Of a DNA stretch of 64,000 nt, positions 1-64,000 are shown one piece after another. This stretch comes from a virus. The stretch covers positions 17,017 through 81,016 of IMG/VR virus record IMGVR_UViG_3300021233_000290; one strand, written 5' to 3'. The notes under the pieces are model-generated. The model had not been told where the DNA came from. It saw only the letters and a program-made list of their open reading frames with translations, and made no database searches. Each line of letters begins with the position of its first letter. Positions within the stretch are counted from its first letter, which is position 1. The translations under genes and the position numbers were made by a program.

Positions 1-224
1 TGCTTGATAGCCAATGGATTGACAAAACTGCACGAGAAAAGACCCTGAAGCTCATTGAGATGGGAGAGAAAGTCTTTATTTGGCCTGAATATGACGGAAA
101 ACGCTTCAAAGACATAAATGCCGTATGTATGGCTTATGAAATGAATGAATACCCAACAGATTTAATTCTAAAGAACACCCATAAGGGTTTGGCAGCAACA
201 GTGAAGATGAAATTGATAAAATAA
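1..224 (+). CDS. C-terminal fragment of probable DNA primase (Toprim type)
   Basis: The window opens inside this gene, reading from base 3, so only the last 73 residues are present. The piece begins LDSQWIDKTAREKTLKLIE, then EKVFIWP and FKDINAV. An acidic start, a basic helix, a strand and a KDIN motif match the end of DnaG-type Toprim domains, where KDxND-like residues sit near the metal site. In T4-like phages this would be the gp61 primase that primes lagging-strand synthesis. The catalytic core lies outside the window, so the call rests on the C-terminal pattern only. The following gene starts two bases after the stop. Confidence 0.45.
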   Translation, partial: LDSQWIDKTAREKTLKLIEMGEKVFIWPEYDGKRFKDINAVCMAYEMNEYPTDLILKNTHKGLAATVKMKLIK

Positions 225-225
225 T

Positions 226-660
226 ATGAGTGAAATGGAAAAATATTTATTTGTAGGTGGAAAAGCGGATGGTCACATGATTATGTTGAATCGTAACCAT
301 CACCATCACCAAATTCCTTACCTAGATGCAGAATTTAGCGGTGAGTATCACGAACATACTCCAGTTAAAGCGGAATTGTATCGGAAAATTAAATGGGAGA
401 GCGGAGACAGAGAAATATTTGAATTTTTCGCATTAGAGTCTCTTTCAAACTCTGAGGTTATGAGTATTATATTGAATAATTATAAACCAAAGCAAGAGGT
501 TAGAGAAAATAAATTAATCAGTGAAATGAAATTTTTATTAAACGAGTGTATATCAATGTTGAATTTTGCTCATCCTTATATAACTATATGGTCAGATAGT
601 AATATGATATCAAAACATATTTCAAAAATTCACAAGTTTCTAAATTTGAATAAAAACTAG
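226..660 (+). CDS. Hypothetical protein, 144 aa
   Basis: Not recognised. The start lies two bases after the preceding stop, so it is probably co-transcribed with the primase-like gene. The N-terminal half has a run of four histidines at residues 25-28 (HHHH) after NRN; the C-terminal half is predicted helical (ENKLISEMKFLLNECISML). There is no signal peptide or membrane segment. The TAG stop is the TAG of the AAAAACTAG promoter motif that drives the next gene. Confidence 0.65.
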   Translation: MSEMEKYLFVGGKADGHMIMLNRNHHHHQIPYLDAEFSGEYHEHTPVKAELYRKIKWESGDREIFEFFALESLSNSEVMSIILNNYKPKQEVRENKLISEMKFLLNECISMLNFAHPYITIWSDSNMISKHISKIHKFLNLNKN

Positions 661-674
661 AATATACTGAAATT
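652..674 (+). promoter_or_regulatory. Early/middle promoter motif AAAAACTAG-type
   Basis: AAAAACTAGAATATACT, with the -10-like TATACT at 663-668 and six bases between it and the ATG at 675. It contains the stop codon of the upstream gene. The motif recurs at eight sites in this window. Confidence 0.7.
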
Positions 675-914
675 ATGATTGATTACAAAGAATTATTCGA
701 CTGGCTAGATGAAAATGCTAGCGAACTTGTATGTGAAACATGGGCTATCGCTGATACTGGTGAATACGACTCACAGTGGGTGGTCTATGAGGGATATGGT
801 AAAGAACGAAAAGCCATGGGGTGGGGTTCTACGCCTGATAAAGCAATCCATGATGCAATGAAAGATTCCGAAGATCCGACGAAATATAATTACATTCCAC
901 CAGAATATAGATAA
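675..914 (+). CDS. Hypothetical protein, 79 aa
   Basis: Not recognised. A small acidic protein that follows the AAAAACTAG promoter directly, with no room for a ribosome-binding site. Residues 20-50 contain an aromatic strand-rich stretch (WAIADTGEYDSQWVVYEGYG) followed by a helix with STPDKAIHDAM. This looks like a small alpha/beta fold, as in many phage accessory proteins. It converges with the minus-strand gene ending at 917. Confidence 0.6.
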   Translation: MIDYKELFDWLDENASELVCETWAIADTGEYDSQWVVYEGYGKERKAMGWGSTPDKAIHDAMKDSEDPTKYNYIPPEYR

Positions 915-916
915 TC

Positions 917-1333
917 TTACTGAGACTTCTTTGCAGTCAGAAACGCTTGCTGAAGAGCAGCAAGGTCAGAAGCAATTCGACCGATTTTAACTTGTTGGTT
1001 TTTCAGATTACCTAAAATAGACTCTGGATTTGCCGTGGCAAGGACACTTTGAATACTATTTGGCTGATCGCCGTTGAGATATCCAAGGAATTTGTCAATA
1101 TTCGCAGACCATTTATCGATAACGCTAACCATTTGCTCATTTTGTCGAGCTACAGCATCACCAATTTCATCTACCGCATCTGGATCAGGTTCAACATCCA
1201 CATCGTAATCATCCATGGATACATCATCATCCAGTGACATTTCAGCAGCATCACGCTCTAAAGTAGGATCGATATCGAGTTCAGGAGCTTCTTTGAGTAA
1301 TTTGAGGAATTTAGCTTTGAATTTGTTCTGCAT
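917..1333 (-). CDS. Acidic late protein, possible capsid-core component
   Basis: 138 aa, unknown family. Residues 1-18 are basic and amphipathic (FKAKFLKLLKEAPEL), with an LKE that fits the T4 prohead-protease rule (L/I-x-E). An Asp-rich stretch follows (residues 20-57) and then a helical C-terminus. This composition resembles T4 prohead core proteins, but no homology is recognised. The start is fixed by a late element 11 bases upstream. It is a solitary late gene among accessory genes. Confidence 0.55.
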   Translation of the reverse strand: MQNKFKAKFLKLLKEAPELDIDPTLERDAAEMSLDDDVSMDDYDVDVEPDPDAVDEIGDAVARQNEQMVSVIDKWSANIDKFLGYLNGDQPNSIQSVLATANPESILGNLKNQQVKIGRIASDLAALQQAFLTAKKSQ

Positions 1334-1336
1334 ATC

Positions 1337-1344
1337 TTTATTTA
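1337..1344 (-). promoter_or_regulatory. Late promoter (minus strand)
   Basis: Minus-strand TAAATAAA; its first T at 1344 is exactly 11 bases upstream of the ATG at 1333. Confidence 0.75.
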
Positions 1345-1358
1345 GTGGAATTGGTGTT

Positions 1359-1383
1359 AAAAAACTAGAATATATTAGTAATT
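1359..1383 (+). promoter_or_regulatory. Early/middle promoter motif AAAAACTAG-type
   Basis: AAAAACTAGAATATATT, with -10-like TATATT at 1371-1376 and seven bases to the GTG start at 1384. Confidence 0.65.
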
Positions 1384-1602
1384 GTGAAAAAGAAAGACTT
1401 GATTAAAGCATTGGAAAAATTTGAAGATGATGACCGTATCATGATCGGTGATGGAGTATGGTCGTGGGTTCCTAAAATTACTAGAATATGTGGTGGGAGA
1501 CAAAAATATATGCCATATTACTGTATCCGTGAGAAAGGACATGAAGGGGATTGTTATTGCGGGTGTAAGTATGTTGATTTTGAAGCTGAAACATACGATT
1601 AA
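1384..1602 (+). CDS. Hypothetical Cys-rich protein, 72 aa
   Basis: Not recognised. The GTG start is chosen because it sits seven bases after the -10-like hexamer of the promoter motif. It has four C-terminal-half cysteines and a His (YYCIREKGHEGDCYCGCKY), which could form a small metal site. The N-terminus is a basic helix (KKKDLIKALEKFEDDD) of the kind often seen in small phage proteins that bind partners. Confidence 0.6.
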   Translation: MKKKDLIKALEKFEDDDRIMIGDGVWSWVPKITRICGGRQKYMPYYCIREKGHEGDCYCGCKYVDFEAETYD

Positions 1603-1606
1603 TTGT

Positions 1607-1614
1607 TAAATAAT
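1607..1614 (+). promoter_or_regulatory. Late promoter
   Basis: TAAATAAT with T 11 bases before the ATG at 1618. The 16-base stretch GTTAAATAATAACATG is identical to the one before the fibre gene at 19371. Confidence 0.8.
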
Positions 1615-1617
1615 AAC

Positions 1618-1971
1618 ATGTCTGCTTCCAATTCTCCATATTCCACCGCTATTGCTTCAGGAGCCATCGATTTCGACTTTGAAAGTTCACTAAATCCGTC
1701 CCAACAAATGAGAAAATATAAAACGGATGAAAAATTGGCAGAAGCACCTCATACTTTACCGTTTGAGTTTGGAGATCTACCACAATCGTTGGCAAACATT
1801 GTAGATAATGCGTTCGCTGCGTCTTCCAAGTTGGAGAACATCATAAAAATGGAAAAATATCAGAAAAATGGTGATTTGATCAAGTTGAAAGGTAATCTGG
1901 AAAAAATGATCATGTATTTGATGGAAAATGGTGATAAAACTCTTGAAAAATACACCATAGGTAACGAATAA
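1618..1971 (+). CDS. Late hypothetical protein, 117 aa
   Basis: Not recognised. The ATG at 1618 is preferred over an in-frame TTG at 1603 because it lies exactly 11 bases from the T of the late element, which would otherwise be inside the gene. The N-terminal third is Ser/Ala-rich and probably disordered; the rest is helical (ANIVDNAFAASSKLENIIKM and a Met-rich helix). Late expression suggests a virion or assembly role, but nothing in the sequence specifies it. Confidence 0.65.
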   Translation: MSASNSPYSTAIASGAIDFDFESSLNPSQQMRKYKTDEKLAEAPHTLPFEFGDLPQSLANIVDNAFAASSKLENIIKMEKYQKNGDLIKLKGNLEKMIMYLMENGDKTLEKYTIGNE

Positions 1972-1993
1972 AAAACTAGATTACAATCAGGGT
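1971..1993 (+). promoter_or_regulatory. Early/middle promoter motif AAAAACTAG-type
   Basis: AAAAACTAGATTACAAT with -10-like TACAAT and six bases to the ATG at 1994. It abuts the preceding TAA. Confidence 0.75.
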
Positions 1994-2185
1994 ATGTTCG
2001 AGATACCCGATAAATCAGATTTAACACATATTAACACTTATGAACCACTGGTTCAATTGTTAATCCTTAAAGACATTTGTCATAAAATTTATATCAATCG
2101 CAATATTTCCATGTCTCAGGAGAATATTATTGACAATCTGGAGAAAATTGATATTCTCTTTAGAGATAGAGAAAATTTTAATTAA
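1994..2185 (+). CDS. Hypothetical protein, 63 aa
   Basis: Not recognised. First gene of an accessory operon that runs to about 4.29 kb. Small, helical, with no motifs. The start is set by the promoter motif (six bases from its -10-like hexamer). The next gene starts two bases after its stop. Confidence 0.6.
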   Translation: MFEIPDKSDLTHINTYEPLVQLLILKDICHKIYINRNISMSQENIIDNLEKIDILFRDRENFN

Positions 2186-2186
2186 T

Positions 2187-2585
2187 ATGACCAAGAAAAA
2201 GAAAAATCGACAAAAATGGCTTACTGACAAGCTTAAAGGTGACTGGAAAGACAAGGATTATATCATTGAAATTGTTTTATTTGAGTCTCTAATTCATTAT
2301 GTGGAAAAGGAAAATGATCTTATTTTCAACGAAAAAGTTTGGGCGGACGAGCTTGACAAAGGCCATATCGATCAAGATACGATTGATAAAATCAGAAAAC
2401 GATATGAAGAGTTGAGACAAGCATATCTTTATTTGAAAAATGAACGTCCTGAGCTAGAACGTCAAGTTGATAATTGGGAAGGGGAGAACATTAAAGAATT
2501 TGATGCGTTGGAAAAATCTCTATCGTCTAAAGATACGGAGATTATGAACACAATTGTGAAGTATAGAGAATACATGTGGACATGA
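2187..2585 (+). CDS. Hypothetical charged helical protein, 132 aa
   Basis: Not recognised. The ATG at 2187 (TKKKKNRQKW) is preferred to an upstream in-frame ATG at 2130, which would overlap the whole end of the previous gene. The N-terminus is strongly basic (KKKKNRQKWLTDKLKGDWKD); the middle and end are acidic amphipathic helices likely to form a coiled coil (RKRYEELRQAYLYLKNERPE). It ends in an ATGA-type overlap with the next gene. Confidence 0.65.
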   Translation: MTKKKKNRQKWLTDKLKGDWKDKDYIIEIVLFESLIHYVEKENDLIFNEKVWADELDKGHIDQDTIDKIRKRYEELRQAYLYLKNERPELERQVDNWEGENIKEFDALEKSLSSKDTEIMNTIVKYREYMWT

Positions 2586-2815
2586 AAGCAAATTATAGGG
2601 GTTTTGAAATAGAATCGAAAAGTGAAAAATCTTTAGGTGGATGGAATGAAGTCTATTGGAGTGCTTATCGAACATCAGATGGTTATGAATTAGCTTGTGG
2701 ATTCGGTGACGGCACTGTTCGAGAGATGTTTTCTTGTATGAAAACAATCGTAGATAGGTTTATTGATGAATATGATGAAAATGTAGAAGAATATGAAAAA
2801 CATGAAGGATATTAG
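2582..2815 (+). CDS. Hypothetical protein, 77 aa
   Basis: Not recognised. The start at 2582 gives an ATGA overlap with the previous stop, implying translational coupling; an in-frame ATG at 2576 is also possible. The sequence alternates strands and aromatic residues (GWNEVYWSAYRTSDGYELACG) and then a helix with an acidic tail (EYDENVEEYEKHEG). The stretch shaped like an 'apply to whole object' domain (GWNEVYW ... SDGYELACGFGDGTVREMF) suggests a small alpha/beta fold. Confidence 0.6.
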   Translation: MKANYRGFEIESKSEKSLGGWNEVYWSAYRTSDGYELACGFGDGTVREMFSCMKTIVDRFIDEYDENVEEYEKHEGY

Positions 2816-3560
2816 TATTGAAAATCACGAAGCATATAAAAATTGTGGAGGAAAGTTGATCTGTCAATTGATTGGTGGTTCGACTCTGTATGGATTGAAT
2901 ACACCAGAATCGGATGTCGATCATCGTGGTCTATTTGTAGCTAAAAATAAGCGATATTTGGCTAATCTGGACACGATTGAGTCTATTGTTCAGACTGGTG
3001 ATATTGATTCCACTTATTACGAGATTACTCGTTACTTGAAATTGTTGAGAAAGAGTAATACTCAGGTGTTGGAGATTCTATTTGCACCCGATACAGCATT
3101 TACATACAAGCATCCAATTTTTGATGAAATCGTTGCACATGCTTATGACCTTATTGACACGAATACTCTCAAGAATTCGTTGAAAGGTTATGTATTCAGT
3201 GAAATTAAATTGGCAACTGGTCAAAGAAGTGGTCAATTGGGGGGTAAAAGGAAAAAAGCAGTGGAAACCTACGGATTCAGCCCGAAAAACTTTGTCCAAA
3301 TCCTTCGATTGTGTAAGGTTGGTATCGAGTTCTTCACTACTGGTAAATACATGGTGAACGTCAAGGAATTTGATGAGAAGTATTGGGAGAAATTGATGGA
3401 CTTAAAAACTAGCCCACAATACTACACCTGCGAGCAACTGGAACGAATGGTGAACGAAGAATTCGCCAAATTGGAAGGAGTAATGGAGTCATCTAATATC
3501 TCTTTCAAATTTAATCCAGATATTGCAGCAGATATCATTTTAAAAGTAAAAAATATATGA
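2802..3560 (+). CDS. Predicted nucleotidyltransferase (YcgL/COG3541 type)
   Basis: 252 aa from the ATG at 2802 (an ATG at 2793 is also in frame; both overlap the upstream gene). The N-terminus carries the nucleotidyltransferase signature GGSTLYGLNTPESDVDHRG, i.e. GS followed by SDxD acidic metal ligands, at about residues 26-44. A helical C-terminal domain follows. This arrangement fits the YcgL-like family, a predicted RNA-repair-linked nucleotidyltransferase common in bacteria and phages. The substrate is unknown. It may belong with the RNA ligase and kinase genes at 52-61 kb, although it is far from them. Confidence 0.75.
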   Translation: MKDISIENHEAYKNCGGKLICQLIGGSTLYGLNTPESDVDHRGLFVAKNKRYLANLDTIESIVQTGDIDSTYYEITRYLKLLRKSNTQVLEILFAPDTAFTYKHPIFDEIVAHAYDLIDTNTLKNSLKGYVFSEIKLATGQRSGQLGGKRKKAVETYGFSPKNFVQILRLCKVGIEFFTTGKYMVNVKEFDEKYWEKLMDLKTSPQYYTCEQLERMVNEEFAKLEGVMESSNISFKFNPDIAADIILKVKNI

Positions 3561-4060
3561 AATATAGGAAACAAATATTATTGGGAGTATTAGTATCAAG
3601 TGCTATTGCTTATGGTTTATCGAACAATCTACAAGAGTTTTCGCAAAGATTCGTATTGGCGGCTCTAGGATACGCTGTTGTGACCTATTGGGTTGATAAT
3701 AGAACATCAAAAGATAAAAGAGTTGAGGAATTGGAAACACTCTTAGGTAAGAAACAAATTGACGAGAGAGTCGAGACACTTGAAAATATGCTACAGGAGT
3801 CCGATGCTGTTATCGTCGAACAGGAAGAAGTGATTCGCACGTATGAAAGTTTATTAGACGATGCTTCAGTAAAATTCCCATGTAACTGTGGTCAAAATAT
3901 GTTTGATGGTATCTTCAAACCTATGGAAGAATTTGTAGTAGAGTGTGATTATTGTAATAATAAATATGGTGTCACTCTTAAATTAGATACCGTGTTGATC
4001 ACAGAACCGATTGAAGATCTTAATATTGATAAATTAATTAAACAAAAAACAAACGAGTGA
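3557..4060 (+). CDS. Membrane-anchored coiled-coil zinc-ribbon protein
   Basis: 167 aa, unknown family. Three parts are visible. An N-terminal hydrophobic region (residues 6-45, probably two short membrane helices) comes first. A charged coiled coil follows (about 50-105, RVEELETLLGKKQ then VETLENMLQESD). A C-terminal putative zinc ribbon has pairs CNCG and CDYC about 32 residues apart. It would sit in the inner membrane with the ribbon in the cytoplasm. The start overlaps the previous stop (ATGA), so it is in the same operon as the nucleotidyltransferase. Confidence 0.65.
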   Translation: MKYRKQILLGVLVSSAIAYGLSNNLQEFSQRFVLAALGYAVVTYWVDNRTSKDKRVEELETLLGKKQIDERVETLENMLQESDAVIVEQEEVIRTYESLLDDASVKFPCNCGQNMFDGIFKPMEEFVVECDYCNNKYGVTLKLDTVLITEPIEDLNIDKLIKQKTNE

Positions 4061-4287
4061 TAACGATAAAAACTAAAAAAGGTGATGAAAAAATGACTCT
4101 GACTGAATTTGCTAGATGGGCATGTTTAGCAGAAGCTTTCATTTTCATCGAAGAGAAAGCTGAAGAATTGAATATCTCTTTGGATGGTCTTATGAAACCG
4201 ATGGCATTGGAGAAATATATTGAAGAGAGATATCATGCCATGTTATCAGATGTTCGATATGAATATGATTTAGGGATTCTCGAATAA
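4057..4287 (+). CDS. Hypothetical protein, 76 aa
   Basis: Not recognised. The GTG at 4057 overlaps the previous stop as GTGA; an ATG at 4093 would give 64 aa starting TLTEFARWA. All-helical, slightly acidic. It is the last gene of the rightward operon and its last 18 bases overlap the end of the minus-strand glycosyltransferase. Confidence 0.55.
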   Translation: MITIKTKKGDEKMTLTEFARWACLAEAFIFIEEKAEELNISLDGLMKPMALEKYIEERYHAMLSDVRYEYDLGILE

Positions 4288-5109
4288 TTTCGAGACTTCC
4301 TTTTCCATATCTTGTCTTTCTTTTAAAGTCAGGACTCTTGAAAAATGTTTATTCATTTCTTTAGTATCTAAACCTAATTCTTTGAATCCTATCAAATAAT
4401 TACGGAAACGTTCTTTCAAACTGTTTGGATATGTTGCTGGATTTGGTCTACCGAAACGGTGCATCCACCTCAAAAACGGTAAACATAATGTTTTTTTACC
4501 GTTTTGACGATATTTTTCATGGATATAACCCTCTTCAACACCAAATCCCCTAAATTCTTTATTGAATCCTAACCAAGAGTCCTTTCTACAAGAGAATAAA
4601 CCCATTCCTTGAGACGGAATTTCAAATGGTGGGTTGTCTTTTGATTCCCCTCGTTCATCTGTTTGCCATGTCCCCCACATGTAGCTACTCCAAGTATCAT
4701 CAAAATGTGTTGAATAGCTTTTGAAATCGTCATATACAATAGGCCCCTGTAGTAAATTGCCTTCATCTAACCCATTATCATAAAATTCTATCAATTTTTT
4801 AATAGAATTTGGTTCTAAAAGAACATGGGAGTCGATACATAATACGTATGGAGTGTCTGCCAATTCAAAAACCTTATTTTTTACAGTAGTTGACTTATAT
4901 TTGGTGAATGGGAGATATTGAAATGGTTCTTTTATCCAATCTGTTAGCTCTCTAACGGCTTTACCATGTTCCGATGATGGATTATTGTCAATTATTACGA
5001 ACTCGATATCATCCAATACTTCGCTATGATACATTCTTATTGATTGTATGGTGAAATACAGTCCATCGAAATCATCATGGGTTGCCATGCCGATTGTTAA
5101 TTTTCTCAT
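4270..5109 (-). CDS. Glycosyltransferase, GT-A fold (GT2/GT27-like)
   Basis: 279 aa. The N-terminal MATHDDFDGLYFTIQSIRMYH and DIEFVIIDNNP are the nucleotide-binding start of a GT-A fold. DSHVLLEP at about 95-102 stands in the place of the metal-binding DxD/DxH motif. Further on, FRGFGVEEGYIHEKYRQNG resembles the acceptor-side GxGxED-like region of GalNAc-transferase-type enzymes. It would transfer a sugar from a nucleotide donor, acting in the cytoplasm. It follows the tail-fibre genes on the same strand, so candidate acceptors are fibre proteins, particularly the Ser/Thr-rich neighbour. The acceptor cannot be read from the sequence. Confidence 0.8.
   Translation of the reverse strand: MRKLTIGMATHDDFDGLYFTIQSIRMYHSEVLDDIEFVIIDNNPSSEHGKAVRELTDWIKEPFQYLPFTKYKSTTVKNKVFELADTPYVLCIDSHVLLEPNSIKKLIEFYDNGLDEGNLLQGPIVYDDFKSYSTHFDDTWSSYMWGTWQTDERGESKDNPPFEIPSQGMGLFSCRKDSWLGFNKEFRGFGVEEGYIHEKYRQNGKKTLCLPFLRWMHRFGRPNPATYPNSLKERFRNYLIGFKELGLDTKEMNKHFSRVLTLKERQDMEKEVSKLFENP
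4276..4293. terminator. Weak inverted repeat at convergent gene ends
   Basis: TCTCGAA-TAAT-TTCGAGA, a perfect 7-bp stem with a 4-base loop, where the two convergent genes overlap. Neither side has a long T run; the plus-strand side is followed by a pyrimidine-rich stretch. It could end transcription in both directions, but the evidence is only positional. Confidence 0.35.
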
Positions 5110-5120
5110 GGTAATAATTA

Positions 5121-5765
5121 TCAGAATCCTAATATATTACAACTCTTCGGTGGACATTTCACTGTGGTGAAGTCTGGAATATTAGTAGTTGTCGATGTTC
5201 TGATAATTGTAGTAGTCGTCGTAGTATTTATCCCAAAATTTAATGACCCTGATAACGATGCGGGTGGTCTAGGCATAACGAAAACGATAGTTGATGTTCT
5301 TACAGTAGTAAAATTTGGTAAAGAAGGTGGTTCGGGGACGATAGTTGTCGTCGGAGTTGGAGTGGAAGACGATGATGACGATGATGATGATGATGATGAT
5401 GACATATCAACAACGTTGATATATAAATAGATATCGAAGTAATCTAAAGGATCAATATCACTCGTTAATGTTAATGTACCGTTATTAAAAGTTTCTACTT
5501 GAAATATTGGACTAATGTAAGATCTTGTTTCCGATGCAAAAATTATCGATATTTGATAATTACCATCTCCAAAATCTGTTAAATTGAATGTTTCTATCAC
5601 TTGATTAAATTCATCAAGTGTTTGACTTTGATAATAATTCTCAATTCCGATAGTATTGATTAATACTAATCCTGGAAAAAGATTACTCAGTGTATTTACT
5701 AGAGGATTACTACCAGTATATGATATTACCCCTAAAGATACTGTCCTACCAGAGAAATCTATCAT
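5121..5765 (-). CDS. Poly-Ser, Thr-rich tail-fibre-associated protein
   Basis: 214 aa, unknown family. The N-terminal 125 residues are strand-rich. A run of 13 serines follows at about residues 122-134, then TPTPTTTIVPEPP and Thr/Ile repeats (NTTTTTTIIRTSTTT). It ends in a Cys pair (CPPKSC). The Ser run is coded largely by a GAT/GAC (plus strand) trinucleotide tract at about 5371-5403. Low-complexity Ser/Thr linkers of this kind are typical O-glycosylation targets, and a glycosyltransferase gene lies directly downstream. It is the last gene of the fibre operon. Confidence 0.65.
   Translation of the reverse strand: MIDFSGRTVSLGVISYTGSNPLVNTLSNLFPGLVLINTIGIENYYQSQTLDEFNQVIETFNLTDFGDGNYQISIIFASETRSYISPIFQVETFNNGTLTLTSDIDPLDYFDIYLYINVVDMSSSSSSSSSSSSSTPTPTTTIVPEPPSLPNFTTVRTSTIVFVMPRPPASLSGSLNFGINTTTTTTIIRTSTTTNIPDFTTVKCPPKSCNILGF
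5371..5403. repeat. GAT/GAC trinucleotide tract
   Basis: About eleven consecutive GAT or GAC units (plus strand), coding for poly-Ser on the minus strand. Slippage would change the Ser count without shifting frame. Confidence 0.85.
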
Positions 5766-5767
5766 AA

Positions 5768-6235
5768 TTACACGTTAATATAATTTACATCAGATACGAT
5801 ATAAAAACTATTTGGATCTCTACTTGTTGATAAAGAAGCCCAAGTAGTCTTATTAACTCTGACAACATTTTCTATTTGATTACCAATCACGGATTTGGTT
5901 GTATCTGAAGTGACACCCTTACTAGCTACTGCTTCCCAATCACTTAAAACTGAACCACTGTTTGTTTTCAGCCTGTATAACACGTTATTATCAATATTGA
6001 AAGCGAAATCACCAATTTCAGCGGGAGCCAATGTTGTGATGTTTGAAACACTACCTAAAAATTTATTACCTGTCAAAATTCCACCAGAAGTTCCACCATC
6101 ACCAACGAATAAACGTTTAGTATCAGTCGTGAAACCTGGTTCTCCAGAATTTAATACGATATTTTTTCTATCATTATCAGTTCCTTGACGAAAGAGGATT
6201 TTCAGTAAAGTGTTATTGGATATCTCTATGCTCAT
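5768..6235 (-). CDS. Tail-fibre protein with Mtd-N-like head domain
   Basis: 155 aa. The N-terminus has FRQGTDNDRKNIVLNSGEPG then FTTDTKRLFVGDG, the pattern (R-x-G-T, GEP/GE-F-TD, RL-x-VGDG) of the Major-tropism-determinant N-terminal domain used by many phage fibres and receptor-binding proteins. A short strand-rich domain follows (SNITTLAPAEIGDFAFN, NVLYRLKT) that also occurs in the neighbour at 6238. It is likely an adsorption protein or fibre tip. No promoter sits in front, so it is part of the operon reading from the late element at 7980-7987. Confidence 0.7.
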   Translation of the reverse strand: MSIEISNNTLLKILFRQGTDNDRKNIVLNSGEPGFTTDTKRLFVGDGGTSGGILTGNKFLGSVSNITTLAPAEIGDFAFNIDNNVLYRLKTNSGSVLSDWEAVASKGVTSDTTKSVIGNQIENVVRVNKTTWASLSTSRDPNSFYIVSDVNYINV

Positions 6236-6237
6236 AA

Positions 6238-7305
6238 TTAGTATGCGAAAATTGGGATTGCGAATCTACCGACACGATCACCTGTTTTAGTGGTTGTATC
6301 TCCTTCAAAAGTTAAAAATCCAGCAGAAGACAATCTAATTCTGGTAGTAGAAATTCCGTTCGATGATATAGCTTCAAATTGTGTGATTCTAAGGTTAGGT
6401 ATAGCACCGCTCAAAGTGTGGGCAGGTGTTCCACCAAATATTGAAGATAACGAGTTAGCACCAAAACCAACGGCTGACAACCCAGTTAAAGAACTGAAAA
6501 TTGAACCTTGGATTGCTCTCCTATCTCTGATTTGTGTCCAAGAATTAATATTTGTATTTGGTGTGGCGGTTAATTGATAAAATGTTCCGTCCAAGCTAGC
6601 TATGTCACCAATATTTGCACTGGACAATAGTAATAATGTTGTAACAGATTGTTGGGGTAAAAATATTTTATTAATAGCACCATAATTTAGATTCAATACG
6701 CCAGTATCGAACAAGAATTGATTCGGATTTACACGTAATGTGATTTTATTACTATTACCACCACTAAGACCATTACCAAAAGATGATGATAAGATCTCTC
6801 TTTCAGTTAAAGAATTAGCATTCGGTGTGAATAATCCACTTGAAAGACCGAAATAATTTGTATTATAATTGACTTGTAATTGATTATTTCTAATAACTAA
6901 TCCATTTGAAACTGTATTAGGATTGATTTTGGATGCCGATACCGAACTCATACCAATAGTAAGAGACGAATTTTGATCGTAAACAATATCAGTGGCAACT
7001 CTAGTAGCAATTCTACCCCAATTGTTGATATTAGTATGAGGTGTTGCTGTTAATTGATACCAAATATTATTAACTGGAACAATATCACCAACTTCAGCGA
7101 ATGTGGATGATAAACTATTAACAATTGATAGGGGGGTGTTGATTTTATTGGTAGCTGGAACCCCTCCTAAAGTCACGCCATTGCCAACATATAATCTTTG
7201 AGTATCTGTTGTAAATGCGATTTCTCCTTGATCCAAACGCACCAACAATCGCTGTGCATTAGTACCTCTACGAATTTTTATTTTTGAGATTAAAATTTGT
7301 GACAT
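6238..7305 (-). CDS. Tail-fibre protein with Mtd-N-like domain, longer paralogue
   Basis: 355 aa. The N-terminal IKIRRGTNAQRLLVRLDQGE and FTTDTQRLYVGNG match the Mtd-N-like head of the 155-aa neighbour. Two internal copies of a strand-rich unit follow, each with an IGDI or VGDI step and WYQLTATPHTNINNWGRI or FYQLTATPNTNINSWTQI (about residues 70-95 and 235-255). Predicted beta-rich fibre shaft and tip. A weak match to the late element (two mismatches) lies before the start. It probably arose with its neighbour by duplication. Confidence 0.7.
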   Translation of the reverse strand: MSQILISKIKIRRGTNAQRLLVRLDQGEIAFTTDTQRLYVGNGVTLGGVPATNKINTPLSIVNSLSSTFAEVGDIVPVNNIWYQLTATPHTNINNWGRIATRVATDIVYDQNSSLTIGMSSVSASKINPNTVSNGLVIRNNQLQVNYNTNYFGLSSGLFTPNANSLTEREILSSSFGNGLSGGNSNKITLRVNPNQFLFDTGVLNLNYGAINKIFLPQQSVTTLLLLSSANIGDIASLDGTFYQLTATPNTNINSWTQIRDRRAIQGSIFSSLTGLSAVGFGANSLSSIFGGTPAHTLSGAIPNLRITQFEAISSNGISTTRIRLSSAGFLTFEGDTTTKTGDRVGRFAIPIFAY

Positions 7306-7313
7306 ATTTTTAA

Positions 7314-7976
7314 TTATCCAATTCTTCTCCAGACGTAAATACCGTAACTAGGTGGAATATTAGTATGGGAATTACTACCCCCAACGTTTGATGTAAAACC
7401 TTGCGATGAATTAGCTGTCATATCATCGATATCTATAGATCTTGTAGCGTTTCCAGGAGTGTCTTGCCTACTTATACCATATACACTACCATTAGCTTGA
7501 TTATCAGCAGATGTTTTAGCGTAAACACCATTTAAATGATTATGTGTTGGGATTTGGTCTGTCGTTAGTTTAACTGAATATACTCCCCTAATATCATTAC
7601 CAGAGATAAAAGCGACAGATTCTGAATTAACATCTACCCCCGTCCCAACACCTACTAAAAATCTTCCTTGAGAAATCTGTTCCCATGAAGTTCCAGTGAA
7701 TCTAGATTGTGGATTCGTATCATCGAAACTCAGATATACCGAATTTACTGGATAGAGATAATCAATGATAGTATTGAACCCTTCAACTGTTAATTTTTCA
7801 GTGGAAAGTGTTCCTGAAACATGAACACCATCTTTACCAACGTTTAATGCTGTTTTATTACCCAATCCGTCAAATACTGGAACTTTATTTGAAGAATCTA
7901 CTGGGGTATTGGAAGTATGGAGCATACCTTTGTATGAATCCGAAATGAATTGGTCTGTAAGATCTGGAAGTGCCAT
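7314..7976 (-). CDS. Tail-fibre/collar protein with gp10-C-like domain
   Basis: 220 aa. Residues 75-110 read YPVNSVYLSFDDTNP, then GTSWEQISQGRFLVGVG, the hallmark of the T4 gp10 C-terminal / collar-like domain found in many fibres. After it come DQIPTHNHLN and a final GGSNSHTNIPPSYGIYVWRR; the paired His motifs and the PPSYGxYVWRR end are typical of gp12/gp37-type collar domains, which bind metal and form the trimeric tip. The start lies 11 bases from a late element that contains the stop of the upstream gene. First gene of the fibre cluster. Confidence 0.8.
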   Translation of the reverse strand: MALPDLTDQFISDSYKGMLHTSNTPVDSSNKVPVFDGLGNKTALNVGKDGVHVSGTLSTEKLTVEGFNTIIDYLYPVNSVYLSFDDTNPQSRFTGTSWEQISQGRFLVGVGTGVDVNSESVAFISGNDIRGVYSVKLTTDQIPTHNHLNGVYAKTSADNQANGSVYGISRQDTPGNATRSIDIDDMTANSSQGFTSNVGGSNSHTNIPPSYGIYVWRRIG

Positions 7977-7979
7977 GTT

Positions 7980-7987
7980 ATTATTTA
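7980..7987 (-). promoter_or_regulatory. Late promoter (minus strand)
   Basis: Minus-strand TAAATAAT; T at 7987 is 11 bases before the ATG at 7976. Its first TAA is the stop codon of the gene ending at 7985. Confidence 0.8.
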
Positions 7988-9760
7988 TTCATTAGTGATC
8001 AAATTAGCAATCAATTTTTCTTGTATTTCAACTATTAGAGAAAATATCCTTTGCATGGTGACAGTATTAACACTCTCATTACCATTAATTCTTAAATTAT
8101 TCAAATCAAATTCGATTTGATTGATTCTGTTTAACAAAACATCATCATTTTTTATGATGTAGCAATTAGTAGCTTTGGTGTAAAGTGTCAACATATCTTT
8201 AGTTATATTGAAAAGTTCTTTATTGAACAGAATACCAAACGAATCGTTGCTACATTTTAACCCATTGTAGTATTTTGACATACTCTTATCAATAGCTGAA
8301 TAGAAAGTATCTTGAATATCGTGTTTCAGTGCATACAATCTACCTGAATTGTGTAACAAATTATAATTTTTAACCCCTTTTGATATTTCTTTGAAATTTA
8401 TATTCGTGAATAAATTAGAATCCTCCACATTCCATTTGATCGTATTAGTATTTATTTTTATAAATGCTTCCCCAAATTTCAATCTAGGTGGATATTTCAA
8501 ACCAAATTCTCTAAAAGATGCTGCTGTATTAGTGGGGTTAGATATGAATCTGGATTCTACTTTATTTCTTGTTGATAAAAAGATAATATTTGAATCAAAT
8601 GATGAAAATTTTAATGTGTAAACATCAGACTGTTTAACATTGTTTATCGGATAATTGACTATAGTGTTATCAACATCATTTGGATCGAAAAAACACATTT
8701 GATAATTACCGACATTCCCATGTAAAATACCAACCAAATCGTCAACATCCCTGATATCAATGGAAATAACATTAGCTATATTATAGCTGGATAATTTAAA
8801 ATTGACTAAAGGTTCAGTCTCATTCTTTTTAAACAAAGTTAAAACGTTACTTTCTAAAGTAGTTCTCATTTTGTCGCCAAATTTCATGAAATCTGTCTCA
8901 TTTTCATTTTGATTGTAGTATTTGGTATTATAAACACCTTTGGTTTTTGAAAATTCTCGTTTCAAATTCCATTTCAATCCGATAGTATCCACCGATTTAA
9001 TTTGAATTGTGTCTGATATTACAAAATTATCACATTCGATAAAATTCAATCCTTCATAAATGTATATCAAATCATTGATCGTCACATAAATTTTGTTATC
9101 AAATTCATCGTAATATATATCGTATACTTCTCTACCGAAACCTAAAGGCGTTATTTCATATATCAATTCGTCAGTATTATCAAATGAACCTTTAACTATG
9201 ATCAAATCGTTACCTGTTGAACATAGATATTTGAACGATTGGTCAGATTTAACCACGAAATCACCATATTTAATTTCTCCTAAAAATGCCCATTTCTCCG
9301 AATTTTGAAATCGCTCAACACCGATTGAAACTTGTTTCCCAGTCATCACATCGGTTGTTTTTTCATCTAATTCACTGGATGATATTGCGTAGTAATGGCA
9401 ATTATTTTCGTCGAAATCGACAATCTGCGGGTTCTGTAATATCAGAGATTTGAAAACGACCAAATTGTTTCTATTTATGATTTGGAAAATCTTATCCAAC
9501 TCGGTTTTATTCAAAACATCGAATGAATTTGAGAAATAAGGCTGAACACCTTCAATTTTTTCAAATTGATTGTCGAATTCTAAATTGTTTAGATAAAATT
9601 CTGATATGAAATTTTGCTTCGGTGTTAAAATTTCAGATTTCCCCGTTTGATATTGCTTACCAGTATAAGGATTACCATCAGAAATCGTGAAAAAACCCTG
9701 ATAATCTATCCCATTCAGCGTGAATGCTTCTCCAGCAGTGTATTTATAATAAGAAATCAT
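7985..9760 (-). CDS. Large late baseplate/fibre-linked protein, 591 aa
   Basis: Not recognised. Tyr-, Asn- and Asp-rich, strand-rich throughout. The N-terminal region has YYKYTAGEAFTLNGIDYQGF and YTGKQYQTGKSE, reminiscent of domains that attach to other baseplate proteins. The C-terminal 60 residues are helical (RINQIEFDLNNLRINGN then MQRIFSLIVEIQEKL). Its start overlaps the stop of the preceding gene by four bases. The place between baseplate wedge genes and fibre genes suggests a peripheral baseplate or fibre-anchor protein. Confidence 0.65.
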   Translation of the reverse strand: MISYYKYTAGEAFTLNGIDYQGFFTISDGNPYTGKQYQTGKSEILTPKQNFISEFYLNNLEFDNQFEKIEGVQPYFSNSFDVLNKTELDKIFQIINRNNLVVFKSLILQNPQIVDFDENNCHYYAISSSELDEKTTDVMTGKQVSIGVERFQNSEKWAFLGEIKYGDFVVKSDQSFKYLCSTGNDLIIVKGSFDNTDELIYEITPLGFGREVYDIYYDEFDNKIYVTINDLIYIYEGLNFIECDNFVISDTIQIKSVDTIGLKWNLKREFSKTKGVYNTKYYNQNENETDFMKFGDKMRTTLESNVLTLFKKNETEPLVNFKLSSYNIANVISIDIRDVDDLVGILHGNVGNYQMCFFDPNDVDNTIVNYPINNVKQSDVYTLKFSSFDSNIIFLSTRNKVESRFISNPTNTAASFREFGLKYPPRLKFGEAFIKINTNTIKWNVEDSNLFTNINFKEISKGVKNYNLLHNSGRLYALKHDIQDTFYSAIDKSMSKYYNGLKCSNDSFGILFNKELFNITKDMLTLYTKATNCYIIKNDDVLLNRINQIEFDLNNLRINGNESVNTVTMQRIFSLIVEIQEKLIANLITNE

Positions 9761-11946
9761 TTGAAGTAGATGATATTATTTAATTCGGTAGTTACTGGTG
9801 TGAAGTCATCACATGTTTTCTGAATTATTCGCTCCAAATCCGATTTAATACTTTCGGGTAAGGTCGTATTTCTGATTAATATGTTGATATGATTAGATTT
9901 GAATGATTGGTTATTACAAATAGACTGTAGTAAATCAATTTCATCATCATTATTTCTCTGACCACACGGAAGTGTTATCTCAATTTTGTCAACTCTTGCA
10001 TTATCATTGACAAATGGTAATATCAGAGATTCATTGAAGGTTGTGGATTTCAAATATAATGAAAAATTGTTCTCATTATTAAAATTCGCAATAAAATTAC
10101 CGAACAACACTTTCTTACCAAAAAATTGATACTTGTCGAAATTAATATTCAACACAATCTTCCCATTCAGATTCGCATAAGCGATTCCTTTCATAACATT
10201 TATTGAAAAAACGATATGATTATCCTTCAGAACTTTTATCGGTTGAATAGTATTGAATTTGTTGTATGTATTATCACTTGGATCAAACGATATATAAGTT
10301 AATTCCACGAAATTACCATTTTTAATGATTTCTAGTCCAGCTTCTATATTGTTTCTATTACTTTTGAAAATCCAATTGCTATAATCACCCTTAAAGTTTA
10401 ATAATAAAGTGAATTCTCCTGCATCATTTATCTTTTCGAAATAATTTAGATTGTCTTCATCACATAAATCAATTCTATCATCGGTAAGGATTGGATCAAA
10501 ATCACCAATTCTTTCATAAACAAATTTATCATTTGGTTCAATAACAAAATCACTTTTCTTATCAAAAACTTGGAAAGCTGATAAGCTATCCCTGATAAAA
10601 GCATCATTTTTCACTAGATTTTCGACCAAATCTTCATATGTCGGATTGAAAGTGGCTTTGAGTTTTAGTGCTTGTTCTTTTTCGATGAAATCAGGATAGT
10701 AATAACGATCAACCCAAATCTTTTCATCGCCTAATGGTGAACCCGATAACCAAGTGCATAGATAAACCTGACCATCACTGTAAAGATTATCATCATCAAG
10801 CTTATAAACTTTGTCAGAGTAAATTGGGGTGTCGAATGAGAACGCACCACATTCTACAAATTTAGTATCGTTGATATTTATTTTTAGAAAAGGGGCGAGA
10901 CTAGAAGGTGCTTTCAAGTAATTCTTACCACTTTTTATCACATAAGATTTATTGTAAAAGACATAATTCAACGTCAATTCTTCGTCTTTTTCTTTAGTAA
11001 TATCGTTGAAAATAGACGTGTAATCTCTCATTTTATCTATAAAGAACGGAGAACCTGATGTTGATAATAGATTGTTACCAGATGTAAATGTATCATCCTG
11101 TGTTAATTGATTTTTCAACACCAACAATTCCACCTCATCATTTTCACTATGTATCAGATAATTATTTTCGATATTTTTCTCTATCAAATTGTTTGGTATA
11201 GTATTATCAGTATCGTATCCAACAATACTGAAATTTGCCATGTCTTCCACTTTCGAATAAAGTGGTCTATCAATATAGATAGTATTAGTCACTGCCAACA
11301 CCTTATTAAATTCTGAAAATGGTGTTAAATTCAATGAAGTACCGCTTTTCGTCAGCATTTTACAAGTGGAATTACTATTCTCGAAAAGAGAAATGCTATT
11401 ATTCGTCGCTGAATAAATGTAATTGAATACAATCGGTGATATACCAATTTTATTTCCGAAAAATGAAATTCTATTATTATCTATCCCTAAATAATACTTT
11501 TTGTATTGATATAAGAAGTAGATCTTACAGGTGTTATCTTGTCCTATTTCTATGATGAAATTGGAAGCACTGTTTTTATCTGTCGTGAACCCATAATCAC
11601 CATATTGATCGTATTTCGAATATTCCTCATTTTCTGTAAAGCGTAACACACCGAAATCTCTAGGTGAAAATGTTAAAAAAGATCCACCGAAATTCAATGT
11701 TGTTAAAATATCATCAGATTTGATTGGATTTGTTTCTGAGGATACTATGTCTGTTAATTTGAAATTTTTAGTGAGATAAAAAGAACTGTAATTTTTGAAT
11801 TTTACATCCCTAACATCGGCAAATGCATCATAAAAATTAAAAGAAAATCCGCCATCATAATATCTTTGATACTTATTCAAAGTATTGATGTTGGAAGAAT
11901 ACGTTCTAGGGGAACAAGAAGATAATTTATTTACTGAAACATCCAC
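9757..11946 (-). CDS. Large late baseplate protein, 729 aa
   Basis: Not recognised. The GTG start at 11946 is chosen because it is 11 bases from the T of a late element. Rich in Asn, Asp, Phe and Tyr with regular strands. The C-terminal third (about residues 500-640) has GEFTLLLNFKGDYSNWIFKS, then VKGIAYANLNGKIVLNI-like strands, resembling a lectin-like (concanavalin-type) jelly roll. That would suit binding to surface glycans. The lectin reading is inference from strand pattern only. Confidence 0.6.
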   Translation of the reverse strand: MDVSVNKLSSCSPRTYSSNINTLNKYQRYYDGGFSFNFYDAFADVRDVKFKNYSSFYLTKNFKLTDIVSSETNPIKSDDILTTLNFGGSFLTFSPRDFGVLRFTENEEYSKYDQYGDYGFTTDKNSASNFIIEIGQDNTCKIYFLYQYKKYYLGIDNNRISFFGNKIGISPIVFNYIYSATNNSISLFENSNSTCKMLTKSGTSLNLTPFSEFNKVLAVTNTIYIDRPLYSKVEDMANFSIVGYDTDNTIPNNLIEKNIENNYLIHSENDEVELLVLKNQLTQDDTFTSGNNLLSTSGSPFFIDKMRDYTSIFNDITKEKDEELTLNYVFYNKSYVIKSGKNYLKAPSSLAPFLKININDTKFVECGAFSFDTPIYSDKVYKLDDDNLYSDGQVYLCTWLSGSPLGDEKIWVDRYYYPDFIEKEQALKLKATFNPTYEDLVENLVKNDAFIRDSLSAFQVFDKKSDFVIEPNDKFVYERIGDFDPILTDDRIDLCDEDNLNYFEKINDAGEFTLLLNFKGDYSNWIFKSNRNNIEAGLEIIKNGNFVELTYISFDPSDNTYNKFNTIQPIKVLKDNHIVFSINVMKGIAYANLNGKIVLNINFDKYQFFGKKVLFGNFIANFNNENNFSLYLKSTTFNESLILPFVNDNARVDKIEITLPCGQRNNDDEIDLLQSICNNQSFKSNHINILIRNTTLPESIKSDLERIIQKTCDDFTPVTTELNNIIYFK

Positions 11947-11949
11947 TTT

Positions 11950-11957
11950 ATTATTTA
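11950..11957 (-). promoter_or_regulatory. Late promoter (minus strand)
   Basis: Minus-strand TAAATAAT; T at 11957 is 11 bases before the GTG start at 11946. Its first TAA is the stop of the next-upstream gene. Confidence 0.75.
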
Positions 11958-12458
11958 ATCCGATGGTGTCTCAACCTCAATCACATACCCATCTCTTTTT
12001 GTCAATAATTGATGAATTTTTTTATTCGAGTTGTAAATGGTGTTCACCAGATAAACATCTTCAATAGTTGAATTGTAATCACCATTTTGTATCAATATTG
12101 GAATATTGAAAGTAGATACATTATCATCACAATATTTCATCTTACACACAGCGGTTAATCTCTTAGTTAGAGAAGTCCCACTTGGATAATATGTGTTACT
12201 ATGTATTTTATAAAAAAATGATGTGTATCTATTCAAAGTTATGAAGTTATTTTTGTAACTATCATCTGAAAAGATATCATTCTCTTCAAAAGTGGATTTA
12301 CCATCACCCCATTGTATATTGAGATACAGAGGCAATGTTACTTCAGAAACACTTGATAAATTTACATACAATGTTGTGGTATCAATAACCGATAATTCGC
12401 GTAAGGTGGTAGTGAAATTCGATGAGTTGGAAGATAATGTGATGTATGCGGTGTTCAT
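11955..12458 (-). CDS. Small late protein with PKD-like strand motif
   Basis: 167 aa, not assigned. Residues 38-55 include YLNIQWGDGKSTF, which resembles the WGDG turn of PKD/Ig-like domains, as does the 677-aa protein at 15007. Strand-rich, ending in a charged tail. The start overlaps the previous gene by four bases, so the two are coupled. Likely a small baseplate or fibre-adapter protein. Confidence 0.6.
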   Translation of the reverse strand: MNTAYITLSSNSSNFTTTLRELSVIDTTTLYVNLSSVSEVTLPLYLNIQWGDGKSTFEENDIFSDDSYKNNFITLNRYTSFFYKIHSNTYYPSGTSLTKRLTAVCKMKYCDDNVSTFNIPILIQNGDYNSTIEDVYLVNTIYNSNKKIHQLLTKRDGYVIEVETPSD

Positions 12459-15001
12459 TTTTGATCGTATTGGTTTAATTTTAACAATTTGAACGGATTG
12501 TTTCTATATTCGATATCAACAATACTGAATTGTTTCGAATCGTCCTTCAATAAGAAGGATATATTGAAAATATCTTTTCTATGATTATATGATAATTTCG
12601 GTGTATCAATGTATGTGAAATCGATGTTGCCGACACTAATATCTGAAATATCACCAGTGTAAGTTGATATTCTATATTTTTCTAAATCCATCTCGTAAAT
12701 TGTCGGAGATATTCTGATATTATTTGCGGATATAGGATCAATTTGATTCAAAATTGAGAAATATATAAAGTTATCTTTCTTGTAAGTATTCGTTATTTTG
12801 TTAAAAGGTGTTTTATTGAAACTGAAATTGAAAGTTTGTTTAGAAGGTATGTTGAAAACACCGTCTTCAAACTCAATAGGAGCGAATACTATGTTATTTT
12901 CAGTCTTGATGATCATCAAATCTTCATTCAAATCGAACGATTCCACTGCGCTCAGGCATTCAGCGTATGCCGACAGTGGTAATACACCTGACAAGTAACT
13001 CATTTCGTTTTCAATTTTAGAAACCTTCATTGTATAGGAGTTTCTGACATACAATCCACCCTTCAACGTCAATCTATCATAAAGATTATTGGTCGGAGAT
13101 GCTGATAAGATGTATTCACTATTGTTGAAAACAGTATCATCATATCTTATGACAGGTATAGACGGTAATAAATCTTCATAATCGCTGTAGAAAAATTGCC
13201 CATCCACCATAAACGATGATAAACCGTTGGGTAATAAATTTAGATTCAAATTAGCAGTTAAAGAAGGGAACAACGGGTCTAATAAAGCTCTTTGCGGTTT
13301 AGTTAGATTATTCACACCACCTTCCACTAAAGTAGAATAGTAATATGATCCCGAATACTCGAAAGCACTCAAATCAGACGAAACAGTATCAATATAAGGA
13401 GTATTCCCATTAGCAAAAAATGCACCATCAAAGGTTTGAAAGTCGGGTAGATATTCACCAGAATAGTAAAAATAATCATCTGTGAAATTTCCACCGAATA
13501 CTTGATAATATTGATTTATGAAACTGAAATTACTAGTGTAAGAACTCAAACCAGATCTAACAGTGCTTTCATAAGTGGTATTATCGTAAGTGGAATAATT
13601 GAAATTATACCCCTCATCATATAGAAAATCATAAAAAGTATGTCCGTTTAAAATTTGGTAATATCGAATCGGTGTATTGTTATTGATTATGGTTTTAGTG
13701 AAACTTCCATCATTTTTAAACAATCCGAATAAATTATTGTAGATGTCCGACTTAGAATCTTGGATATATCCAGATGAAAACACATCTTCGAGATATTTGG
13801 CAACTCTAGGTTCTATTCTAGAAGTATAACCATAGTATTTTGTATCATCTTTTTTACTCCATGGGATATTTTTGGATTTACCAGATGTGAAATTCCTTCT
13901 AACATAATCATCGTTGTTGACAAATGTTAAAATTTCACCATTATTTCCCCTAATATTTGGATCTGGAAAATAATATATAGTATTGGGTTCGACATTCTCT
14001 AGATTATAAGAAAATGTTGATATTTCTCCGTCGATATTGATAATCGAGGTTTTATGTGGTCTAAAATAACCAATTTCTTCTGGTGTGAGTAGAATTTTTC
14101 TATCTGTGGATGCAGTAGTTGGATTATCAATATTGAAAAAGTTTCTCGATGGATTATCTGCTGTGAATAAAATACCCGAAATAAAATCCGTAACCGTTGA
14201 GCCAGTCAAAAGAAAATAGTAATCACTTCCAATGTATTTTTTGGTCAATTTTCTCTTATTTTCCAATAAATCATCTATTTCTTTTAACTCCAACTGCTCT
14301 GTTGTGAAATCCGTAAAATCTTGTGCGATGATATCGGAATTATCTCTGAGGAATAGATTCAATTCATAATCCAAATCTTTATTATCATATATTCTCTCAT
14401 TTGCCTCTTGGTTGAAGTATGATGGATACCCATCATACAATTCTTCAACTTCGATACTCAAATCTTGTTTAACATTATCAATATTGAAAGAATAATTACC
14501 ATCTGGTAAACTTTCCAAGTAATTTATGATATTCTTCCTAATTTCAGATTTTAACAAATCTGAGGTCCCTATCATTTTTTTCTTTATTACTTGATATTTC
14601 AGTTCTTCTCTTTTTTGATTGTAGAAATTGGTGATTTCTATCAATTTTCTACTGTAAAATGGAATCACTAACTCCAAATCCAAAGGATCATTGAAATCGA
14701 TCTGTGATAAGAATCTTTTTTCTTCATCATCTGTAAAATTCAAAGAAACATCTTTGATGAAATTCCTACAATTTTCGATGATAGTCTTATCACTATCTTC
14801 AGCATTCACATCTTTTATCTGATTCCAATTTCTCAGATATTCGATATAGTAATTTTGACTGACTTCTGCCGATATGATATTATCAATATTTTTGATAAAA
14901 TCTAAAAAAGAGAGGGGTTCTCTAACATCCAATGCGTAACGAACATCCACATCAGGATTCGTTATCGATTTAGATATCTTGAAGTTCAAATTACCAGCCA
15001 T
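12455..15001 (-). CDS. Large late baseplate protein, 848 aa
   Basis: Largest gene in the window; family not recognised. The N-terminal 270 residues are helical and charged (FLDFIKNIDNIISAEVSQNY, then EQLELKEIDDLLENKRKLTK). The rest is strand-rich with many Tyr, Phe and Asn (DNTTYESTVRSGLSSY, FTDDYFYYSGEYLP). The position two genes downstream of gp6 corresponds to that of big wedge proteins such as T4 gp7 and gp10, so a wedge role is a reasonable inference; no sequence match is claimed. Confidence 0.65.
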   Translation of the reverse strand: MAGNLNFKISKSITNPDVDVRYALDVREPLSFLDFIKNIDNIISAEVSQNYYIEYLRNWNQIKDVNAEDSDKTIIENCRNFIKDVSLNFTDDEEKRFLSQIDFNDPLDLELVIPFYSRKLIEITNFYNQKREELKYQVIKKKMIGTSDLLKSEIRKNIINYLESLPDGNYSFNIDNVKQDLSIEVEELYDGYPSYFNQEANERIYDNKDLDYELNLFLRDNSDIIAQDFTDFTTEQLELKEIDDLLENKRKLTKKYIGSDYYFLLTGSTVTDFISGILFTADNPSRNFFNIDNPTTASTDRKILLTPEEIGYFRPHKTSIINIDGEISTFSYNLENVEPNTIYYFPDPNIRGNNGEILTFVNNDDYVRRNFTSGKSKNIPWSKKDDTKYYGYTSRIEPRVAKYLEDVFSSGYIQDSKSDIYNNLFGLFKNDGSFTKTIINNNTPIRYYQILNGHTFYDFLYDEGYNFNYSTYDNTTYESTVRSGLSSYTSNFSFINQYYQVFGGNFTDDYFYYSGEYLPDFQTFDGAFFANGNTPYIDTVSSDLSAFEYSGSYYYSTLVEGGVNNLTKPQRALLDPLFPSLTANLNLNLLPNGLSSFMVDGQFFYSDYEDLLPSIPVIRYDDTVFNNSEYILSASPTNNLYDRLTLKGGLYVRNSYTMKVSKIENEMSYLSGVLPLSAYAECLSAVESFDLNEDLMIIKTENNIVFAPIEFEDGVFNIPSKQTFNFSFNKTPFNKITNTYKKDNFIYFSILNQIDPISANNIRISPTIYEMDLEKYRISTYTGDISDISVGNIDFTYIDTPKLSYNHRKDIFNISFLLKDDSKQFSIVDIEYRNNPFKLLKLNQYDQK

Positions 15002-15005
15002 TTTT

Positions 15006-15013
15006 ATTATTTA
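15006..15013 (-). promoter_or_regulatory. Late promoter (minus strand)
   Basis: Minus-strand TAAATAAT; T at 15013 is 12 bases before the ATG at 15001. It contains the stop codon of the gene ending at 15007. Confidence 0.7.
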
Positions 15014-17040
15014 ACCAATGAAAGCGATTGATAAAGAGTATCTCTAAATAAAACATCTATCAAGAATCTTCGATATTCGGGAACTTCATCTAATATCACA
15101 TTTTCATTATCAAGCATGTTGAAAAAAATTTCACTATTGTCTAAAATACTGTTACCATAAAGAGTATTGTCGAAAACATTATTATATTCAAAAAATAGGT
15201 AAAATTTCTTGATATCGTTGTAACTATATTCCGAAGGAAGAACCAGACCCCATCCCCAATTCTCGTTATAATCAGATAATTTGTAATAATTCGTATTAGT
15301 ATCCTCTACAGGTTGTAGAGTGTTCAAGAAAACATATTCATTGCTGAATTTCTCCAAAGCTACAATTGGAATACCTGCCGATATCACATATGTGTCGGTA
15401 TTAATCTGATTTCCTAAATTAATACCGTATGTTTCTCTAGTCGAATAACCTTTTAGGTCGAAATTCTGATTGAATTTGTTCTTGAATCCAAGTAATTTAT
15501 TATCAGACAAAGATGCGATATCCATTATCCGTTTAATTTTTGATGGATAAGTGGCAATCAACGAATCGTAGATGTTATCAGGCGTTACCCCCATCATTTT
15601 CATCTGTGATATGAGAGATGTCAGTTCATCCCTATCAACATCTTGAGTGTTTTCCACGAAATTTGTTATTTTTTCATATATCTTCTTACCCAGTGTATCA
15701 TAAGATGAATCAATATTACCAAATATTGAACCTATGAAATCATCAAACAACACTTCTTTATCGAATAAAAATTCTTGGAATCTTAAACCTTTGAACATTT
15801 CAGTCGCATCGAAATCTTCATTTTTTTTAGTTATTGTGATGAAATCTTGAGGATATACATCAAAAACGGAAGATACCCCTTCAATGTTAAAAACAGAACC
15901 GTTTATAGAAGATACTGATCCACTAATTGTTATTTCAACATCATTTATTTTGTAACCATTTCTAAATATGATAGATTTTCTCGTAGAACCATCGAAATCT
16001 TCAATGTTTCTCACGGTGTAATACATGGGAGGAACCACCGCATTAGACGACAACACTACAAAATTGAAATTTGTGGAAGATAATGAGCGAATATTCTTCA
16101 CTGTGTAGTCTTCAGAATCCTTGACCTTTATTACAAAAGGGATTTCAACATTGTTGAATTTCGTATCATCAAGTTCAAAAGAATTTGATGGGTAGAATTC
16201 ACCATCGATACCATTTGAGGTGATCGAAAATCTGTCAATCTCATTATTTACTACTATATTTGCTGATAATTCTATGGCTAAATTGTTATTGTAAATCTCA
16301 TTATTTCTTTTATCGAAAAAGAATTTCAATCTGACCTTATCGACAGTATCATTTTTGAAATACACCTTACTTGTTCCAGATAATCCAACGTAGAAAGAAT
16401 CTTCGTCAGTCGAATTTGCTATAACTATCGAATTATTTCGAATTTTAGCGTAAATGGGAGTCGTATCTATTACAATTTTATCACTCGCTACAAATTCATC
16501 TGAAGATTTTTTGTAATTGAATTTTTTATTGTAAATAGAGTAATTGTTCCTCAAGTGGATGAACTTATCTTTCTCATCTTGGAAGAAATATTGACTATCA
16601 CTACCATACACACGATAATAAATATCACTCTTCTCCACATTTGATGGATAAAAAGCATTGAAAATGATAGGTCCTTCAATTTTACCAGCTTTCCATGTGA
16701 TACTGTTATTGTAAGTCGGATTTTCAAAATTCACATTGAATGTGAATGGTAAAAAATCTTTAATATCAACAATTTTCGATGTTCTCGATACGATAGCATT
16801 TGAAAAACAATCATAAATTGTCAAATTTGTCACATATCTACCAGGCTTCTCATAGTATTTTTTAGCTGTCAGAGCGGTTGAATAAGTATCATCTCCGAAA
16901 TCCCATAATGTTCTAATATAAAAGAAATTCTCAACATTAGGAATAAATGTTAAAGGTGTTTCTTTCAAAGCATAAGAACTTAAAGACGGCTGATTCTTGA
17001 AGTCTATGATGGAGTATTCTAAATCTGCTAAATTACTCAT
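15007..17040 (-). CDS. Late baseplate protein with N-terminal PKD-like domain, 677 aa
   Basis: Residues 38-85 have LWDFGDDTYSTALTAKKYY then KPGRYVTNLTIYD. This is the canonical PKD pattern: WDFGD, then the YxxPGxYxVxLxV edge. PKD domains are Ig-like modules common in surface and glycan-binding proteins. The remaining 590 residues are not recognised: strand-rich to about 480, with a short helical segment near 450-500 (YDTLGKKIYEKITNFVENTQ, then SLISQMKMMGV). The start overlaps the end of the gp6-like gene by eight bases. Wedge or peripheral baseplate role inferred. Confidence 0.65.
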   Translation of the reverse strand: MSNLADLEYSIIDFKNQPSLSSYALKETPLTFIPNVENFFYIRTLWDFGDDTYSTALTAKKYYEKPGRYVTNLTIYDCFSNAIVSRTSKIVDIKDFLPFTFNVNFENPTYNNSITWKAGKIEGPIIFNAFYPSNVEKSDIYYRVYGSDSQYFFQDEKDKFIHLRNNYSIYNKKFNYKKSSDEFVASDKIVIDTTPIYAKIRNNSIVIANSTDEDSFYVGLSGTSKVYFKNDTVDKVRLKFFFDKRNNEIYNNNLAIELSANIVVNNEIDRFSITSNGIDGEFYPSNSFELDDTKFNNVEIPFVIKVKDSEDYTVKNIRSLSSTNFNFVVLSSNAVVPPMYYTVRNIEDFDGSTRKSIIFRNGYKINDVEITISGSVSSINGSVFNIEGVSSVFDVYPQDFITITKKNEDFDATEMFKGLRFQEFLFDKEVLFDDFIGSIFGNIDSSYDTLGKKIYEKITNFVENTQDVDRDELTSLISQMKMMGVTPDNIYDSLIATYPSKIKRIMDIASLSDNKLLGFKNKFNQNFDLKGYSTRETYGINLGNQINTDTYVISAGIPIVALEKFSNEYVFLNTLQPVEDTNTNYYKLSDYNENWGWGLVLPSEYSYNDIKKFYLFFEYNNVFDNTLYGNSILDNSEIFFNMLDNENVILDEVPEYRRFLIDVLFRDTLYQSLSLVK

Positions 17041-18844
17041 CGGATATGATTATTTTCTGATAAATTGATTGAGGGTTGTAAAAATAAGGGAATTTGAAAA
17101 ACGGTAAATTCGTAGTCTGATTAACAATCGAATCATCGGCGTTTTCATAGATAGGATTCCAAGATACAAATGATATACCATTGAAAATTTCGTTATTATC
17201 ATTCACTGTTCTGATTCCAGTGACACCTTCTAAAGATAAAATTTCTGATGTTAGCTTGGAAATGTCCAATTTTTGACCTAATTTGTTATTAGAATTGTCA
17301 AAGAAATTTAGAATGACTTCCCCAACTTTCTTTTTCAAATTTTCCGAATTAACTCTAAAATTATTCGTTCTGATAATTTGTAATTTACTAATATCTGAAA
17401 TATCTTTTGAAGCTTGTGATGTTGTGAACCCGATATCAAAAGCCATGTAAACAGGATCTCTGGGGACAACTTCATGACTAATGATTTTTCTCTTGGAAGT
17501 TTTTTCGACAATCAAGTTTTTCAATGCGTTTGATAAAAATGGTGGATAAGCACCATCTTCAGTTAATTTGAATTTCGGAACACAGAACACATTGATGTTA
17601 TTAAAATCACAAGAATCTGCAAAATTGACTTGATTGATAATAACTCTGTTTGTTTTATTGGGATCGACGCATATCTTGTAGAAGTAATCAATATATTCGT
17701 TTATAAATTGTTTGTTTCCGACCGTTTTCACAGAAGTTACAACATTTGCCATCTCTTTATTCAAAAAGGCGTTATCATAGTCTTCCTCCGTTACCAATTT
17801 TAACTGAGAATTGAGATATTTAGGGACATTTTCTTTAATCTGGTCAACACTTTCAGCATTCGAAATTGCTGTGGAATTTTCAGTGTTGGTGAATGTTAGA
17901 TAGGAGTTATTGGATAGATTGATGATGTTTTCCGATAAAATACTGCTCGTATCATTGTAAATTTGGTTGAATTTTGAACTATTGTAATTAAAAATTTTAT
18001 TACCGTTGATGGTGTTCTTACTGATTAGTCCTTTAGTATTATCACTCAGAATATAATAGATAGCTACCTCATCACCACTTTTCAATTTTCTACCGAAAAT
18101 ATCATTTCCAAATTTTACTTCGTAAAAACCATCATCATTGAGACGAACACTGTAATATCTATCACTATCATTCGCCAAAAAGATATTATCCAATTCTCTG
18201 TATTGATACCATTTCCCATCATCTACCTCTTTTACATACACGCTGATAGTGCCATCAGCGATGAATCTGGTATCGTTATTATCCACTCTATTTACAACGA
18301 CGATGGGAAGAGTTTCGAATTCAACACCAGTAGCGAAATAGGATGGATATTCACCAATATTACCTTGATAAAGTATCAAATTATTTTTAATACTTTCAAT
18401 ATCTTGATCACCCGTGATCGTTTTTTCAAAAGTAAAATCATCTACTAATGTGTATTGAATTTTATCAACTAAAAAATAGCTATATTTTCTTAAAGTGTAG
18501 CTCCCCACAGGTAAAGATGCTCCTGCAATACAAGAAACAGGTACCAGAGATGTTTGTTTTCCAGTGGGTTTATAACCAATTAGATTTACAATTTTGTTAA
18601 TATTTTCATATAAAGTAGCTTGGGAAAACATACTTTCCGAAGCAGTCTGATTCAAATAAAACAGAAGAACGTGATAACTATATGCGATAATATCAATGAA
18701 AGATGATATGTTACTACCTTCGTAGTTTTGATCTGTAAATTTGGAATTTTCATTCAATCTTTGGATGATGAAATCTTTCAAAGAGACAGCATCAAAATTG
18801 ATGTAAGCGTTTTTCGGTAAATTATATTCCAGAGATTCTTTCAT
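17033..18844 (-). CDS. 6: Baseplate wedge protein, T4 gp6-like (J family)
   Basis: 603 aa (T4 gp6 is about 660). The N-terminus shows the family pattern: INFDAVSLKDFIIQRLNENS, FTDQNYEGSNISSFIDI, a Tyr-rich helix with LLFYLNQTASESMF, then INKIVNLIGYKPTG. Later sections give VTEEDYDNAF, GNKQFINEYIDYFYK and REKVVPRDPVYM-like strands, typical of the baseplate-J fold, with a C-terminal KLGQKLDISKLTSEILSLEG. In T4, gp6 dimers form the wedge ring around the hub. The gp25-like gene is directly upstream, as in T4-like phages. Confidence 0.85.
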   Translation of the reverse strand: MKESLEYNLPKNAYINFDAVSLKDFIIQRLNENSKFTDQNYEGSNISSFIDIIAYSYHVLLFYLNQTASESMFSQATLYENINKIVNLIGYKPTGKQTSLVPVSCIAGASLPVGSYTLRKYSYFLVDKIQYTLVDDFTFEKTITGDQDIESIKNNLILYQGNIGEYPSYFATGVEFETLPIVVVNRVDNNDTRFIADGTISVYVKEVDDGKWYQYRELDNIFLANDSDRYYSVRLNDDGFYEVKFGNDIFGRKLKSGDEVAIYYILSDNTKGLISKNTINGNKIFNYNSSKFNQIYNDTSSILSENIINLSNNSYLTFTNTENSTAISNAESVDQIKENVPKYLNSQLKLVTEEDYDNAFLNKEMANVVTSVKTVGNKQFINEYIDYFYKICVDPNKTNRVIINQVNFADSCDFNNINVFCVPKFKLTEDGAYPPFLSNALKNLIVEKTSKRKIISHEVVPRDPVYMAFDIGFTTSQASKDISDISKLQIIRTNNFRVNSENLKKKVGEVILNFFDNSNNKLGQKLDISKLTSEILSLEGVTGIRTVNDNNEIFNGISFVSWNPIYENADDSIVNQTTNLPFFKFPYFYNPQSIYQKIIISDE

Positions 18845-18848
18845 TTTA

Positions 18849-18856
18849 ATTATTTA
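18849..18856 (-). promoter_or_regulatory. Late promoter (minus strand)
   Basis: Minus-strand TAAATAAT; T at 18856 is 12 bases before the ATG at 18844. Its first TAA is the stop of the gp25-like gene. Confidence 0.75.
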
Positions 18857-19339
18857 GAGTATCGAATACCCGTTTGTGTTTAATTTCGACTTAATAGACA
18901 AGTCAGTAATATTCAAACTGGGGACATTTATCTGTAAATAGATTTCATATTCATTATTATCTGGTTCAGCCAAAATTCTTAAATCTTTAATAGATATTCT
19001 TGGTTCCATTTTTGGAAGCTTGTTGATAATATCATCTTTGATTACTTCGGCTGTATATTTGTTGATAGGTTCGAATAAAAAACGCCTCAAATCAATACCG
19101 AAAGTAGGATTTAATATTTTTTGCCCTGGTGATGTGGTGAAACAATTGGCGATACTATTTTTTATCGACTCAATATCGAAAATAGCTTGAACATCTTTCA
19201 ATTTTTCCTTTCTGTTTAATTGATTATTGAAAAAGTATTGAGGTTCTAAATCAAAATTGATATCCTTGTAAAGATAACCGTTTTCAGTGGATTTTTGATC
19301 CATTTCACTTTTTTTAAGAGATGTTATCTTTATGCTCAT
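18854..19339 (-). CDS. 25: Baseplate wedge protein, T4 gp25-like
   Basis: 161 aa from the ATG at 19339, which is 11 bases from a late element; longer in-frame readings would run through that element. The core matches the GPW/gp25 family: DIESIKNSIANCFTTSPGQK, then ILNPTFGIDLRRFLFEPIN, and ISIKDLRI before paired strands. In T4, gp25 links the wedge to the tube and sheath and is needed for sheath assembly. The extra N-terminal 45 residues are charged and not part of the core domain. Confidence 0.85.
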   Translation of the reverse strand: MSIKITSLKKSEMDQKSTENGYLYKDINFDLEPQYFFNNQLNRKEKLKDVQAIFDIESIKNSIANCFTTSPGQKILNPTFGIDLRRFLFEPINKYTAEVIKDDIINKLPKMEPRISIKDLRILAEPDNNEYEIYLQINVPSLNITDLSIKSKLNTNGYSIL

Positions 19340-19342
19340 ACA

Positions 19343-19350
19343 ATTATTTA
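19343..19350 (-). promoter_or_regulatory. Late promoter (minus strand), divergent pair member
   Basis: Minus-strand TAAATAAT; T at 19350 is 11 bases before the ATG at 19339. The partner for the opposite strand lies 9 bases away. Confidence 0.8.
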
Positions 19351-19359
19351 GGTAAATGT

Positions 19360-19367
19360 TAAATAAT
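19360..19367 (+). promoter_or_regulatory. Late promoter, divergent pair member
   Basis: TAAATAAT; T at 19360 is 11 bases before the ATG at 19371. Confidence 0.8.
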
Positions 19368-19370
19368 AAC

Positions 19371-21659
19371 ATGCCAAAGATTTCTCAATATGTTCCTGCG
19401 TCAACACCATTATCTGGTGGTGAAGTCATTATTCTCAATCAAAACGGGACCACATTCAACACCACTCTTAACACGGTTAAAGATTATATGGGTCCAAATG
19501 GATCTGATGTTTCAACTTTATCAGCTAATTGGGAAAATACCTCAACAACTTTTAGAGCGAATTCGGCTAATTGGGAAAATACCACGACAACTTTTAGAGC
19601 GAATTCGGCTAATTTTGCTAGAATTGACCAACCTAATACATTTTCTTGTGATCAAATTTTTTCAAGTGGTAATATTTTTTTAGGAGGTGGATTACCATCA
19701 GTGGCAATTAGAAATCGAGGAAATTGTGGAGTCACAATTGGTTATGACGTTGGCGTTCCTTCTAATAATACATTTTTAGTTGGTAATTGTGCTGGTAATT
19801 TGGCTACAAATGCGTGTCACTCTAATTTTTTAGGTAATAATAGTGGTAATTCTGCCACAAACGCTTTCTTTTCTAATTTCTCAGGTTGTAATGCTGGTCT
19901 TTCAGCCACAAATGCTAATAACTCTAATTTCTTAGGTCGAAATGCTGGTCGCCTTGCTACAAATGCGTGTCATTCTAATTTCTCGGGTTGTAATACTGGG
20001 TGTAATGCTAGAAATGCTAGCTTTTCCAATTTCTTTGGTTATAATGCTGGATGTAACGCTACAAACGCCAGCAGTTCTAATTTCTTAGGTTCTAGTTCTG
20101 GTCGAAATTCTACAAATGCTCGTAATTCTAATTTTTTAGGTGCTGGCACTGGTAGAAACGCCATAAATGCTTGTTTTTCCAATTTCATAGGTAATTATTC
20201 TGGTTATGGTGCTACAAATGCTTTTTCTTCTAACTTCTTAGGTGGTAATTCTGGTTATTATGCTAATAACTCATCATATTCAAATTTCTTAGGTTATAAC
20301 ACTGGTAGGAGTGCTACAAATGCATGTCATTCTAATTTCTTGGGATTGTATTCTGGTTGTGCTGCTGCAAATGCTTCCTTTTCTAACTTCTTAGGTAGAT
20401 GCTCTGGTCGTTCTGCGACAAATGCTAACAACTCCAATTTTTTTGGTAGATACGCTGGTTTTATATCCACAAATGCGTGTCATTCTAATTTCTCAGGTTA
20501 TAATGCTGGTCGAAGTGCTGCAAATGCTAATAACTCTAATTTCTTGGGTTCTAATGCTGGATGTAATGCCACGAGTGCTAATAATTCTAATTTTTTAGGT
20601 AATGGTGCTGGTCAAAATTCTACAAATGCTTGTTTTTCTAATTTCTTAGGTAATAGTGCTGGGCGAAATTCTGCGTGTGCGGTCAATTCCAATTTCTTAG
20701 GTAATAATGCTGGTTTTAGTGCTGCAAGTGCTAATAACTCTAATTTCTTAGGTAATAATGCTGGTTGCGGTGCTGCAAGTGCTAATAACTCTAATTTCTT
20801 AGGTCAAAGAGCTGGTTATAATGCTGCAAATGCTTGTAGCTCTAATTTCTTAGGTAATAATGCTGGTTGCGGTGCTGTAAGTGCTAATAACTCTAATTTC
20901 TTAGGTAATAATGCTGGTTGCGGTGCAACAAATGCTAATAATTCCAATTTCTTAGGTAATAATGCTGGTTTTAGTGCAACAAATTCTAATAACTCTAATT
21001 TCTTAGGTAATAATGCTGGTTGCGGTGCTGCAAATGCTTGTAGCTCTAATTTCTTAGGTAATAATGCTGGTTGCGGTGCTGCAAGTGCTAATAATTCCAA
21101 TTTCTTAGGTAATAATGCTGGATGTAATGCCACGAGTGCTTGTTTTTCCAATTTCATGGGTAATAATGCTGGATGTAATGCGACAAATGCTCGTTATTCC
21201 AATTTCATGGGTCGAAATGCTGGATTAAATGCTACAAATGCTTTTTATTCCAATTTCTTTGGAAATAGTGCTGGTGGTAATGCTGCAAGTGCTAATAACT
21301 CCAATTTCTTGGGTCGAAATGCTGGATGTAATGCTAACGCATCATGTGAATCGATTTTCATCGGAAACAATACAGGTAATAACAGTTGCAATAGTTGCGC
21401 TTCTGTCTTTATTGGAAGTTTTGCAAATGAAAATATTTTCAACTCTCAACGTGCAATTGCAATCGGTGCTTGTTCTAGAGCGAGTAGCTGCGGTGTTGCA
21501 TTAGGTTGGGGTGCTACGGTCACAACTAATAATTTAGCCTTTGGAAGTACTAACGCGCCATTACAAGTTGCACCTGGACAAACCCTTTCAACTTCATTGA
21601 GTAGCTTATTCACCATCGTGAATGGTGTGTGTTTCAGAATCCCATTGTTAGCTCCTTAA
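19371..21659 (+). CDS. Giant repeat fibre protein (17-residue repeats, YadA-like end)
   Basis: 762 aa. The N-terminal 60 residues include a tandem 14-residue unit (ANWENTSTTFRANS, then ANWENTTTTFRANS). From about residue 135 to 665 the protein consists of roughly 30 copies of a 17-residue unit, consensus SNFLGNNAGxxATNAxN. The end changes to AIAIGACSRASSCGVALGW, like YadA-type head repeats, before a short C-terminal cap. Such repeats form left-handed beta-rolls, so this is a probable trimeric fibre or adhesin. The underlying DNA is a diverged 51-bp tandem array. Its plus-strand orientation breaks a long minus-strand baseplate cluster. No chaperone-type peptidase domain is visible. Confidence 0.75.
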   Translation: MPKISQYVPASTPLSGGEVIILNQNGTTFNTTLNTVKDYMGPNGSDVSTLSANWENTSTTFRANSANWENTTTTFRANSANFARIDQPNTFSCDQIFSSGNIFLGGGLPSVAIRNRGNCGVTIGYDVGVPSNNTFLVGNCAGNLATNACHSNFLGNNSGNSATNAFFSNFSGCNAGLSATNANNSNFLGRNAGRLATNACHSNFSGCNTGCNARNASFSNFFGYNAGCNATNASSSNFLGSSSGRNSTNARNSNFLGAGTGRNAINACFSNFIGNYSGYGATNAFSSNFLGGNSGYYANNSSYSNFLGYNTGRSATNACHSNFLGLYSGCAAANASFSNFLGRCSGRSATNANNSNFFGRYAGFISTNACHSNFSGYNAGRSAANANNSNFLGSNAGCNATSANNSNFLGNGAGQNSTNACFSNFLGNSAGRNSACAVNSNFLGNNAGFSAASANNSNFLGNNAGCGAASANNSNFLGQRAGYNAANACSSNFLGNNAGCGAVSANNSNFLGNNAGCGATNANNSNFLGNNAGFSATNSNNSNFLGNNAGCGAANACSSNFLGNNAGCGAASANNSNFLGNNAGCNATSACFSNFMGNNAGCNATNARYSNFMGRNAGLNATNAFYSNFFGNSAGGNAASANNSNFLGRNAGCNANASCESIFIGNNTGNNSCNSCASVFIGSFANENIFNSQRAIAIGACSRASSCGVALGWGATVTTNNLAFGSTNAPLQVAPGQTLSTSLSSLFTIVNGVCFRIPLLAP
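19523..19606 (+). repeat. Two tandem 42-bp repeats
   Basis: GCTAATTGGGAAAATACC... units at 19523-19564 and 19565-19606, differing at only a few bases and coding 14 residues each. A partial third copy begins at 19607. Confidence 0.85.
19775..21345 (+). repeat. About thirty diverged 51-bp coding repeats
   Basis: Period 51 bp (17 residues), conserved around TCTAATTTCTTAGGTAATAA and GCTGGT. Units near 20690-21130 are almost identical, those at the edges more diverged. That fits expansion in the centre by unequal recombination. Confidence 0.85.
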
Positions 21660-22442
21660 AAAATTGTAATTAATATTTGCAAATTGATCATAGAGAGAAC
21701 CCAACACTTCTCTACTATCATCTTTTTGCGGTTTCACTACTGAGCGGATAGTATGAAGATCTGTAAATCCGTGTTCAGCATCGTTTTCAATGGTGTATTG
21801 TTGAACATTGTGGAAATCGTGATGATAAGATTTTTTTCCTAAAAAGTTATATACTCGATTCATTACGGTTTCAGGTGAACTCGTCAATTCGACATAATCA
21901 ACAAAATGGAATTTATGTTTGTGTCCTCTGAAAAAAGCATCTTGAATACTGTTAAAAGTTCCACCGATCAAGCCGTTTGCAGCCATCCAATTATTGACTC
22001 TATCTTCAATCGTGTTCATACCATCACCTCTAAGCATAGGACTTTCAATATTCTTAATTTCTTTCCGATACAATTTTTCCATTGACGAAATTATCTGAAC
22101 AATTGGTCTGACGGTTGTGATAATTTTAACTTCTTTTTCCAAAGCTAGTTCAATCAATTCGATATTACTAGCCCATCCTCTTGATTTATTAAACACGATT
22201 GGTCTGTCTGTATCGGAATGATAAGACTGGAATAAATCTTTAATAATTCTTAATTGTTTTTTAGGAGCTTCAGATGCTTTGATAATAGGATTCGTCTTCC
22301 AAAATTGGTGGATACCAACTATCAATTCTGATAAACCGCTTGTTGGCGTGACATGGAATTCGGGATTTTGTGCTAAAATGTTACAAAAAAGTGTCGAACC
22401 AGAACGTGGCATACCATTGATGAAGAATATTTCTTTTTCCAT
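21648..22442 (-). CDS. Sulfotransferase-family protein
   Basis: 264 aa from the ATG at 22442, fixed by a late element 11 bases upstream. The N-terminus FFINGMPRSGSTLFCNILAQ is the 5'-phosphosulfate-binding P-loop of PAPS-dependent sulfotransferases (PRSGST). Then come IVFNKSRGWASN and IITTVRPIVQIISSMEKLY, where the Arg and Ser positions fit 3'-phosphate binding. HKFHFVDYVELTSSPETVMNRVYNFLG is the usual YExL-like C-terminal element. It would move sulfate from PAPS to a hydroxyl, perhaps on a glycan. Divergent from a GT9-like glycosyltransferase gene. Uncommon in phages. Confidence 0.8.
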   Translation of the reverse strand: MEKEIFFINGMPRSGSTLFCNILAQNPEFHVTPTSGLSELIVGIHQFWKTNPIIKASEAPKKQLRIIKDLFQSYHSDTDRPIVFNKSRGWASNIELIELALEKEVKIITTVRPIVQIISSMEKLYRKEIKNIESPMLRGDGMNTIEDRVNNWMAANGLIGGTFNSIQDAFFRGHKHKFHFVDYVELTSSPETVMNRVYNFLGKKSYHHDFHNVQQYTIENDAEHGFTDLHTIRSVVKPQKDDSREVLGSLYDQFANINYNFLRS

Positions 22443-22445
22443 GTA

Positions 22446-22453
22446 AGCATTTA
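22446..22453 (-). promoter_or_regulatory. Late promoter (minus strand), divergent pair member
   Basis: Minus-strand TAAATGCT, a variant of the element; T at 22453 is 11 bases before the ATG at 22442. Confidence 0.65.
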
Positions 22454-22478
22454 GTATTGCATTTATTTTTTGCAAGTG

Positions 22479-22486
22479 TAAATACG
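22479..22486 (+). promoter_or_regulatory. Late promoter, divergent pair member
   Basis: TAAATACG; T at 22479 is 11 bases before the ATG at 22490. Confidence 0.65.
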
Positions 22487-22489
22487 ATC

Positions 22490-23374
22490 ATGCAAGCTTT
22501 ATTTCATATTACGGGTGGTTTGGGTAAACACGTTGCCGCAACAAGCGTAATTAATTCTTATAAGTTCAAATTTCCCGACGAAGAGATTATCGTATCTAGT
22601 GCTTATCCTGATGTTTTTGAGAAAAATCCAAATGTTAAAGAATCTTTAGATATCAATAATCTTCAATATTTTTATAAAAATTACATAAACAAAAAAGATG
22701 TAAAAATCTTTGCTCAAGAACCATATAGAGAGACCTCGCACATCTCGAAACAAAAACATCTCATTCAAACGTGGTGTGAAATGGTTGGGACTGAACAATA
22801 TTTCCAACCATCGTTAAACATTGGTTTCAGGGAACATGAAATTATCTCCAGACAATTTATTAATGAGAAGCCGATTTTAATATTCCAACCTTTTGGTGGT
22901 ATTAATTCCAATTTACCTTATAATTGGGCGAGAGATATTCACCCTTCGGTTGCACAATCTATTGTTAATATGTTAGCTGACAAATATAATATTCTCTACA
23001 TTTGCAACCCATATCACCCAGCTCTCAATAATTGCCACAGGATCGATAACAGATTATCATTCGGAGAGTTAGTTTCTTTAGTCGGTATTTCTGATAAGAG
23101 ATTTTTAATTGATTCATCAATCCAACATATCGCTGCTGCGATAGGAAAACCATCTATCGTGGTTTGGAATGTGACATCACCAGAAATATTTGGTTATAAT
23201 ATGCATGATAATATTACCAGTCCTGTTGATTATAGTGATGGTCACAGAAAATCCTATTTATTCGATTATGAAATTGCTGGAATACCAGCAGAATGCCCAG
23301 TTTCAAATTATATGAACATGTTTGATATGGATCAAATTCTCGATTCGATAAAATATCTTTTAGATGATAAATAA
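22490..23374 (+). CDS. Glycosyltransferase family 9-like (heptosyltransferase type)
   Basis: 294 aa from the ATG at 22490, chosen by its 11-base distance from the late element over an in-frame TTG at 22457. The N-terminal ALFHITGGLGKHVAATSVINS is the glycine-rich start of a GT-B fold; the C-terminal domain has FLIDSSIQHIAAAIGKPSIV then VWNVTSPEIFGY, which is the nucleotide-sugar-binding signature of ADP-heptose:LPS heptosyltransferases. The donor may differ in a phage. With the neighbouring sulfotransferase it may modify host surface glycan or virion glycan. Confidence 0.75.
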   Translation: MQALFHITGGLGKHVAATSVINSYKFKFPDEEIIVSSAYPDVFEKNPNVKESLDINNLQYFYKNYINKKDVKIFAQEPYRETSHISKQKHLIQTWCEMVGTEQYFQPSLNIGFREHEIISRQFINEKPILIFQPFGGINSNLPYNWARDIHPSVAQSIVNMLADKYNILYICNPYHPALNNCHRIDNRLSFGELVSLVGISDKRFLIDSSIQHIAAAIGKPSIVVWNVTSPEIFGYNMHDNITSPVDYSDGHRKSYLFDYEIAGIPAECPVSNYMNMFDMDQILDSIKYLLDDK

Positions 23375-23375
23375 T
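23368..23375 (+). promoter_or_regulatory. Late promoter
   Basis: TAAATAAT; T at 23368 is 11 bases before the ATG at 23379. It overlaps the stop codon of the upstream gene. Confidence 0.8.
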
Positions 23376-23378
23376 AAT

Positions 23379-23759
23379 ATGTCAATACTAAATGATAATA
23401 AATTACCACAATCGGAAGAATTAACTTCTGAACAACTAGAGCAAAGAAAACAAGCTAGATTGAATTACAAAGTCAATTCTATTTTGAATATTGCTAGAGA
23501 AACATACAATAGCTTGGTCAATGTTCAACGAGAAGGTATAGATATGCTATGGCATGATGATATCTTAACACCGCAGGAAATTTGTGATGGTCTTGGAGAA
23601 AATGCTGTTAAAGTTTTCGAATTTCATGGTGCGTTGACACAATTTGTTCAAACTTTAGCAAACAATGCTCAAATCGAAGTTGATTTGAAATATCCAACAA
23701 ATTCTTTCACTGAATTGAGTGGTAATATCGTTGTTAGTGACCAACCATACGAAGTATAA
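23379..23759 (+). CDS. Late hypothetical helical protein, 126 aa
   Basis: Not recognised. The start at 23379 is set by the late element; an in-frame ATG at 23364 lies before it. Predominantly helical (QRKQARLNYKVNSILNIARE then YNSLVNVQREGIDMLWHD), with a C-terminal strand section. It sits directly before the acidic scaffold-like gene (three bases apart), so it may act in head assembly. Confidence 0.65.
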   Translation: MSILNDNKLPQSEELTSEQLEQRKQARLNYKVNSILNIARETYNSLVNVQREGIDMLWHDDILTPQEICDGLGENAVKVFEFHGALTQFVQTLANNAQIEVDLKYPTNSFTELSGNIVVSDQPYEV

Positions 23760-23762
23760 TTT

Positions 23763-24818
23763 ATGAAAAAACAACCAACATTAGGGGATATTTACGGTAG
23801 CATGTTGAAAAGTGTTAAGGTGGTAAATGAAAGCGCGGAGGAAAATATTAATAAATCTAAGAAAAAAATTAACACGCCTAAAAATGCGTTTTCTGATAAA
23901 AATTCTCCGATTAAAGGTGGACCGACATCTGCTGATGGATTCCATAAAGCTCTGAATGATGATTATTGTGGATGTGAAGAAGAAGATGAAGAACGCTTTG
24001 ATAGAAAATATGATAGAATCAATGAATTGGAAAAACAAATAAAAGATCCAAATATTTCAGAGAAAAAGAAAGAAGGTTTGGAGATGGCATTGAAAAAATT
24101 AAAATCTGATTTGCAAAGAGAAGAAGCAGAAGAAAATATTGTGGAAGAATCTAAAAAAATTGCGAGGGAAAGACTAAATACTTTTATGATGAAAAAATCT
24201 ACATTTGATAAATTGTTTGAATCTGTGATGGGTGGTAACTTCGATCAACAAGAAGACGCTCAAGAAGATGCTGCTTTGGGTCTCAGCGATGCACCTACTG
24301 ATGACGAATTTGGTGATGACGAATTTGGTGATGACGAAGGTGAGCAAATCACAGTTACTTTGGATCGTGCAGTTGCACAACAATTATGTGATATTCTTCA
24401 AGCTGCTATGGGCGGTGGTGAAGAAGACTTCGGTGATGAAGGCGACGATCTCGATTTCGAAGTTGGAGATGATGAAATGGAAGATGAAGAAAGTGACTTG
24501 TATGACGATGAAGAGGAATACGATGAAGAGGAATACGATGAAGACGAAGAAAGCACTTTCCCCACTGACAAAGTTGGTAATGATGGAACCATCGGTGCTA
24601 AAAATTCCAAAGACGGTTTACACCGATTGCAAGGTAAATCCAACAAAGTAGGTGGTCGTCCACAACCAAAAGGTCAAGGAACCAAAGTAACTGGAACCAC
24701 TGATAAAGTTGGTAACGATGGTGATTACGGTCATGCTATCCATAGCGGAAAACAACCAGACATGGGTAAACAAAATAAAGTGTCCGATTTGCGTCCAGCA
24801 GAAGATTACTTCCGCTAA
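23763..24818 (+). CDS. Acidic scaffold-like / prohead core protein
   Basis: 351 aa, no firm family match. The middle holds KKSTFDKLFESVMGG (about residues 142-156), with LFE matching the T4 prohead-protease consensus L/I-x-E. After it lies a strongly acidic stretch (about 165-275) with two tandem copies of DDEFG and two of EEYDE, then a Lys/Gly-rich basic tail with two TDKVGNDG copies. Acidic, repetitive, protease-site-bearing proteins are typical of T4-type prohead cores. A strong terminator follows. Confidence 0.6.
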   Translation: MKKQPTLGDIYGSMLKSVKVVNESAEENINKSKKKINTPKNAFSDKNSPIKGGPTSADGFHKALNDDYCGCEEEDEERFDRKYDRINELEKQIKDPNISEKKKEGLEMALKKLKSDLQREEAEENIVEESKKIARERLNTFMMKKSTFDKLFESVMGGNFDQQEDAQEDAALGLSDAPTDDEFGDDEFGDDEGEQITVTLDRAVAQQLCDILQAAMGGGEEDFGDEGDDLDFEVGDDEMEDEESDLYDDEEEYDEEEYDEDEESTFPTDKVGNDGTIGAKNSKDGLHRLQGKSNKVGGRPQPKGQGTKVTGTTDKVGNDGDYGHAIHSGKQPDMGKQNKVSDLRPAEDYFR

Positions 24819-24847
24819 TAATTTCTGACAGAAAAAATAAACTCAAG

Positions 24848-24879
24848 AAGCGGGGATCGTGGTGATTCCCGCTTTTTTT
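24848..24879 (+). terminator. Intrinsic terminator
   Basis: An 11-bp stem (AAGCGGGGATC / GATTCCCGCTT with one G-T pair) and a five-base loop, followed by a run of seven or more Ts. It lies between the scaffold-like gene and the next late promoter, so it isolates the two transcription units. Confidence 0.9.
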
Positions 24880-24882
24880 CGT

Positions 24883-24890
24883 TAAATAGT
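24883..24890 (+). promoter_or_regulatory. Late promoter
   Basis: TAAATAGT; T at 24883 is 11 bases before the ATG at 24894. It starts directly after the terminator. Confidence 0.8.
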
Positions 24891-24893
24891 AAT

Positions 24894-25748
24894 ATGCAGT
24901 CCTTTCTTGAATTTTTCAAAAATCATATTTTGAAAGAGAACACATCTTTAGATGATGTGATATATGTAGTAGCGGATATAAAAACAAAAGAAGTTGTTTG
25001 GAGAGGTCCATACTCTAAGAGAAAATACGGTAAAAGAGTTAGAGATAAAAGAAATATAGAATACGGTGCTGAAAGATATGTTTTCAGAAAAGAAGAAACA
25101 TCGCCCATTTTAGAATACCGCCATAAAGATTCTTTTGGTGGTATCAAACAATCATTACATGCGAATAATAAAAAGGGTGGAAATATCACTCGTGATCCTT
25201 TGAAGAGAAAAATACCATGGGTTGTAGGACCTTATAAAAAAATTAGAAATGCTGGAGAAGTCTTAATTGGTGATGATTTAATAAAAGAATTGGGTTCAAT
25301 GGGTGGTGTGGAATTTGAAGATGGTAAGGAAATTAAAAGAAAAAATTCTAATCAAATTTTGAAATTGTTTACCAATCTCCATGGTCAACAGTGTGGAAAA
25401 ATCGTAGAAATTAAAGAATCGGTGCAGGGTGTATTACTCACTAGAGAACTCGCGGATAAAATCGCTACAAATTTAATCGAGGGTGGTATTACGAGAAAAG
25501 GAACGATGAGAATGACTGCTGAGATTTGTGGTGTTCCTGAATCTGCTGTGAGAAGCGTGAAATCTTATTTATTGAACGGTGTCAAAGGTCATAGCAATCC
25601 TGATATGATGATCGACAGAAATGCTGATATGATTATTAAAGGTTGGGATGATGATAAGGTGGGTGTTGGTAAAGTGTTTAAGGGTGAAATTCCCGATGAC
25701 ATGGCAAAAGGTGAAGAAATATATCGGAAAATGAAAGGAGGATATTGA
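24894..25748 (+). CDS. Late virion-associated or regulatory protein, 284 aa
   Basis: Not recognised. The N-terminal MQSFLEFFKNHILKENTS resembles the leader peptides of other late proteins here, with LKE as a candidate prohead-protease site. The middle is basic (SKRKYGKRVRDKRN). Residues about 195-235 contain TRKGTMRMTAEICGVPESAV then RSVKSYLLNG, which looks like a helix-turn-helix. The gene stands just before the neck gene, where T4 has gene 13, but no similarity to gp13 is claimed. Its end carries the GGAGG ribosome-binding site of the next gene. Confidence 0.55.
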   Translation: MQSFLEFFKNHILKENTSLDDVIYVVADIKTKEVVWRGPYSKRKYGKRVRDKRNIEYGAERYVFRKEETSPILEYRHKDSFGGIKQSLHANNKKGGNITRDPLKRKIPWVVGPYKKIRNAGEVLIGDDLIKELGSMGGVEFEDGKEIKRKNSNQILKLFTNLHGQQCGKIVEIKESVQGVLLTRELADKIATNLIEGGITRKGTMRMTAEICGVPESAVRSVKSYLLNGVKGHSNPDMMIDRNADMIIKGWDDDKVGVGKVFKGEIPDDMAKGEEIYRKMKGGY

Positions 25749-25750
25749 TT

Positions 25751-26620
25751 ATGGCTGGATGTTCTACAATACCTTTATCATGTTTGAAACCTGAAAACAT
25801 CTTTGCTGGTGTATATCGTCCTAATTGTGGGGGATTCGCAGATCCATCAAATTTTCAAGCAGAGAGAGCGATTTTTAATTCTCAGTTTGGTGAACTCATC
25901 AATAACTATGGTGTTACGATTGGTTACATGGTCAATACATTCAATCCTGAGAAGATGAATAGTATTTACGGTGAACACACTTTAATGTATTGGTTGGAGC
26001 CGAAAGAAATCAAAGCATATATGCAAATGGAGAATGGTTCACCCATTTATGCTTTGGCTGGCATGGATTCTCCTGATACTTTAACCCTGTATTTACATAT
26101 TGATGATTTCAAAACAAAATTCTCAACATTGAGTATATTTGACGGAGTTCTTCAAGATGAAAACGGGAATCCCATATTAAATGAAAGAGGGGAAGAAATC
26201 ATAATCGATCAAGAAAACGGACCTTTTGCATGTGAACCTAAATCGCAGGATAAAATTATCGTTTATCCATTCGGTTGTGATAGACCCAATGGTAGAGGTG
26301 CTAAGATATTTGAAGTGACAGAAGTATTAGATGAAGATCAATCAGAACTCAATCCAGCGATGGGTCATTATGTGTGGAGATTGAAAGCAGTTCGTAGTGA
26401 GCATAATTTTACCACGAATGAACCACGGGAAGCAGTTAATCAACAAATTGTTGATAATTCCTATTTCGGTAAGTTATCTTCGGCATTATTCCCTGAATTG
26501 TCGAGCGTATTAGATAATAATAAAATTTATACTGATAATTCTGACGATATTGTGAGAAATGATATATTCCCACCTTCCACAGGGGGTAGTAATGGCAGTG
26601 TTTACGGTAACTATTTTTAA
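25751..26620 (+). CDS. 14: Neck protein, T4 gp14-like
   Basis: 289 aa (T4 gp14 about 256) from the ATG at 25751, with GGAGG ten bases upstream. The architecture follows gp14: an N-terminal helix, IYGEHTLMYWLEPKEIKAYM, TLYLHIDDFKTKF, a strand with DKIIVYPFG, then AKIFEVTEVLDED and YVWRLKAVRSEH. In T4, gp13 and gp14 close the head-tail connector after packaging and recruit the tail. It is followed two bases later by the large terminase, matching T4 neck-terminase synteny. Confidence 0.65.
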   Translation: MAGCSTIPLSCLKPENIFAGVYRPNCGGFADPSNFQAERAIFNSQFGELINNYGVTIGYMVNTFNPEKMNSIYGEHTLMYWLEPKEIKAYMQMENGSPIYALAGMDSPDTLTLYLHIDDFKTKFSTLSIFDGVLQDENGNPILNERGEEIIIDQENGPFACEPKSQDKIIVYPFGCDRPNGRGAKIFEVTEVLDEDQSELNPAMGHYVWRLKAVRSEHNFTTNEPREAVNQQIVDNSYFGKLSSALFPELSSVLDNNKIYTDNSDDIVRNDIFPPSTGGSNGSVYGNYF

Positions 26621-26622
26621 TT

Positions 26623-28395
26623 ATGGCAGCTAAAAAGAGAAAACAGGAGTATATGGGTAATCCCAATCTCCCAACTGCTGATGCAGTCTTTGAATACACA
26701 CCAGAGATGGTGATGGAGATTGAAAAATCCAAAGAATCTCTATTATATTTTGCATCCAATTACTTTTACATCATCGATCCCGATGAAGGTAAGAAAGTTA
26801 TTCCTTTGTTTGATTATCAAGAGAGATTATTAAAAGCTTTTGATGAACACAGATTTAATATCGTTTTGTCCTCTAGACAGAGCGGTAAGACTACAATTGC
26901 AACTGCTTTAGCTTTACATGAGGCATGTTTCAAAGACCATAAAAACATCGTAATCGTTGCTAACAAAGAGGAGACTGCTAAGAACATCTTCAAGAGAGTT
27001 CGACTCGCTTATTTGGAATTACCGAATTGGTTAAAGCCAGGTATTAAAAAATGGGGTGATACTGGACTTGAATTGGCAAACGGTAGTAGTATCGAAATTT
27101 CAACCACTACTGGTAACGCTGCAAGGGGTAAAACTATTAACCTTCTCCTTCTCGATGAGTTAGCGTTCATTGAACCAGAAAGCATCGTTGAAGATTTCTG
27201 GCGATCCGTATACCCCACAATTTCTCGTGCTAAAACATCTAGGATTCTCATCACATCAACTCCAAATGGTGTTGGTAATCTATTCCACCGTTTGTATGTC
27301 GGTGCGACTAAAAAAGAAAACAGATTCCACTATGAGAGAATTGACTGGTGGGAAGTTCCAGGTCGTGACGAAGAGTGGAAACAAGAACAAATCAAAGACT
27401 TAGGCTCTTACGAAGCATTCAATCAGGAATACGGCAACGAATTCTTAGACAATAGTCAACAGTCGATTGATGAAGCATTATTTGATAGGTTGAAATCGCA
27501 ATGTTGTGAACCGAAACATGTTCTGAAAGATGGTCATTATAAAATTTGGGAAGAATATGATCAAGAAAAAATATATGCTATCGGTGGAGACGTGGCAGAA
27601 GGTGTCGGATTGGATGCGTCTGTTTTAGAAATCTTTGATATTACAAATCCAAAAGAAATCATTCAAGTTGGGGAATACGTGAACAATAAAATTGGACCAT
27701 CCGAATTTACAAACATGGTTGCTGAAATTTGTGGTCATTGGGGTAATCCTTTATTATTGATTGAAAGAAACAATCAAGGATCAGGTGTTTGTGATCGAAT
27801 GGCTAATGAGTTCATGTATCAAAATCTCGTTTCTTGGGGTGCTAAAGAAGCACACAAGAATAAACAGAATGGTATGATTTCCCATATCAATACGAAATAC
27901 AAAGCAGTCCTCAATATGCGTTATTTTGTCAATGAAGCGCAATCCGTGACTTTCCGTTCTCTGGATTGTCTGAAAGAATTCAAAACATTCATTCGATATC
28001 CTAATGGATCATGGAAAGCAAAAGCAGGGGAACATGACGATAGAGTTATGGCAACTGTCTGGATGCTCATGTCATTATACAATGATATCACGGAATTATA
28101 CTTTGATATTAAGGAAAAAGACGATTGCGACCATCCTCTGGTAATCGAACCTTTTGACATGGGTCTAATCAAATATAAATCAGCGACTTCTATTTATACT
28201 AACGAAGAAGTGGCAAAAATTGAACACTCTAATCTAGCCCCCATGCTTTTTGGTGGTGAAAGTTCTATGGCAGCTAGTGATATGGCTGAATTAGAAGCTC
28301 AGGGTTGGTTCATTCCTGAAGGTGCTATCTACTCTAATCCTGATAGGAACATTTCTTATGAACAATGGGATGCGATGAATAAATATTTCGGTTGA
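26623..28395 (+). CDS. 17: Terminase large subunit, T4 gp17-like
   Basis: 590 aa, near full length for the family (T4 gp17 about 610). ATPase: Walker A SSRQSGKT at residues 83-90, Walker B LLLLDE at 174-179 with the catalytic Glu, then coupling motif TSTPNG at 211-216. Nuclease domain: first catalytic Asp in AIGGDVAEG (about 323), acidic ERNNQG (about 385), and the final HDDRVMA with paired Asp. It cuts the concatemer and drives DNA into the prohead through the portal. No intron or inserted element interrupts it. Confidence 0.95.
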   Translation: MAAKKRKQEYMGNPNLPTADAVFEYTPEMVMEIEKSKESLLYFASNYFYIIDPDEGKKVIPLFDYQERLLKAFDEHRFNIVLSSRQSGKTTIATALALHEACFKDHKNIVIVANKEETAKNIFKRVRLAYLELPNWLKPGIKKWGDTGLELANGSSIEISTTTGNAARGKTINLLLLDELAFIEPESIVEDFWRSVYPTISRAKTSRILITSTPNGVGNLFHRLYVGATKKENRFHYERIDWWEVPGRDEEWKQEQIKDLGSYEAFNQEYGNEFLDNSQQSIDEALFDRLKSQCCEPKHVLKDGHYKIWEEYDQEKIYAIGGDVAEGVGLDASVLEIFDITNPKEIIQVGEYVNNKIGPSEFTNMVAEICGHWGNPLLLIERNNQGSGVCDRMANEFMYQNLVSWGAKEAHKNKQNGMISHINTKYKAVLNMRYFVNEAQSVTFRSLDCLKEFKTFIRYPNGSWKAKAGEHDDRVMATVWMLMSLYNDITELYFDIKEKDDCDHPLVIEPFDMGLIKYKSATSIYTNEEVAKIEHSNLAPMLFGGESSMAASDMAELEAQGWFIPEGAIYSNPDRNISYEQWDAMNKYFG

Positions 28396-28419
28396 CATTG
28401 GAGAATTTTGTGATATTTT
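28392..28419 (+). promoter_or_regulatory. Possible sigma70-like promoter
   Basis: TTGACA at 28392-28397, 16 bases, then TATTTT at 28414-28419, six bases before the ATG at 28426. It overlaps the end of the terminase gene. It lacks the AAAAACTAG motif and the late element. Confidence 0.4.
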
Positions 28420-28425
28420 ATTATC

Positions 28426-28635
28426 ATGAACGTTAGAGAAGAACATCTAGTGAAAGAAGAATATTATCAAAAATTTATTTCTGATATGCATCAGACGGCA
28501 TCTGCTTATGAAAAACAGGCTATGAAAATGTTCATAGACAGTGACTTACATAAAGGTCATTGTGCCATGGATAATGCTAGAGCTTTGAGAGCTGCTGCGA
28601 ATATTATGGATAATACTGCATGTGACGGTAGCTGA
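28426..28635 (+). CDS. Hypothetical helical protein, 69 aa
   Basis: Not recognised. All-helical (EYYQKFISDMHQTASAYEKQ) with a His/Cys-containing second helix (HKGHCAMDNARALRAAANIM). It sits between terminase and macrodomain genes with its own candidate promoter, and the two small genes appear to be an accessory insertion within the late head-tail cluster. Confidence 0.6.
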   Translation: MNVREEHLVKEEYYQKFISDMHQTASAYEKQAMKMFIDSDLHKGHCAMDNARALRAAANIMDNTACDGS

Positions 28636-28636
28636 T

Positions 28637-29017
28637 ATGCGATATACTTCAGATAACATTATAGAATTGAAAGAAAATGAGATTTTCTGTTTTGGCTCGA
28701 ATTTGGCGGGGCGACATGGACTTGGAGCCGCTTTAATAGCCCGTAAGAAATTCGGTGCTGTCTATGGGGTTGGAGAAGGTTTGACAGGAAGATGTTATGC
28801 CATTCCCACGAAAGGACACAATCTGTCCCGAATGTCCTTGGCGGAAATCAAAAAACATGTGGACACTTTTCTGGAATTCGCCAAGGATAATCCAGATAAG
28901 AAATTTCTTGTCACTCAGATTGGTTGTGGTTTGGCTGGACACAGACCAAAAGACATTGCGCCGATGTTTAGGGAAAGAACAGAGAATGTGATTATTCCAA
29001 AAGAGTTTGATATGTAG
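28637..29017 (+). CDS. Macrodomain-like protein (A1S_2505-type)
   Basis: 126 aa from the ATG at 28637; an in-frame GTG at 28622 would overlap the gene before. IFCFGSNLAGRHGLGAALIA is the glycine-rich ADP-ribose-binding loop of phage macrodomain-like proteins, followed by GEGLTGRCYAIPTKG and FLVTQIGCGLAGHRP, the second loop. The family is expected to bind or hydrolyse ADP-ribose or related nucleotide adducts; in a phage that could counter host ADP-ribosylation or NAD-based defences. Activity not shown by the sequence alone. Confidence 0.75.
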   Translation: MRYTSDNIIELKENEIFCFGSNLAGRHGLGAALIARKKFGAVYGVGEGLTGRCYAIPTKGHNLSRMSLAEIKKHVDTFLEFAKDNPDKKFLVTQIGCGLAGHRPKDIAPMFRERTENVIIPKEFDM

Positions 29018-29028
29018 GTGTTCTTCAT

Positions 29029-29036
29029 TAAATATT
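29029..29036 (+). promoter_or_regulatory. Late promoter
   Basis: TAAATATT; T at 29029 is 12 bases before the ATG at 29041. Confidence 0.7.
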
Positions 29037-29040
29037 TTTA

Positions 29041-29649
29041 ATGAGTAATACAGAAATCAGGCAGTCATATTTGAATAAAGCTAGAAAAGATAAATTTTTG
29101 CTAGTTTTTGATATTCCTCCTATTTTGAAAGGTATCCAATCGAATTATACGAGAAAAGATGATACTATAATTCCTGATAGTGTCCAATTCAGCGTTTTTG
29201 GGACTATGGTTCCAGGTGTTACCGTTAAAGGTGTACCAGTTCGATACACGGGGGACACTTTATATATTTCATCACATAATAAAGACCCATATCCACCAGT
29301 AAACGTTAAATTCGTTGTAGATAGTGGATATAATAACTATTGGGTGATTTATCAATGGTTGAATTTATTACATGATCAGAAAACTGGTCAATACAATGCT
29401 TCCAGATTAAAATCTGAATGTAATTTCACTGATTACCAGACAGATATCTCATTGTATGGATTAGATGAATATAATAATAAAGTTATCGAATTTAGATACA
29501 CAAAATGTTTCCCAACCAGTCTAGATGAATTGTCATTTGATGCTAAATCTACGGGAGAAATGGAATTGGAGTCAGGATTCACTTTCCTATTTTCCCAAAT
29601 GCATATTAGTTTACTTGGTTGTGATAGAACTGAAAACACATTAATTTGA
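29041..29649 (+). CDS. Tail-tube-fold protein, gp19-like paralogue A
   Basis: 202 aa. N-terminal DKFLLVFDIPPILKG, central strands with VSVFG-like FSVFGTMVPGVTVKGVPVRY, and the C-terminal FPTSLDELSFDAKST then SGFTFLFSQMHI. The FPT-x-LxEL-xxD pattern followed by a final strand pair matches the end of gp19-type tube proteins. Immediately upstream of the sheath gene, its role may be a tail-terminator or tube-initiating variant rather than the main tube subunit. Confidence 0.6.
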   Translation: MSNTEIRQSYLNKARKDKFLLVFDIPPILKGIQSNYTRKDDTIIPDSVQFSVFGTMVPGVTVKGVPVRYTGDTLYISSHNKDPYPPVNVKFVVDSGYNNYWVIYQWLNLLHDQKTGQYNASRLKSECNFTDYQTDISLYGLDEYNNKVIEFRYTKCFPTSLDELSFDAKSTGEMELESGFTFLFSQMHISLLGCDRTENTLI

Positions 29650-29663
29650 TAGTTGGTAAATTT

Positions 29664-29681
29664 TTAACAGTAAATTGTTAA
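29664..29681. repeat. Inverted repeat overlapping the sheath promoter
   Basis: TTAACA-6-TGTTAA; the right arm overlaps the late element of the sheath gene. It could be an operator or a weak hairpin. Confidence 0.35.
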
Positions 29682-29686
29682 ATAAT
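29679..29686 (+). promoter_or_regulatory. Late promoter
   Basis: TAAATAAT; T at 29679 is 11 bases before the ATG at 29690. Confidence 0.8.
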
Positions 29687-29689
29687 TGT

Positions 29690-32020
29690 ATGCAAAGAAC
29701 TATCAATAGCCCAGGCGTACAAATTTTCGAGAGAGATCGTAGTATCGTAGCTCAACCAAATGCTGGTACCAATATTTTTGTTGCGGGTTTTACCCCTCAA
29801 GGTCCGACTGACGAAGTCATTAAAATCACCACAAGAGACGAACTCGACAGTATCTATGGAACACCTACTAACAGTGCTGAAAGATATTTTTACTATTCTG
29901 TCAGAGAACTCTTAAATTCACCTGCAAGTATTTACACTTTCCGTCTTCCTTATGGTGCTGGTAAAGGTGAAGGTTTTAATGACTCTTATACTGCTCTCGT
30001 TTATCCAGTTGTTGCTGCTGAACCAACAGCGGTAACTACTACGAGAAATTTGGATTTATCGGCTGCTACCTATTTCTTAGGTGAGCCATATCAAGTTTCC
30101 TTGACCCCATCGGAATATACCAGCGTAGTGGAAGGTTCACTATTTGATTGGACATCTACAGCAACCCCTCTTTCCACTTTTGAAACTGGTGTTAAAAGTG
30201 CAGTTTTGAGTGCTTTGGGTGGTGCTGGTTTGATTATTTTGGATAAAGCACAAACATCCATCAATAGCCAATTCGAAGGTTATTACATCGGTATTGCTGA
30301 TAACGTCAACAATGACCCATCTTCTAACTTCGATGCTATCACTAAAGCATTTACTACTAGCTTGACTGGTAATGTAATTGGTACGACTACATTGGATTAC
30401 ACTCAGATCCCTGATACAACTTTACAATTTAACTTGTCTGCTACCGTTAACGGTGCATCTAACAGTATTTCTCAAATCATGGAGAATCTCACGGACTATG
30501 ATATTTCTGGTAGAGAAGATGATGATTTGCTACATATCGGTGTTTTCAAACTTCGTAAGAGCGTTTATGCAAACGAATCCTTCAAATTGGACTTTGTTCT
30601 GGATGAAGGTATTGTTGGATCTATTGATTCTTTTAGAAAACAATTGAATCCTTTCGGTGGACCTTCTGTACCATTCTTCTTGGAAGCACAAGATACAAAT
30701 TCTAAAAATATCGAAGTTTTGGTCAATCCATTCATCTCCAATAAATTTAGACAAAGTTCTCTCAATTCTAATGGTATTCCTTTGAAAAAAATCAGAGTTG
30801 TTACGAACAATTTGCTCACAACATCGTTTTCGAATATTTCCGCAGCGGTTGGAACGACTGTTAACATTCTTTCGACGTTGAATACTTCCGTTAAAACCGC
30901 TGATGCGTTGTTCCCACTTGGTTCATACAATCCAGTTCTCATTACTCAAAAAATTATCGGCAGTTTGCCTGATAAACTTGATAGAGCATTGGAGTCTGTT
31001 AAGAATGATGAGGTTTACGATATTGATATCGTCGCTGAAGCTGGATTGGGTTCGGTTTACGCCATTTCACAAGCATCTGGTAATAGTTATTACGATGATA
31101 CGGTTTACACAAAAACCTTGAAAGATAAAGTTGATTTACTTAGAACTTCTAGTGAGCTTACTGGTGCTGGTACAACTATTCGCAATGATTACAGAGCTAT
31201 CTTTTCCAAATTTAATAATTTCTGCGATCCATCAAATGGTGGAAGAGGGGATTGTATGTTCATCGCTGACCCAATTCGCCACATCGTTGTCACTGGTAAA
31301 AACAATAAAATCATGGATGATAAAACAAGAATCTTCCAAAAAGATATTTATTGGGCTATGAGACATCAATTTGAATTGGAAAACACTTCTTACGGTGCTG
31401 GTTACGGTAACTGGGTGCAAGTGTATGATGAATTCTCAGGTGAAAAATCTTGGGTTCCTTTCTCAAGTTATCAAGCTGCTATTTTTGCTAGAAGCGATTT
31501 CAGCGATTTCCCATGGTCTGCTGCTGCTGGATATAACAGAGGACTGGTCACAAACGCTTTGGACATCGCTATCAATCCTAATCAGAAACAACGCGATGAA
31601 CTTTACAAGATCAATATCAACCCTGTAATCTTCTCACCTTCCCAAGGTATCGTTGTATTTGGTCAAAAGACTCTTAGCCGTAAGCCTAGTGCTTTTGATA
31701 GAATCAATGTTCGTAGATTGTTCTTAGCATTGGAAAGACCTACGAAGAAATCCACACAATTCTTCGTGTTTGAACCCAACAACGAGTTCACTAGAACTAG
31801 ATTGGTTAATAACTTGCGTCCTATTTTCGAAACTGCGAAACAGAATTCAGGATGTGCTGATTACTTGATTGTTTGTGACGAAAGAAACAATACGGATCAA
31901 GTCGTTGATAACAACGAATTGAAAGTTGACATCTTAATCAAACCAACGAGAACTGCTGAATTCATCCTGTGTTCATTCACGGCAACGAGAACAGATGCAG
32001 TATTTGCTGAATTAATCTAA
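29690..32020 (+). CDS. 18: Tail sheath protein, T4 gp18-like
   Basis: 776 aa (T4 gp18 is 659). The N-terminus INSPGVQIFERDRSIVAQPN then FVAGFTPQGPTDEVIKITT is the classic sheath start with the PGVxxxE handshake strand. The conserved C-terminal core has QRDELYKININPVIFSPSQG, IVVFGQKTLSRKPSAFDRIN, VRRLFLALERPTKKSTQFFV, and FEPNNEFTRTRLVNNLRPIF. Contracts around the tube during injection. The extra length lies in the middle (about residues 110-330), the surface-exposed domains of gp18. The start is set by the late element; an in-frame TTG at 29675 is rejected. Confidence 0.95.
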   Translation: MQRTINSPGVQIFERDRSIVAQPNAGTNIFVAGFTPQGPTDEVIKITTRDELDSIYGTPTNSAERYFYYSVRELLNSPASIYTFRLPYGAGKGEGFNDSYTALVYPVVAAEPTAVTTTRNLDLSAATYFLGEPYQVSLTPSEYTSVVEGSLFDWTSTATPLSTFETGVKSAVLSALGGAGLIILDKAQTSINSQFEGYYIGIADNVNNDPSSNFDAITKAFTTSLTGNVIGTTTLDYTQIPDTTLQFNLSATVNGASNSISQIMENLTDYDISGREDDDLLHIGVFKLRKSVYANESFKLDFVLDEGIVGSIDSFRKQLNPFGGPSVPFFLEAQDTNSKNIEVLVNPFISNKFRQSSLNSNGIPLKKIRVVTNNLLTTSFSNISAAVGTTVNILSTLNTSVKTADALFPLGSYNPVLITQKIIGSLPDKLDRALESVKNDEVYDIDIVAEAGLGSVYAISQASGNSYYDDTVYTKTLKDKVDLLRTSSELTGAGTTIRNDYRAIFSKFNNFCDPSNGGRGDCMFIADPIRHIVVTGKNNKIMDDKTRIFQKDIYWAMRHQFELENTSYGAGYGNWVQVYDEFSGEKSWVPFSSYQAAIFARSDFSDFPWSAAAGYNRGLVTNALDIAINPNQKQRDELYKININPVIFSPSQGIVVFGQKTLSRKPSAFDRINVRRLFLALERPTKKSTQFFVFEPNNEFTRTRLVNNLRPIFETAKQNSGCADYLIVCDERNNTDQVVDNNELKVDILIKPTRTAEFILCSFTATRTDAVFAELI

Positions 32021-32035
32021 TTTAAACCAATAGAA

Positions 32036-32043
32036 TAAATAAT
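32036..32043 (+). promoter_or_regulatory. Late promoter
   Basis: TAAATAAT; T at 32036 is 11 bases before the ATG at 32047. Confidence 0.8.
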
Positions 32044-32046
32044 AAT

Positions 32047-32640
32047 ATGCCTACAAATATTGAAAACTTCATGAATACAGCGGCACAGAAGCAGTTCTCT
32101 AGGGACTTTCTGTTTCGTGTTAAACAAATCGACATCACAGGATTGCAATTGGACGGTGAAAATGAGTTGATTTACGCTAGATCTGCCACATTTCCTGGTA
32201 GAGATATTGAAAATAAACAAGTTAATTACGCTGGTCAAACGTTCAACCTGCCTGGTAAATCATCTTATCCAGGTTCTGATTCTTGGTCTATCGAATTTTT
32301 CGTTGACCAAGATATGGAAATTAGAACTCAGCTAGAGAGAGCTTCTAGAATTCTGTTTAATAATGAAGGTCCTGCTGGTGGTAATATTTGTATGCCAGGT
32401 CAAGACTCCACTATTACATTGGAAGTATTTAGAATTCCATGTGGTGGTGGTATTATTAATCCCATGCAAGTCGGCACGGTGATTCAATTGGTCGGTGCTT
32501 CTTTAAGAAACATCGGTGAAATTAGTTATGAGATTGCTGATGGAACTGGTGAAGTGAAAACCTTCTCAGCTACATTCGCATATCATTTTTATAGAGATTT
32601 TAGCAATCCTAACTTTTTGGGTTTCTTTAATACTTTGTAA
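32047..32640 (+). CDS. 19: Tail tube protein, gp19-like
   Basis: 197 aa (T4 gp19 is 163). FRVKQIDITGLQLDGENELIY, ATFPGRDIENKQVNYAGQTF, and SWSIEFFVDQDMEIRTQLER are the tube-fold strands, long loop and helix of the gp19 family. The end, VGASLRNIGEISYEIAD then FSATFAYHFYRDF, is the closing strand pair. Directly downstream of the sheath gene, as in T4, and with its own strong late promoter, so this is the best candidate for the main tube subunit. Confidence 0.85.
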   Translation: MPTNIENFMNTAAQKQFSRDFLFRVKQIDITGLQLDGENELIYARSATFPGRDIENKQVNYAGQTFNLPGKSSYPGSDSWSIEFFVDQDMEIRTQLERASRILFNNEGPAGGNICMPGQDSTITLEVFRIPCGGGIINPMQVGTVIQLVGASLRNIGEISYEIADGTGEVKTFSATFAYHFYRDFSNPNFLGFFNTL

Positions 32641-32643
32641 TAG

Positions 32644-32651
32644 TAAATATT
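32644..32651 (+). promoter_or_regulatory. Late promoter
   Basis: TAAATATT; T at 32644 is 12 bases before the ATG at 32656. Confidence 0.7.
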
Positions 32652-32655
32652 ACAT

Positions 32656-33258
32656 ATGTCTAGTCCACAACCGAATGACTTCTTAGAAGCTTTTTCAGGG
32701 GAGAGTCAGTATTGTCTGTCTCTCCCTATCTTATGGACAGTCACGATTGATGGTGTGGAGAATAATGCTATCAATGAAATGTTAGAATTGTCTGGTGAAA
32801 AATGGAGAGCTACCATTACACCCAATTCAATGACTAAAAATGGTAATATTTTACCAGCACAATCAGTTAGTATCCCGAATGAGTCTTCAAATTTCGTCGC
32901 TGGTGAAATAGGACAGTCTTCTGGAAATTTTTTACCAGGATATGCGTTGAACAATAGACAAGATTTCTTATCACGTAGCTTCTCTATTAATTTTTTAGAA
33001 ACGAAAGAAGACTTGGAACATGATTACATTAGACCATGGATCATTGCTCTAAGCGTGAAAGGATTGATTGAGTGGGGTAAAAAATTAAAAGCTGACATAA
33101 TTGTCAAGCAATATACCAACGGTGGTGAATTACGTAAAGGATATATTTTTAGAAAAGCTTTCCCGACCGCCGTTGAAGGTTTTCAATTAGACTATAATAA
33201 CACAGACTTCACCATCAAGAGCGTTACTTTTGCTTGCCAAAATTACGAACAATTATGA
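32656..33258 (+). CDS. Tail-tube-fold protein, gp19-like paralogue B
   Basis: 200 aa. The C-terminal IFRKAFPTAVEGFQLDYNNT then FTIKSVTFACQNYEQL mirrors the FPTxVxxxQLDxxxN...TxxVTxA end of gp19. The middle has FLSRSFSINFLETKEDLEHD then YIRPWIIALSVKGLI, corresponding to the strand-and-helix that contacts neighbouring subunits. The N-terminal 70 residues are divergent. Ends in an ATGA overlap with the next gene. Perhaps a minor tube, cap or connector form. Confidence 0.7.
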   Translation: MSSPQPNDFLEAFSGESQYCLSLPILWTVTIDGVENNAINEMLELSGEKWRATITPNSMTKNGNILPAQSVSIPNESSNFVAGEIGQSSGNFLPGYALNNRQDFLSRSFSINFLETKEDLEHDYIRPWIIALSVKGLIEWGKKLKADIIVKQYTNGGELRKGYIFRKAFPTAVEGFQLDYNNTDFTIKSVTFACQNYEQL

Positions 33259-33956
33259 TAACATTTCAAGATTTGAAGAGTTGTAATGAAAATGGTGAAG
33301 ATTTTTTATTACAATATTTTAATAGTTTCGAAGGTGAAAACATTTATCACAAATTTGTCAATCTGATAGGAGATTGGGAGAGAAACGTATCATACACTAT
33401 AAACCTTAAAAACGAAGATAAAAATATAAAATTATCTTTGCAATATGTATTGAATGAATTGGAAAAATATTCAGATGATATGGTTTTTTATGAAAAAGAT
33501 GGCGTGGAAGTTAGTATTAACACCCCACCTATTTTCAAAAAAGATTGTAACATATTATCAATATCCGATTTTATTTATGATCTAAAATATTTGGGGAGAA
33601 CAATAAAATTTTCAGAATTGAATGATTATGAGAAAAATATAATTCTTCAGAACCTACCTGCGAAATTATACAATGAATTAGCACTTTTTGTTACCAACAT
33701 AAAAACAAAAACAGTAATAATCAATAATCAATCTCTATCTAATTTAGAATTTAATTTTCTATCTCAACAACCCTATGAGATGCTGAAAGGATTATTTTTA
33801 TCTTTTGATAAGGATTACTTCAGAGACATCATATATATTTTATCTAAAAAAATAGATGGTAATATATTGATGAAATCTAGTCTTATGGATATTGAATATT
33901 ACATAGAAAAAATGAAAAATGATAATAATTCGAATATTGATGCGAATTTGTATTGA
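33255..33956 (+). CDS. Probable baseplate hub-assembly protein (gp26/gp51-like)
   Basis: 233 aa from the ATG at 33255, overlapping the previous stop (ATGA). Helical and acidic. FSELNDYEKNIILQNLPAKL then YNELALFVTNIKTKTVII resembles the 'NLPAxxxxxLxxFV' segment shared with the next gene. Together they occupy the place of tail-assembly or hub-assembly proteins (gp26, gp51) found between tube and hub genes in T4-like phages. Assignment is by weak pattern and context. Confidence 0.5.
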   Translation: MITFQDLKSCNENGEDFLLQYFNSFEGENIYHKFVNLIGDWERNVSYTINLKNEDKNIKLSLQYVLNELEKYSDDMVFYEKDGVEVSINTPPIFKKDCNILSISDFIYDLKYLGRTIKFSELNDYEKNIILQNLPAKLYNELALFVTNIKTKTVIINNQSLSNLEFNFLSQQPYEMLKGLFLSFDKDYFRDIIYILSKKIDGNILMKSSLMDIEYYIEKMKNDNNSNIDANLY

Positions 33957-33971
33957 CAATATGGTTTAACA

Positions 33972-33985
33972 GGTAAATACCTGCA
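33972..33985 (+). repeat. Palindrome around a late promoter
   Basis: CAGGTAAATACCTG-type palindrome (6-bp arms CAGGTA/TACCTG, two-base centre), running from 33970 to 33983, embeds the late element. Confidence 0.5.
33974..33981 (+). promoter_or_regulatory. Late promoter
   Basis: TAAATACC; T at 33974 is 11 bases before the ATG at 33985. A TTGACA at 33954-33959 is also present upstream. Confidence 0.7.
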
Positions 33986-34716
33986 TGGAAAACGATATTA
34001 AGAAGTTTTTAGAATCTATTCAGGAATTAAAAGAAGAAAAGTTTGATGTTAATCAAATTACTACTGGTAATAAAGTTAAATGTAAAAAAATTTCATTCAA
34101 GCAACAGAAAAACATCATTTCCACCATCACCGATGGTGCATCAGGTGTAATGAAGTTTCAAAAAATTCTGAATGACATCATTATGGAAAACACAGAGACC
34201 AATGATTGGTTGGTTGTTGATAAAATTCCAGTCATTGTTAAAATGAGAATTGAGAGCTTGGGTAATCTTTTGAAGAACAAAGATACTGAAATTGATCTCA
34301 ATCAACTTAAATTACTTGAGAAATTTAATACACCTACAACCACCAAAATTAAAGGTAGCGTGGATGTAAATTTGAGAATTCCCACATTATCAGAAGAGAA
34401 TAAAGTTCTCAATTACGCTGTTGATTTTCTTAAAAATAGTAAAGAATCGGACATTGGTAAAGATATTACAAATATCTTTACTTTTGAAATTGTTAAATAC
34501 ATCGAATCGGTTGTTTTTAATGGGCAAGTTCTAAATTTTAGTGATATGCCTATCAAGGATAGAATTTTGGTTGTTGAAAATCTACCAATCAGCGTGAACA
34601 AATCTATCGTTGAATACATTGAAACGATTAAGAACGAAGAAAACGAACAATTAAAATTGGTGGTAGATGGGGAAACTAAAGTAATCGAAATCGATGTAAC
34701 ATTTTTTGATAATTAA
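33985..34716 (+). CDS. Baseplate hub-assembly protein, gp26-like
   Basis: 243 aa. NKVKCKKISFKQQKNIISTI at the N-terminus, VDVNLRIPTLSEENKVLNYA in the middle, FTFEIVKYIESVVFNGQVLN then MPIKDRILVVENLPISVNKS and IVEYIETIKNEEN at the end. This order matches the T4 baseplate hub family of gp26 and its cyanophage homologues: a beta region, then helices with an xxRxxxVExLP motif. The role would be in assembling the hub. Preceded by its own late promoter in a palindrome. Confidence 0.65.
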   Translation: MENDIKKFLESIQELKEEKFDVNQITTGNKVKCKKISFKQQKNIISTITDGASGVMKFQKILNDIIMENTETNDWLVVDKIPVIVKMRIESLGNLLKNKDTEIDLNQLKLLEKFNTPTTTKIKGSVDVNLRIPTLSEENKVLNYAVDFLKNSKESDIGKDITNIFTFEIVKYIESVVFNGQVLNFSDMPIKDRILVVENLPISVNKSIVEYIETIKNEENEQLKLVVDGETKVIEIDVTFFDN

Positions 34717-34717
34717 T

Positions 34718-34942
34718 ATGAAAAAAAGCACTATCTTAAAAAAGTTGGATAATTACGAAGAACGTATTATTAAAATTATTGATGAAATGCAGGATTTTCT
34801 GGATTCTGTCGATGACTCTGATGTTTCAGTCATGACTGAAGATTTTTGTCAAGGAATGCTTGACTATGTTCAAGAGAATGGTATTTGTAATTTGAATGAC
34901 ATCAGAGAATTTATTGAAAATGATTATGAAACCGAATTATAA
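34718..34942 (+). CDS. Hypothetical acidic helical protein, 74 aa
   Basis: Not recognised. ATG at 34718, two bases after the previous stop. It consists of helices with an acidic run (EMQDFLDSVDDSDVSVMTED). Its last 17 bases overlap the start of the RmlD-like gene, so it links the hub-assembly and sugar-nucleotide genes in one transcript. Confidence 0.6.
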   Translation: MKKSTILKKLDNYEERIIKIIDEMQDFLDSVDDSDVSVMTEDFCQGMLDYVQENGICNLNDIREFIENDYETEL

Positions 34943-35807
34943 TATTTTAATTTTAGGTAAAGGTTATGTTGGTAAATACCTATCAGACCATTTGAGTTTG
35001 GTTGGTTATAGAAATTTTCTAAAATCTAGAGAAGAATTAGATTACCATGATTCGAGAGAGCTTAATAAGTTCATTTTGAACAATGGCATCAATCATGTGA
35101 TCAATTGTTCAGGATTTACTGGTAGACCAAATGTTGATCAAGGAGAATTGGAAAAAGAAGATTGTTGGAATTTGAATGTTGTAGTTCCGCTGAATATCAA
35201 TAAAATCTGTGAGAAATTGAATGTTAATTACTTACACATTTCAACTGGTTGTTTATACGATGGATATGATAAACAATGGTCCGAGCAAGATGCTCCTAAC
35301 TTTGGATTATTTCAGAATCACAGCTCATTCTATTCCAAATCTAAACACGCTTTTGAAAATCTTTCCCAAGACTTGAAGGGAGTTGTTTTGAGAATTAGAA
35401 TGCCATTCGGTAAAGATTTCTCCAATAGAAATTATTTCACTAAAATTAAACAATATCCAAAATTGTTGAATTTGGTAAATTCTAAGACATACATTCCCGA
35501 TCTTTGTGTTTTTGTTGAGAAATTATTAGGTGAAGATTTCTATTTCTGGACTGATAGACAGATTTACAATGTGGTCAATCCTGATGCTCTTAAAACTGAG
35601 GAGGTTTGTGAAATTCTTAAAAAGTATGGTTTACACAATTCTAATTGGAAATTTGTTGATAGATCAGAACTGAAAACTTACGCTAATAGATCTAATTGTG
35701 TGTTGAATACGAGCAAATCAAGTGTCATTCATAATATGATGACGGAAAAACAAGCACTCGTAGATTATTGCGAATTTGTAGTAAACTCTTCCAAAAATTA
35801 TGAATAA
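34926..35807 (+). CDS. NAD(P)-dependent sugar-nucleotide reductase, RmlD-like SDR
   Basis: 293 aa from the ATG at 34926. Rossmann start ILILGKGYVGKYLSDHL (GxGxxG), then HVINCSGFTGRPNVDQGE and LHISTGCLYDGYDKQWSEQD. FYSKSKHAFE gives the catalytic YxxxK. This is the layout of dTDP-4-dehydrorhamnose reductases and related 4-ketoreductases. With RmlA (next gene, eight-base overlap) and RmlB (48569) it would complete a dTDP-6-deoxyhexose route apart from an epimerase. The true product sugar cannot be told. Confidence 0.75.
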   Translation: MKPNYNILILGKGYVGKYLSDHLSLVGYRNFLKSREELDYHDSRELNKFILNNGINHVINCSGFTGRPNVDQGELEKEDCWNLNVVVPLNINKICEKLNVNYLHISTGCLYDGYDKQWSEQDAPNFGLFQNHSSFYSKSKHAFENLSQDLKGVVLRIRMPFGKDFSNRNYFTKIKQYPKLLNLVNSKTYIPDLCVFVEKLLGEDFYFWTDRQIYNVVNPDALKTEEVCEILKKYGLHNSNWKFVDRSELKTYANRSNCVLNTSKSSVIHNMMTEKQALVDYCEFVVNSSKNYE

Positions 35808-36543
35808 CAGAAAAGCTATTTGTCTTGCAGGTGGAAAAGGAACTCGTCTCCATCCTTTGACGAAGACGAGTAGTAAACAACTTTTACCGATTTATAAAAA
35901 ACCAGTCATAGCATTCCCTCTTCAAACTTTGAAGGAAATGGGTTATGTTGACATTTTGATCATTAATGCTGATGAAGAGCAGCAAATCCAATTTAAAAAA
36001 TTATTAGGGAACGGTGAGAAGTTTGATTTGAATTTTTCATATATAATTCAAGATTCTCCTAGAGGACTTGCTGATGCGTTTATTGTTGGTGAGGAATTTA
36101 TTAAGGATGCTGATGATATTTGTCTTATCCTTGGTGACAATATTATCATTGGTAATTCGCCAATCCACCCTCAACCAAACACTATCTTCACATACAAAGT
36201 CAAAGACCCATCTGCTTATGGTGTCGTGAAAACGGATGATAATGGGTGGATCAAACAAATTGTGGAGAAACCAAAAGAATTTATTTCTGATGATGCTGTA
36301 ATTGGTCTTTATATATTTTCCAATGAAGTGGTGGAAATGGCTAAAAAGGTCACTCCATCTGCGAGAGGGGAGCTTGAAATCGTAGATCTAATTCGCATGA
36401 TGAATGATAAAGAAGGTGTCAATGTTGAAAAATTGGATGGATTTTGGTTCGATGTGGGTGATTATGATAGTCTATTAGACTGTGCAAATCTTGTCCGAAC
36501 TATTGACAAACGATCAAACCATGCTATTGGTTTAGATGTATGA
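35800..36543 (+). CDS. rmlA: Nucleotidyltransferase, RmlA-like (sugar-1-phosphate)
   Basis: 247 aa, shorter than RmlA (about 290). KAICLAGGKGTRLHPLTKTS then SKQLLPIYKKPVIAFPLQTL is the diagnostic GGxGTRLxPLT...KxxLPVxxKP signature. ICLILGDNII gives the catalytic GDN, IVEKPKEF the sugar-phosphate site, and FWFDVGDYDSLLD the closing motif. It makes dTDP- (or UDP-) glucose from glucose-1-phosphate. The missing length is at the C-terminal allosteric region, common in phage and some bacterial forms. It overlaps the SDR gene before and the clamp loader after (ATGA). Confidence 0.85.
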   Translation: MNNRKAICLAGGKGTRLHPLTKTSSKQLLPIYKKPVIAFPLQTLKEMGYVDILIINADEEQQIQFKKLLGNGEKFDLNFSYIIQDSPRGLADAFIVGEEFIKDADDICLILGDNIIIGNSPIHPQPNTIFTYKVKDPSAYGVVKTDDNGWIKQIVEKPKEFISDDAVIGLYIFSNEVVEMAKKVTPSARGELEIVDLIRMMNDKEGVNVEKLDGFWFDVGDYDSLLDCANLVRTIDKRSNHAIGLDV

Positions 36544-37457
36544 GCGACTTATGGGTAGAACGGTATAGACCACAGACTTTAGATGATTTGATGGTGGATG
36601 ATAAAACAAAACAAATCATCCAGAACTTTGGTAAAGATATTCCGAATTTGTTACTAACTGGTGTTGCAGGAAGTGGTAAGACGAGCCTTGCAAGAATCAT
36701 TGCTAAAGATATTTTAGATTGTGATTATCTTTATATCAATGCTTCCGATGAAAACGGTGTAGATACGATTCGGGAGAAAGTTATTGGGTTTGCTCAAACT
36801 ATGAGCTTCGATGGTGGGTTAAAAATTGTAATTCTAGATGAAGCAGATGGTATCTCTAAACAGGCACAGGGAATTCTGCGTAATGTCATGGAGTCCTATT
36901 CATCTACCACACGGTTTATCCTCACGGGTAATTACAAACACCGTATCATCCCTGCCCTACAATCCCGTTGCCAAAGTCTCATTCTCCACACATCTCTAAA
37001 AGATGTTACTCGTCGATGTGTCGAAATTCTACGAAAAGAGAATATTGAGATTCCTGATGATCAGAAGAAGAATTTGGTGAACTTGATCAAAAATCATTTT
37101 CCTGACATCAGGAAATGCATCAATGAGTTGGAGAAGTTCTCCAAGTCTGGCATTCTCGCTATTGAATCAAAAAAGGATACGAATGAGACATTAGAATTAA
37201 TTTATAATAATCTCAAGTCAGGTAAGACATTAGATACAAGAAAGTTTCTTATTGAGAATGAGGAATTATTTGATTCCGATCATGAAGCTCTTTTGAAAGA
37301 TTTGTTGAATTATTTTTATGATTTGCGAATCGATGACACTATAAAAAAACAAGCTATCCTGATTATTGCGGATAGCTTGTTCAAAATGATGTCTGTTACT
37401 GACAGAGAGATATGTTGTATCGCTTGTCTATTACAGTTGGAAGAATTATTGCTTTAA
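36540..37457 (+). CDS. 44: Sliding-clamp loader ATPase, T4 gp44-like
   Basis: 305 aa (T4 gp44 is 319). LWVERYRPQTLDDL at the N-terminus, Walker A GVAGSGKT at 41-48, Walker B ILDEAD at 98-103, FILTGNYKHRIIPALQSRCQ with the SRC arginine-finger motif. A helical C-terminal collar follows. It opens the polymerase clamp on primed DNA with its partner gp62, which is not in the window. The last 120 bases contain an inverted repeat that reads as a terminator on the opposite strand. Confidence 0.9.
   Translation: MSDLWVERYRPQTLDDLMVDDKTKQIIQNFGKDIPNLLLTGVAGSGKTSLARIIAKDILDCDYLYINASDENGVDTIREKVIGFAQTMSFDGGLKIVILDEADGISKQAQGILRNVMESYSSTTRFILTGNYKHRIIPALQSRCQSLILHTSLKDVTRRCVEILRKENIEIPDDQKKNLVNLIKNHFPDIRKCINELEKFSKSGILAIESKKDTNETLELIYNNLKSGKTLDTRKFLIENEELFDSDHEALLKDLLNYFYDLRIDDTIKKQAILIIADSLFKMMSVTDREICCIACLLQLEELLL
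37342..37381 (-). terminator. Intrinsic terminator for the minus-strand cluster, inside the clamp-loader gene
   Basis: A perfect 12-bp inverted repeat (AACAAGCTATCC / GGATAGCTTGTT, arms 37348-37359 and 37370-37381, ten-base loop). On the minus strand it is followed directly by a run of seven Ts (37342-37348 read AAAAAAA on plus). It lies about 65 bases after the stop of the gene at 37446. Confidence 0.85.
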
Positions 37458-37922
37458 ATTTTGCAAAACGTTTAATAAATGTTTTTTCAAACTCTTCGAA
37501 GCACCTGCGATAAGACCCTTTTTATTACCTGGAACTGGAATCCCCAGTTTAGACAAATCGTTGTTGATATCGTTCATAAGCTCTTCAACTTTTCTTTCGA
37601 TTGTCTTAGAGTAAGAATCTAATTTGGCATTTGTGCTTTTATTACCACCAGCAGTAACATTTTCTTGACCTTTTGCTTGCAGTCCTTGTCCTTTTTGTGC
37701 TAACCCACCTTGAGAAGCATCGACACCTAGCATCTTACCTCCTAATTCAGCGGTTTTATTCAAAGCACCGCCATAAGCTTGTTGTGCTTTACCTTTTAAT
37801 TGTTGTCCTGCCCCTTTTACTGCGCCCAATGCTTGTGCGCCACGAGCTTTGAAACGGTCCAAGAATTTTTCTTCTAAAAGTTCTTCCAAATTACGTTGAT
37901 CTTCATTATTATATCTAGCCAT
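37446..37922 (-). CDS. Late, probably capsid-internal, basic Gly/Ala/Gln-rich protein
   Basis: 158 aa, not recognised. The N-terminal QRNLEELLEEKFLDRFKARG is an amphipathic helix with LLE, a candidate prohead-protease site. The middle (35-100) is rich in Gly, Ala, Gln and Lys (GAGQQLKGKAQQAYGG), low complexity. The C-terminus is helical with a Lys-rich end. Basic, low-complexity late proteins with an N-terminal leader fit DNA-associated internal proteins of T4-type heads. Start set by the late element. Confidence 0.55.
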   Translation of the reverse strand: MARYNNEDQRNLEELLEEKFLDRFKARGAQALGAVKGAGQQLKGKAQQAYGGALNKTAELGGKMLGVDASQGGLAQKGQGLQAKGQENVTAGGNKSTNAKLDSYSKTIERKVEELMNDINNDLSKLGIPVPGNKKGLIAGASKSLKKHLLNVLQNLKQ

Positions 37923-37925
37923 GAT

Positions 37926-37933
37926 ATTATTTA
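37926..37933 (-). promoter_or_regulatory. Late promoter (minus strand)
   Basis: Minus-strand TAAATAAT; T at 37933 is 11 bases before the ATG at 37922. It overlaps the stop region of the gene ending at 37927. Confidence 0.8.
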
Positions 37934-38187
37934 TCTTTTTTATTCTTTTTTTCCCAACTTACTCTCTTAGAGCTTTTCTTTTTATACATTCTACCTTTAA
38001 TACTTTTACAATCTGCCTTTGTAGCTCTACATGCAGGGTAAGAACCTTTTGATGTATCTTTTCTACCACAAGGTCCGCCTGTCTTACAGTTGATCCAACC
38101 TTTGAATTTTTTACCTTTCTTATCTACATGAGGAGCGAACCAATCATGTAAACTTTCCAGTATTTCTCTTTGAGACATCTGTTCCAT
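37927..38187 (-). CDS. Small basic late protein with GWINCKTGGPCGRK module
   Basis: 86 aa from the ATG at 38187, in an ATGA overlap with the gene before it. The N-terminus EQMSQREILESLHDWFAP has ILE as a candidate protease site. The rest is a compact basic Cys module: FKGWINCKTGGPCGRK, YPACRATKADCKSIKGRMY and a Lys-rich tail. Cys modules with this look are known in proteins of T4-like cyanophages and some large viruses (DUF5872-like, from memory). Function unknown; may bind DNA in the capsid. Confidence 0.65.
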   Translation of the reverse strand: MEQMSQREILESLHDWFAPHVDKKGKKFKGWINCKTGGPCGRKDTSKGSYPACRATKADCKSIKGRMYKKKSSKRVSWEKKNKKDK

Positions 38188-38525
38188 CACTTTTTACTAT
38201 TCCCCCAATTTTTTGCTCCCACTTTTCTACATTTAACTAATGCGCCAGAAGCATATGCACTAGGCCATACTTTATATCTAGATTTTACTTTTTTATAACA
38301 AGCATCTTGTTCTTCTTCCTCACCGCAATCCTCATTATCTTCGTCTTCTTCTCTATCATCTCCGAAGATTTTTTCACCTATTTCTTCTTCCCAATCTTCT
38401 AATTTATTATTTTTATTTCTATCAGCTTTTTTGGGATCAAATTTTTCTCTTAATGTCTCCTCATAGATCATGGTCAATTCATTCATGGACTCCCAATCTC
38501 TTGATGTATTTTGTTGATTATTCAT
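38187..38525 (-). CDS. Late protein with acidic middle and SAYASGALVKCRK module
   Basis: 112 aa. The ATG at 38525 is preferred: it sits 11 bases from AAAATAAT, a one-mismatch late element, while an in-frame ATG at 38549 would overlap the gene before. Residues 8-27 hold RDWESMNELTMIYEETLREK with IYE as a protease site, near identical in pattern to the 305-aa neighbour. Then comes an acidic stretch (DDREEDEDNEDCGEEEEQD) and a basic module CYKKVKSRYKVWPSAYASGA then LVKCRKVGAKNWG. That module recurs in phage and giant-virus proteins; function unknown. Confidence 0.65.
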   Translation of the reverse strand: MNNQQNTSRDWESMNELTMIYEETLREKFDPKKADRNKNNKLEDWEEEIGEKIFGDDREEDEDNEDCGEEEEQDACYKKVKSRYKVWPSAYASGALVKCRKVGAKNWGNSKK

Positions 38526-38538
38526 ATTATTATTTTTA

Positions 38539-39456
38539 TTAGGACGCATAAGCTACGACTTCAAATGACGCATCTTCACCAGTTCCACCCAAGTTTTCCC
38601 AATTGAAACTGATTCTGCTATTTTCAATTTCAGGTTCTTCATTAAAGGGATCTTCACTCTCGTTTTTTCTACGGAATGTCAATAGATTTTGACCTTTGAA
38701 ACCACCATTTTCTGGAGTTCCATAATGAGCTTTAGATATTCTTTCATCAAATACTGAATCTAAGGAATATCCTAAATCATCTAATACTTCTACTAATTTA
38801 CTGATAGCTTTACCAACAGTTGGAAATCTACCATTACCATCCAAACCAACTTCAGTCAAAGCTTGTGTAATAGCTTGTCTGTCACGATCCGTAATTGTAT
38901 CAGAACCACGCATCATGCTTTCATAAAGCATTCCAAGTTCTTGTGTAGATTCCCAAGATTTTGACTCACCTGCCAATTTGAGGTTTGTTGGAGTATTTTT
39001 TCCATTCCCTTTGTCCGTCACATTAGTAATAAGATTTGGATCAATTTTTAATTTTTTGGGTTTAATGATGACAGTATCCTTTTTTCTAAATTGATCAGGA
39101 ATGGGAATACCAGCACTGATGTCTGCGATATCCACCATATCGAGAGTTACAGGAACTCTACCATAGGTTCTACCACCACCATGATCAGCAGCAATTGTCA
39201 ATACAGCAGTAGATGCTGATTTGTATTGGTTTCCAGCAGAAAATCCAGATTGTTTATCACCAACTTGACAGACTTTAATATTCAACCCACAAGTAGCCAA
39301 TTCATCAACAGCTTTTTGAAGATCTGTTGGCATATGTTTATAGGTTTCGGTGTTTTTATAACCACTGCGAAATTTTACATAATCACCTGGAAGATAACCA
39401 CCAGCTTCTGTTCTGGAGATAACTGTCTCGAAAATAGCATCAAATTTTTTTCCCAT
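38539..39456 (-). CDS. Late virion protein, probably capsid-internal, 305 aa
   Basis: Not assigned to a function. The start follows a late element at 11 bases. It has two candidate targeting/cleavage peptides: KKFDAIFETV at the N-terminus (IFE) and SKSWESTQELGMLYESMM at about residues 166-183 (LYE). The first domain has GGYLPGDYVKFRSGY and VKTxxQVGDKQSG-type strands. A repeat-poor C-terminal domain includes DSVFDERISKAHYGTPENGG. First gene of the minus-strand internal-protein cluster, sharing a divergent late promoter region with the gene at 39490. Confidence 0.6.
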   Translation of the reverse strand: MGKKFDAIFETVISRTEAGGYLPGDYVKFRSGYKNTETYKHMPTDLQKAVDELATCGLNIKVCQVGDKQSGFSAGNQYKSASTAVLTIAADHGGGRTYGRVPVTLDMVDIADISAGIPIPDQFRKKDTVIIKPKKLKIDPNLITNVTDKGNGKNTPTNLKLAGESKSWESTQELGMLYESMMRGSDTITDRDRQAITQALTEVGLDGNGRFPTVGKAISKLVEVLDDLGYSLDSVFDERISKAHYGTPENGGFKGQNLLTFRRKNESEDPFNEEPEIENSRISFNWENLGGTGEDASFEVVAYAS

Positions 39457-39459
39457 AAT

Positions 39460-39467
39460 GTTATTTA
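39460..39467 (-). promoter_or_regulatory. Late promoter (minus strand), divergent pair member
   Basis: Minus-strand TAAATAAC; T at 39467 is 11 bases before the ATG at 39456. Confidence 0.8.
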
Positions 39468-39478
39468 GTCAAAAATGC

Positions 39479-39486
39479 TAAATAAT
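39479..39486 (+). promoter_or_regulatory. Late promoter, divergent pair member
   Basis: TAAATAAT; T at 39479 is 11 bases before the ATG at 39490. The two divergent elements form TTATTTA-11-TAAATAA. Confidence 0.8.
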
Positions 39487-39489
39487 AAT

Positions 39490-41631
39490 ATGAATTTTGA
39501 TGATTTATATACATTGGCGTTGGAAGCAGCTAAAAATTTTGGAAGTCCGAAAAATATCGGTGGTGGTAGGTTGAATAGCGTAAAACTATCTCAAGGTCCT
39601 TCTGGTTTCGTTTCTAGTTCTGTCGGTAAAAATGATAACCATCAAGAAAGAGTTCCAATCGATCAAAAAAACAAAAAAGGTTTTGACCCGAAAAGATCTT
39701 ATAAACAACAAAAATCACAAATCGAAATTTCCGATGATTCGGGTAACACTCAAGTTAGAAAAAAAACAGAAAACGAATTACAAAATGTTTTTGCGATTAT
39801 TGGTGATCAGAAAAAAGCGTTATATAATTCTTTTGCTCTGTTGAATAACAGTGGATATTATAAACAAGAAATTGATAAAATTTTTGACATTTTTTCAAAA
39901 GTCCAATCTATTAAATTTGAGGATGAGAAAAAATTAAAAACCCTTAGATTTAATATCGATCAAAATAATAGTATTGCGACTAAAATGATTGATAAAATCC
40001 GTCAATACGAAACAGTTTATAATAATTATAACGATCCTGAAGAAGTTAAAATTCAAACTGCAAACGATCTAAAAGAAGCTGAAGCTTTGTATGATGTTAA
40101 TTTTAAAAATTTGAAAAAAATTAAAGGTGGTTCTGGATTAGTAACAGTTTTGAATAATTTGGAGACATTGAATATGCGTAAGACAGTTCTTTTGAAGAAC
40201 TTCGCTTCTAAAACCGCGCCATATGAAATCGAGAAATTAAATTCTGAAATATTCAATGTTGAAAGAAAAATTAAAGAGATGGTTATGGAAAATCCGTCAT
40301 ATAGTCAATATGTCGAAAAATTTAAAAAATTGTCAAGGGATATAGAACGTCTCACTATCAAACATTCACACCACGAACTTAAAGCTTCGGATATCAGTGG
40401 TGTCGAGCGTAAATCCAAAGGTATTTTAAATATTTTAAGAGACAGTGAAGAAAAGTTAAAAGCTGTTGAAGCAAAGGCCAAAGAAGATAGTGAAGAGTAT
40501 AATAATCTCGTTGATTACGTTTCAAAAATTTCCACACACAATGAAAACATTAATAATACATGTATTGAGAAATTTAAGAAAGCTGTTGTCACTGGTGCTG
40601 AAAATATTTTAAATTTAAAATTTGAAAATTTTAATCCTGAATCTTCGGAGGCTAAACAGATTAATTGGGATTCAGACGTGCCAACTAAAGGGGATGTTTA
40701 CAAAATGCTGGTTGCTTTGACAACACCTAATAACCCAATTTTCCGACTTATTGATAAATTAGACATGCCTTTCTTAGATGAAAAAGAATCGGAAGATGAG
40801 ACTAGAGGCGCAGTTCGTTATGACATCGGTAGAGCTATGAGCGATAATGAGAATATCACTAATGTCAGAGACATAAACGATTTACCTTTTTCTAAAATTG
40901 TAGTATATTTAAAAAATGTTGCCATCGCAACAATGCCTATTAAAGATGATCCTTTTAATGACGAATCTTTTAGAAAAGCTTATCGTCAGTTCGCTGATAT
41001 TTGCTTGAATGATGAAAATGGTGAAGAAGAATGGAATAATGTTTTAATTAAAGAGCGTTTGAAAAAATTGTTAGGTATCGAGTTACCTCCAAATTTTCAA
41101 ACAAAGATTAAAGTTGACATGGGTAACGCATTAAAACCTGCTAGAAAATTTGAATATGAGAAAATAATCAATGGTCGATATGATAATAGAGGCGTTGGAT
41201 CTTTTAAAAAATTGTTATCTATGGTAGATGGAGATTTAAGAGGCGCATATCCTAGAAGGTTTGAAAGTATTAAAAATAAATTGAGAAAAGGTGAACCAAT
41301 CAATGAATCCTTCGATCAATTGGCAGCTACATATGCATCTTCTTTCAATTTAGATATCAATGATTTTATGATCGACTTACAAGAGGTTCATTCTTTACTT
41401 GAAAAGAAATGCACGGGTCCGACAAAGAAAGCATCTAGTGATAGAAAAGGTAAAAAATGGACTAAATGCGCGAAACAACCAGATGGTTCTTATAAAAGAA
41501 TTCATTGGGGGCAAGCTGGCGTGAGAGTTGGTAAAGATAATCCGAAACGAAGAAAATCTTTTAGATCTAGACATAAATGTTCTTCTGCAAAACCAGGTTC
41601 ACCCAAAGCAGCCGCTTGCAGTGATTGGTAG
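39490..41631 (+). CDS. Large late protein with Cys-rich basic C-terminal module, 713 aa
   Basis: Not assigned. Residues 1-80 are low complexity and basic. About 90-360 is a long helical, coiled-coil-prone region (LKTLRFNIDQNNSIATKMID, NSEIFNVERKIKEMVMENP). The C-terminal 75 residues are a basic Cys module: LLEKKCTGPTKKASS, KKWTKCAKQPDGSYKRIHWG, FRSRHKCSSAKPGSPKAAAC. This tail is found on structural proteins of marine T4-like phages in my recollection. Its location before the tape-measure gene suggests a tail or head-internal role. The start is fixed by the late element (in-frame TTG-type starts are rejected). Confidence 0.6.
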   Translation: MNFDDLYTLALEAAKNFGSPKNIGGGRLNSVKLSQGPSGFVSSSVGKNDNHQERVPIDQKNKKGFDPKRSYKQQKSQIEISDDSGNTQVRKKTENELQNVFAIIGDQKKALYNSFALLNNSGYYKQEIDKIFDIFSKVQSIKFEDEKKLKTLRFNIDQNNSIATKMIDKIRQYETVYNNYNDPEEVKIQTANDLKEAEALYDVNFKNLKKIKGGSGLVTVLNNLETLNMRKTVLLKNFASKTAPYEIEKLNSEIFNVERKIKEMVMENPSYSQYVEKFKKLSRDIERLTIKHSHHELKASDISGVERKSKGILNILRDSEEKLKAVEAKAKEDSEEYNNLVDYVSKISTHNENINNTCIEKFKKAVVTGAENILNLKFENFNPESSEAKQINWDSDVPTKGDVYKMLVALTTPNNPIFRLIDKLDMPFLDEKESEDETRGAVRYDIGRAMSDNENITNVRDINDLPFSKIVVYLKNVAIATMPIKDDPFNDESFRKAYRQFADICLNDENGEEEWNNVLIKERLKKLLGIELPPNFQTKIKVDMGNALKPARKFEYEKIINGRYDNRGVGSFKKLLSMVDGDLRGAYPRRFESIKNKLRKGEPINESFDQLAATYASSFNLDINDFMIDLQEVHSLLEKKCTGPTKKASSDRKGKKWTKCAKQPDGSYKRIHWGQAGVRVGKDNPKRRKSFRSRHKCSSAKPGSPKAAACSDW

Positions 41632-41640
41632 TCGCCTGAT

Positions 41641-41648
41641 TAAATAAT
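41641..41648 (+). promoter_or_regulatory. Late promoter
   Basis: TAAATAAT; T at 41641 is 11 bases before the GTG start at 41652. Confidence 0.75.
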
Positions 41649-41651
41649 TAG

Positions 41652-43601
41652 GTGAACACGGATCAAATATTATTAGATTTACTTGACCACCTAAGAAAAA
41701 CAGATGAACAAAAAGGTGTTCAGGGTGAAACATTGTCTGAGAAGAATATAATTCAAAATGACAACGCCGATCCTAATAAAAAAATCTCTTCAACTCTATC
41801 TTCAGTTGAAGAGAGAAGAACTATTTCGATAGCTAAAATCTTAGCTAAAACTTTTTTCGAAGTAAAGAAAAAAAATACCAAAGACACTGCCTTAAAAACT
41901 TCCTTTCAAAGAATAACACCTTCTTCTAAAACACCTTCTTCTAAAATAGAAAAAGTTAAAAATTTTGTTGATGAGAAAAAGGAACAATCCATATGGTGGT
42001 TACTTTTCGGTACTATAGGAACTCTTTTAACTGGATTAATAACCGATGGACCTTTCAAAGGTATTTTGAAAATTTTATCAAAAATGGGTTTTAAAATTCT
42101 TGGTGGTTTTACGAAAATAATTTCAAAAATTTTCGGTAAAATTACAAATTTTGGTAAAATCTTTAAAGGTGGTAAGATAGCTGATTTTTTTGGTGATATT
42201 GTTAAAAATTTTAGCGATGATTTCCTCAAAGGTTTTAAATCTGTTGCTTCAAAACCTTTTAGTAATATTGGAAAAATTTTCAAAGGTGGTGGTATGCTTG
42301 CTAAAATGGGTAAATTTTTGAAACCATTACTTCCCGCATTGAAAAAAGCACCATTGTTGGGTAATATCATTTCCATAGGATTTGCAATTTCAAGATTCAT
42401 GCAAGGGGATATAACTGGTGGTGTTATCGACACTTTGAGCGCATTGAGTGGATTATTATACCCTGTTGCTCCACCATTGGCTTATGGTCTAGGTATTGGT
42501 CTTGATGTGTTGAATGCTTTTCTAGATGTGAAACAAGCATCTCCTGAAAATAAAGGAAAGGGTAAAGGACAAATTCTTTGGGAAATGACAAAATCATTGA
42601 GTTCTTACATATGGAAAAAATCTTATAATATTCCAATATTAGGTGGAGTTAGAAGATTTATGGATGCTTATGACATGTTCAAGTCTGGAAACATAGTAGG
42701 TGGTCTTAAAAAGATGGCAACTGGTATGATAGCTTTTACTGGTTTAGCACCTGTAGCAACTGGAATGGAAATGTTGGGAGATTTTTTAGTAGGTAAAACA
42801 CCAGAGGAGAAAGCAAATAGTAAAATAAAAAGCTTATGGGGAATGACTAAATCATTGGGTTCTTACATATGGAAAAAATCTTATAATATTCCAATATTAG
42901 GTGGAGTTAGAAGATTTATGGATGCTTATGATCTTTTTAAATCTGGAGATATCGTAGGTGGTCTTAAAAAGATGGGAACTGGTATGATAGCTTTAACTGG
43001 TTTAGCACCTGTAGCAACTGGAATGGAAATGTTGGCTGGGATGTTTTCCAATAATGATAAAAAAGAAACTAAAATAAAACCAAATACTTCTTGGATTAAA
43101 AATGTTAAAAAATTTATTAAAGGGAAAATGAGCGAATTACCATACATTTTGAGAAAACCTTTGGAATGGATGGGTATTTTAGATGGTAATGGAGCGGAGA
43201 ATGAAAAAAATCTCAAAATGTTAAGTTCCCCTAAAAATAAATCTGGTGAATTTGCAAATGGAAAAATTCCTGTTAAAAAACAAGATATTCTTGTTAAAAA
43301 ACAAGATATTAAAGTTACTAATGATAATCCTAAACCAATTGCTAATATATCAAATAATATTAAAGGTTTGGAAGAAATGACGGATGTGAATTATGGACAA
43401 TTAAAAGTTTTAGAAGAATTACGCAATATCAACGCTCAAACTTTGAAAGTGATAGCTGACATTTCTAGACAAAATGGTAAACCACAAAATGTCAATATCC
43501 CAAATCCTACATCTTCCGATAGAATTTCTAAAGGTGGTAATCCAGTGAAAATGAAAATTAGTAGAGATGATTATGGATATTCACCATATGCTTTAGTTTA
43601 A
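41652..43601 (+). CDS. Probable tape-measure / hub protein (gp29 position)
   Basis: 649 aa, GTG start fixed by the late element. The N-terminal 110 residues are charged and Lys-rich with a tandem TPSSK pair. A hydrophobic segment follows (WWLLFGTIGTLLTGLI), then a Lys/Gly/Phe-rich amphipathic region (GKITNFGKIFKGGKIADFFG). Two near-identical 86-residue units come next (YIWKKSYNIPILGGVRRFMD in both). The C-terminus has a tandem VKKQDI and a coiled-coil-like helix. T4 has gene 29 (tape measure) directly before 48 and 54, and a tube-cap-like gene follows here. Function from synteny and composition. Confidence 0.55.
   Translation: MNTDQILLDLLDHLRKTDEQKGVQGETLSEKNIIQNDNADPNKKISSTLSSVEERRTISIAKILAKTFFEVKKKNTKDTALKTSFQRITPSSKTPSSKIEKVKNFVDEKKEQSIWWLLFGTIGTLLTGLITDGPFKGILKILSKMGFKILGGFTKIISKIFGKITNFGKIFKGGKIADFFGDIVKNFSDDFLKGFKSVASKPFSNIGKIFKGGGMLAKMGKFLKPLLPALKKAPLLGNIISIGFAISRFMQGDITGGVIDTLSALSGLLYPVAPPLAYGLGIGLDVLNAFLDVKQASPENKGKGKGQILWEMTKSLSSYIWKKSYNIPILGGVRRFMDAYDMFKSGNIVGGLKKMATGMIAFTGLAPVATGMEMLGDFLVGKTPEEKANSKIKSLWGMTKSLGSYIWKKSYNIPILGGVRRFMDAYDLFKSGDIVGGLKKMGTGMIALTGLAPVATGMEMLAGMFSNNDKKETKIKPNTSWIKNVKKFIKGKMSELPYILRKPLEWMGILDGNGAENEKNLKMLSSPKNKSGEFANGKIPVKKQDILVKKQDIKVTNDNPKPIANISNNIKGLEEMTDVNYGQLKVLEELRNINAQTLKVIADISRQNGKPQNVNIPNPTSSDRISKGGNPVKMKISRDDYGYSPYALV
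42577..43036 (+). repeat. Tandem ~200-bp near-identical coding duplication
   Basis: Copies at about 42577-42778 and 42835-43036, offset 258 bp (86 codons), coding almost the same residues; only about a dozen codon differences. Recent in-frame duplication. Confidence 0.85.
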
Positions 43602-43603
43602 GT

Positions 43604-43611
43604 TAAATAAT
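43604..43611 (+). promoter_or_regulatory. Late promoter, unusual spacing
   Basis: TAAATAAT, but T at 43604 is 14 bases before the ATG at 43618, the only site of 26 outside 11-12. Confidence 0.65.
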
Positions 43612-43617
43612 TTTATA

Positions 43618-44562
43618 ATGGCGATATACAATATACAAACCGATTACGATTGGACGAGCGTTCCTAGAAAAAGTCCTTATAGAGATATTGCGCCATATAT
43701 AAAAATAAAAAGTTATAAGATAACCTCAAGTGCTGCGCTCAATAGAATTGCCAGTTACGCTAATTTATTGAATCAAAATGTGGAAGAATTTTATGATGAA
43801 TTGTATTCGAATGCTATGATTGAAGATACATTTTTCATTCCTTATTTCGATGATAATGTTCGTAGCTTCTCGAATGAATTCGGTGATACCTTCCAACAGT
43901 CTATGTTCGGAGGTATTGATTCGACTCTAAACACATTAGCAAATGAAGCGGCGATTTTCGGCGAAATGAGAGTCGGTGATAATTCGACAAAAATTGGTAA
44001 AGACATCGCAGGAATCGCGAATGCCGTAAAGACAGAAGGTTTTGGAGCAGCGAAGAATATTAACAATATTGGTAAAGGTGTATCTACTGCCCCTGGTTCA
44101 TACATCGAAACACCAAAACTTTATGCTTATGCTCAAAATGACTCAGCAATTGAAGTTGGGTTTCCATTATTCAATACTATCAATCAGAATGCTTATATTG
44201 AAAATGCTAAATTGATTAAGCATTTGACAATTATTAATAGACCCAGAAGGTTGACACCTGTTACAATGGAACCACCTCGTTTGTACGAAATTGTTTTACC
44301 AGGGGTTCGTTACATGCGATGGGCTTTTTGTAGTTCATTTTCAGTAAGTTTTCTGGGTAGTAGAAGAATGGTTGACAACACGATCATTCCAGATGGGTAT
44401 CAAGTAAAAATGTCATTCACATCACTTGTCACTGAAGTTAATAACTTTTTGGATTCTTCGAAAATTTATTCTGATGGTGAAGGAATTCCAGATTGGGCTG
44501 AAATTGAAGTTCCTTTTGATACTGGTCCAACACAAATCCCAAATAACACTAGAATGGCTTAA
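43618..44562 (+). CDS. Probable baseplate tube cap, gp48/gp54-like
   Basis: 314 aa. N-terminal IKSYKITSSAALNRIASYAN, a Gly/Ala-rich helical middle (about 120-165), and a C-terminal tube-like domain with LKHLTIINRPRRLTPVTMEP, YEIVLPGVRYMRWAFCSSFS and IIPDGYQVKMSFTSLVTEVN. The last part has the strand order of gp19-fold proteins, as T4 gp48 and gp54 do where the tube meets the hub. It lies between the tape-measure candidate and gp53, the T4-like place for a tube cap. Medium confidence. Confidence 0.6.
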   Translation: MAIYNIQTDYDWTSVPRKSPYRDIAPYIKIKSYKITSSAALNRIASYANLLNQNVEEFYDELYSNAMIEDTFFIPYFDDNVRSFSNEFGDTFQQSMFGGIDSTLNTLANEAAIFGEMRVGDNSTKIGKDIAGIANAVKTEGFGAAKNINNIGKGVSTAPGSYIETPKLYAYAQNDSAIEVGFPLFNTINQNAYIENAKLIKHLTIINRPRRLTPVTMEPPRLYEIVLPGVRYMRWAFCSSFSVSFLGSRRMVDNTIIPDGYQVKMSFTSLVTEVNNFLDSSKIYSDGEGIPDWAEIEVPFDTGPTQIPNNTRMA

Positions 44563-44572
44563 AATATAAATT

Positions 44573-44953
44573 ATGGATGATACAGGAACATACCGCAAAG
44601 ATTTGAAATCAGAAAATTACGATAGAATATTCAAAATGTATTCTGAAAAATTGGATGATAAAGAATTTCAATATTACAATATTTTGAGAAAAATAGATAT
44701 CTCAAATATAGATTCTGAATATTTGGATTTTTATAACGTAAAATCGAAAATACCGATGACAACTTTATCGTTTAATATCTATGGTGATATTAAATTATGG
44801 TGGATTTTATATTTGGTCAATAAAGAAATTTTCAATGGACCACCGTTATGGGTTGAGGGTGGAAACACTATTAAATACATCAAAAAGTCTTACTTGAATT
44901 TATTGTATCAAGATATAAATAAAAATACTGTTCTTGGAGGAAGACACTATTAA
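44573..44953 (+). CDS. 53: Baseplate wedge protein, gp53-like
   Basis: 126 aa (T4 gp53 is 196, so this is a short form). The core FYNVKSKIPMTTLSFNIYGD then IKLWWILYLVNKEIFNGPPL has the family's YxxxxxD...W-I-L..N....P pattern, LysM-like. The N-terminal helix RIFKMYSEKLDDKEFQYYN precedes it. In T4, gp53 joins neighbouring wedges around the hub. Its end carries the GGAGG ribosome-binding site of the next gene, whose ATG overlaps its stop region by one base. Confidence 0.75.
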   Translation: MDDTGTYRKDLKSENYDRIFKMYSEKLDDKEFQYYNILRKIDISNIDSEYLDFYNVKSKIPMTTLSFNIYGDIKLWWILYLVNKEIFNGPPLWVEGGNTIKYIKKSYLNLLYQDINKNTVLGGRHY

Positions 44954-46266
44954 TGGAAAATATTTGTAAAATTAATGATGTTGAATACAGATACGAATAT
45001 CTCTTCAAGAATTCTGATAATGAAGAGGTTCGTATGACGAGTTCTGCGGTGAGAAACCTGACTATCGTGGATAATATCTATAATCCATTTTTGAGAGGTT
45101 CTGTGTCAATAGCAAACCCATATGATATTTTTGAAGAGAAGTATATTATCCGTGGTGATGGTAGAGACGAATTCAAAGTCTTTCTAAAACCAGTTGATGA
45201 CATAGATGGTTTGAGCATCGATGAAACTTTTATATTATTAAAAGAAGAAAACATGGGGGATTTAGAAGTTCGTTCGGAAAATATGAAGAATTTTAAAATT
45301 CTTCATAAAGATATCTTACCTTTCCTAGACACTTTACCATACAATAAAAAATTTGAAGGAAAAGTCGGTGACATTTTGAAAGATATTTTCATCGAATTGT
45401 TGGGTGAAGACAAAGTAGATTCTGATAATTGGGAAAGCGGTGATTTTGAAATAGAATACATCCCACCAGTCAATTTTAAATATAGGGATTTGGTATATCA
45501 TCTTTTGAAATTTTTCTTCGGTAAACATGACGACCTTTATGTGAAAGGTTTCATATTGAGAAATAGTGATAAAAAATACTATCTTTCATACTTGTCGAAT
45601 ATATTTCAAAATAACGATTCCAATATGATGGACGTTTTTCTCGTTGCGGATTTAGCAGATGATAATATAGCGAACAATGAAAATAATCCACAAGGTAATC
45701 ACGAGTTGAAAAAATACGCTAATGGTGTGAAAAATTTTTGTTACGATACTCCTTCTTACGAACATAATAATAGTCATTTCATCAACTCCATAGTACATGG
45801 ATATGATAAATTTTCTGGAACTCATTGTATGAAAATTCTTAGAATTCAAGATATTGAAGATAAATGGAAAACCAAATTTGTGGATTCGTTTAAATGTTTA
45901 TACAAAACACCAATTCCCTTCGTAATTAAGAATCAGAAAACGGCTAAAAAATTCAAACATTATAGATTACCATATGATATTGAAGATAGTGTCAAAATGG
46001 TGGAAGCTGAGATGTATAACATATTAACTTTTTATAATCTGAATTGTTCTTTCACCAATTTGGGAGATATTAAACGCTCTTCGGGAACCTTTATAGATTT
46101 GATAAAAATAGGCAACATAGAGTTCAAGGGTGATCAAAAAATGTTTGGTAGATGGTTCACGACTGAAGTGCGCCATGTCATTTCCAATGATTCATTTTAC
46201 AACGATTTTAAATGTTGTAAAACTTATGTTGGACCGTCTAATACAACAAATAATGATGTAGAATAA
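44953..46266 (+). CDS. 27: Baseplate central hub, gp27-like
   Basis: 437 aa (T4 gp27 is 391). The N-terminal VRNLTIVDNIYNPFLRGSVS then IANPYDIFEE fits the first tube-like hub domain. RYDLVYHLLKFFFG-like and FILRNSDKKYYLSYLSNIF form the second. The C-terminus IDLIKIGNIEFKGDQKMFGR then WFTTEVRHVISNDSFYNDF is the gpD/gp27-type closing motif (GxWxTxVxHxxxxxxY). Forms the trimeric adaptor between the six-fold tube and the spike. GGAGG lies 12 bases before its ATG. Confidence 0.75.
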   Translation: MENICKINDVEYRYEYLFKNSDNEEVRMTSSAVRNLTIVDNIYNPFLRGSVSIANPYDIFEEKYIIRGDGRDEFKVFLKPVDDIDGLSIDETFILLKEENMGDLEVRSENMKNFKILHKDILPFLDTLPYNKKFEGKVGDILKDIFIELLGEDKVDSDNWESGDFEIEYIPPVNFKYRDLVYHLLKFFFGKHDDLYVKGFILRNSDKKYYLSYLSNIFQNNDSNMMDVFLVADLADDNIANNENNPQGNHELKKYANGVKNFCYDTPSYEHNNSHFINSIVHGYDKFSGTHCMKILRIQDIEDKWKTKFVDSFKCLYKTPIPFVIKNQKTAKKFKHYRLPYDIEDSVKMVEAEMYNILTFYNLNCSFTNLGDIKRSSGTFIDLIKIGNIEFKGDQKMFGRWFTTEVRHVISNDSFYNDFKCCKTYVGPSNTTNNDVE

Positions 46267-48056
46267 TGAGAAACAGAATCGAAATATTAAGAGCAATTTG
46301 TTTCAGTAAGGAAGATATTAGCACCTACACTGATCTACCAGTTGATTTCACCGAAATTGAAATAGAATTCATGATCGAATTTAAAAAAGTTTATGAATTG
46401 GGAGTGAAACAGTTGGAAAAGTTTATGAAAAAATTGGATTCTGAGGGTTTTAACTTAGAACCATACGATATTCAATATTACGTCAAACAATTATTAAATG
46501 GTCCTTATTCAAAATATGTTAAAATATTAGGAAGAGATAAAAAATACTTTTCAAATACACCAGATTCGTTGGGTGTTTTATGTAATCATGAAGTAACCAA
46601 CGCCAATACTACATTATATCAAGATGATGAGTATCCTGTGAATGTTCCTTCCGATGCTTACAATAAAGCTCCGTTGATGGTTAAAAATATTGTCGATATT
46701 TCAAATAAAACAGTTGAAGATATCTTCAGGTCATCTCTACATTCAAGCTTAATATACGATAACACCTTACCTATTGTCGATAAAAAGAGTCAGACTAGAT
46801 ATTCTGACGAGAGAACTGGTTCTTGGCAGCAACAAGCACACGGTAGCTACAATGTCAGAGATTCGTATTATCGCAAAAACATGGAGAATGTGAGGGAGAA
46901 AGTCGTCGATGCTGTTAAAAATGATATCGGAGATGAGAATTTCCGCATTTATGGTGACAAAAAATTATATTCACCTTATGATCCTTATGCTAATGACGCT
47001 AAGACGGAAAATTATGCTTTCAATAAGAGGTTGAAGTCTAAATCTAATAACTGGAATTCTGGTATTAGTATTGGTGTCGGTGGAAACATGGATTTTGGTA
47101 TAAGAAATATCATGAGAAATACCGCCAACAATATTAATTACAGTATTAATAATAGCATCAACAATACTATCAACAATGTAATAGCAAATGGTATAAGTTC
47201 CAATCTAAATCTTAGATTGAATAGTAATATAAGTTCTTTTATTAGTTCCACTGCAAATAGTAATATCAGCTTATTGTTAAATGGGCAACTTAGTAACAAC
47301 ATAAACAGAGCTATTAATTTCGGTATTGGTTCGGGTGTTGGTCAGATTCTTAACGGAACTGTCGGCAACATAGTTAACAATAATGCTATTAGTAACATCG
47401 TTACCACAGGTATAAGTAGTGTCGGTGGAGTGGTTAATAGAATTAGTGGATTTGTTGGAAATGGTGTGAATTCGATTAGTAATGGAGTTAATAATGCTAT
47501 AAATAGTGGTATTAAATTGATCAATCCTAATCTAAACGCTGTTCAACTCAATTCTATCAATGCGGGAGTTACCAATTTCATCAGCACTGGTGTTAATACA
47601 TTGATAGGAGCTGGTATAGGTCGTGTGGTTGGTTCTCTATTCGGCTCAGGTTTCAAAAATTTCAACGGTGCTTTGAATGCGAGAGTTAATGCTGGTATTC
47701 AGAATGCTATAAGAAAAGGCGTTGGTTTTATTACAAATTCTGGGTTGAATAGTAATATCACATTTAATGTTCCAAATTTTAATATTAGTAATAATTTTAA
47801 TAATAGAGTGGGTGGTAATTTCAATTCTAGAGTCATTTCTCGAATTAATAACATTAATAGACCAAATAATACTTTAGCCACACTGAACACTTCTCAATCG
47901 AATTTTGTTTTTGAAAGTGGATATGATTACGCTACCATACCTGAAGACATTTTTGGAAATGTTTTTGAACAGCAAAATGGAATGGTGCAAATCAATAAAA
48001 TTGACAAAAACCGTAGATATTCATTGAATAACAATCGCGGAAGATTAAATTCTTAA
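46266..48056 (+). CDS. Asn/Ile/Gly-rich repetitive late protein after the hub gene
   Basis: 596 aa, not recognised. Residues 1-270 are ordinary and helical at the start. From about 275 to 540 it becomes a low-complexity region rich in Asn, Ile, Ser and Gly (NNINYSINNSINNTINNVIA; GVGNxVNSISNGVNNAINSG), with a hydrophobic residue every two to three positions. That resembles a beta-helix or beta-prism stem. Where T4 has the gp5 spike next to gp27, no lysozyme motif is visible here. A spike-stem role is inference. Confidence 0.55.
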   Translation: MRNRIEILRAICFSKEDISTYTDLPVDFTEIEIEFMIEFKKVYELGVKQLEKFMKKLDSEGFNLEPYDIQYYVKQLLNGPYSKYVKILGRDKKYFSNTPDSLGVLCNHEVTNANTTLYQDDEYPVNVPSDAYNKAPLMVKNIVDISNKTVEDIFRSSLHSSLIYDNTLPIVDKKSQTRYSDERTGSWQQQAHGSYNVRDSYYRKNMENVREKVVDAVKNDIGDENFRIYGDKKLYSPYDPYANDAKTENYAFNKRLKSKSNNWNSGISIGVGGNMDFGIRNIMRNTANNINYSINNSINNTINNVIANGISSNLNLRLNSNISSFISSTANSNISLLLNGQLSNNINRAINFGIGSGVGQILNGTVGNIVNNNAISNIVTTGISSVGGVVNRISGFVGNGVNSISNGVNNAINSGIKLINPNLNAVQLNSINAGVTNFISTGVNTLIGAGIGRVVGSLFGSGFKNFNGALNARVNAGIQNAIRKGVGFITNSGLNSNITFNVPNFNISNNFNNRVGGNFNSRVISRINNINRPNNTLATLNTSQSNFVFESGYDYATIPEDIFGNVFEQQNGMVQINKIDKNRRYSLNNNRGRLNS

Positions 48057-48517
48057 ACGTCGATTGTTGGCGGTGTGTCTTTTTGATTCAACAATTTGAT
48101 AATATCGTTTCTAGTGAAAGTTAATTTCGGAGTATTGTTTTCCTCCTCTTCCCTGATAATTTTGGCTTGGATATTCATCTGAGTGATTTCTTTCTGTGCC
48201 TTGATTTTATCTTCCGATATTTTTAACTTGGAGAGTGCATCAATTGCTGATGTGGTGGCTTTCACCAATTCTGACACAGATTCGATCAATTTGGAATCAG
48301 CACCAGCAAGAACTTCTAATTTGAGATTCTCAACCATTTCCAACGAATGATTCACAACTTTACCAGCGTTGGTGATGACAAATTCTTCCAAATCTTCTTT
48401 CTTGAGATCTGGTTTATCTTTTGGTAATTGATTAACAATTTTTGATTGATTTTTAATTTGAGAAATAATATCATCTACCTCTGCATCCAAAAAATCATCA
48501 TCTTCGTCGTGATCCAT
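48053..48517 (-). CDS. Candidate terminase small subunit (gp16-like) or late coiled-coil protein
   Basis: 154 aa. The ATG at 48517 (DHDEDDDFLD) is chosen because it lies 11 bases from a TAAATATC late element; earlier in-frame starts would include the element. An acidic N-terminus is followed by a helical hairpin: NHSLEMVENLKLEVLAGADS then LIESVSELVKATTSAIDALS and KISEDKIKAQKEITQMNIQA. T4-type gp16 small terminases have a similar central coiled-coil pair, but identity is not certain. The gene is far from gp17. Confidence 0.45.
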   Translation of the reverse strand: MDHDEDDDFLDAEVDDIISQIKNQSKIVNQLPKDKPDLKKEDLEEFVITNAGKVVNHSLEMVENLKLEVLAGADSKLIESVSELVKATTSAIDALSKLKISEDKIKAQKEITQMNIQAKIIREEEENNTPKLTFTRNDIIKLLNQKDTPPTIDV

Positions 48518-48520
48518 ATT

Positions 48521-48528
48521 GATATTTA
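48521..48528 (-). promoter_or_regulatory. Late promoter (minus strand)
   Basis: Minus-strand TAAATATC; T at 48528 is 11 bases before the ATG at 48517. Confidence 0.65.
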
Positions 48529-48568
48529 TGCTTGACATTCTATAAATCAACGATAAAGTAATGGAAAT

Positions 48569-49534
48569 ATGGTAGATTTAACAAACAAAACGATACTTGT
48601 CACGGGTGGTGGTGGATTTATTGGTAGTAATTTTATTGAAATGGTGTTGAAAAAATATTACTACTGCAACGTCATAAACATTGACAAGCGTGGTATTGGT
48701 TCAAGGTCTTTGATAGACGAATCTTATAATTGGATTGGAACACAGCGAAGAAATCTATATTATGAATATATGGAAAACTTGATGTATTTAGATTTATCCT
48801 TGAGTCGAACTAAACAATGGAAATTCGATTACATCTTCCATTTTGCTGCTGAATCCCATGTTGATCGTAGTATCAATTCCCCTGAAGCATTTATTGAAAA
48901 CAATGTGATGGGTATGGTATCTCTATTGGAGTGGGTGCGAAAATATCAATCTCAAGCAAAGGTTATTAATATCTCTACGGATGAAGTGTTTGGTCATTTG
49001 AATGCGAATGATCCTGCTTTCACTGAAGAATCACCATTTAATCCAAGAAGTCCTTACGCTGCATCCAAAGCATCCGCTGATCTGATTGCCAATGCTTACG
49101 TTACCACTTATGGTTTGGATATCACTACGACACATTGTTGTAACAATTTTGGCAAACACCAAGCAGATGAAAAATTTATCCCCACTGTAATCCGCTCTAT
49201 TGTGAGGGGAGAACCTATCCCTGTCTATGGAACAGGTGAGAACATTCGGGAATGGATTCATGTCGAAGATCATAACAAATGGTTGCTTGAAATTGCTGGT
49301 AATCATCACTGTTCTACAAATATTGGGTCGGGGATTGAAAAAACAAACCTTGACATGATCAAAGATATTGGTAATATATTGGGAGTGGAACCCCAAATTA
49401 AATTCGTCGAAGATAGAAAAGGACATGACTTCCGTTATGCTATCGAATCTTATATTCCATTTGAATTGAGAAATCACGAAGAAGCTCTTAAAGAAACTGT
49501 TGAATTTTACAAAAACAAATACCAAGTGGTCTAA
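48569..49534 (+). CDS. rmlB: dTDP-glucose 4,6-dehydratase, RmlB-like
   Basis: 321 aa. Rossmann start ILVTGGGGFIGSNFIEMVLK; FHFAAESHVDRSINSPEAFI; catalytic STDEVFGH (Thr-Asp-Glu) and PYAASKASAD with YxxxK; then HHCSTNIGSG-like and EWIHVEDHNKWLLEIAG. These are the RmlB-family residues for NAD-dependent 4,6-dehydration of dTDP-glucose, making dTDP-4-keto-6-deoxyglucose. RmlA- and RmlD-like genes lie 12-14 kb away. No RmlC-type epimerase was found in the window. Confidence 0.85.
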   Translation: MVDLTNKTILVTGGGGFIGSNFIEMVLKKYYYCNVINIDKRGIGSRSLIDESYNWIGTQRRNLYYEYMENLMYLDLSLSRTKQWKFDYIFHFAAESHVDRSINSPEAFIENNVMGMVSLLEWVRKYQSQAKVINISTDEVFGHLNANDPAFTEESPFNPRSPYAASKASADLIANAYVTTYGLDITTTHCCNNFGKHQADEKFIPTVIRSIVRGEPIPVYGTGENIREWIHVEDHNKWLLEIAGNHHCSTNIGSGIEKTNLDMIKDIGNILGVEPQIKFVEDRKGHDFRYAIESYIPFELRNHEEALKETVEFYKNKYQVV

Positions 49535-49561
49535 ATAAAGAAAGAATAACATATAAAAAAC

Positions 49562-50650
49562 ATGGATATCAAACAAGAAGTAATCGACGCACGTATCAAT
49601 AAAGGATGGACATTCTCCGCAATTTACGATACATATGGAGTCCCTAAGAGTACTGCTCAAGGATGGTTGAAAAAACACTTTGACGAAAGCGTTGAAGAAG
49701 ATGTTGTGGAAACCCCCACACCTTACCAAGAATATAAACAGGGTTATGTGGTGGAAACCATGCAGCGAGAAAAACCACAAAAATTCAAAAAGACTGAAGA
49801 TGAAGTCTTTGCTTTTCTTGAACAACTTGCTCCTATTAAAGTTGATGGTTTGAATAATAATTCTGTATCCTATGGTTTGAATGAATATGCGGTTGTTGGG
49901 TCTGATTTCCATTTTGGTTGTCATGATGAATCAGCTATTAATATCTTCCTTGAAACGATTGCTGAATTACAACCAAAAACGATTGTGTTGAACGGTGATA
50001 CTATGGATATGCTCGCTATTTCCAAATATCCAAAAGATATTAAAAAGCATTGGAGTCTTTTGGATGAACGTAAAGCTTACCACCAATTCTTGGACGATTT
50101 AATTTCGGTTTCGAATGGTGCTAAAATCTATGAGACTGTTTCTAATCACAGTGGACAATCCATTGATGGTAGATGGAGACGTTACCTCTCTGATCGTTTG
50201 GGGGAACTTGGTTGCCTTCCAGAGATTACTGATAAATTGAGTTACCAGAACGTGTTCATGGGTGACTATCAAAATCATGTAGAACATGTTGATTATGTAG
50301 ACCTGAATGGATTGATCGTAACACACGGAACAACGGTGCGCGGTGCAGGAGGCGCATCTGCTAAAGGGGAGATTGAAAAGTGGCATACGAGTATCTTACA
50401 TGGCCACACACATCGCTGTGGGCAGACTTTGAAACGTGTTCCAGCAATTGGTAATCGCGGTGAGAAGCAGATTGTAGGTATAGAATCGGGGTGTCTTTGC
50501 TCTCTCGATGCTGCATACGGTTCCGCTATGAATTGGAATCAGGGGTTTGGTATCGTTGCTTTGGGTAATGAATCTTTCGGATATGAGCAAGTATTTGTGA
50601 ATAATGGCATTGCAAACGTGGCATCACTTGGAAAAACTATCAGAGGGTAG
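49562..50650 (+). CDS. HTH-metallophosphoesterase fusion
   Basis: 362 aa. Residues 1-40 form a helix-turn-helix (WTFSAIYDTYGVPKSTAQGW). From about 100 on is a calcineurin-type phosphoesterase: VVGSDFHFGCHDES (DxH), VLNGDTMDMLAISKYP (GD), TVSNHSGQ (NH), IVTHGTTVRG, and SILHGHTHRCG (GHxH). All five metal-binding blocks are present, so the enzyme should be active, as a nuclease or phosphatase. An HTH ahead of such a domain suggests DNA-directed action or regulation. Its last 27 bases overlap the end of an opposing endonuclease gene. Confidence 0.75.
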   Translation: MDIKQEVIDARINKGWTFSAIYDTYGVPKSTAQGWLKKHFDESVEEDVVETPTPYQEYKQGYVVETMQREKPQKFKKTEDEVFAFLEQLAPIKVDGLNNNSVSYGLNEYAVVGSDFHFGCHDESAINIFLETIAELQPKTIVLNGDTMDMLAISKYPKDIKKHWSLLDERKAYHQFLDDLISVSNGAKIYETVSNHSGQSIDGRWRRYLSDRLGELGCLPEITDKLSYQNVFMGDYQNHVEHVDYVDLNGLIVTHGTTVRGAGGASAKGEIEKWHTSILHGHTHRCGQTLKRVPAIGNRGEKQIVGIESGCLCSLDAAYGSAMNWNQGFGIVALGNESFGYEQVFVNNGIANVASLGKTIRG

Positions 50651-51280
50651 AAACTCCCATTTATATCCTTTATGGGAATTCGTACAACCTCTACAAACAT
50701 TTCCAACTTGTTTAGGTGTGAACCCACCTTCTTTTGTTGAAGCTACAGATTCCCATTTTTTCACAATTTCCCCATTTATGGTTTTCTGTAAAACTGGTTT
50801 ATAAGAAACAATATTTTTCCTGCCGATATTAGATGATCTAATTTTTTCTACATGTTCTGGTGATAATTTTTTTCCTCTATGAGCGGCTGCGATTTTATCT
50901 TTGGTTTCTTGAGAAAGTTTTTTACCTATCATAGAAAGTCTTTGTTCTTCTTTCATTCTCCTTCCAATTATTCTACGTCCACTTGTCCCTTCCCCGCCGT
51001 TAGTTAAATTCACCAATGTTCCTTCATTTAAATCTTTTCTACCATATAATTTTATAAATTCTTTTTCTTTTTTGAAAAGTTCATCTTTGGATAATTCATC
51101 CATCAAGATCTCAACTTCAAATGGAGTATTTTTAATAACGTTTTTCCAAAACACGCTTCTTTTATAAGAATTATAAGCTCTTGAATATCTATGCCCATAT
51201 TTCCTATGAATACCAATTCCAATATAAAATACTTCATTCGTGTCTAGCCTTACATGTCTATATAGATAACCTGTGGTCAT
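50624..51280 (-). CDS. GIY-YIG homing endonuclease with NUMOD motifs
   Basis: 218 aa. The N-terminal GYLYRHVRLDTNEVFYIGIG is a GIY-YIG catalytic start, with a conserved Arg-rich helix and ELFKKEKEFIKLYG (catalytic Glu) next. The C-terminal half has NUMOD3 DNA-binding repeats (SQETKDKIAAAHRGKKLSPE, then VEKIRSSNIGRK) and a NUMOD1-like end (SVASTKEGGFTPKQVGNVCR). Typical free-standing phage homing endonuclease. On the opposite strand to its neighbours, with its own late promoter, and its 3' end overlaps the phosphoesterase gene by 27 bases. Confidence 0.9.
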   Translation of the reverse strand: MTTGYLYRHVRLDTNEVFYIGIGIHRKYGHRYSRAYNSYKRSVFWKNVIKNTPFEVEILMDELSKDELFKKEKEFIKLYGRKDLNEGTLVNLTNGGEGTSGRRIIGRRMKEEQRLSMIGKKLSQETKDKIAAAHRGKKLSPEHVEKIRSSNIGRKNIVSYKPVLQKTINGEIVKKWESVASTKEGGFTPKQVGNVCRGCTNSHKGYKWEFLPSDSFSK

Positions 51281-51283
51281 ATA

Positions 51284-51291
51284 TTTATTTA
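51284..51291 (-). promoter_or_regulatory. Late promoter (minus strand)
   Basis: Minus-strand TAAATAAA; T at 51291 is 11 bases before the ATG at 51280. Confidence 0.7.
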
Positions 51292-51362
51292 GTTAAAAAT
51301 TCAAAAATAAACCAATTTACAAGAGTTCCATATTATGTGTTTACATTTTAACGATTTGTGGT

Positions 51363-51370
51363 TAAATAAT
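51363..51370 (+). promoter_or_regulatory. Late promoter
   Basis: TAAATAAT; T at 51363 is 11 bases before the ATG at 51374. Confidence 0.8.
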
Positions 51371-51373
51371 CAC

Positions 51374-52243
51374 ATGGATTCTTTTGATATATTTTTTGAA
51401 AAACGTGAGAGAAATCGACTCCGTAAACAGGAGTTGGAAGATATTGGTAAAATCAATAATAAAGATTGGGTCGAGCAAGAAAAGAAAAATTTACCTCCTG
51501 TTGAATTGGAAAAAATTAAAAAAATGGAAGAACTACAAGTTCCTCCCGAATTAATTAATAAATTCAAAGAAGGTAAATTAAAAGAACATGAGAAAAAATT
51601 ATCTTCCGAATATCTAATAGGAAAAGAGAATAAAGATCTTGTTTTTAGAGATAATTACAGAAATGTTAAAATTTATACTGATCAATATGTGGTGAATGTG
51701 GATAAATCTGTGAAAAGAACTTTTTCGACCGTTTTTACTATGATGACTACTTTGAAAGACATAATGCCTACTAGAGGTTTCAGTGTCATAATTACCAATT
51801 CTGATAAAAACCCCAATTTTCCAAAGGTTAAAGCACTTGGAGATGGAAGTAAATCTCTTGCTTATTATACAAGAAATAAAATTTATGTCGATGAATTAGA
51901 CCCCATTGATGCTTCTACTTTATTACATGAATATGCACATTTATTGGCGGATAGAGTTCCTAAAAATGTTGAACGTATGATAAGACGTGAATACGAAAAA
52001 ATGATAAACGGCTATTTTACCAGTGTTACGGGAAAAAGAAGTAGACGAAAAAATTTAGAAGGTAAAAGAAATGCGATTAATAGGGAAAAAGTAGCAGAAG
52101 CTTTGGGACTTCCAAACGATTATGCTGCGACAAATTTTGATGAATGGTTCGCTGTTTTAATCGAACATTGGAAACAAATGAGAAATAATATGCATACTTA
52201 CAAATTTAAACAAATATTGAAAAAAGTGATTACGAGATTATGA
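51374..52243 (+). CDS. Late zinc metalloprotease (HExxH), possible capsid cargo
   Basis: 289 aa. The start at 51374 is fixed by the late element. HEYAH at residues 185-189 in STLLHEYAHLLAD is a zincin active site; about 70 residues on, NFDEWFAVLIEHW offers acidic third ligands of a gluzincin. The N-terminal MDSFDIFFEKRERN looks like the leader peptides of the internal proteins in this genome. The remaining N-terminal 100 residues are charged helices. A late-expressed protease with such a leader might be packaged in the head and injected, or act on virion maturation. No secretion signal seen. Confidence 0.65.
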   Translation: MDSFDIFFEKRERNRLRKQELEDIGKINNKDWVEQEKKNLPPVELEKIKKMEELQVPPELINKFKEGKLKEHEKKLSSEYLIGKENKDLVFRDNYRNVKIYTDQYVVNVDKSVKRTFSTVFTMMTTLKDIMPTRGFSVIITNSDKNPNFPKVKALGDGSKSLAYYTRNKIYVDELDPIDASTLLHEYAHLLADRVPKNVERMIRREYEKMINGYFTSVTGKRSRRKNLEGKRNAINREKVAEALGLPNDYAATNFDEWFAVLIEHWKQMRNNMHTYKFKQILKKVITRL

Positions 52244-52413
52244 AAAAACAATTCGATTACGGGAATTATATCATTTCCTATAGAAAAGAAAAAGACGGTC
52301 TTCTCCATTTCTTAAAGAAGAACATCGCCACGTTGGATGACGCTTTGAAAGAGCATCATAAATTACAAGATTTAGGTTATCATGATGTTTTGATTAAAAA
52401 ATTTAGAAAATGA
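52240..52413 (+). CDS. Hypothetical protein, 57 aa
   Basis: Not recognised. ATGA overlaps with both neighbours (52240 and 52410) make it a real coupled gene despite its size. Reads KKQFDYGNYIISYRKEKDGL, then a helix with DDALKEHHKLQDLGYHD. Resembles the small one-domain accessory proteins around it. Confidence 0.65.
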   Translation: MKKQFDYGNYIISYRKEKDGLLHFLKKNIATLDDALKEHHKLQDLGYHDVLIKKFRK

Positions 52414-52598
52414 AATACACAGGTAATATTAATAGCTACACCTTTATTATGAAGGAAGGTGATGATGTAATCGAGGTATGGTCAGATATGGATGCGGAAT
52501 TTCCAGAATCATATATCTACCTAAAAGAGGGTGAAATTAAGAGTGAGCGTCATTTCCACATGGAGATATCGGATTGGTGGATGCGAAATAAAAACTAG
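52410..52598 (+). CDS. Hypothetical protein, 62 aa
   Basis: Not recognised. Strand-rich and acidic (NINSYTFIMKEGDDVIEVWS). Coupled to the preceding gene by ATGA. Its TAG stop is the TAG of the AAAAACTAG promoter for the kinase-like gene. Confidence 0.6.
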   Translation: MKYTGNINSYTFIMKEGDDVIEVWSDMDAEFPESYIYLKEGEIKSERHFHMEISDWWMRNKN

Positions 52599-52614
52599 CT
52601 TACAATCGGTTGCG
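52590..52614 (+). promoter_or_regulatory. Early/middle promoter motif AAAAACTAG-type
   Basis: AAAAACTAGCTTACAAT with -10-like TACAAT at 52601-52606, eight bases to the ATG at 52615. It contains the upstream stop. Confidence 0.7.
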
Positions 52615-53175
52615 ATGGACAAACATTACAAACACATCGTTGACGATACAAACGGTAAAAGCAGTGAAGAACTGAGAACTGATATTTTAAAAGAAATTGA
52701 CGAAGCTATTGTGGCCACCTCGGATGAAGAGTTGGCAGAATATTTCCAAATGAGAAAAGTTGATTACTCTATGAAAAAAGTGATTTTGATTAGAGCAGTC
52801 AGCGGTGCTGGTAAATCAACTTTTGCTGAAATGCTTGCACCTGATTTTTATATCTGTTGTGCTGATGATTTCTTCACAGACGACCAAGGTAATTACAATT
52901 TCGATGCTTCCAAGCTTGGACAGGCTCATAAAGCTTGTCAAGAAAAGTATCTCAAATTGGTGGATCATCCATATATAGATCTTATTGTTGTTTCAAACAC
53001 GAACACGAAAGAATCTGATTATAAGTTTTATCTTGACGAAGCGGAAAAGCGTGGTATTATGGTTTTCTCGTTGGTGCTTGAGAATAGGCATGGTGGTAAA
53101 AACTTACATGGAGTACCTGACCATGTGCTTGAGCGTCAGGAACAGAATATTAAAAACAGCTTAAAATTGCGATGA
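52615..53175 (+). CDS. P-loop kinase, polynucleotide-kinase-like (AAA_33)
   Basis: 186 aa from the ATG at 52615, fixed by the promoter. Walker A SGAGKST at 63-69 in ILIRAVSGAGKSTFAEML; a CADDFFTDD Walker-B-like stretch; VVSNTNTKESDYKFYLDEA; and a C-terminal HGVPDHVLERQEQNI with Arg contacts. This is the layout of the T4-PNK-type and NEDD4BP2-like kinases, which phosphorylate 5' ends of RNA or DNA. There is no phosphatase domain, unlike T4 Pnkp. It may serve the RNA ligase at 59342. Confidence 0.75.
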   Translation: MDKHYKHIVDDTNGKSSEELRTDILKEIDEAIVATSDEELAEYFQMRKVDYSMKKVILIRAVSGAGKSTFAEMLAPDFYICCADDFFTDDQGNYNFDASKLGQAHKACQEKYLKLVDHPYIDLIVVSNTNTKESDYKFYLDEAEKRGIMVFSLVLENRHGGKNLHGVPDHVLERQEQNIKNSLKLR

Positions 53176-53336
53176 ATAAGAATCAACAACTCGTTCTTAC
53201 TTGCCTTCAAATCAATTTGAAGAATGCTAAGACTCCTGCTATGCGTAAACACGTTCAAGACCAGATAACATCATTTAAATTATATTGTAACCCAAAACCT
53301 AAACCACAACGTCCAGCTTGGTTGGACAAATTTTAA
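53172..53336 (+). CDS. Hypothetical basic protein, 54 aa
   Basis: Not recognised. ATGA overlap with the kinase gene. A helix with KNAKTPAMRKHVQDQI, then a Pro/Lys-rich end (CNPKPKPQRPAW). Very small and basic, could bind nucleic acid or the kinase. Confidence 0.6.
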   Translation: MNKNQQLVLTCLQINLKNAKTPAMRKHVQDQITSFKLYCNPKPKPQRPAWLDKF

Positions 53337-53340
53337 CAAA

Positions 53341-53559
53341 ATGAGCGAACAACGATTAGATGACAAAGCAGAGCTTGAAAAGACTCTCGTAACAAAGGGT
53401 GATATTGACTGGGATAAGCTTGTCATGACAAATAACATTTCACTAACCTACTCGTTTCTGGAAAGAAATAATCTTAGTATTGAGTTTGAAAATCGTGATG
53501 CTTTGCTCGAAGAGCTATGTCAAAAAGTTTTTGGCGCGAAACCAATTTATAAACAATAA
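53341..53559 (+). CDS. Hypothetical protein, 72 aa
   Basis: Not recognised. Helical and acidic (DDKAELEKTLVTKGDIDWDK; DALLEELCQKVFG). Starts four bases after the previous stop, in the same accessory operon. Confidence 0.6.
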   Translation: MSEQRLDDKAELEKTLVTKGDIDWDKLVMTNNISLTYSFLERNNLSIEFENRDALLEELCQKVFGAKPIYKQ

Positions 53560-53564
53560 AAAAT

Positions 53565-53852
53565 ATGGAATTCCTAAAACAAAACCTATCAGAAATCTGG
53601 CTACCAGTAATCGAGCAATTTCCGAAAATATTCCTCGAACCATCACCATACGTTCAAGGTCTTTATGAAAAATATTACAAAGACGAAGGCATCAAGAAAG
53701 AAGACTTGGTGAACTTGCGTTATGGCTTTGAACACGGTGTCGGTTGGAAAGATATTGTTATCGGCTTTTGTGAAGATATGCAAGCTCTTGCTATTGGACC
53801 TCACTGGGATGAGGATTTTGTTGGAGTAACCGATCAATTAAAATTATTTTAA
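53565..53852 (+). CDS. Hypothetical protein, 95 aa
   Basis: Not recognised. FLKQNLSEIWLPVIEQFPKI at the N-terminus, then KKEDLVNLRYGFEHGVGWKD and a short C-terminal tail. Helical with several aromatic residues; no motif. Start is five bases after the previous stop. Confidence 0.6.
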   Translation: MEFLKQNLSEIWLPVIEQFPKIFLEPSPYVQGLYEKYYKDEGIKKEDLVNLRYGFEHGVGWKDIVIGFCEDMQALAIGPHWDEDFVGVTDQLKLF

Positions 53853-53853
53853 T

Positions 53854-54435
53854 ATGGAAAACAAAGAAATCAACATTGCTATTGCGAAAAAATCTGGATT
53901 CTCAGTGTTTACGCCAAAAATAATTTTGAGCGAGTATTTCCCAAATTATGGATACTCTATCAAAAATCATCAAGAAGTAGATAAAGAAATCTGCTACATG
54001 CTGGCAAAATCAGGAATACATAAAGATTATTGGGGTGGGCGGAAAGTTGTAACTTTCTTACTAAAAGATGGTTTGATCTGCGTAAGTTCAGTAACTAGGA
54101 AAAACGAGCTGATTGCGCCAGGGAAAAACATCCCACCTTTCATGCGCTCCGAAATCCCAGTGCATATTAACAGAGATTTCATCCGAAAAGAGGAGCATAA
54201 GAACGGATTCCAACTGGATGATTTCGCCGAGTATCTTCCAGATTACTGCTCTGATGCTAATGCCACACAAGACATTATTGATTCATTTACACGCAAGCAA
54301 ACAATAAGTTACATTTCCCACCTATACGATATTGTAGGCGGCACAATGGATGATGCTGTTGTGGCGAGTCGTAAAGACAAAGCACTAGCTATATGGAAAA
54401 CACTAAAAGAAGAATATGAGAGAACTAAAATTTAA
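53854..54435 (+). CDS. Hypothetical protein, 193 aa
   Basis: Not recognised. Mixed alpha/beta, with FSVFTPKIILSEYFPNYGYS near the start, GGRKVVTFLLKDGLICVSSV, and a helical C-terminal half (DIIDSFTRKQTISYISHLYD). One aromatic- and Lys-rich region may form an active-site pocket, but no known catalytic residues stand out. Overlaps the first YopX gene by 20 bases. Confidence 0.6.
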   Translation: MENKEINIAIAKKSGFSVFTPKIILSEYFPNYGYSIKNHQEVDKEICYMLAKSGIHKDYWGGRKVVTFLLKDGLICVSSVTRKNELIAPGKNIPPFMRSEIPVHINRDFIRKEEHKNGFQLDDFAEYLPDYCSDANATQDIIDSFTRKQTISYISHLYDIVGGTMDDAVVASRKDKALAIWKTLKEEYERTKI

Positions 54436-54880
54436 AATTTGGGACAGACAAGCAAACAGATGGGCTGAGAATGATTGCTCACTTCATTGTTGCAGTAACT
54501 GGCAGATTGACCCATTTACGGGGCAGTTAACTGATTTTGTCAGTGCATTGGATAGTGACGAGGTAACACGCTATAACGCAGATCCTGCTCCTGATTATTA
54601 TTGGAAAGATGGCAAGATCGTAAATGAGCCTCGATATGTATTGGTGCAATTTACGGGTATTAAAGACAAGAATGGAAAAGAGATTTACGAAGGAGACATC
54701 TTAATTTTTCGACCAGCGTATGACGAATCATTGGGAGGTCAATTCGGCAATGCTATTTTCTCGGTGTCTTTTAAAGACGCTTCTTTTAGATTTGGTGATG
54801 AGTTGGCAGATCAGGAGGGTGCTAATTATTATGAAGTCATCGGCAACATCTTTGAAAATCCAGAACTATTAGAAGCATGA
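54416..54880 (+). CDS. YopX-family protein, copy 1
   Basis: 154 aa. KFKIWDRQANRWAEN at the start and the central VQFTGIKDKNGKEIYEGDIL are the diagnostic YopX pattern (F-x-W-D, then QYTGLKDKNGxEIYEGDI). The end is YYEVIGNIFENPELLE, again the family closing motif (xVIGNIxENPELL). YopX proteins are common in phages and prophages; function unknown. The next gene is a second copy, so a tandem duplication. Confidence 0.85.
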   Translation: MRELKFKIWDRQANRWAENDCSLHCCSNWQIDPFTGQLTDFVSALDSDEVTRYNADPAPDYYWKDGKIVNEPRYVLVQFTGIKDKNGKEIYEGDILIFRPAYDESLGGQFGNAIFSVSFKDASFRFGDELADQEGANYYEVIGNIFENPELLEA

Positions 54881-55305
54881 ACAGAGAAATTAAATTTAGA
54901 GTTTGGTGTCCTACATCAAAACATTTTTCGACTCAGCCTTGGCTTAGTTGTGATGGTTTAATGCTTAAATGGGAGCATACTGGAGATGCACAGACTCTTA
55001 CGGACATAAGATTTGATAATTATGTTATCCAACAATACACTGGCTTAAAAGACAAGAATGGTAAAGACATTTATGAGGGAGATATTGTAAACATTTTAAA
55101 AGAGAATAAATGTTATCCCGTGAATTTCGGCAATTGCTACGCTTCTGCTGATGACAACTATTGTGGAACAGAGTGTTTTGGATACCATATAGACGGACAA
55201 ATTATGGGATCGCGCGAAAGAAATTGGGGAAATGGAGCATTAATCACTGAAAATATGGAAGTTGTTGGCAATATCTTTGAAAATCCTGAACTATTGGAAA
55301 AATGA
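54877..55305 (+). CDS. YopX-family protein, copy 2
   Basis: 142 aa. KFRVWCPTSKHF at the start, IQQYTGLKDKNGKDIYEGDI centrally, and VVGNIFENPELLEK at the end. Overlaps copy 1 as ATGA. The two copies keep the central and terminal motifs but differ in the variable insert, here with several Cys (CYASADDNYCGTEC), which may give different ligands. Diverged paralogues rather than a recent duplication. Confidence 0.85.
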   Translation: MNREIKFRVWCPTSKHFSTQPWLSCDGLMLKWEHTGDAQTLTDIRFDNYVIQQYTGLKDKNGKDIYEGDIVNILKENKCYPVNFGNCYASADDNYCGTECFGYHIDGQIMGSRERNWGNGALITENMEVVGNIFENPELLEK

Positions 55306-55336
55306 AAAATAGATAGCATTTCTTGTTGAAAGATAT

Positions 55337-55359
55337 AAAAACTAGAGTATAATCCAATT
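55337..55359 (+). promoter_or_regulatory. Early/middle promoter motif AAAAACTAG-type with -35
   Basis: AAAAACTAGAGTATAAT with TATAAT at 55348-55353 (six bases to the ATG at 55360) and a TTGAAA at 55326-55331, 16 bases before the -10. The most consensus-like of the eight. Confidence 0.8.
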
Positions 55360-55821
55360 ATGAAACTTTTAGGAAAAACAAACGGTGAGAAATTCATCGC
55401 ATCTTTGCATCATTATCATTGTGTTACTCATGGAGATCTGATGATGGATGGCGGTCAACCCCATACCAATTTTTATGGTGGTTACAATCGCTTTTCAATG
55501 GATGGTCAGACTGTATGGTTCGAATTCAACGCTGACTTCGCTGAAATCTACAACAGACACAAAGAAACCAGAGGTATTTGGGATGTTAAACAAGGCAAAA
55601 TCTTATCACCCGAAGAGTATCCAGATGTTAATGATATGAGTGTGAAAGCGGATAATTTCATTTGGGGGACTTCTGGTAAAGATGGTAAATCCCCTTTGAA
55701 ATACGTTCTTCTCAAGAATTGTGAGACCGATCATTTGCAAAATATTCTAGCAAATGTTAAACATATTCAACCAGAAACAAAAAGAGTAATTGAATACATT
55801 TTGAAAAACCGTGAATCATAA
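55360..55821 (+). CDS. Hypothetical protein, 153 aa
   Basis: Not recognised. First gene after a promoter. The N-terminal half has several His residues (LHHYHCVTHGDLMMDG), possibly a metal site, then strands (QTVWFEFNADFAEIYNRHKE) and a C-terminal helix (RVIEYILKN). Start set six bases after the -10-like hexamer. Confidence 0.6.
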   Translation: MKLLGKTNGEKFIASLHHYHCVTHGDLMMDGGQPHTNFYGGYNRFSMDGQTVWFEFNADFAEIYNRHKETRGIWDVKQGKILSPEEYPDVNDMSVKADNFIWGTSGKDGKSPLKYVLLKNCETDHLQNILANVKHIQPETKRVIEYILKNRES

Positions 55822-56047
55822 ATTTTATTATTACAAATACTCTAACGATGGTGGAGAGACTTGGGTTCTTGGACATTATAGTCGTTATCTGATGGATATC
55901 ATGAAATTGGTTCGTGAGATTCCATTTTACTATCGTTTTAGAATCTATAATCAAGATGGTGTTGAATTGAATAAAGAAGAGATTAAAGAATCCTTTGATA
56001 AAATAGATTTGATGGATTCTATATTTGGAAAAGGAGGGTGGTTATGA
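55811..56047 (+). CDS. Hypothetical protein, 78 aa
   Basis: Not recognised. GTG start at 55811 overlaps the previous gene by 11 bases. KFYYYKYSNDGGETWVLGHY at the start resembles strand-rich small domains; the end is a helix. Its last codons carry GGAGG for the next gene. Confidence 0.55.
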   Translation: MNHKFYYYKYSNDGGETWVLGHYSRYLMDIMKLVREIPFYYRFRIYNQDGVELNKEEIKESFDKIDLMDSIFGKGGWL

Positions 56048-56283
56048 GAGATCCAATTGCTAAAGAAATTTATAAAAAACAATGGGATTTGGTGAAAAAA
56101 CACGCTCAAGAACGTTCTGAGTTATTGAATGAAGCCTGTAAAAGATGGGCAGCGGAAGAAGCGGAACTGTATCAAGAGTGTCTAGAAAAGACAGGTCATA
56201 AATTTGTCGTCGTTCCTGATAGAAGTAGGAAATTGAACGGTGAATTGAGAGAGTGGTGTGAACACTGTGGGTTATCAAAATGA
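56044..56283 (+). CDS. Hypothetical helical protein with CEHC motif, 79 aa
   Basis: Not recognised. The ATG at 56044 has GGAGG about six bases upstream and overlaps the previous stop. Two long charged helices (KKQWDLVKKHAQERSELLNE; AEEAELYQECLEKTGH) and a C-terminal WCEHCGLSK that could bind a metal with the other Cys and His residues. Confidence 0.6.
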   Translation: MRDPIAKEIYKKQWDLVKKHAQERSELLNEACKRWAAEEAELYQECLEKTGHKFVVVPDRSRKLNGELREWCEHCGLSK

Positions 56284-56519
56284 AGCGCGATCTAATATCT
56301 CCTAATAATGTTGTCCCTTACTTAAGGGACATGGGGTATAACTACTTTTGTAATGAACGTGGTGAACTCGTGTATTTGGGTAATTTTGAAACTTTGAGTT
56401 TCTTTCATTATCATACGATGAGAGAAAATTGGTATTTTTGGCTTGAGGATGATAAGCTATGGTCGGAAAGTATCTGTGGATTTATGATCGTGTTTCCTCT
56501 TCGAAAATCGATTGCTTAA
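56280..56519 (+). CDS. Hypothetical protein, 79 aa
   Basis: Not recognised. ATGA overlap with the preceding gene. Aromatic-rich (DMGYNYFCNERGELVYLGNF; WYFWLEDDKLWSESICGFMI). Its end runs into the promoter of the micro-ORF at 56541. Confidence 0.6.
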   Translation: MKRDLISPNNVVPYLRDMGYNYFCNERGELVYLGNFETLSFFHYHTMRENWYFWLEDDKLWSESICGFMIVFPLRKSIA

Positions 56520-56540
56520 AAACTAGAATATGCTCAAAGC
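56518..56540 (+). promoter_or_regulatory. Early/middle promoter motif AAAAACTAG-type
   Basis: AAAAACTAGAATATGCT, -10-like TATGCT at 56529-56534, six bases to the ATG at 56541. Overlaps the preceding stop. Confidence 0.7.
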
Positions 56541-56609
56541 ATGAAAGAACAACACAAACTACCAACATGGCTTGCTATTAGAATCGTGGAAACATTAAAC
56601 AAAAAATAA
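56541..56609 (+). CDS. Promoter-proximal micro-ORF, 22 aa
   Basis: Reads KEQHKLPTWLAIRIVETLNK, a basic amphipathic helix. Too short to assign, but it starts exactly six bases after the -10-like hexamer, as the other seven genes with this motif do. It may be a real microprotein or a leader peptide for the next gene, which begins four bases after its stop. Confidence 0.45.
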   Translation: MKEQHKLPTWLAIRIVETLNKK

Positions 56610-56613
56610 TAAT

Positions 56614-57537
56614 ATGGGACTATCAAATCAAGAAAGATACAAAAAAATCGTATGGGCTATTCATCACATTGAAGACGAACTTCGTCATCTTCAAAACGAT
56701 TACCAAACAGAAAGGCTGAAAAAATACGAAGGTAAGCTGTTTCCTGCGCTATTGAATCAAACAGGTGATCCTGGGTTTTGGATTTATGGCGACAGCTTTG
56801 ATAGCGACTCTTTTAATGGCTGCGCTCTGATTTCAACTGCTTTTGAAGCGCACATGGAAGATTTGCGTTTTGAAAAGCAAAAAAGAAAAGGACAAGATTA
56901 TGTTTTTGAGCATAAACCTGATGTTTTAGAGAACGCCATTCAAATCGAAAATCTCATCTCGCATTCTGTTGTCAACGGAAGAGGAGTAGTTAATATTTGG
57001 AAGTGGGTTGAATCGTTTCTTTATGCCGCGAATCGGTATGCTGATGAAATGTCTGAAAGCTTAACTCCTGTCAAAAATGTTATTTCTAACCTGCAAGGCG
57101 ATTTGTTTGCTATTATTTCTAAAAATAATCAGTATATGAGCGCATATCTTATGAGCAGAATTCTCAACAAGTGCGTGGATATTTATGATGATGAAGACAT
57201 CCTTGTGAAAACAATTAGAAGCATGTATTTGCATCATAATTTCAATGTCGATGAAAGCACTAATGTTGAAGTTTTGATGGATATGTGGGTAGACATCCAA
57301 TTCAAATGCAATTCAGACATCGAAACCAATACGAAAATCCTATATACTCTTCGTTGCATGGGGAGGAGAGTAGTTGATAGTAAAGAAGGGATTTTCAACG
57401 CTTTGAAAGATCATGTAGATCACGATTCTTTTGAGGAAGTATTCAAACAACTCACCAAAGAGAAGGAAGAATATGACGAGAAAAACAAATACGTTCCTCG
57501 CGATCATTGTGATTTGACTTGGAGATGGAAATACTAA
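56614..57537 (+). CDS. Hypothetical helical protein, 307 aa
   Basis: Not recognised. Almost entirely helical: an N-terminal coiled-coil-like section (IHHIEDELRHLQNDYQTERL), then repeated helices (GVVNIWKWVESFLYAANRYA; MSRILNKCVDIYDDEDILVK). No membrane segment or motif. AAAATAAT lies 11 bases upstream of the ATG, a one-mismatch late element, so it might be transcribed both early and late. Confidence 0.6.
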   Translation: MGLSNQERYKKIVWAIHHIEDELRHLQNDYQTERLKKYEGKLFPALLNQTGDPGFWIYGDSFDSDSFNGCALISTAFEAHMEDLRFEKQKRKGQDYVFEHKPDVLENAIQIENLISHSVVNGRGVVNIWKWVESFLYAANRYADEMSESLTPVKNVISNLQGDLFAIISKNNQYMSAYLMSRILNKCVDIYDDEDILVKTIRSMYLHHNFNVDESTNVEVLMDMWVDIQFKCNSDIETNTKILYTLRCMGRRVVDSKEGIFNALKDHVDHDSFEEVFKQLTKEKEEYDEKNKYVPRDHCDLTWRWKY

Positions 57538-57538
57538 T

Positions 57539-57793
57539 ATGCAAAAACTAATTTTGCGATACTTTTGGGATGATCAAGGTGCTTATTGTGGATACGAACA
57601 TCTACCGTTTGAATACTCTAGTAAAGAGCAAGCTTTTGTTGATTTTTTTACACTCTATGAAAAAGAAGATCCTTTTTGCTTCCTTGGAGAAAAATTTGAA
57701 AAAGGTATGCTGTGTGATTATCCCGAAATTCTGACACTCGACGAGTGGTTTGAAAGCAACAAATTAAACAATAAAAATGAACATCCAATTTAA
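57539..57793 (+). CDS. Hypothetical protein, 84 aa
   Basis: Not recognised. Strand-rich, aromatic (LILRYFWDDQGAYCGYEHLP), with an acidic helix after it. Starts two bases after the previous stop and overlaps the next gene by 17 bases, so it is in the middle of an accessory operon. Confidence 0.6.
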   Translation: MQKLILRYFWDDQGAYCGYEHLPFEYSSKEQAFVDFFTLYEKEDPFCFLGEKFEKGMLCDYPEILTLDEWFESNKLNNKNEHPI

Positions 57794-58118
57794 ATCAACC
57801 AAACAAGAACTGCCTAAACACAAGCAGTATATCTTGTATATTAAAAGAGAACAGTCTATGTTTTACAAGGATTCACCATTACCGACATTTACTAAATGTG
57901 AATGGTCTTGGCATGATGGTGACGGCTCTCAAATATGTCACAATAATAAATATTCAGTTGAAAAGCCACCAGAGGAATATCCATTTCTTTTGATTCTTGA
58001 TGGCGAGGGTTATACTATCTGGACAAACGAAACAAGTAAACATGATCCAGAAATCGAACATTTTTGGTGGATTGATCAAAAAGAGTTTGATAAAATCTGG
58101 GAAAATACTAAACATTAA
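57777..58118 (+). CDS. Hypothetical protein, 113 aa
   Basis: Not recognised. FKSTKQELPKHKQYILYIKR at the start and CEWSWHDGDGSQICHNNKYS in the middle suggest a strand-rich small domain similar to other phage 'DUF551-like' modules, which I cannot confirm. The end overlaps the next promoter. Confidence 0.55.
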   Translation: MNIQFKSTKQELPKHKQYILYIKREQSMFYKDSPLPTFTKCEWSWHDGDGSQICHNNKYSVEKPPEEYPFLLILDGEGYTIWTNETSKHDPEIEHFWWIDQKEFDKIWENTKH

Positions 58119-58140
58119 AAAACTAGACTACACTGAGCTT
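58118..58140 (+). promoter_or_regulatory. Early/middle promoter motif AAAAACTAG-type
   Basis: AAAAACTAGACTACACT, -10-like TACACT at 58129-58134, six bases to the ATG at 58141. Confidence 0.75.
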
Positions 58141-58575
58141 ATGAAAATTCAAATCTCAACAGAAGAGAGGCAAAAAATCCTTAGCTTTAAAATTGATTAT
58201 AAACGAAAACTTGATCATGGAGAAGTCGATCCTCTTAGTAGCTCGATTAAGGTGAAGGATTTTGTTCTGGATTTTTTGAAAAATCGCGGAATCAAAAGAC
58301 CCAAAGTTTATGAGCAAGCGATTTATGCTTTTGAAAGCGTTGGAATGCATACTGATAATATCTCCCCAAAATCAGCAATGACGCTCTGTTTAATGATTTC
58401 GGGAAGTGGTAAGCTTTTTGCATGGGATGGTAAAAAAGTGGATGGATGTTGGTTGAACAAAGGAGAAGGTGCTATTTTTGATTTCAACCTCCCCCATTCA
58501 TTCGAAACGAATAAAAAATGCCAAGCATTTCTAATTGACATTCCTAAAAAATATAAAAAAATATTTTACAATTAA
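58141..58575 (+). CDS. Cupin / 2OG-Fe oxygenase-like protein
   Basis: 144 aa from the ATG at 58141, fixed by the promoter. A double-stranded beta-helix is suggested by GMHTDNISPKSAMTLCLMIS, GSGKLFAWDGKKVDGCWLNK, GEGAIFDFNLPHSFET and QAFLIDIPKK. The HxD (HTD, about residues 71-73) and distal His in LPHSF match the metal triad of 2OG-Fe(II) dioxygenases or a cupin. The substrate is unknown; it precedes the RNA ligase remnant. Catalysis is inferred from the triad only. Confidence 0.55.
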   Translation: MKIQISTEERQKILSFKIDYKRKLDHGEVDPLSSSIKVKDFVLDFLKNRGIKRPKVYEQAIYAFESVGMHTDNISPKSAMTLCLMISGSGKLFAWDGKKVDGCWLNKGEGAIFDFNLPHSFETNKKCQAFLIDIPKKYKKIFYN

Positions 58576-58584
58576 TTATTTGAC

Positions 58585-58674
58585 ATGAAACTCCCAAGTA
58601 CAGAAGAATTTAACTTCAAAGATTGCACCATCGCTGGCGATGAGTGCTGGCTTATCATGCGATTCATTTTTTAA
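58585..58674 (+). pseudogene. 5' remnant of a second RNA ligase gene cut by a homing endonuclease
   Basis: 29 codons from ATG: KLPSTEEFNFKDCTIAGDEC then WLI, after which the sequence turns into the reverse of the endonuclease 3' end. The remnant has the look of the N-terminus of phage Rnl1-type ligases (LPxxEEF...GxxxWLITP...) and lines up with the start of the intact ligase at 59342 (LPEGFVAKRRTMFGKNMVLI). The rest of this gene is not found downstream. Ten bases overlap the endonuclease gene. Confidence 0.6.
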
Positions 58675-59302
58675 ATTCCCATCTAAAACCAAAAGCGGTT
58701 TTCATCCGAATCCCCTTAATTGCCTTTGATATATCACCAGTTCTATTTTTACCATTACTCAAAAAATTAGTAGCATCTTTTATGGAATCCCATTCTGCAA
58801 TAATTTCGTCGTTCGCAGGGTTTATTTGTAATATTGGTTTTTTAGTCTTTTTTCTTATTTTTTCTATTGATTCTTGTGATATTTTTCTACCTTTGAAAAT
58901 TTTAGATAACTTTTCTCTTGTTTTGGAGCTTACGACTTTTCCCCTATGGGTATCACCTATTTTTTTCTTGGATTCTTCTGTGTGTTTCATACCAGTCAAA
59001 TCCAGCCCCCTTTTACAAACATTGTATCCGCTCGGAACTAGAGAATTAAATTTGATTATTAACTGCTCTTCTAAATTTAATAGATCAATTTTTTTAAAAT
59101 TTGGTAAATATTCGACATAAACTTCAAAATTTTCATCCCCGTAACGATCCAAAGCTTTACCTATTACTTGATATCTCTCTTTTTTATAGCGGCGCAACCT
59201 TTTTTTAATACTTACAGATTCACCTACATAATATTTACCATTTACTAAGCATTTTATAACGTATATCCCAGGCACGTCTTCGAATTTATCAAATATCTTC
59301 AT
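58664..59302 (-). CDS. GIY-YIG homing endonuclease with NUMOD motifs
   Basis: 212 aa. The N-terminal GIYVIKCLVNGKYYVGESVS is the GIY-YIG catalytic core with RLRRYKKERYQVIGKALDRY behind it (catalytic Arg region) and NLEEQLIIKFNSL (Glu). NUMOD3 repeats follow (HTEESKKKIGDTHRGKVVSS) and a NUMOD1-type end (QINPANDEIIAEWDSIKDAT). It sits on the opposite strand between an RNA-ligase remnant and an intact RNA ligase, with its own late promoter. Distant from the copy at 50624 in sequence. Confidence 0.9.
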   Translation of the reverse strand: MKIFDKFEDVPGIYVIKCLVNGKYYVGESVSIKKRLRRYKKERYQVIGKALDRYGDENFEVYVEYLPNFKKIDLLNLEEQLIIKFNSLVPSGYNVCKRGLDLTGMKHTEESKKKIGDTHRGKVVSSKTREKLSKIFKGRKISQESIEKIRKKTKKPILQINPANDEIIAEWDSIKDATNFLSNGKNRTGDISKAIKGIRMKTAFGFRWEFKK

Positions 59303-59306
59303 AAAT

Positions 59307-59314
59307 ATTATTTA
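59307..59314 (-). promoter_or_regulatory. Late promoter (minus strand)
   Basis: Minus-strand TAAATAAT; T at 59314 is 12 bases before the ATG at 59302. Confidence 0.7.
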
Positions 59315-59341
59315 CACTTTTATCATAAAACTTCAATTAGA

Positions 59342-60439
59342 ATGAAAAATACTTTAAATTTTTATAGAAATCTTCCAGAAGGGTTTGTAGCGAAGAGGAG
59401 AACCATGTTCGGCAAGAATATGGTGCTAATCACCCCTACGGATATTAAGACAAAATGGTGCGAAAAAACTGAATTTTTTCGCAGTTGTCTATTTGACGAG
59501 GACACTGGTAAAATTTATAGCTTAGGTTTCAAAAAATTTAAAAATTGGGGCGAAGACCCAGAATTTCAACCGTGGGATCATTCTTGGGAGTTTGAGGCTC
59601 GTTACAAAGTAGATGGGTCACTGCTTTGTATATCAAAAATTGATGGTAATATCTTGATGCGAACAAGGGGTGTGTTTGACGCGAGAGAACATGAGACTGG
59701 TGACGAATTGGACGGATTTATTGAAAAGTATCCGCTTCTTTACGAAAACGAATTTATTAATTCTGAAAATTATACCATTTTATGCGAACACACAACTCCG
59801 AAAAGAATTATCGTTTTGCGTGAAAGCGATGAACCAAAATTGACTCTTTTGGGCATTATTTGTCATAAGACAGGGCAATATGTCTCACAATGCGTTTTGG
59901 ATGGTTTTGCGCAGCGAATTGGAATTGATCGACCTCAAAAATATATTTATAAAAATATCGCAGATTGTATTGCCGATGTTGAAGCGTGGAGAGGGAAGGA
60001 GGGGGTTGTTGCTTACTCTCCTGACGGTCAGACATTGAAAAAATTTAAAAGTAGTCATTATCTTTCACTCCATAAATTATCGTTTGGTTTGAGAGGGTTG
60101 GACAATGTTTTAGATTTGTTTGTCGAGTCTCCAAGATTTTTGGATTATCAAGATTTTTATAATTATGTGTTGGAGTCTCTGGACTTCGAAATAGCAGAAA
60201 AAATTAAAGATGAAGCGCGTCAAATCACCGATGCTTATGCAAAATTTGTGAAAGGTGTTGAGAAAATGCGTGAACGGATGGAGTTCATTCGTAATTATGC
60301 TACTCGAAAAGAGCAAGCTGCGGCGATTCAAGAAGAGTTCACGGGATGGAAAACGTCGATTGCGTTCCTACTTCTTGACAATCGAGAAATTGATGATAAA
60401 GTCGTGCGTAAGGCAATGGAGAAAATATTAGAATTATGA
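59342..60439 (+). CDS. RNA ligase, T4 Rnl1-like
   Basis: 365 aa (T4 Rnl1 is 374). The nucleotidyl-lysine is Lys89 in motif I ARYKVDGSLLCISK; then MRTRGVFD (motif III region), YTILCEHTTPK (IIIa), EGVVAYSPDG (IV) and LKKFKSSHYLSLHK (V). The helical C-terminal domain that follows is like the Rnl1 tRNA-recognition domain. It joins 3'-OH and 5'-phosphate RNA ends using ATP, as in repair of cut tRNAs. Its end overlaps the ATP-grasp gene by four bases. Confidence 0.85.
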   Translation: MKNTLNFYRNLPEGFVAKRRTMFGKNMVLITPTDIKTKWCEKTEFFRSCLFDEDTGKIYSLGFKKFKNWGEDPEFQPWDHSWEFEARYKVDGSLLCISKIDGNILMRTRGVFDAREHETGDELDGFIEKYPLLYENEFINSENYTILCEHTTPKRIIVLRESDEPKLTLLGIICHKTGQYVSQCVLDGFAQRIGIDRPQKYIYKNIADCIADVEAWRGKEGVVAYSPDGQTLKKFKSSHYLSLHKLSFGLRGLDNVLDLFVESPRFLDYQDFYNYVLESLDFEIAEKIKDEARQITDAYAKFVKGVEKMRERMEFIRNYATRKEQAAAIQEEFTGWKTSIAFLLLDNREIDDKVVRKAMEKILEL

Positions 60440-61182
60440 TACTCATTAACAGTTATTTCGAAAACGAGCGAGAGCTTTGGGGTGAACATATCTTTTGTGA
60501 AGACTTGTGCCGCGATGAAGATATTCGGCGTAATGGTTTCACACCTATTGTAGCGCGAGGAAGCATTGCTTTCGACAATAGCGTAAAGTTTGCACTCAAG
60601 ACTCTTGGACTGCCTGATTTGCGCTTTCCATTCAATAATGACCCACGATTCTATAATTACAGCCATTGGAAATCCCTGCCTGATTTGTTAAACGCTGATT
60701 GTTGGTTCGATACATGGGGAGAAGTATCTGAATCTTTGGAGCATCGTGACAAGCTATGGATTCGCAGTGCTAGTGGTAATAAAAACTTTACTGGTGGCGT
60801 TTTCACGCGCAGTGAATTCATGAACGAAGTCGAATATTTAAAACAAATAAATAGCGACGATATTATGTTTGTGGTTGCTCACCCAAAAACAATCAACCGC
60901 GAGTATCGCTTTGTGTTTGTTGGCGGCAAAGTAATCAGCAGCAGTCTTTACATGGAGAATGGTAATCCTAAACAAGGAGAACATGCACCTGATGATCTTG
61001 TTAAATTCGCGCAGAAATGGTTCGACAGTCAATGTCTTTTACCGAAACATGTGGTAGTGGACATTACCGACGATCAGAAGATTATTGAAATCAATAATAT
61101 CTTCACAAGCGGATGGTATAGTTGCGATCTGGAGAAAATTATCGCGGCAGTGAAGAAAGAGCTTGACATCCTTAAAAAATAG
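60436..61182 (+). CDS. ATP-grasp protein, R2K clade type
   Basis: 248 aa, starts in an ATGA overlap with the RNA ligase gene. LWIRSASGNKNFTGGVFTRS holds the ATP-grasp Arg/Lys nucleotide-binding strand; MFVVAHPKTINREYRFVFVG and GKVISSSLYMENG follow; IIEINNIFTSGWYS is the closing metal-binding Glu-x-Asn. These are the marks of the R2K-clade ATP-grasps, a family also seen in phages and predicted to make peptide-type bonds on proteins or other substrates (related to CDC123). The TAG stop lies in the next promoter motif. Confidence 0.75.
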   Translation: MILINSYFENERELWGEHIFCEDLCRDEDIRRNGFTPIVARGSIAFDNSVKFALKTLGLPDLRFPFNNDPRFYNYSHWKSLPDLLNADCWFDTWGEVSESLEHRDKLWIRSASGNKNFTGGVFTRSEFMNEVEYLKQINSDDIMFVVAHPKTINREYRFVFVGGKVISSSLYMENGNPKQGEHAPDDLVKFAQKWFDSQCLLPKHVVVDITDDQKIIEINNIFTSGWYSCDLEKIIAAVKKELDILKK

Positions 61183-61197
61183 AATACACTGAAAAAC
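61174..61197 (+). promoter_or_regulatory. Early/middle promoter motif, AAAAATAG variant with -35
   Basis: AAAAAATAGAATACACT, -10-like TACACT at 61185-61190, seven bases to the ATG at 61198, and TTGACA at 61163-61168, 16 bases before the -10. Contains the upstream stop codon. Confidence 0.75.
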
Positions 61198-62001
61198 ATG
61201 GAAGTTAAATACACAACAGATGGAAAAAAAGTATCGGTAGTTGGCAAACTTAATAACACGGAAACAATTGTTCAGGAAATTTTTGTAACTGCGAATGGTG
61301 CTGAAATCCCAAGTGGAGAAAATTTTGTCGTTAAAGGTCTTCACGATCAACCAGTAGAAAGTTGGAAAGAGAAGCAATTGCGGGAACTAGAAGCTCGCTA
61401 CTATCGTGAAAAAAATGAATGGGAAGGAAAAATCACGAATCAAAAAAGAAAACTTGAAAATGCGGTCGCTAAAGCTTCCTTAAAAGTAGATTCTCTTTTA
61501 TATTTTGTCAATAATTCAAATGAATCACAACTCAAAACACTTAAATTGATGTTGAGTGGTAAAATCAATTATTTTTTCATCGACGACACTTGGAATCCAC
61601 GAATTTCCACTTGGGATGATGAAATGTATACGTCAGATGGTTATGATGATGGTAAAGTCAGAAATCTCAAATTATTGGTAGTCGCAGGGGCATCGAATGG
61701 TGATTTGCAATACGGTATTTCGCAATATTCTGATGGTTCTGGTAGTAAGAGCCGAGTCTATCCATTTGAAACGCGAGAAGAAGCCTTAGCGCATGCTCAA
61801 AAAGTTTTTGATGATATTTGTGAAGAATATTTAAATTGTAAAAATGTCACTACAATACATTATTGGCTTAAAAAACCAATTAAAGATTTGGTTATCCCTG
61901 ATAAAGTTTGGGAAAAATATAAACAATCGCTAGAAGAAGAAAAGAACAAGCGAATCAAGAATCTCGAAGAGCAGATCGAGAAAATTCGCAACGAAGCTTA
62001 A
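61198..62001 (+). CDS. Hypothetical protein with coiled coils, 267 aa
   Basis: Not recognised. A small strand-rich N-terminal domain (KYTTDGKKVSVVGKLNNTET), a coiled coil at about 58-95 (LEARYYREKNEWEGKITNQK), a mixed middle domain (FFIDDTWNPRISTWDDEMYT) and a C-terminal charged coiled coil (QSLEEEKNKRIKNLEEQIEK). The central part includes LKLMLSGKINYFFIDD. Start set by the promoter, seven bases from the -10-like hexamer. Confidence 0.65.
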   Translation: MEVKYTTDGKKVSVVGKLNNTETIVQEIFVTANGAEIPSGENFVVKGLHDQPVESWKEKQLRELEARYYREKNEWEGKITNQKRKLENAVAKASLKVDSLLYFVNNSNESQLKTLKLMLSGKINYFFIDDTWNPRISTWDDEMYTSDGYDDGKVRNLKLLVVAGASNGDLQYGISQYSDGSGSKSRVYPFETREEALAHAQKVFDDICEEYLNCKNVTTIHYWLKKPIKDLVIPDKVWEKYKQSLEEEKNKRIKNLEEQIEKIRNEA

Positions 62002-62074
62002 AAATTAGAGTGTATTCCCCGCGCAGCAGACGAAATTGAGAAGTTGAGAGAGGAAAACAAAAAATTGAAAAACT
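62002..62074 (+). other. Short intergenic region with degenerate promoter motif
   Basis: AAAAATTAGAGTGTATT at 62000-62016 is a degenerate copy of the AAAAACTAG motif. No start codon follows at the usual distance. The downstream stretch reads in one frame as AADEIEKLREENKKLKNYEM with no start codon, similar to the coiled-coil end of the gene before. It may be the remnant of a small gene or a duplicated 3' end. Confidence 0.4.
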
Positions 62075-62398
62075 ATGAAATGTGAATCCGATAAATTACG
62101 TCCATCAGAAACTTTTTGGGATGGTAAATTATTTCAGTATCGCGAATTGAATGGCGAATATCAAATATATAGCCGAGGTCTTGAGCATATAGCTATGGTA
62201 TCAAACGAGTCAATGGCAGAATTTATTACTAACTTACTAGAAGAACATTTTAAAAACGCAGTGATTGAAATCGCTGGAGGGGAAAACCAAGTAGAAGACT
62301 TCAAATTCTTCGCACCTGATATGAAAAATCCCGACGAGCTATTAAAAGCTGCAACACAAATGTTAAATGGAGAAGGAAAGGAATTAAGAAAATGTTAA
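62075..62398 (+). CDS. Hypothetical protein, 107 aa
   Basis: Not recognised. KLFQYRELNGEYQIYSRGLE at the start is strand-rich, then helices (AEFITNLLEEHFKNAVIEIA). The GGAAAGG in its 3' end serves as the ribosome-binding site for the next gene, which it overlaps by seven bases. Confidence 0.6.
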   Translation: MKCESDKLRPSETFWDGKLFQYRELNGEYQIYSRGLEHIAMVSNESMAEFITNLLEEHFKNAVIEIAGGENQVEDFKFFAPDMKNPDELLKAATQMLNGEGKELRKC

Positions 62399-62829
62399 AC
62401 AATATTAAACAAGATACAATTCAAGCAATGCGTGACAAATCTCAAGTAGATTTGGGAGTGTTGCGTATGTTGCAAAGTGCAATCACTAACGCTCAAATTG
62501 CTAAAAAAGGCGAACTGAGTGATGCAGAGATTATCAATCTAATCCGCAAACAGATTGCACAAAGACAAGACAGTGTTGATCAATTTCGATCTGGCGGTCG
62601 AGAAGAACTCGCTGATAAAGAACTAGCTGAAATCAGTGTTTTGCAACGCTATCTACCTATTGAATGGTCGAATGCCGAATTGGAACAAAATGTGCAATTA
62701 GTTATTGACAATTTAGGTGCGTCGAGTAAAAAGGACATGGGTCGAGTGATTAAAGCAGTTGTTGAAGCTGCCAATGGTCAATGCGATAACAAGAGAATTT
62801 CCCAAGCAGTGGGAGCAAAATTGAATTGA
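62392..62829 (+). CDS. GatB/YqeY-domain protein
   Basis: 145 aa, the size of bacterial YqeY. IKQDTIQAMRDKSQVDLGVL then RMLQSAITNAQIAKKGELSD is the N-terminal helical domain; IIRKQIAQRQDSVDQF-type and GREELADKELAEISVLQRYL follow; the C-terminal DMGRVIKAVVEAANGQCDNK is the helical tail shared with GatB. In bacteria the GatB tail domain touches tRNA during amidation; the role of lone YqeY is unsettled. Unusual in a phage, possibly linked to the tRNA/RNA-related genes upstream. Confidence 0.85.
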   Translation: MLNNIKQDTIQAMRDKSQVDLGVLRMLQSAITNAQIAKKGELSDAEIINLIRKQIAQRQDSVDQFRSGGREELADKELAEISVLQRYLPIEWSNAELEQNVQLVIDNLGASSKKDMGRVIKAVVEAANGQCDNKRISQAVGAKLN

Positions 62830-62830
62830 T

Positions 62831-63103
62831 ATGAACTCAAAAGTAACAGTAAAAAAAGAATCAAAAGTAACCATCACCATCAACGGTAAGGATTACGTAT
62901 ACACTGAAGAAGAGGCTCGCGATTTATACGAAGGATTGTCGAACATTTTTGCAACAGATAAATCACCAAGTCCATTGGAGGAATTACAAAAGTATATTGA
63001 CCAATATCGAGAAACCGATAACCAAAAATATAAAAAACATTATGGTGATTGGTGGGATATTCAACCTAATCCACCTTGGAAACAGCCAGGTATTTGGTGT
63101 TAA
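62831..63103 (+). CDS. Hypothetical protein, 90 aa
   Basis: Not recognised. A short strand pair (KVTITINGKDYVYTEEEARD), a helix, and a Pro/Trp-rich end (DWWDIQPNPPWKQPGIWC). The strand pair followed by a helix resembles small phage proteins; the tail would be exposed. Starts one base after the YqeY stop. Confidence 0.6.
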   Translation: MNSKVTVKKESKVTITINGKDYVYTEEEARDLYEGLSNIFATDKSPSPLEELQKYIDQYRETDNQKYKKHYGDWWDIQPNPPWKQPGIWC

Positions 63104-63109
63104 AAAATT

Positions 63110-63352
63110 ATGAAAAAAATACTAGCAACATCGGCGAGTTGTGGTCCCTGCCACATGCTCAAAGCAAAAATTGAAAAAATGGGTCTTACTGTTGATATTA
63201 AAAGCTACAATGATCCAGAAAACATTTCATGGTTTCGAGAGCATGGTATCAGAAGTGTCCCATGTCTTGTGATTGAGAAAGATGATCACCCCCCTGAATA
63301 CGTTCAAGGAATTGATGATATTATCAAAAAAATTCAAGAAGATGACACTTGA
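63110..63352 (+). CDS. Thioredoxin/glutaredoxin-like protein
   Basis: 80 aa. ILATSASCGPCHMLKAKIEK has the CGPC redox motif at residues 11-14, then a helix, the cis-Pro motif SVPCLVIEK at about 55-63 and EYVQGIDDIIKKI. The small size and single domain match phage glutaredoxins such as T4 NrdC, which supply electrons to ribonucleotide reductase. CGPC rather than CPYC makes it thioredoxin-like in potential. No ribonucleotide reductase is in the window. Confidence 0.85.
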   Translation: MKKILATSASCGPCHMLKAKIEKMGLTVDIKSYNDPENISWFREHGIRSVPCLVIEKDDHPPEYVQGIDDIIKKIQEDDT

Positions 63353-63674
63353 TATTGACATACAATCTTTGTCACAAAAAGTAACTAAATCATGTCCAAA
63401 TCATTTTTTTATCAGAGTGAAGACATGTTACTATAGTAGTAACAAAGGTATCCATTCGAGAAAGGACATCACCATTCTGAAAAGAAAAAGTAATCCAATG
63501 CAGGTTGATTTTTTCTTTGAAGATGTTAATATGTTTGGAGTGGAATATAAATTCCCATTCAAAGAATTCTTTGATTTGGAAGATGGTGAATATCGTGTTA
63601 AAATTAGAACTTTCGGTCGGTCGTCATATTACGATGATGATTTTGATTGTGAATATGTGATTGAAAAAGTATGA
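63342..63674 (+). CDS. Hypothetical protein, 110 aa
   Basis: Not recognised. The ATG at 63342 (TLDIDIQSLSQKV) is preferred; an in-frame ATG at 63273 would overlap the thioredoxin gene by 80 bases instead of 11. Strand-rich, with CPNHFFIRVKTCYYSSNKGI and YDDDFDCEYVIEKV. A four-base ATGA overlap links it to the next gene. Confidence 0.55.
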   Translation: MTLDIDIQSLSQKVTKSCPNHFFIRVKTCYYSSNKGIHSRKDITILKRKSNPMQVDFFFEDVNMFGVEYKFPFKEFFDLEDGEYRVKIRTFGRSSYYDDDFDCEYVIEKV

Positions 63675-64000
63675 ATAAAATTATTAAACATAAATGGGAA
63701 GATCGAAACAAAATCTTCTTTTCAAGCGATTGGCATAATTTCCATGATCCAAAATGGCCAACTCCCATTTGGCAGATGCGTGGTTATTCATCACCTCAAG
63801 AATCTTTGAATGATGTGGTGAGTAAAATCAATGCCAGAGTCAAAGAAGATGATTATTTGTATTATTGTGGTGATGGTTTTCTGAATGCTACAGATGAACA
63901 AGTCTTGGAATGGTTCACACGAATCAATTGTAAGAATATTAATTATCTCTTCGGAAATCACGAATCCAATATGTATCGTATCTATCGACAAGCTGTATCG
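63671..64000 (+). CDS. Calcineurin-like metallophosphoesterase, N-terminal part
   Basis: The window ends inside this gene; 110 codons are visible. FFSSDWHNFHDPKWP gives the DxH motif, YYCGDGFLN the GD motif and INYLFGNHESNMYR the GNHE motif, in the order of calcineurin-type phosphoesterases. The distal GHxH blocks lie outside. Small stand-alone versions of this domain are frequent in phage genomes, as phosphatases or nucleases. It is unlike the HTH-fused copy at 49562. Confidence 0.8.
   Translation, partial: MNKIIKHKWEDRNKIFFSSDWHNFHDPKWPTPIWQMRGYSSPQESLNDVVSKINARVKEDDYLYYCGDGFLNATDEQVLEWFTRINCKNINYLFGNHESNMYRIYRQAVS

Follow-up and report, generated by a model that had tools for sequence, protein, structure and literature searches.

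An R2K-clade ATP-grasp gene behind a phage RNA ligase gene, and the recurrence of R2K genes beside RNA-repair genes in unrelated phages

Introduction

An RNA ligase gene whose stop codon overlaps the start codon of a gene for a predicted amide-forming enzyme raises the question of whether the two products belong to one system and act on one substrate. The locus concerned lies in the 81-kb IMG/VR virus record IMGVR_UViG_3300021233_000290, from which a stretch of 64,000 nucleotides (referred to as the window) was analysed; judging from its list of open reading frames (ORFs), the record appears to carry T4-like structural genes. The downstream gene belongs to the R2K clade of ATP-grasp enzymes, which is predicted, not demonstrated, to make amide or peptide bonds, and whose published context is protein modification and GNAT/ARG operons rather than RNA repair (Burroughs et al. 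2015; PMC4431377). The R2K proteins of jumbo phages, including AUZ95380.1 of Atu_ph07, are of the same family and were likewise placed under protein modification, with no link drawn to RNA ligases (Iyer et al. 2021; PMC7824862), whereas the window phage, with its 81-kb record, is not a known jumbo phage.

Outside CDC123, no R2K enzyme has a proven reaction or target. Repeated co-location with several unrelated classes of RNA-repair genes would give the phage R2K proteins a testable context, namely tRNA-targeting defences, and a narrower substrate search, and if R2K were to mark repaired RNA or its partners, an amide-forming step would be added to RNA repair. A literature search, which did not cover the 2016 RNA-repair survey by Burroughs and Aravind, where the subject may be mentioned, returned no paper tying R2K to RNA repair. 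Both protein families and the repair kit are already known, and what appears to be new is a recurrent R2K/RNA-repair neighbourhood.

The RNA ligase and the repair kit of the window phage

The ligase gene (59342..60439, + strand) encodes a 365-residue ATP-dependent RNA ligase of the Rnl1 family (T4 RnlA-like), as assigned from Pfam (PF09511 RNA_lig_T4_1, 4e-11), PHROG 562 (1.1e-33, residues 35-363 aligned), the T4 Rnl1 structure 2c5u (E=1e-4) and its motifs. The nucleotidyltransferase motif set is present, including KxDG, and comprises motif I as K89-VDGS, RTRG at 107, CEH at 148, EGVV at 220 and KKFK at 233, so that the preliminary description of an Rnl1-like ligase with its nucleotidyl Lys89 in KVDGS was accurate. 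As regards a putative Rnl1-type C-terminal domain, the PHROG 562 match extends to residue 363 and the PDB match only to around residue 257. The score against the TIGR02308 equivalog model was 49.7 bits, below the cut-off of 242, which identifies the protein as a divergent Rnl1 member and not as a T4 RnlA equivalog.

Directly upstream, on the opposite strand, lies a gene for a GIY-YIG homing endonuclease (58664..59302, − strand; PF01541 1.6e-10, PHROG 314 1.1e-25), a possible agent of ligase allele replacement. The pair is followed by a conserved phage protein with no assigned function (61198..62001, + strand; PHROG 16901 2.9e-79). Scans of the window for tRNAs and Rfam families gave no tRNA and no Rfam match, and PADLOC returned no match for the ligase and R2K pair.

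Two further genes of the phage bear on the function of the ligase. One encodes RlaP, the RNA-ligase-associated Pol-beta nucleotidyltransferase (2793..3560, + strand; PF10127 7.1e-17, PHROG 388 1.6e-27), and the other a P-loop kinase (52531..53175, + strand) that resembles polynucleotide kinase in PHROG and HMM comparisons; the latter call is uncertain, as PHROG 2071, annotated as ATPase, matches better (3.3e-33) than PHROG 505 polynucleotide kinase (2e-5), and the match to bacter_Pnkp (0.0025) is far under the cut-off. Since the same phage encodes RlaP and a kinase of this kind, the ligase is better seen as part of an ordinary T4-style repair kit than as a separate system, and the earlier proposal of a system distinct from the T4 Pnkp/Rnl1 pair was not upheld. 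The window thus resembles T4 Pnkp/Rnl1 repair, and its relatives with RlaP, in having an Rnl1-family ligase with the expected motifs together with RlaP and a PNK-like kinase, and is unlike it in that an R2K gene comes immediately after the ligase gene. T4 repair is not known to include R2K.

Family, active site and predicted fold of the R2K protein

The R2K gene (60436..61182, + strand) encodes 248 residues that match PF18299 R2K_2 (6.6e-14, 52.5 bits; gathering score 26.2), PF14243 R2K_3 (1.1e-10, 42.4 bits; gathering score 26.3) and PHROG 7313 (1.9e-33). For both proteins, the family calls made before any database search were right according to Pfam and PHROG, and the ATP-grasp signatures quoted at that time are real, containing the conserved K116, E156xR158 and E218xN220. 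The complete active-site set of the window protein is R110, K116, E156xR158, D209 and E218xN220, with ExR, the catalytic Asp and ExN all present. In an alignment of 60 phage R2K proteins, K116, E156, R158, D209 and E218 are unchanged throughout, K116 being the second conserved lysine, situated in the strand 2-3 loop (60 of 60 rows), and the position of N220 is occupied by N or G. Pfam membership, ExR, D, ExN and the invariant second lysine are shared with the R2K_2/R2K_3 (DUF4343) members of the published clade (PMC4431377). A difference lies in the strand-2 lysine of other ATP-grasps, which is an arginine in the window protein (R110) and in 55 of the 60 phage members and a lysine in the remaining five; the positive charge is retained at this position. 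Compared with its four closest relatives, the window gene gave dN/dS values of 0.04-0.1 where these were computable, which indicates that the protein is under purifying selection.

AlphaFold modelling, one of the checks suggested in the preliminary description, was run for R2K with 20 sequences and yielded a model with a mean pLDDT of 84, replacing an earlier one built from a 5-row alignment (pLDDT 56). The model has an ATP-grasp fold, and its best PDB matches in Foldseek were the amino-acid ligases LysX/ArgX, RimK and D-Ala-D-Ala ligase (Ddl), with E values of about 1e-7 to 1e-8 and TM scores of 0.5-0.66. The fold and active site are thus predicted, from modelling and from conservation, and the structural matches favour amide formation by R2K, short of proof; amide or peptide ligase activity is predicted for the window protein as it is for the clade.

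A role without any ligation has to be considered alongside this prediction. eIF2gamma is a member of the EF-Tu family, and R2K could be an ATPase chaperone resembling CDC123, which would bind ATP and a translational GTPase and assemble or protect the latter, no covalent bond being formed. R2K is the clade of CDC123 (PMC4431377), and as recent work describes CDC123 as an ATPase that chaperones eIF2 assembly (PMC12860950), a non-ligase role is to be kept in view; CDC123 is also the top PDB sequence match of the phage R2K profile, albeit a weak one (E=0.049). We nevertheless consider such a chaperone improbable, with amino-acid ligases rather than CDC123 as the nearest folds of the model, a strictly conserved active site, and phage members that fall in R2K_2/R2K_3, outside the CDC123 family.

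The ATGA junction and the variable slot behind the ligase

The ligase TGA and the R2K ATG overlap by 4 bases in an ATGA (60436..60439, + strand), exactly as had been described from the sequence. A special meaning of this overlap was ruled out: among the 17 same-strand junctions around the pair, 8 overlap, 3 of them by exactly 4 bases, and in related phages the slot is also taken by other ORFs. An intact R2K gene is found behind the ligase in the window phage and in L003-L006, with an unrelated small ORF lying between the two genes in L003. In L007-L009 the ligase is followed by a deletion remnant comprising the 49 C-terminal codons of R2K, and R2K is absent behind the ligase in L011, where an unrelated 68-aa ORF begins within the ligase's ATGA, and in L012-L016 and L021, where a glutaredoxin gene comes next. 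The ligases of L005 and L007 are identical, and most of the L007 R2K has been deleted. Ligase and R2K are therefore not a conserved unit: close relatives with an intact ligase have a deleted R2K or none. Between phages the R2K proteins share 79-95% identity, whereas for their ligases the figure is mostly only 46-63% across the main allele types, indicating that the two genes do not have one common history. With overlaps as the local norm, unrelated ORFs in the slot and R2K lost beside an identical ligase, the earlier step from coupling of the genes to a shared substrate is not supported.

These data fit an explanation in which a variable accessory-gene slot lies behind the ligase and R2K is unrelated cargo, with a protein target unconnected with RNA repair, the recurrences described below then reflecting how accessory genes cluster in large phages. 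The changing content of the slot among close relatives and the unequal divergence of the two genes speak for it. Against it, at least four divergent ligase alleles still have R2K in place behind them. We regard unrelated cargo as possible, if rather doubtful.

YqeY was likewise considered as a partner. The gene is indeed located where it had been reported, 1.21 kb after the end of R2K (62392..62829, + strand; PF09424 2.4e-43), yet its proposed membership of the system was not supported, as the gains and losses of the two genes are independent: L011 has YqeY and no R2K, and in L006 a truncated YqeY accompanies an R2K gene. Outside the window group, YqeY was found beside R2K only in Salicola phage SCTP-2. 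In both L006 (about 10267-10494) and L007 (about 9312-9539), a deletion has cut YqeY to its last 24 codons, which are fused to the upstream ORF.

R2K beside RNA-repair genes in other phages

In unrelated phages, most of them jumbo phages, R2K is found repeatedly next to genes for Rnl1, RNA_ligase/Rnl2-type ligases, RtcB and RlaP. Sinorhizobium phage Phosso has an Rnl1 ligase gene that overlaps R2K by 23 bases, and genes for CysRS and SerRS come next; no relatives of the Phosso R2K were found in IMG/VR. In L051, a 465-kb relative, Rnl1 is encoded upstream of R2K at a distance of about 0.9 kb, and a CysRS-like ORF was recognized downstream by inspection. The layout of the window is reproduced with a different ligase family in L097, where a gene for an RNA_ligase/Rnl2-type enzyme (PF09414 2.7e-20, KVDGSN) ends at the start of R2K and overlaps it; L068 has a similar layout in a locus cut by the contig end, and L054 has an RNA_ligase-family gene near R2K. 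An RtcB gene immediately precedes R2K in Tunturi_5 and comes after it in L084. In L090, the RlaP gene overlaps R2K, and two genes further on lies one for a KLDGEN protein whose ligase match is weak and below the cut-off. The 462-kb phage LR756500 (L060) has on its − strand (1002-7372) an apparent repair operon of genes for a PARP, two small proteins, R2K, an AAA ATPase, an RNA ligase with an HNH-like N-terminus (by inspection) and an HD plus kinase protein, the last four of which, from R2K onwards, are nearly gapless. Such pairings again argue against unrelated cargo, as they involve non-homologous ligase families and RlaP, take the form of overlapping frames or of a repair operon, and arose several times.

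On a tree of the 60 R2K proteins, the linked state requires 11 changes, of which supported branches force at least 8, which implies that the linkage of R2K to RNA repair was gained or lost many times. Among rejected candidates, the gene upstream of R2K in L052 was discarded as an RNA ligase, since it lacks KxDG and its match is confined to an OB-type N-terminal region, and the neighbours in L053 and L075 are DNA ligases and were left out of the counts. Bacterial genomes provided only three distant R2K loci, which in a quick look at their ORFs had no clear repair neighbours, and an alignment of 13 distant R2K proteins gave no usable search pattern.

Other neighbours and copies of R2K were also recorded. 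Xanthomonas phage XacN1 has a WGR-PARP gene 1.8 kb downstream of R2K. A peptidyl/aminoacyl-tRNA hydrolase gene lies about 2 kb from R2K in L025 and L026 (GAP32/XbC2-type R2K) and in Ralstonia phage RsoM2USA. Several jumbo phages (W02, W04, W05, W10, W12 and G045) carry two or three R2K paralogues.

Strength of the association

The frequency of these neighbourhoods was compared with a null model in which R2K is placed uniformly at random in each genome, the window's own group being excluded. Counts were made for several distances and gene sets; an RNA ligase was found within 1 kb of R2K in 6/51 genomes against 1.36 expected (P=0.002), and either a ligase or RlaP lay no more than 2.5 kb away in 10/51 against 3.1 expected (P=0.0003). 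The excess, about threefold, depends on the sampling. The ligase of G011 came from a separate scan, and short contigs raise the excess: without G011, 5/50 genomes have a ligase within 1 kb (P=0.014), and with contigs restricted in addition to those of at least 30 kb, 3/43 (P=0.08).

As a yardstick, RlaP, an accepted ligase partner, showed no excess within 2.5 kb and a threefold one within 5 kb. YqeY, serving as a control gene, was found within 2.5 kb in 2/14 cases against 0.58 expected, a ratio similar to that of the ligases; part of the R2K signal thus perhaps reflects a general tendency of RNA and translation genes to cluster, and clustering of tRNA and RNA genes is ignored by the uniform-placement null. 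We give the qualitative cases more weight than the P values. In about 80% of the surveyed phage genomes, neither an RNA ligase nor RlaP lies within 2.5 kb of R2K. In the search for ligase/ATP-grasp adjacency in other phages, which the preliminary description had suggested as a check, adjacency of R2K to RNA-repair genes recurred in unrelated phages, and most phage R2K genes had no ligase next to them, the latter in line with unrelated cargo.

Proposed role of the pair

The account that we favour, tentatively, is that the pair is part of a kit that keeps the host translation apparatus usable, with R2K as an accessory amide-forming enzyme whose target is most likely a protein. In its favour are the invariant active-site residues, the resemblance of the model to amino-acid ligases, the low dN/dS and the recurrence of R2K beside several families of RNA-repair genes in unrelated phages, with its forced changes on the tree and its excess over random placement. 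Going by its family and motifs, the Rnl1 ligase would work with the RlaP and kinase of the phage to reseal tRNAs that host anticodon nucleases have cut. R2K would be an optional accessory that, by analogy with its relatives, may use ATP to activate a carboxylate and form an amide bond. Its target would most likely be a protein belonging to the translation or tRNA machinery, or else to a host defence that attacks this machinery, in the manner of RimK acting on ribosomal protein S6. Ligase and R2K would thus serve in the same conflict as separable genes, a shared substrate being no part of this account. A protein is more probably the target than repaired RNA, and published opinion likewise favours protein targets for R2K (PMC4431377; PMC7824862). 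It weighs against the favoured account that R2K is dispensable beside an unchanged ligase, and that most surveyed genomes have neither ligase nor RlaP near R2K, with an excess that weakens under stricter sampling.

The linkage of R2K to ligases and RlaP would also be consistent with direct action on RNA. The bacterial Pnkp-Hen1 and Pnkp1-Rnl-Hen1 systems similarly encode a modifying enzyme with an RNA ligase, and 2'-O-methylation by Hen1 guards the repaired RNA from re-cleavage (PMC4411300), a precedent for modifying enzymes in RNA-repair complexes that confer resistance to renewed cutting, and a precedent in logic for the earlier, speculative idea of RNA joining and amide formation on one substrate. 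Following the same logic, R2K might add an amino acid to a repaired tRNA, for example at a carboxylate-bearing nucleotide of the anticodon loop, and so block re-cutting. Hen1, however, methylates RNA as part of a stable complex (PMC4411300), whereas R2K is an ATP-grasp protein known here from sequence and model. No RNA-binding domain was seen in the 248 residues by Pfam, PHROG or Foldseek of the model, the known relatives of R2K act on small molecules or proteins, and in most phages with both genes R2K is not near the ligase; we accordingly attach little probability to such shielding of repaired tRNA. A broader version, in which R2K is an unrecognised part of phage RNA-repair operons and, unlike Hen1 with its methylation, places an amino acid or peptide on the repaired or threatened tRNA, or on a protein bound to it, and makes it immune to re-cleavage, also seems very unlikely to us.

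Other features of the window

Several features apart from the ligase locus were noted. In the tail-gene region, a 51-base unit is repeated in tandem about 30 times (19803-21336) within an ORF of 767 aa (19356-21659) and encodes repeats of the SNFLGxNAGxxATNA type. At 21648-23374, a sulfotransferase-like gene (PF13469 3.5e-16) overlaps divergently with a heptosyltransferase-like gene. Nucleotide-sugar genes are located within the structural gene block at 34896-36543 and 48569-49534, and include an RmlD-like reductase, a nucleotidyltransferase and an RmlB/GDP-mannose-dehydratase-like gene.
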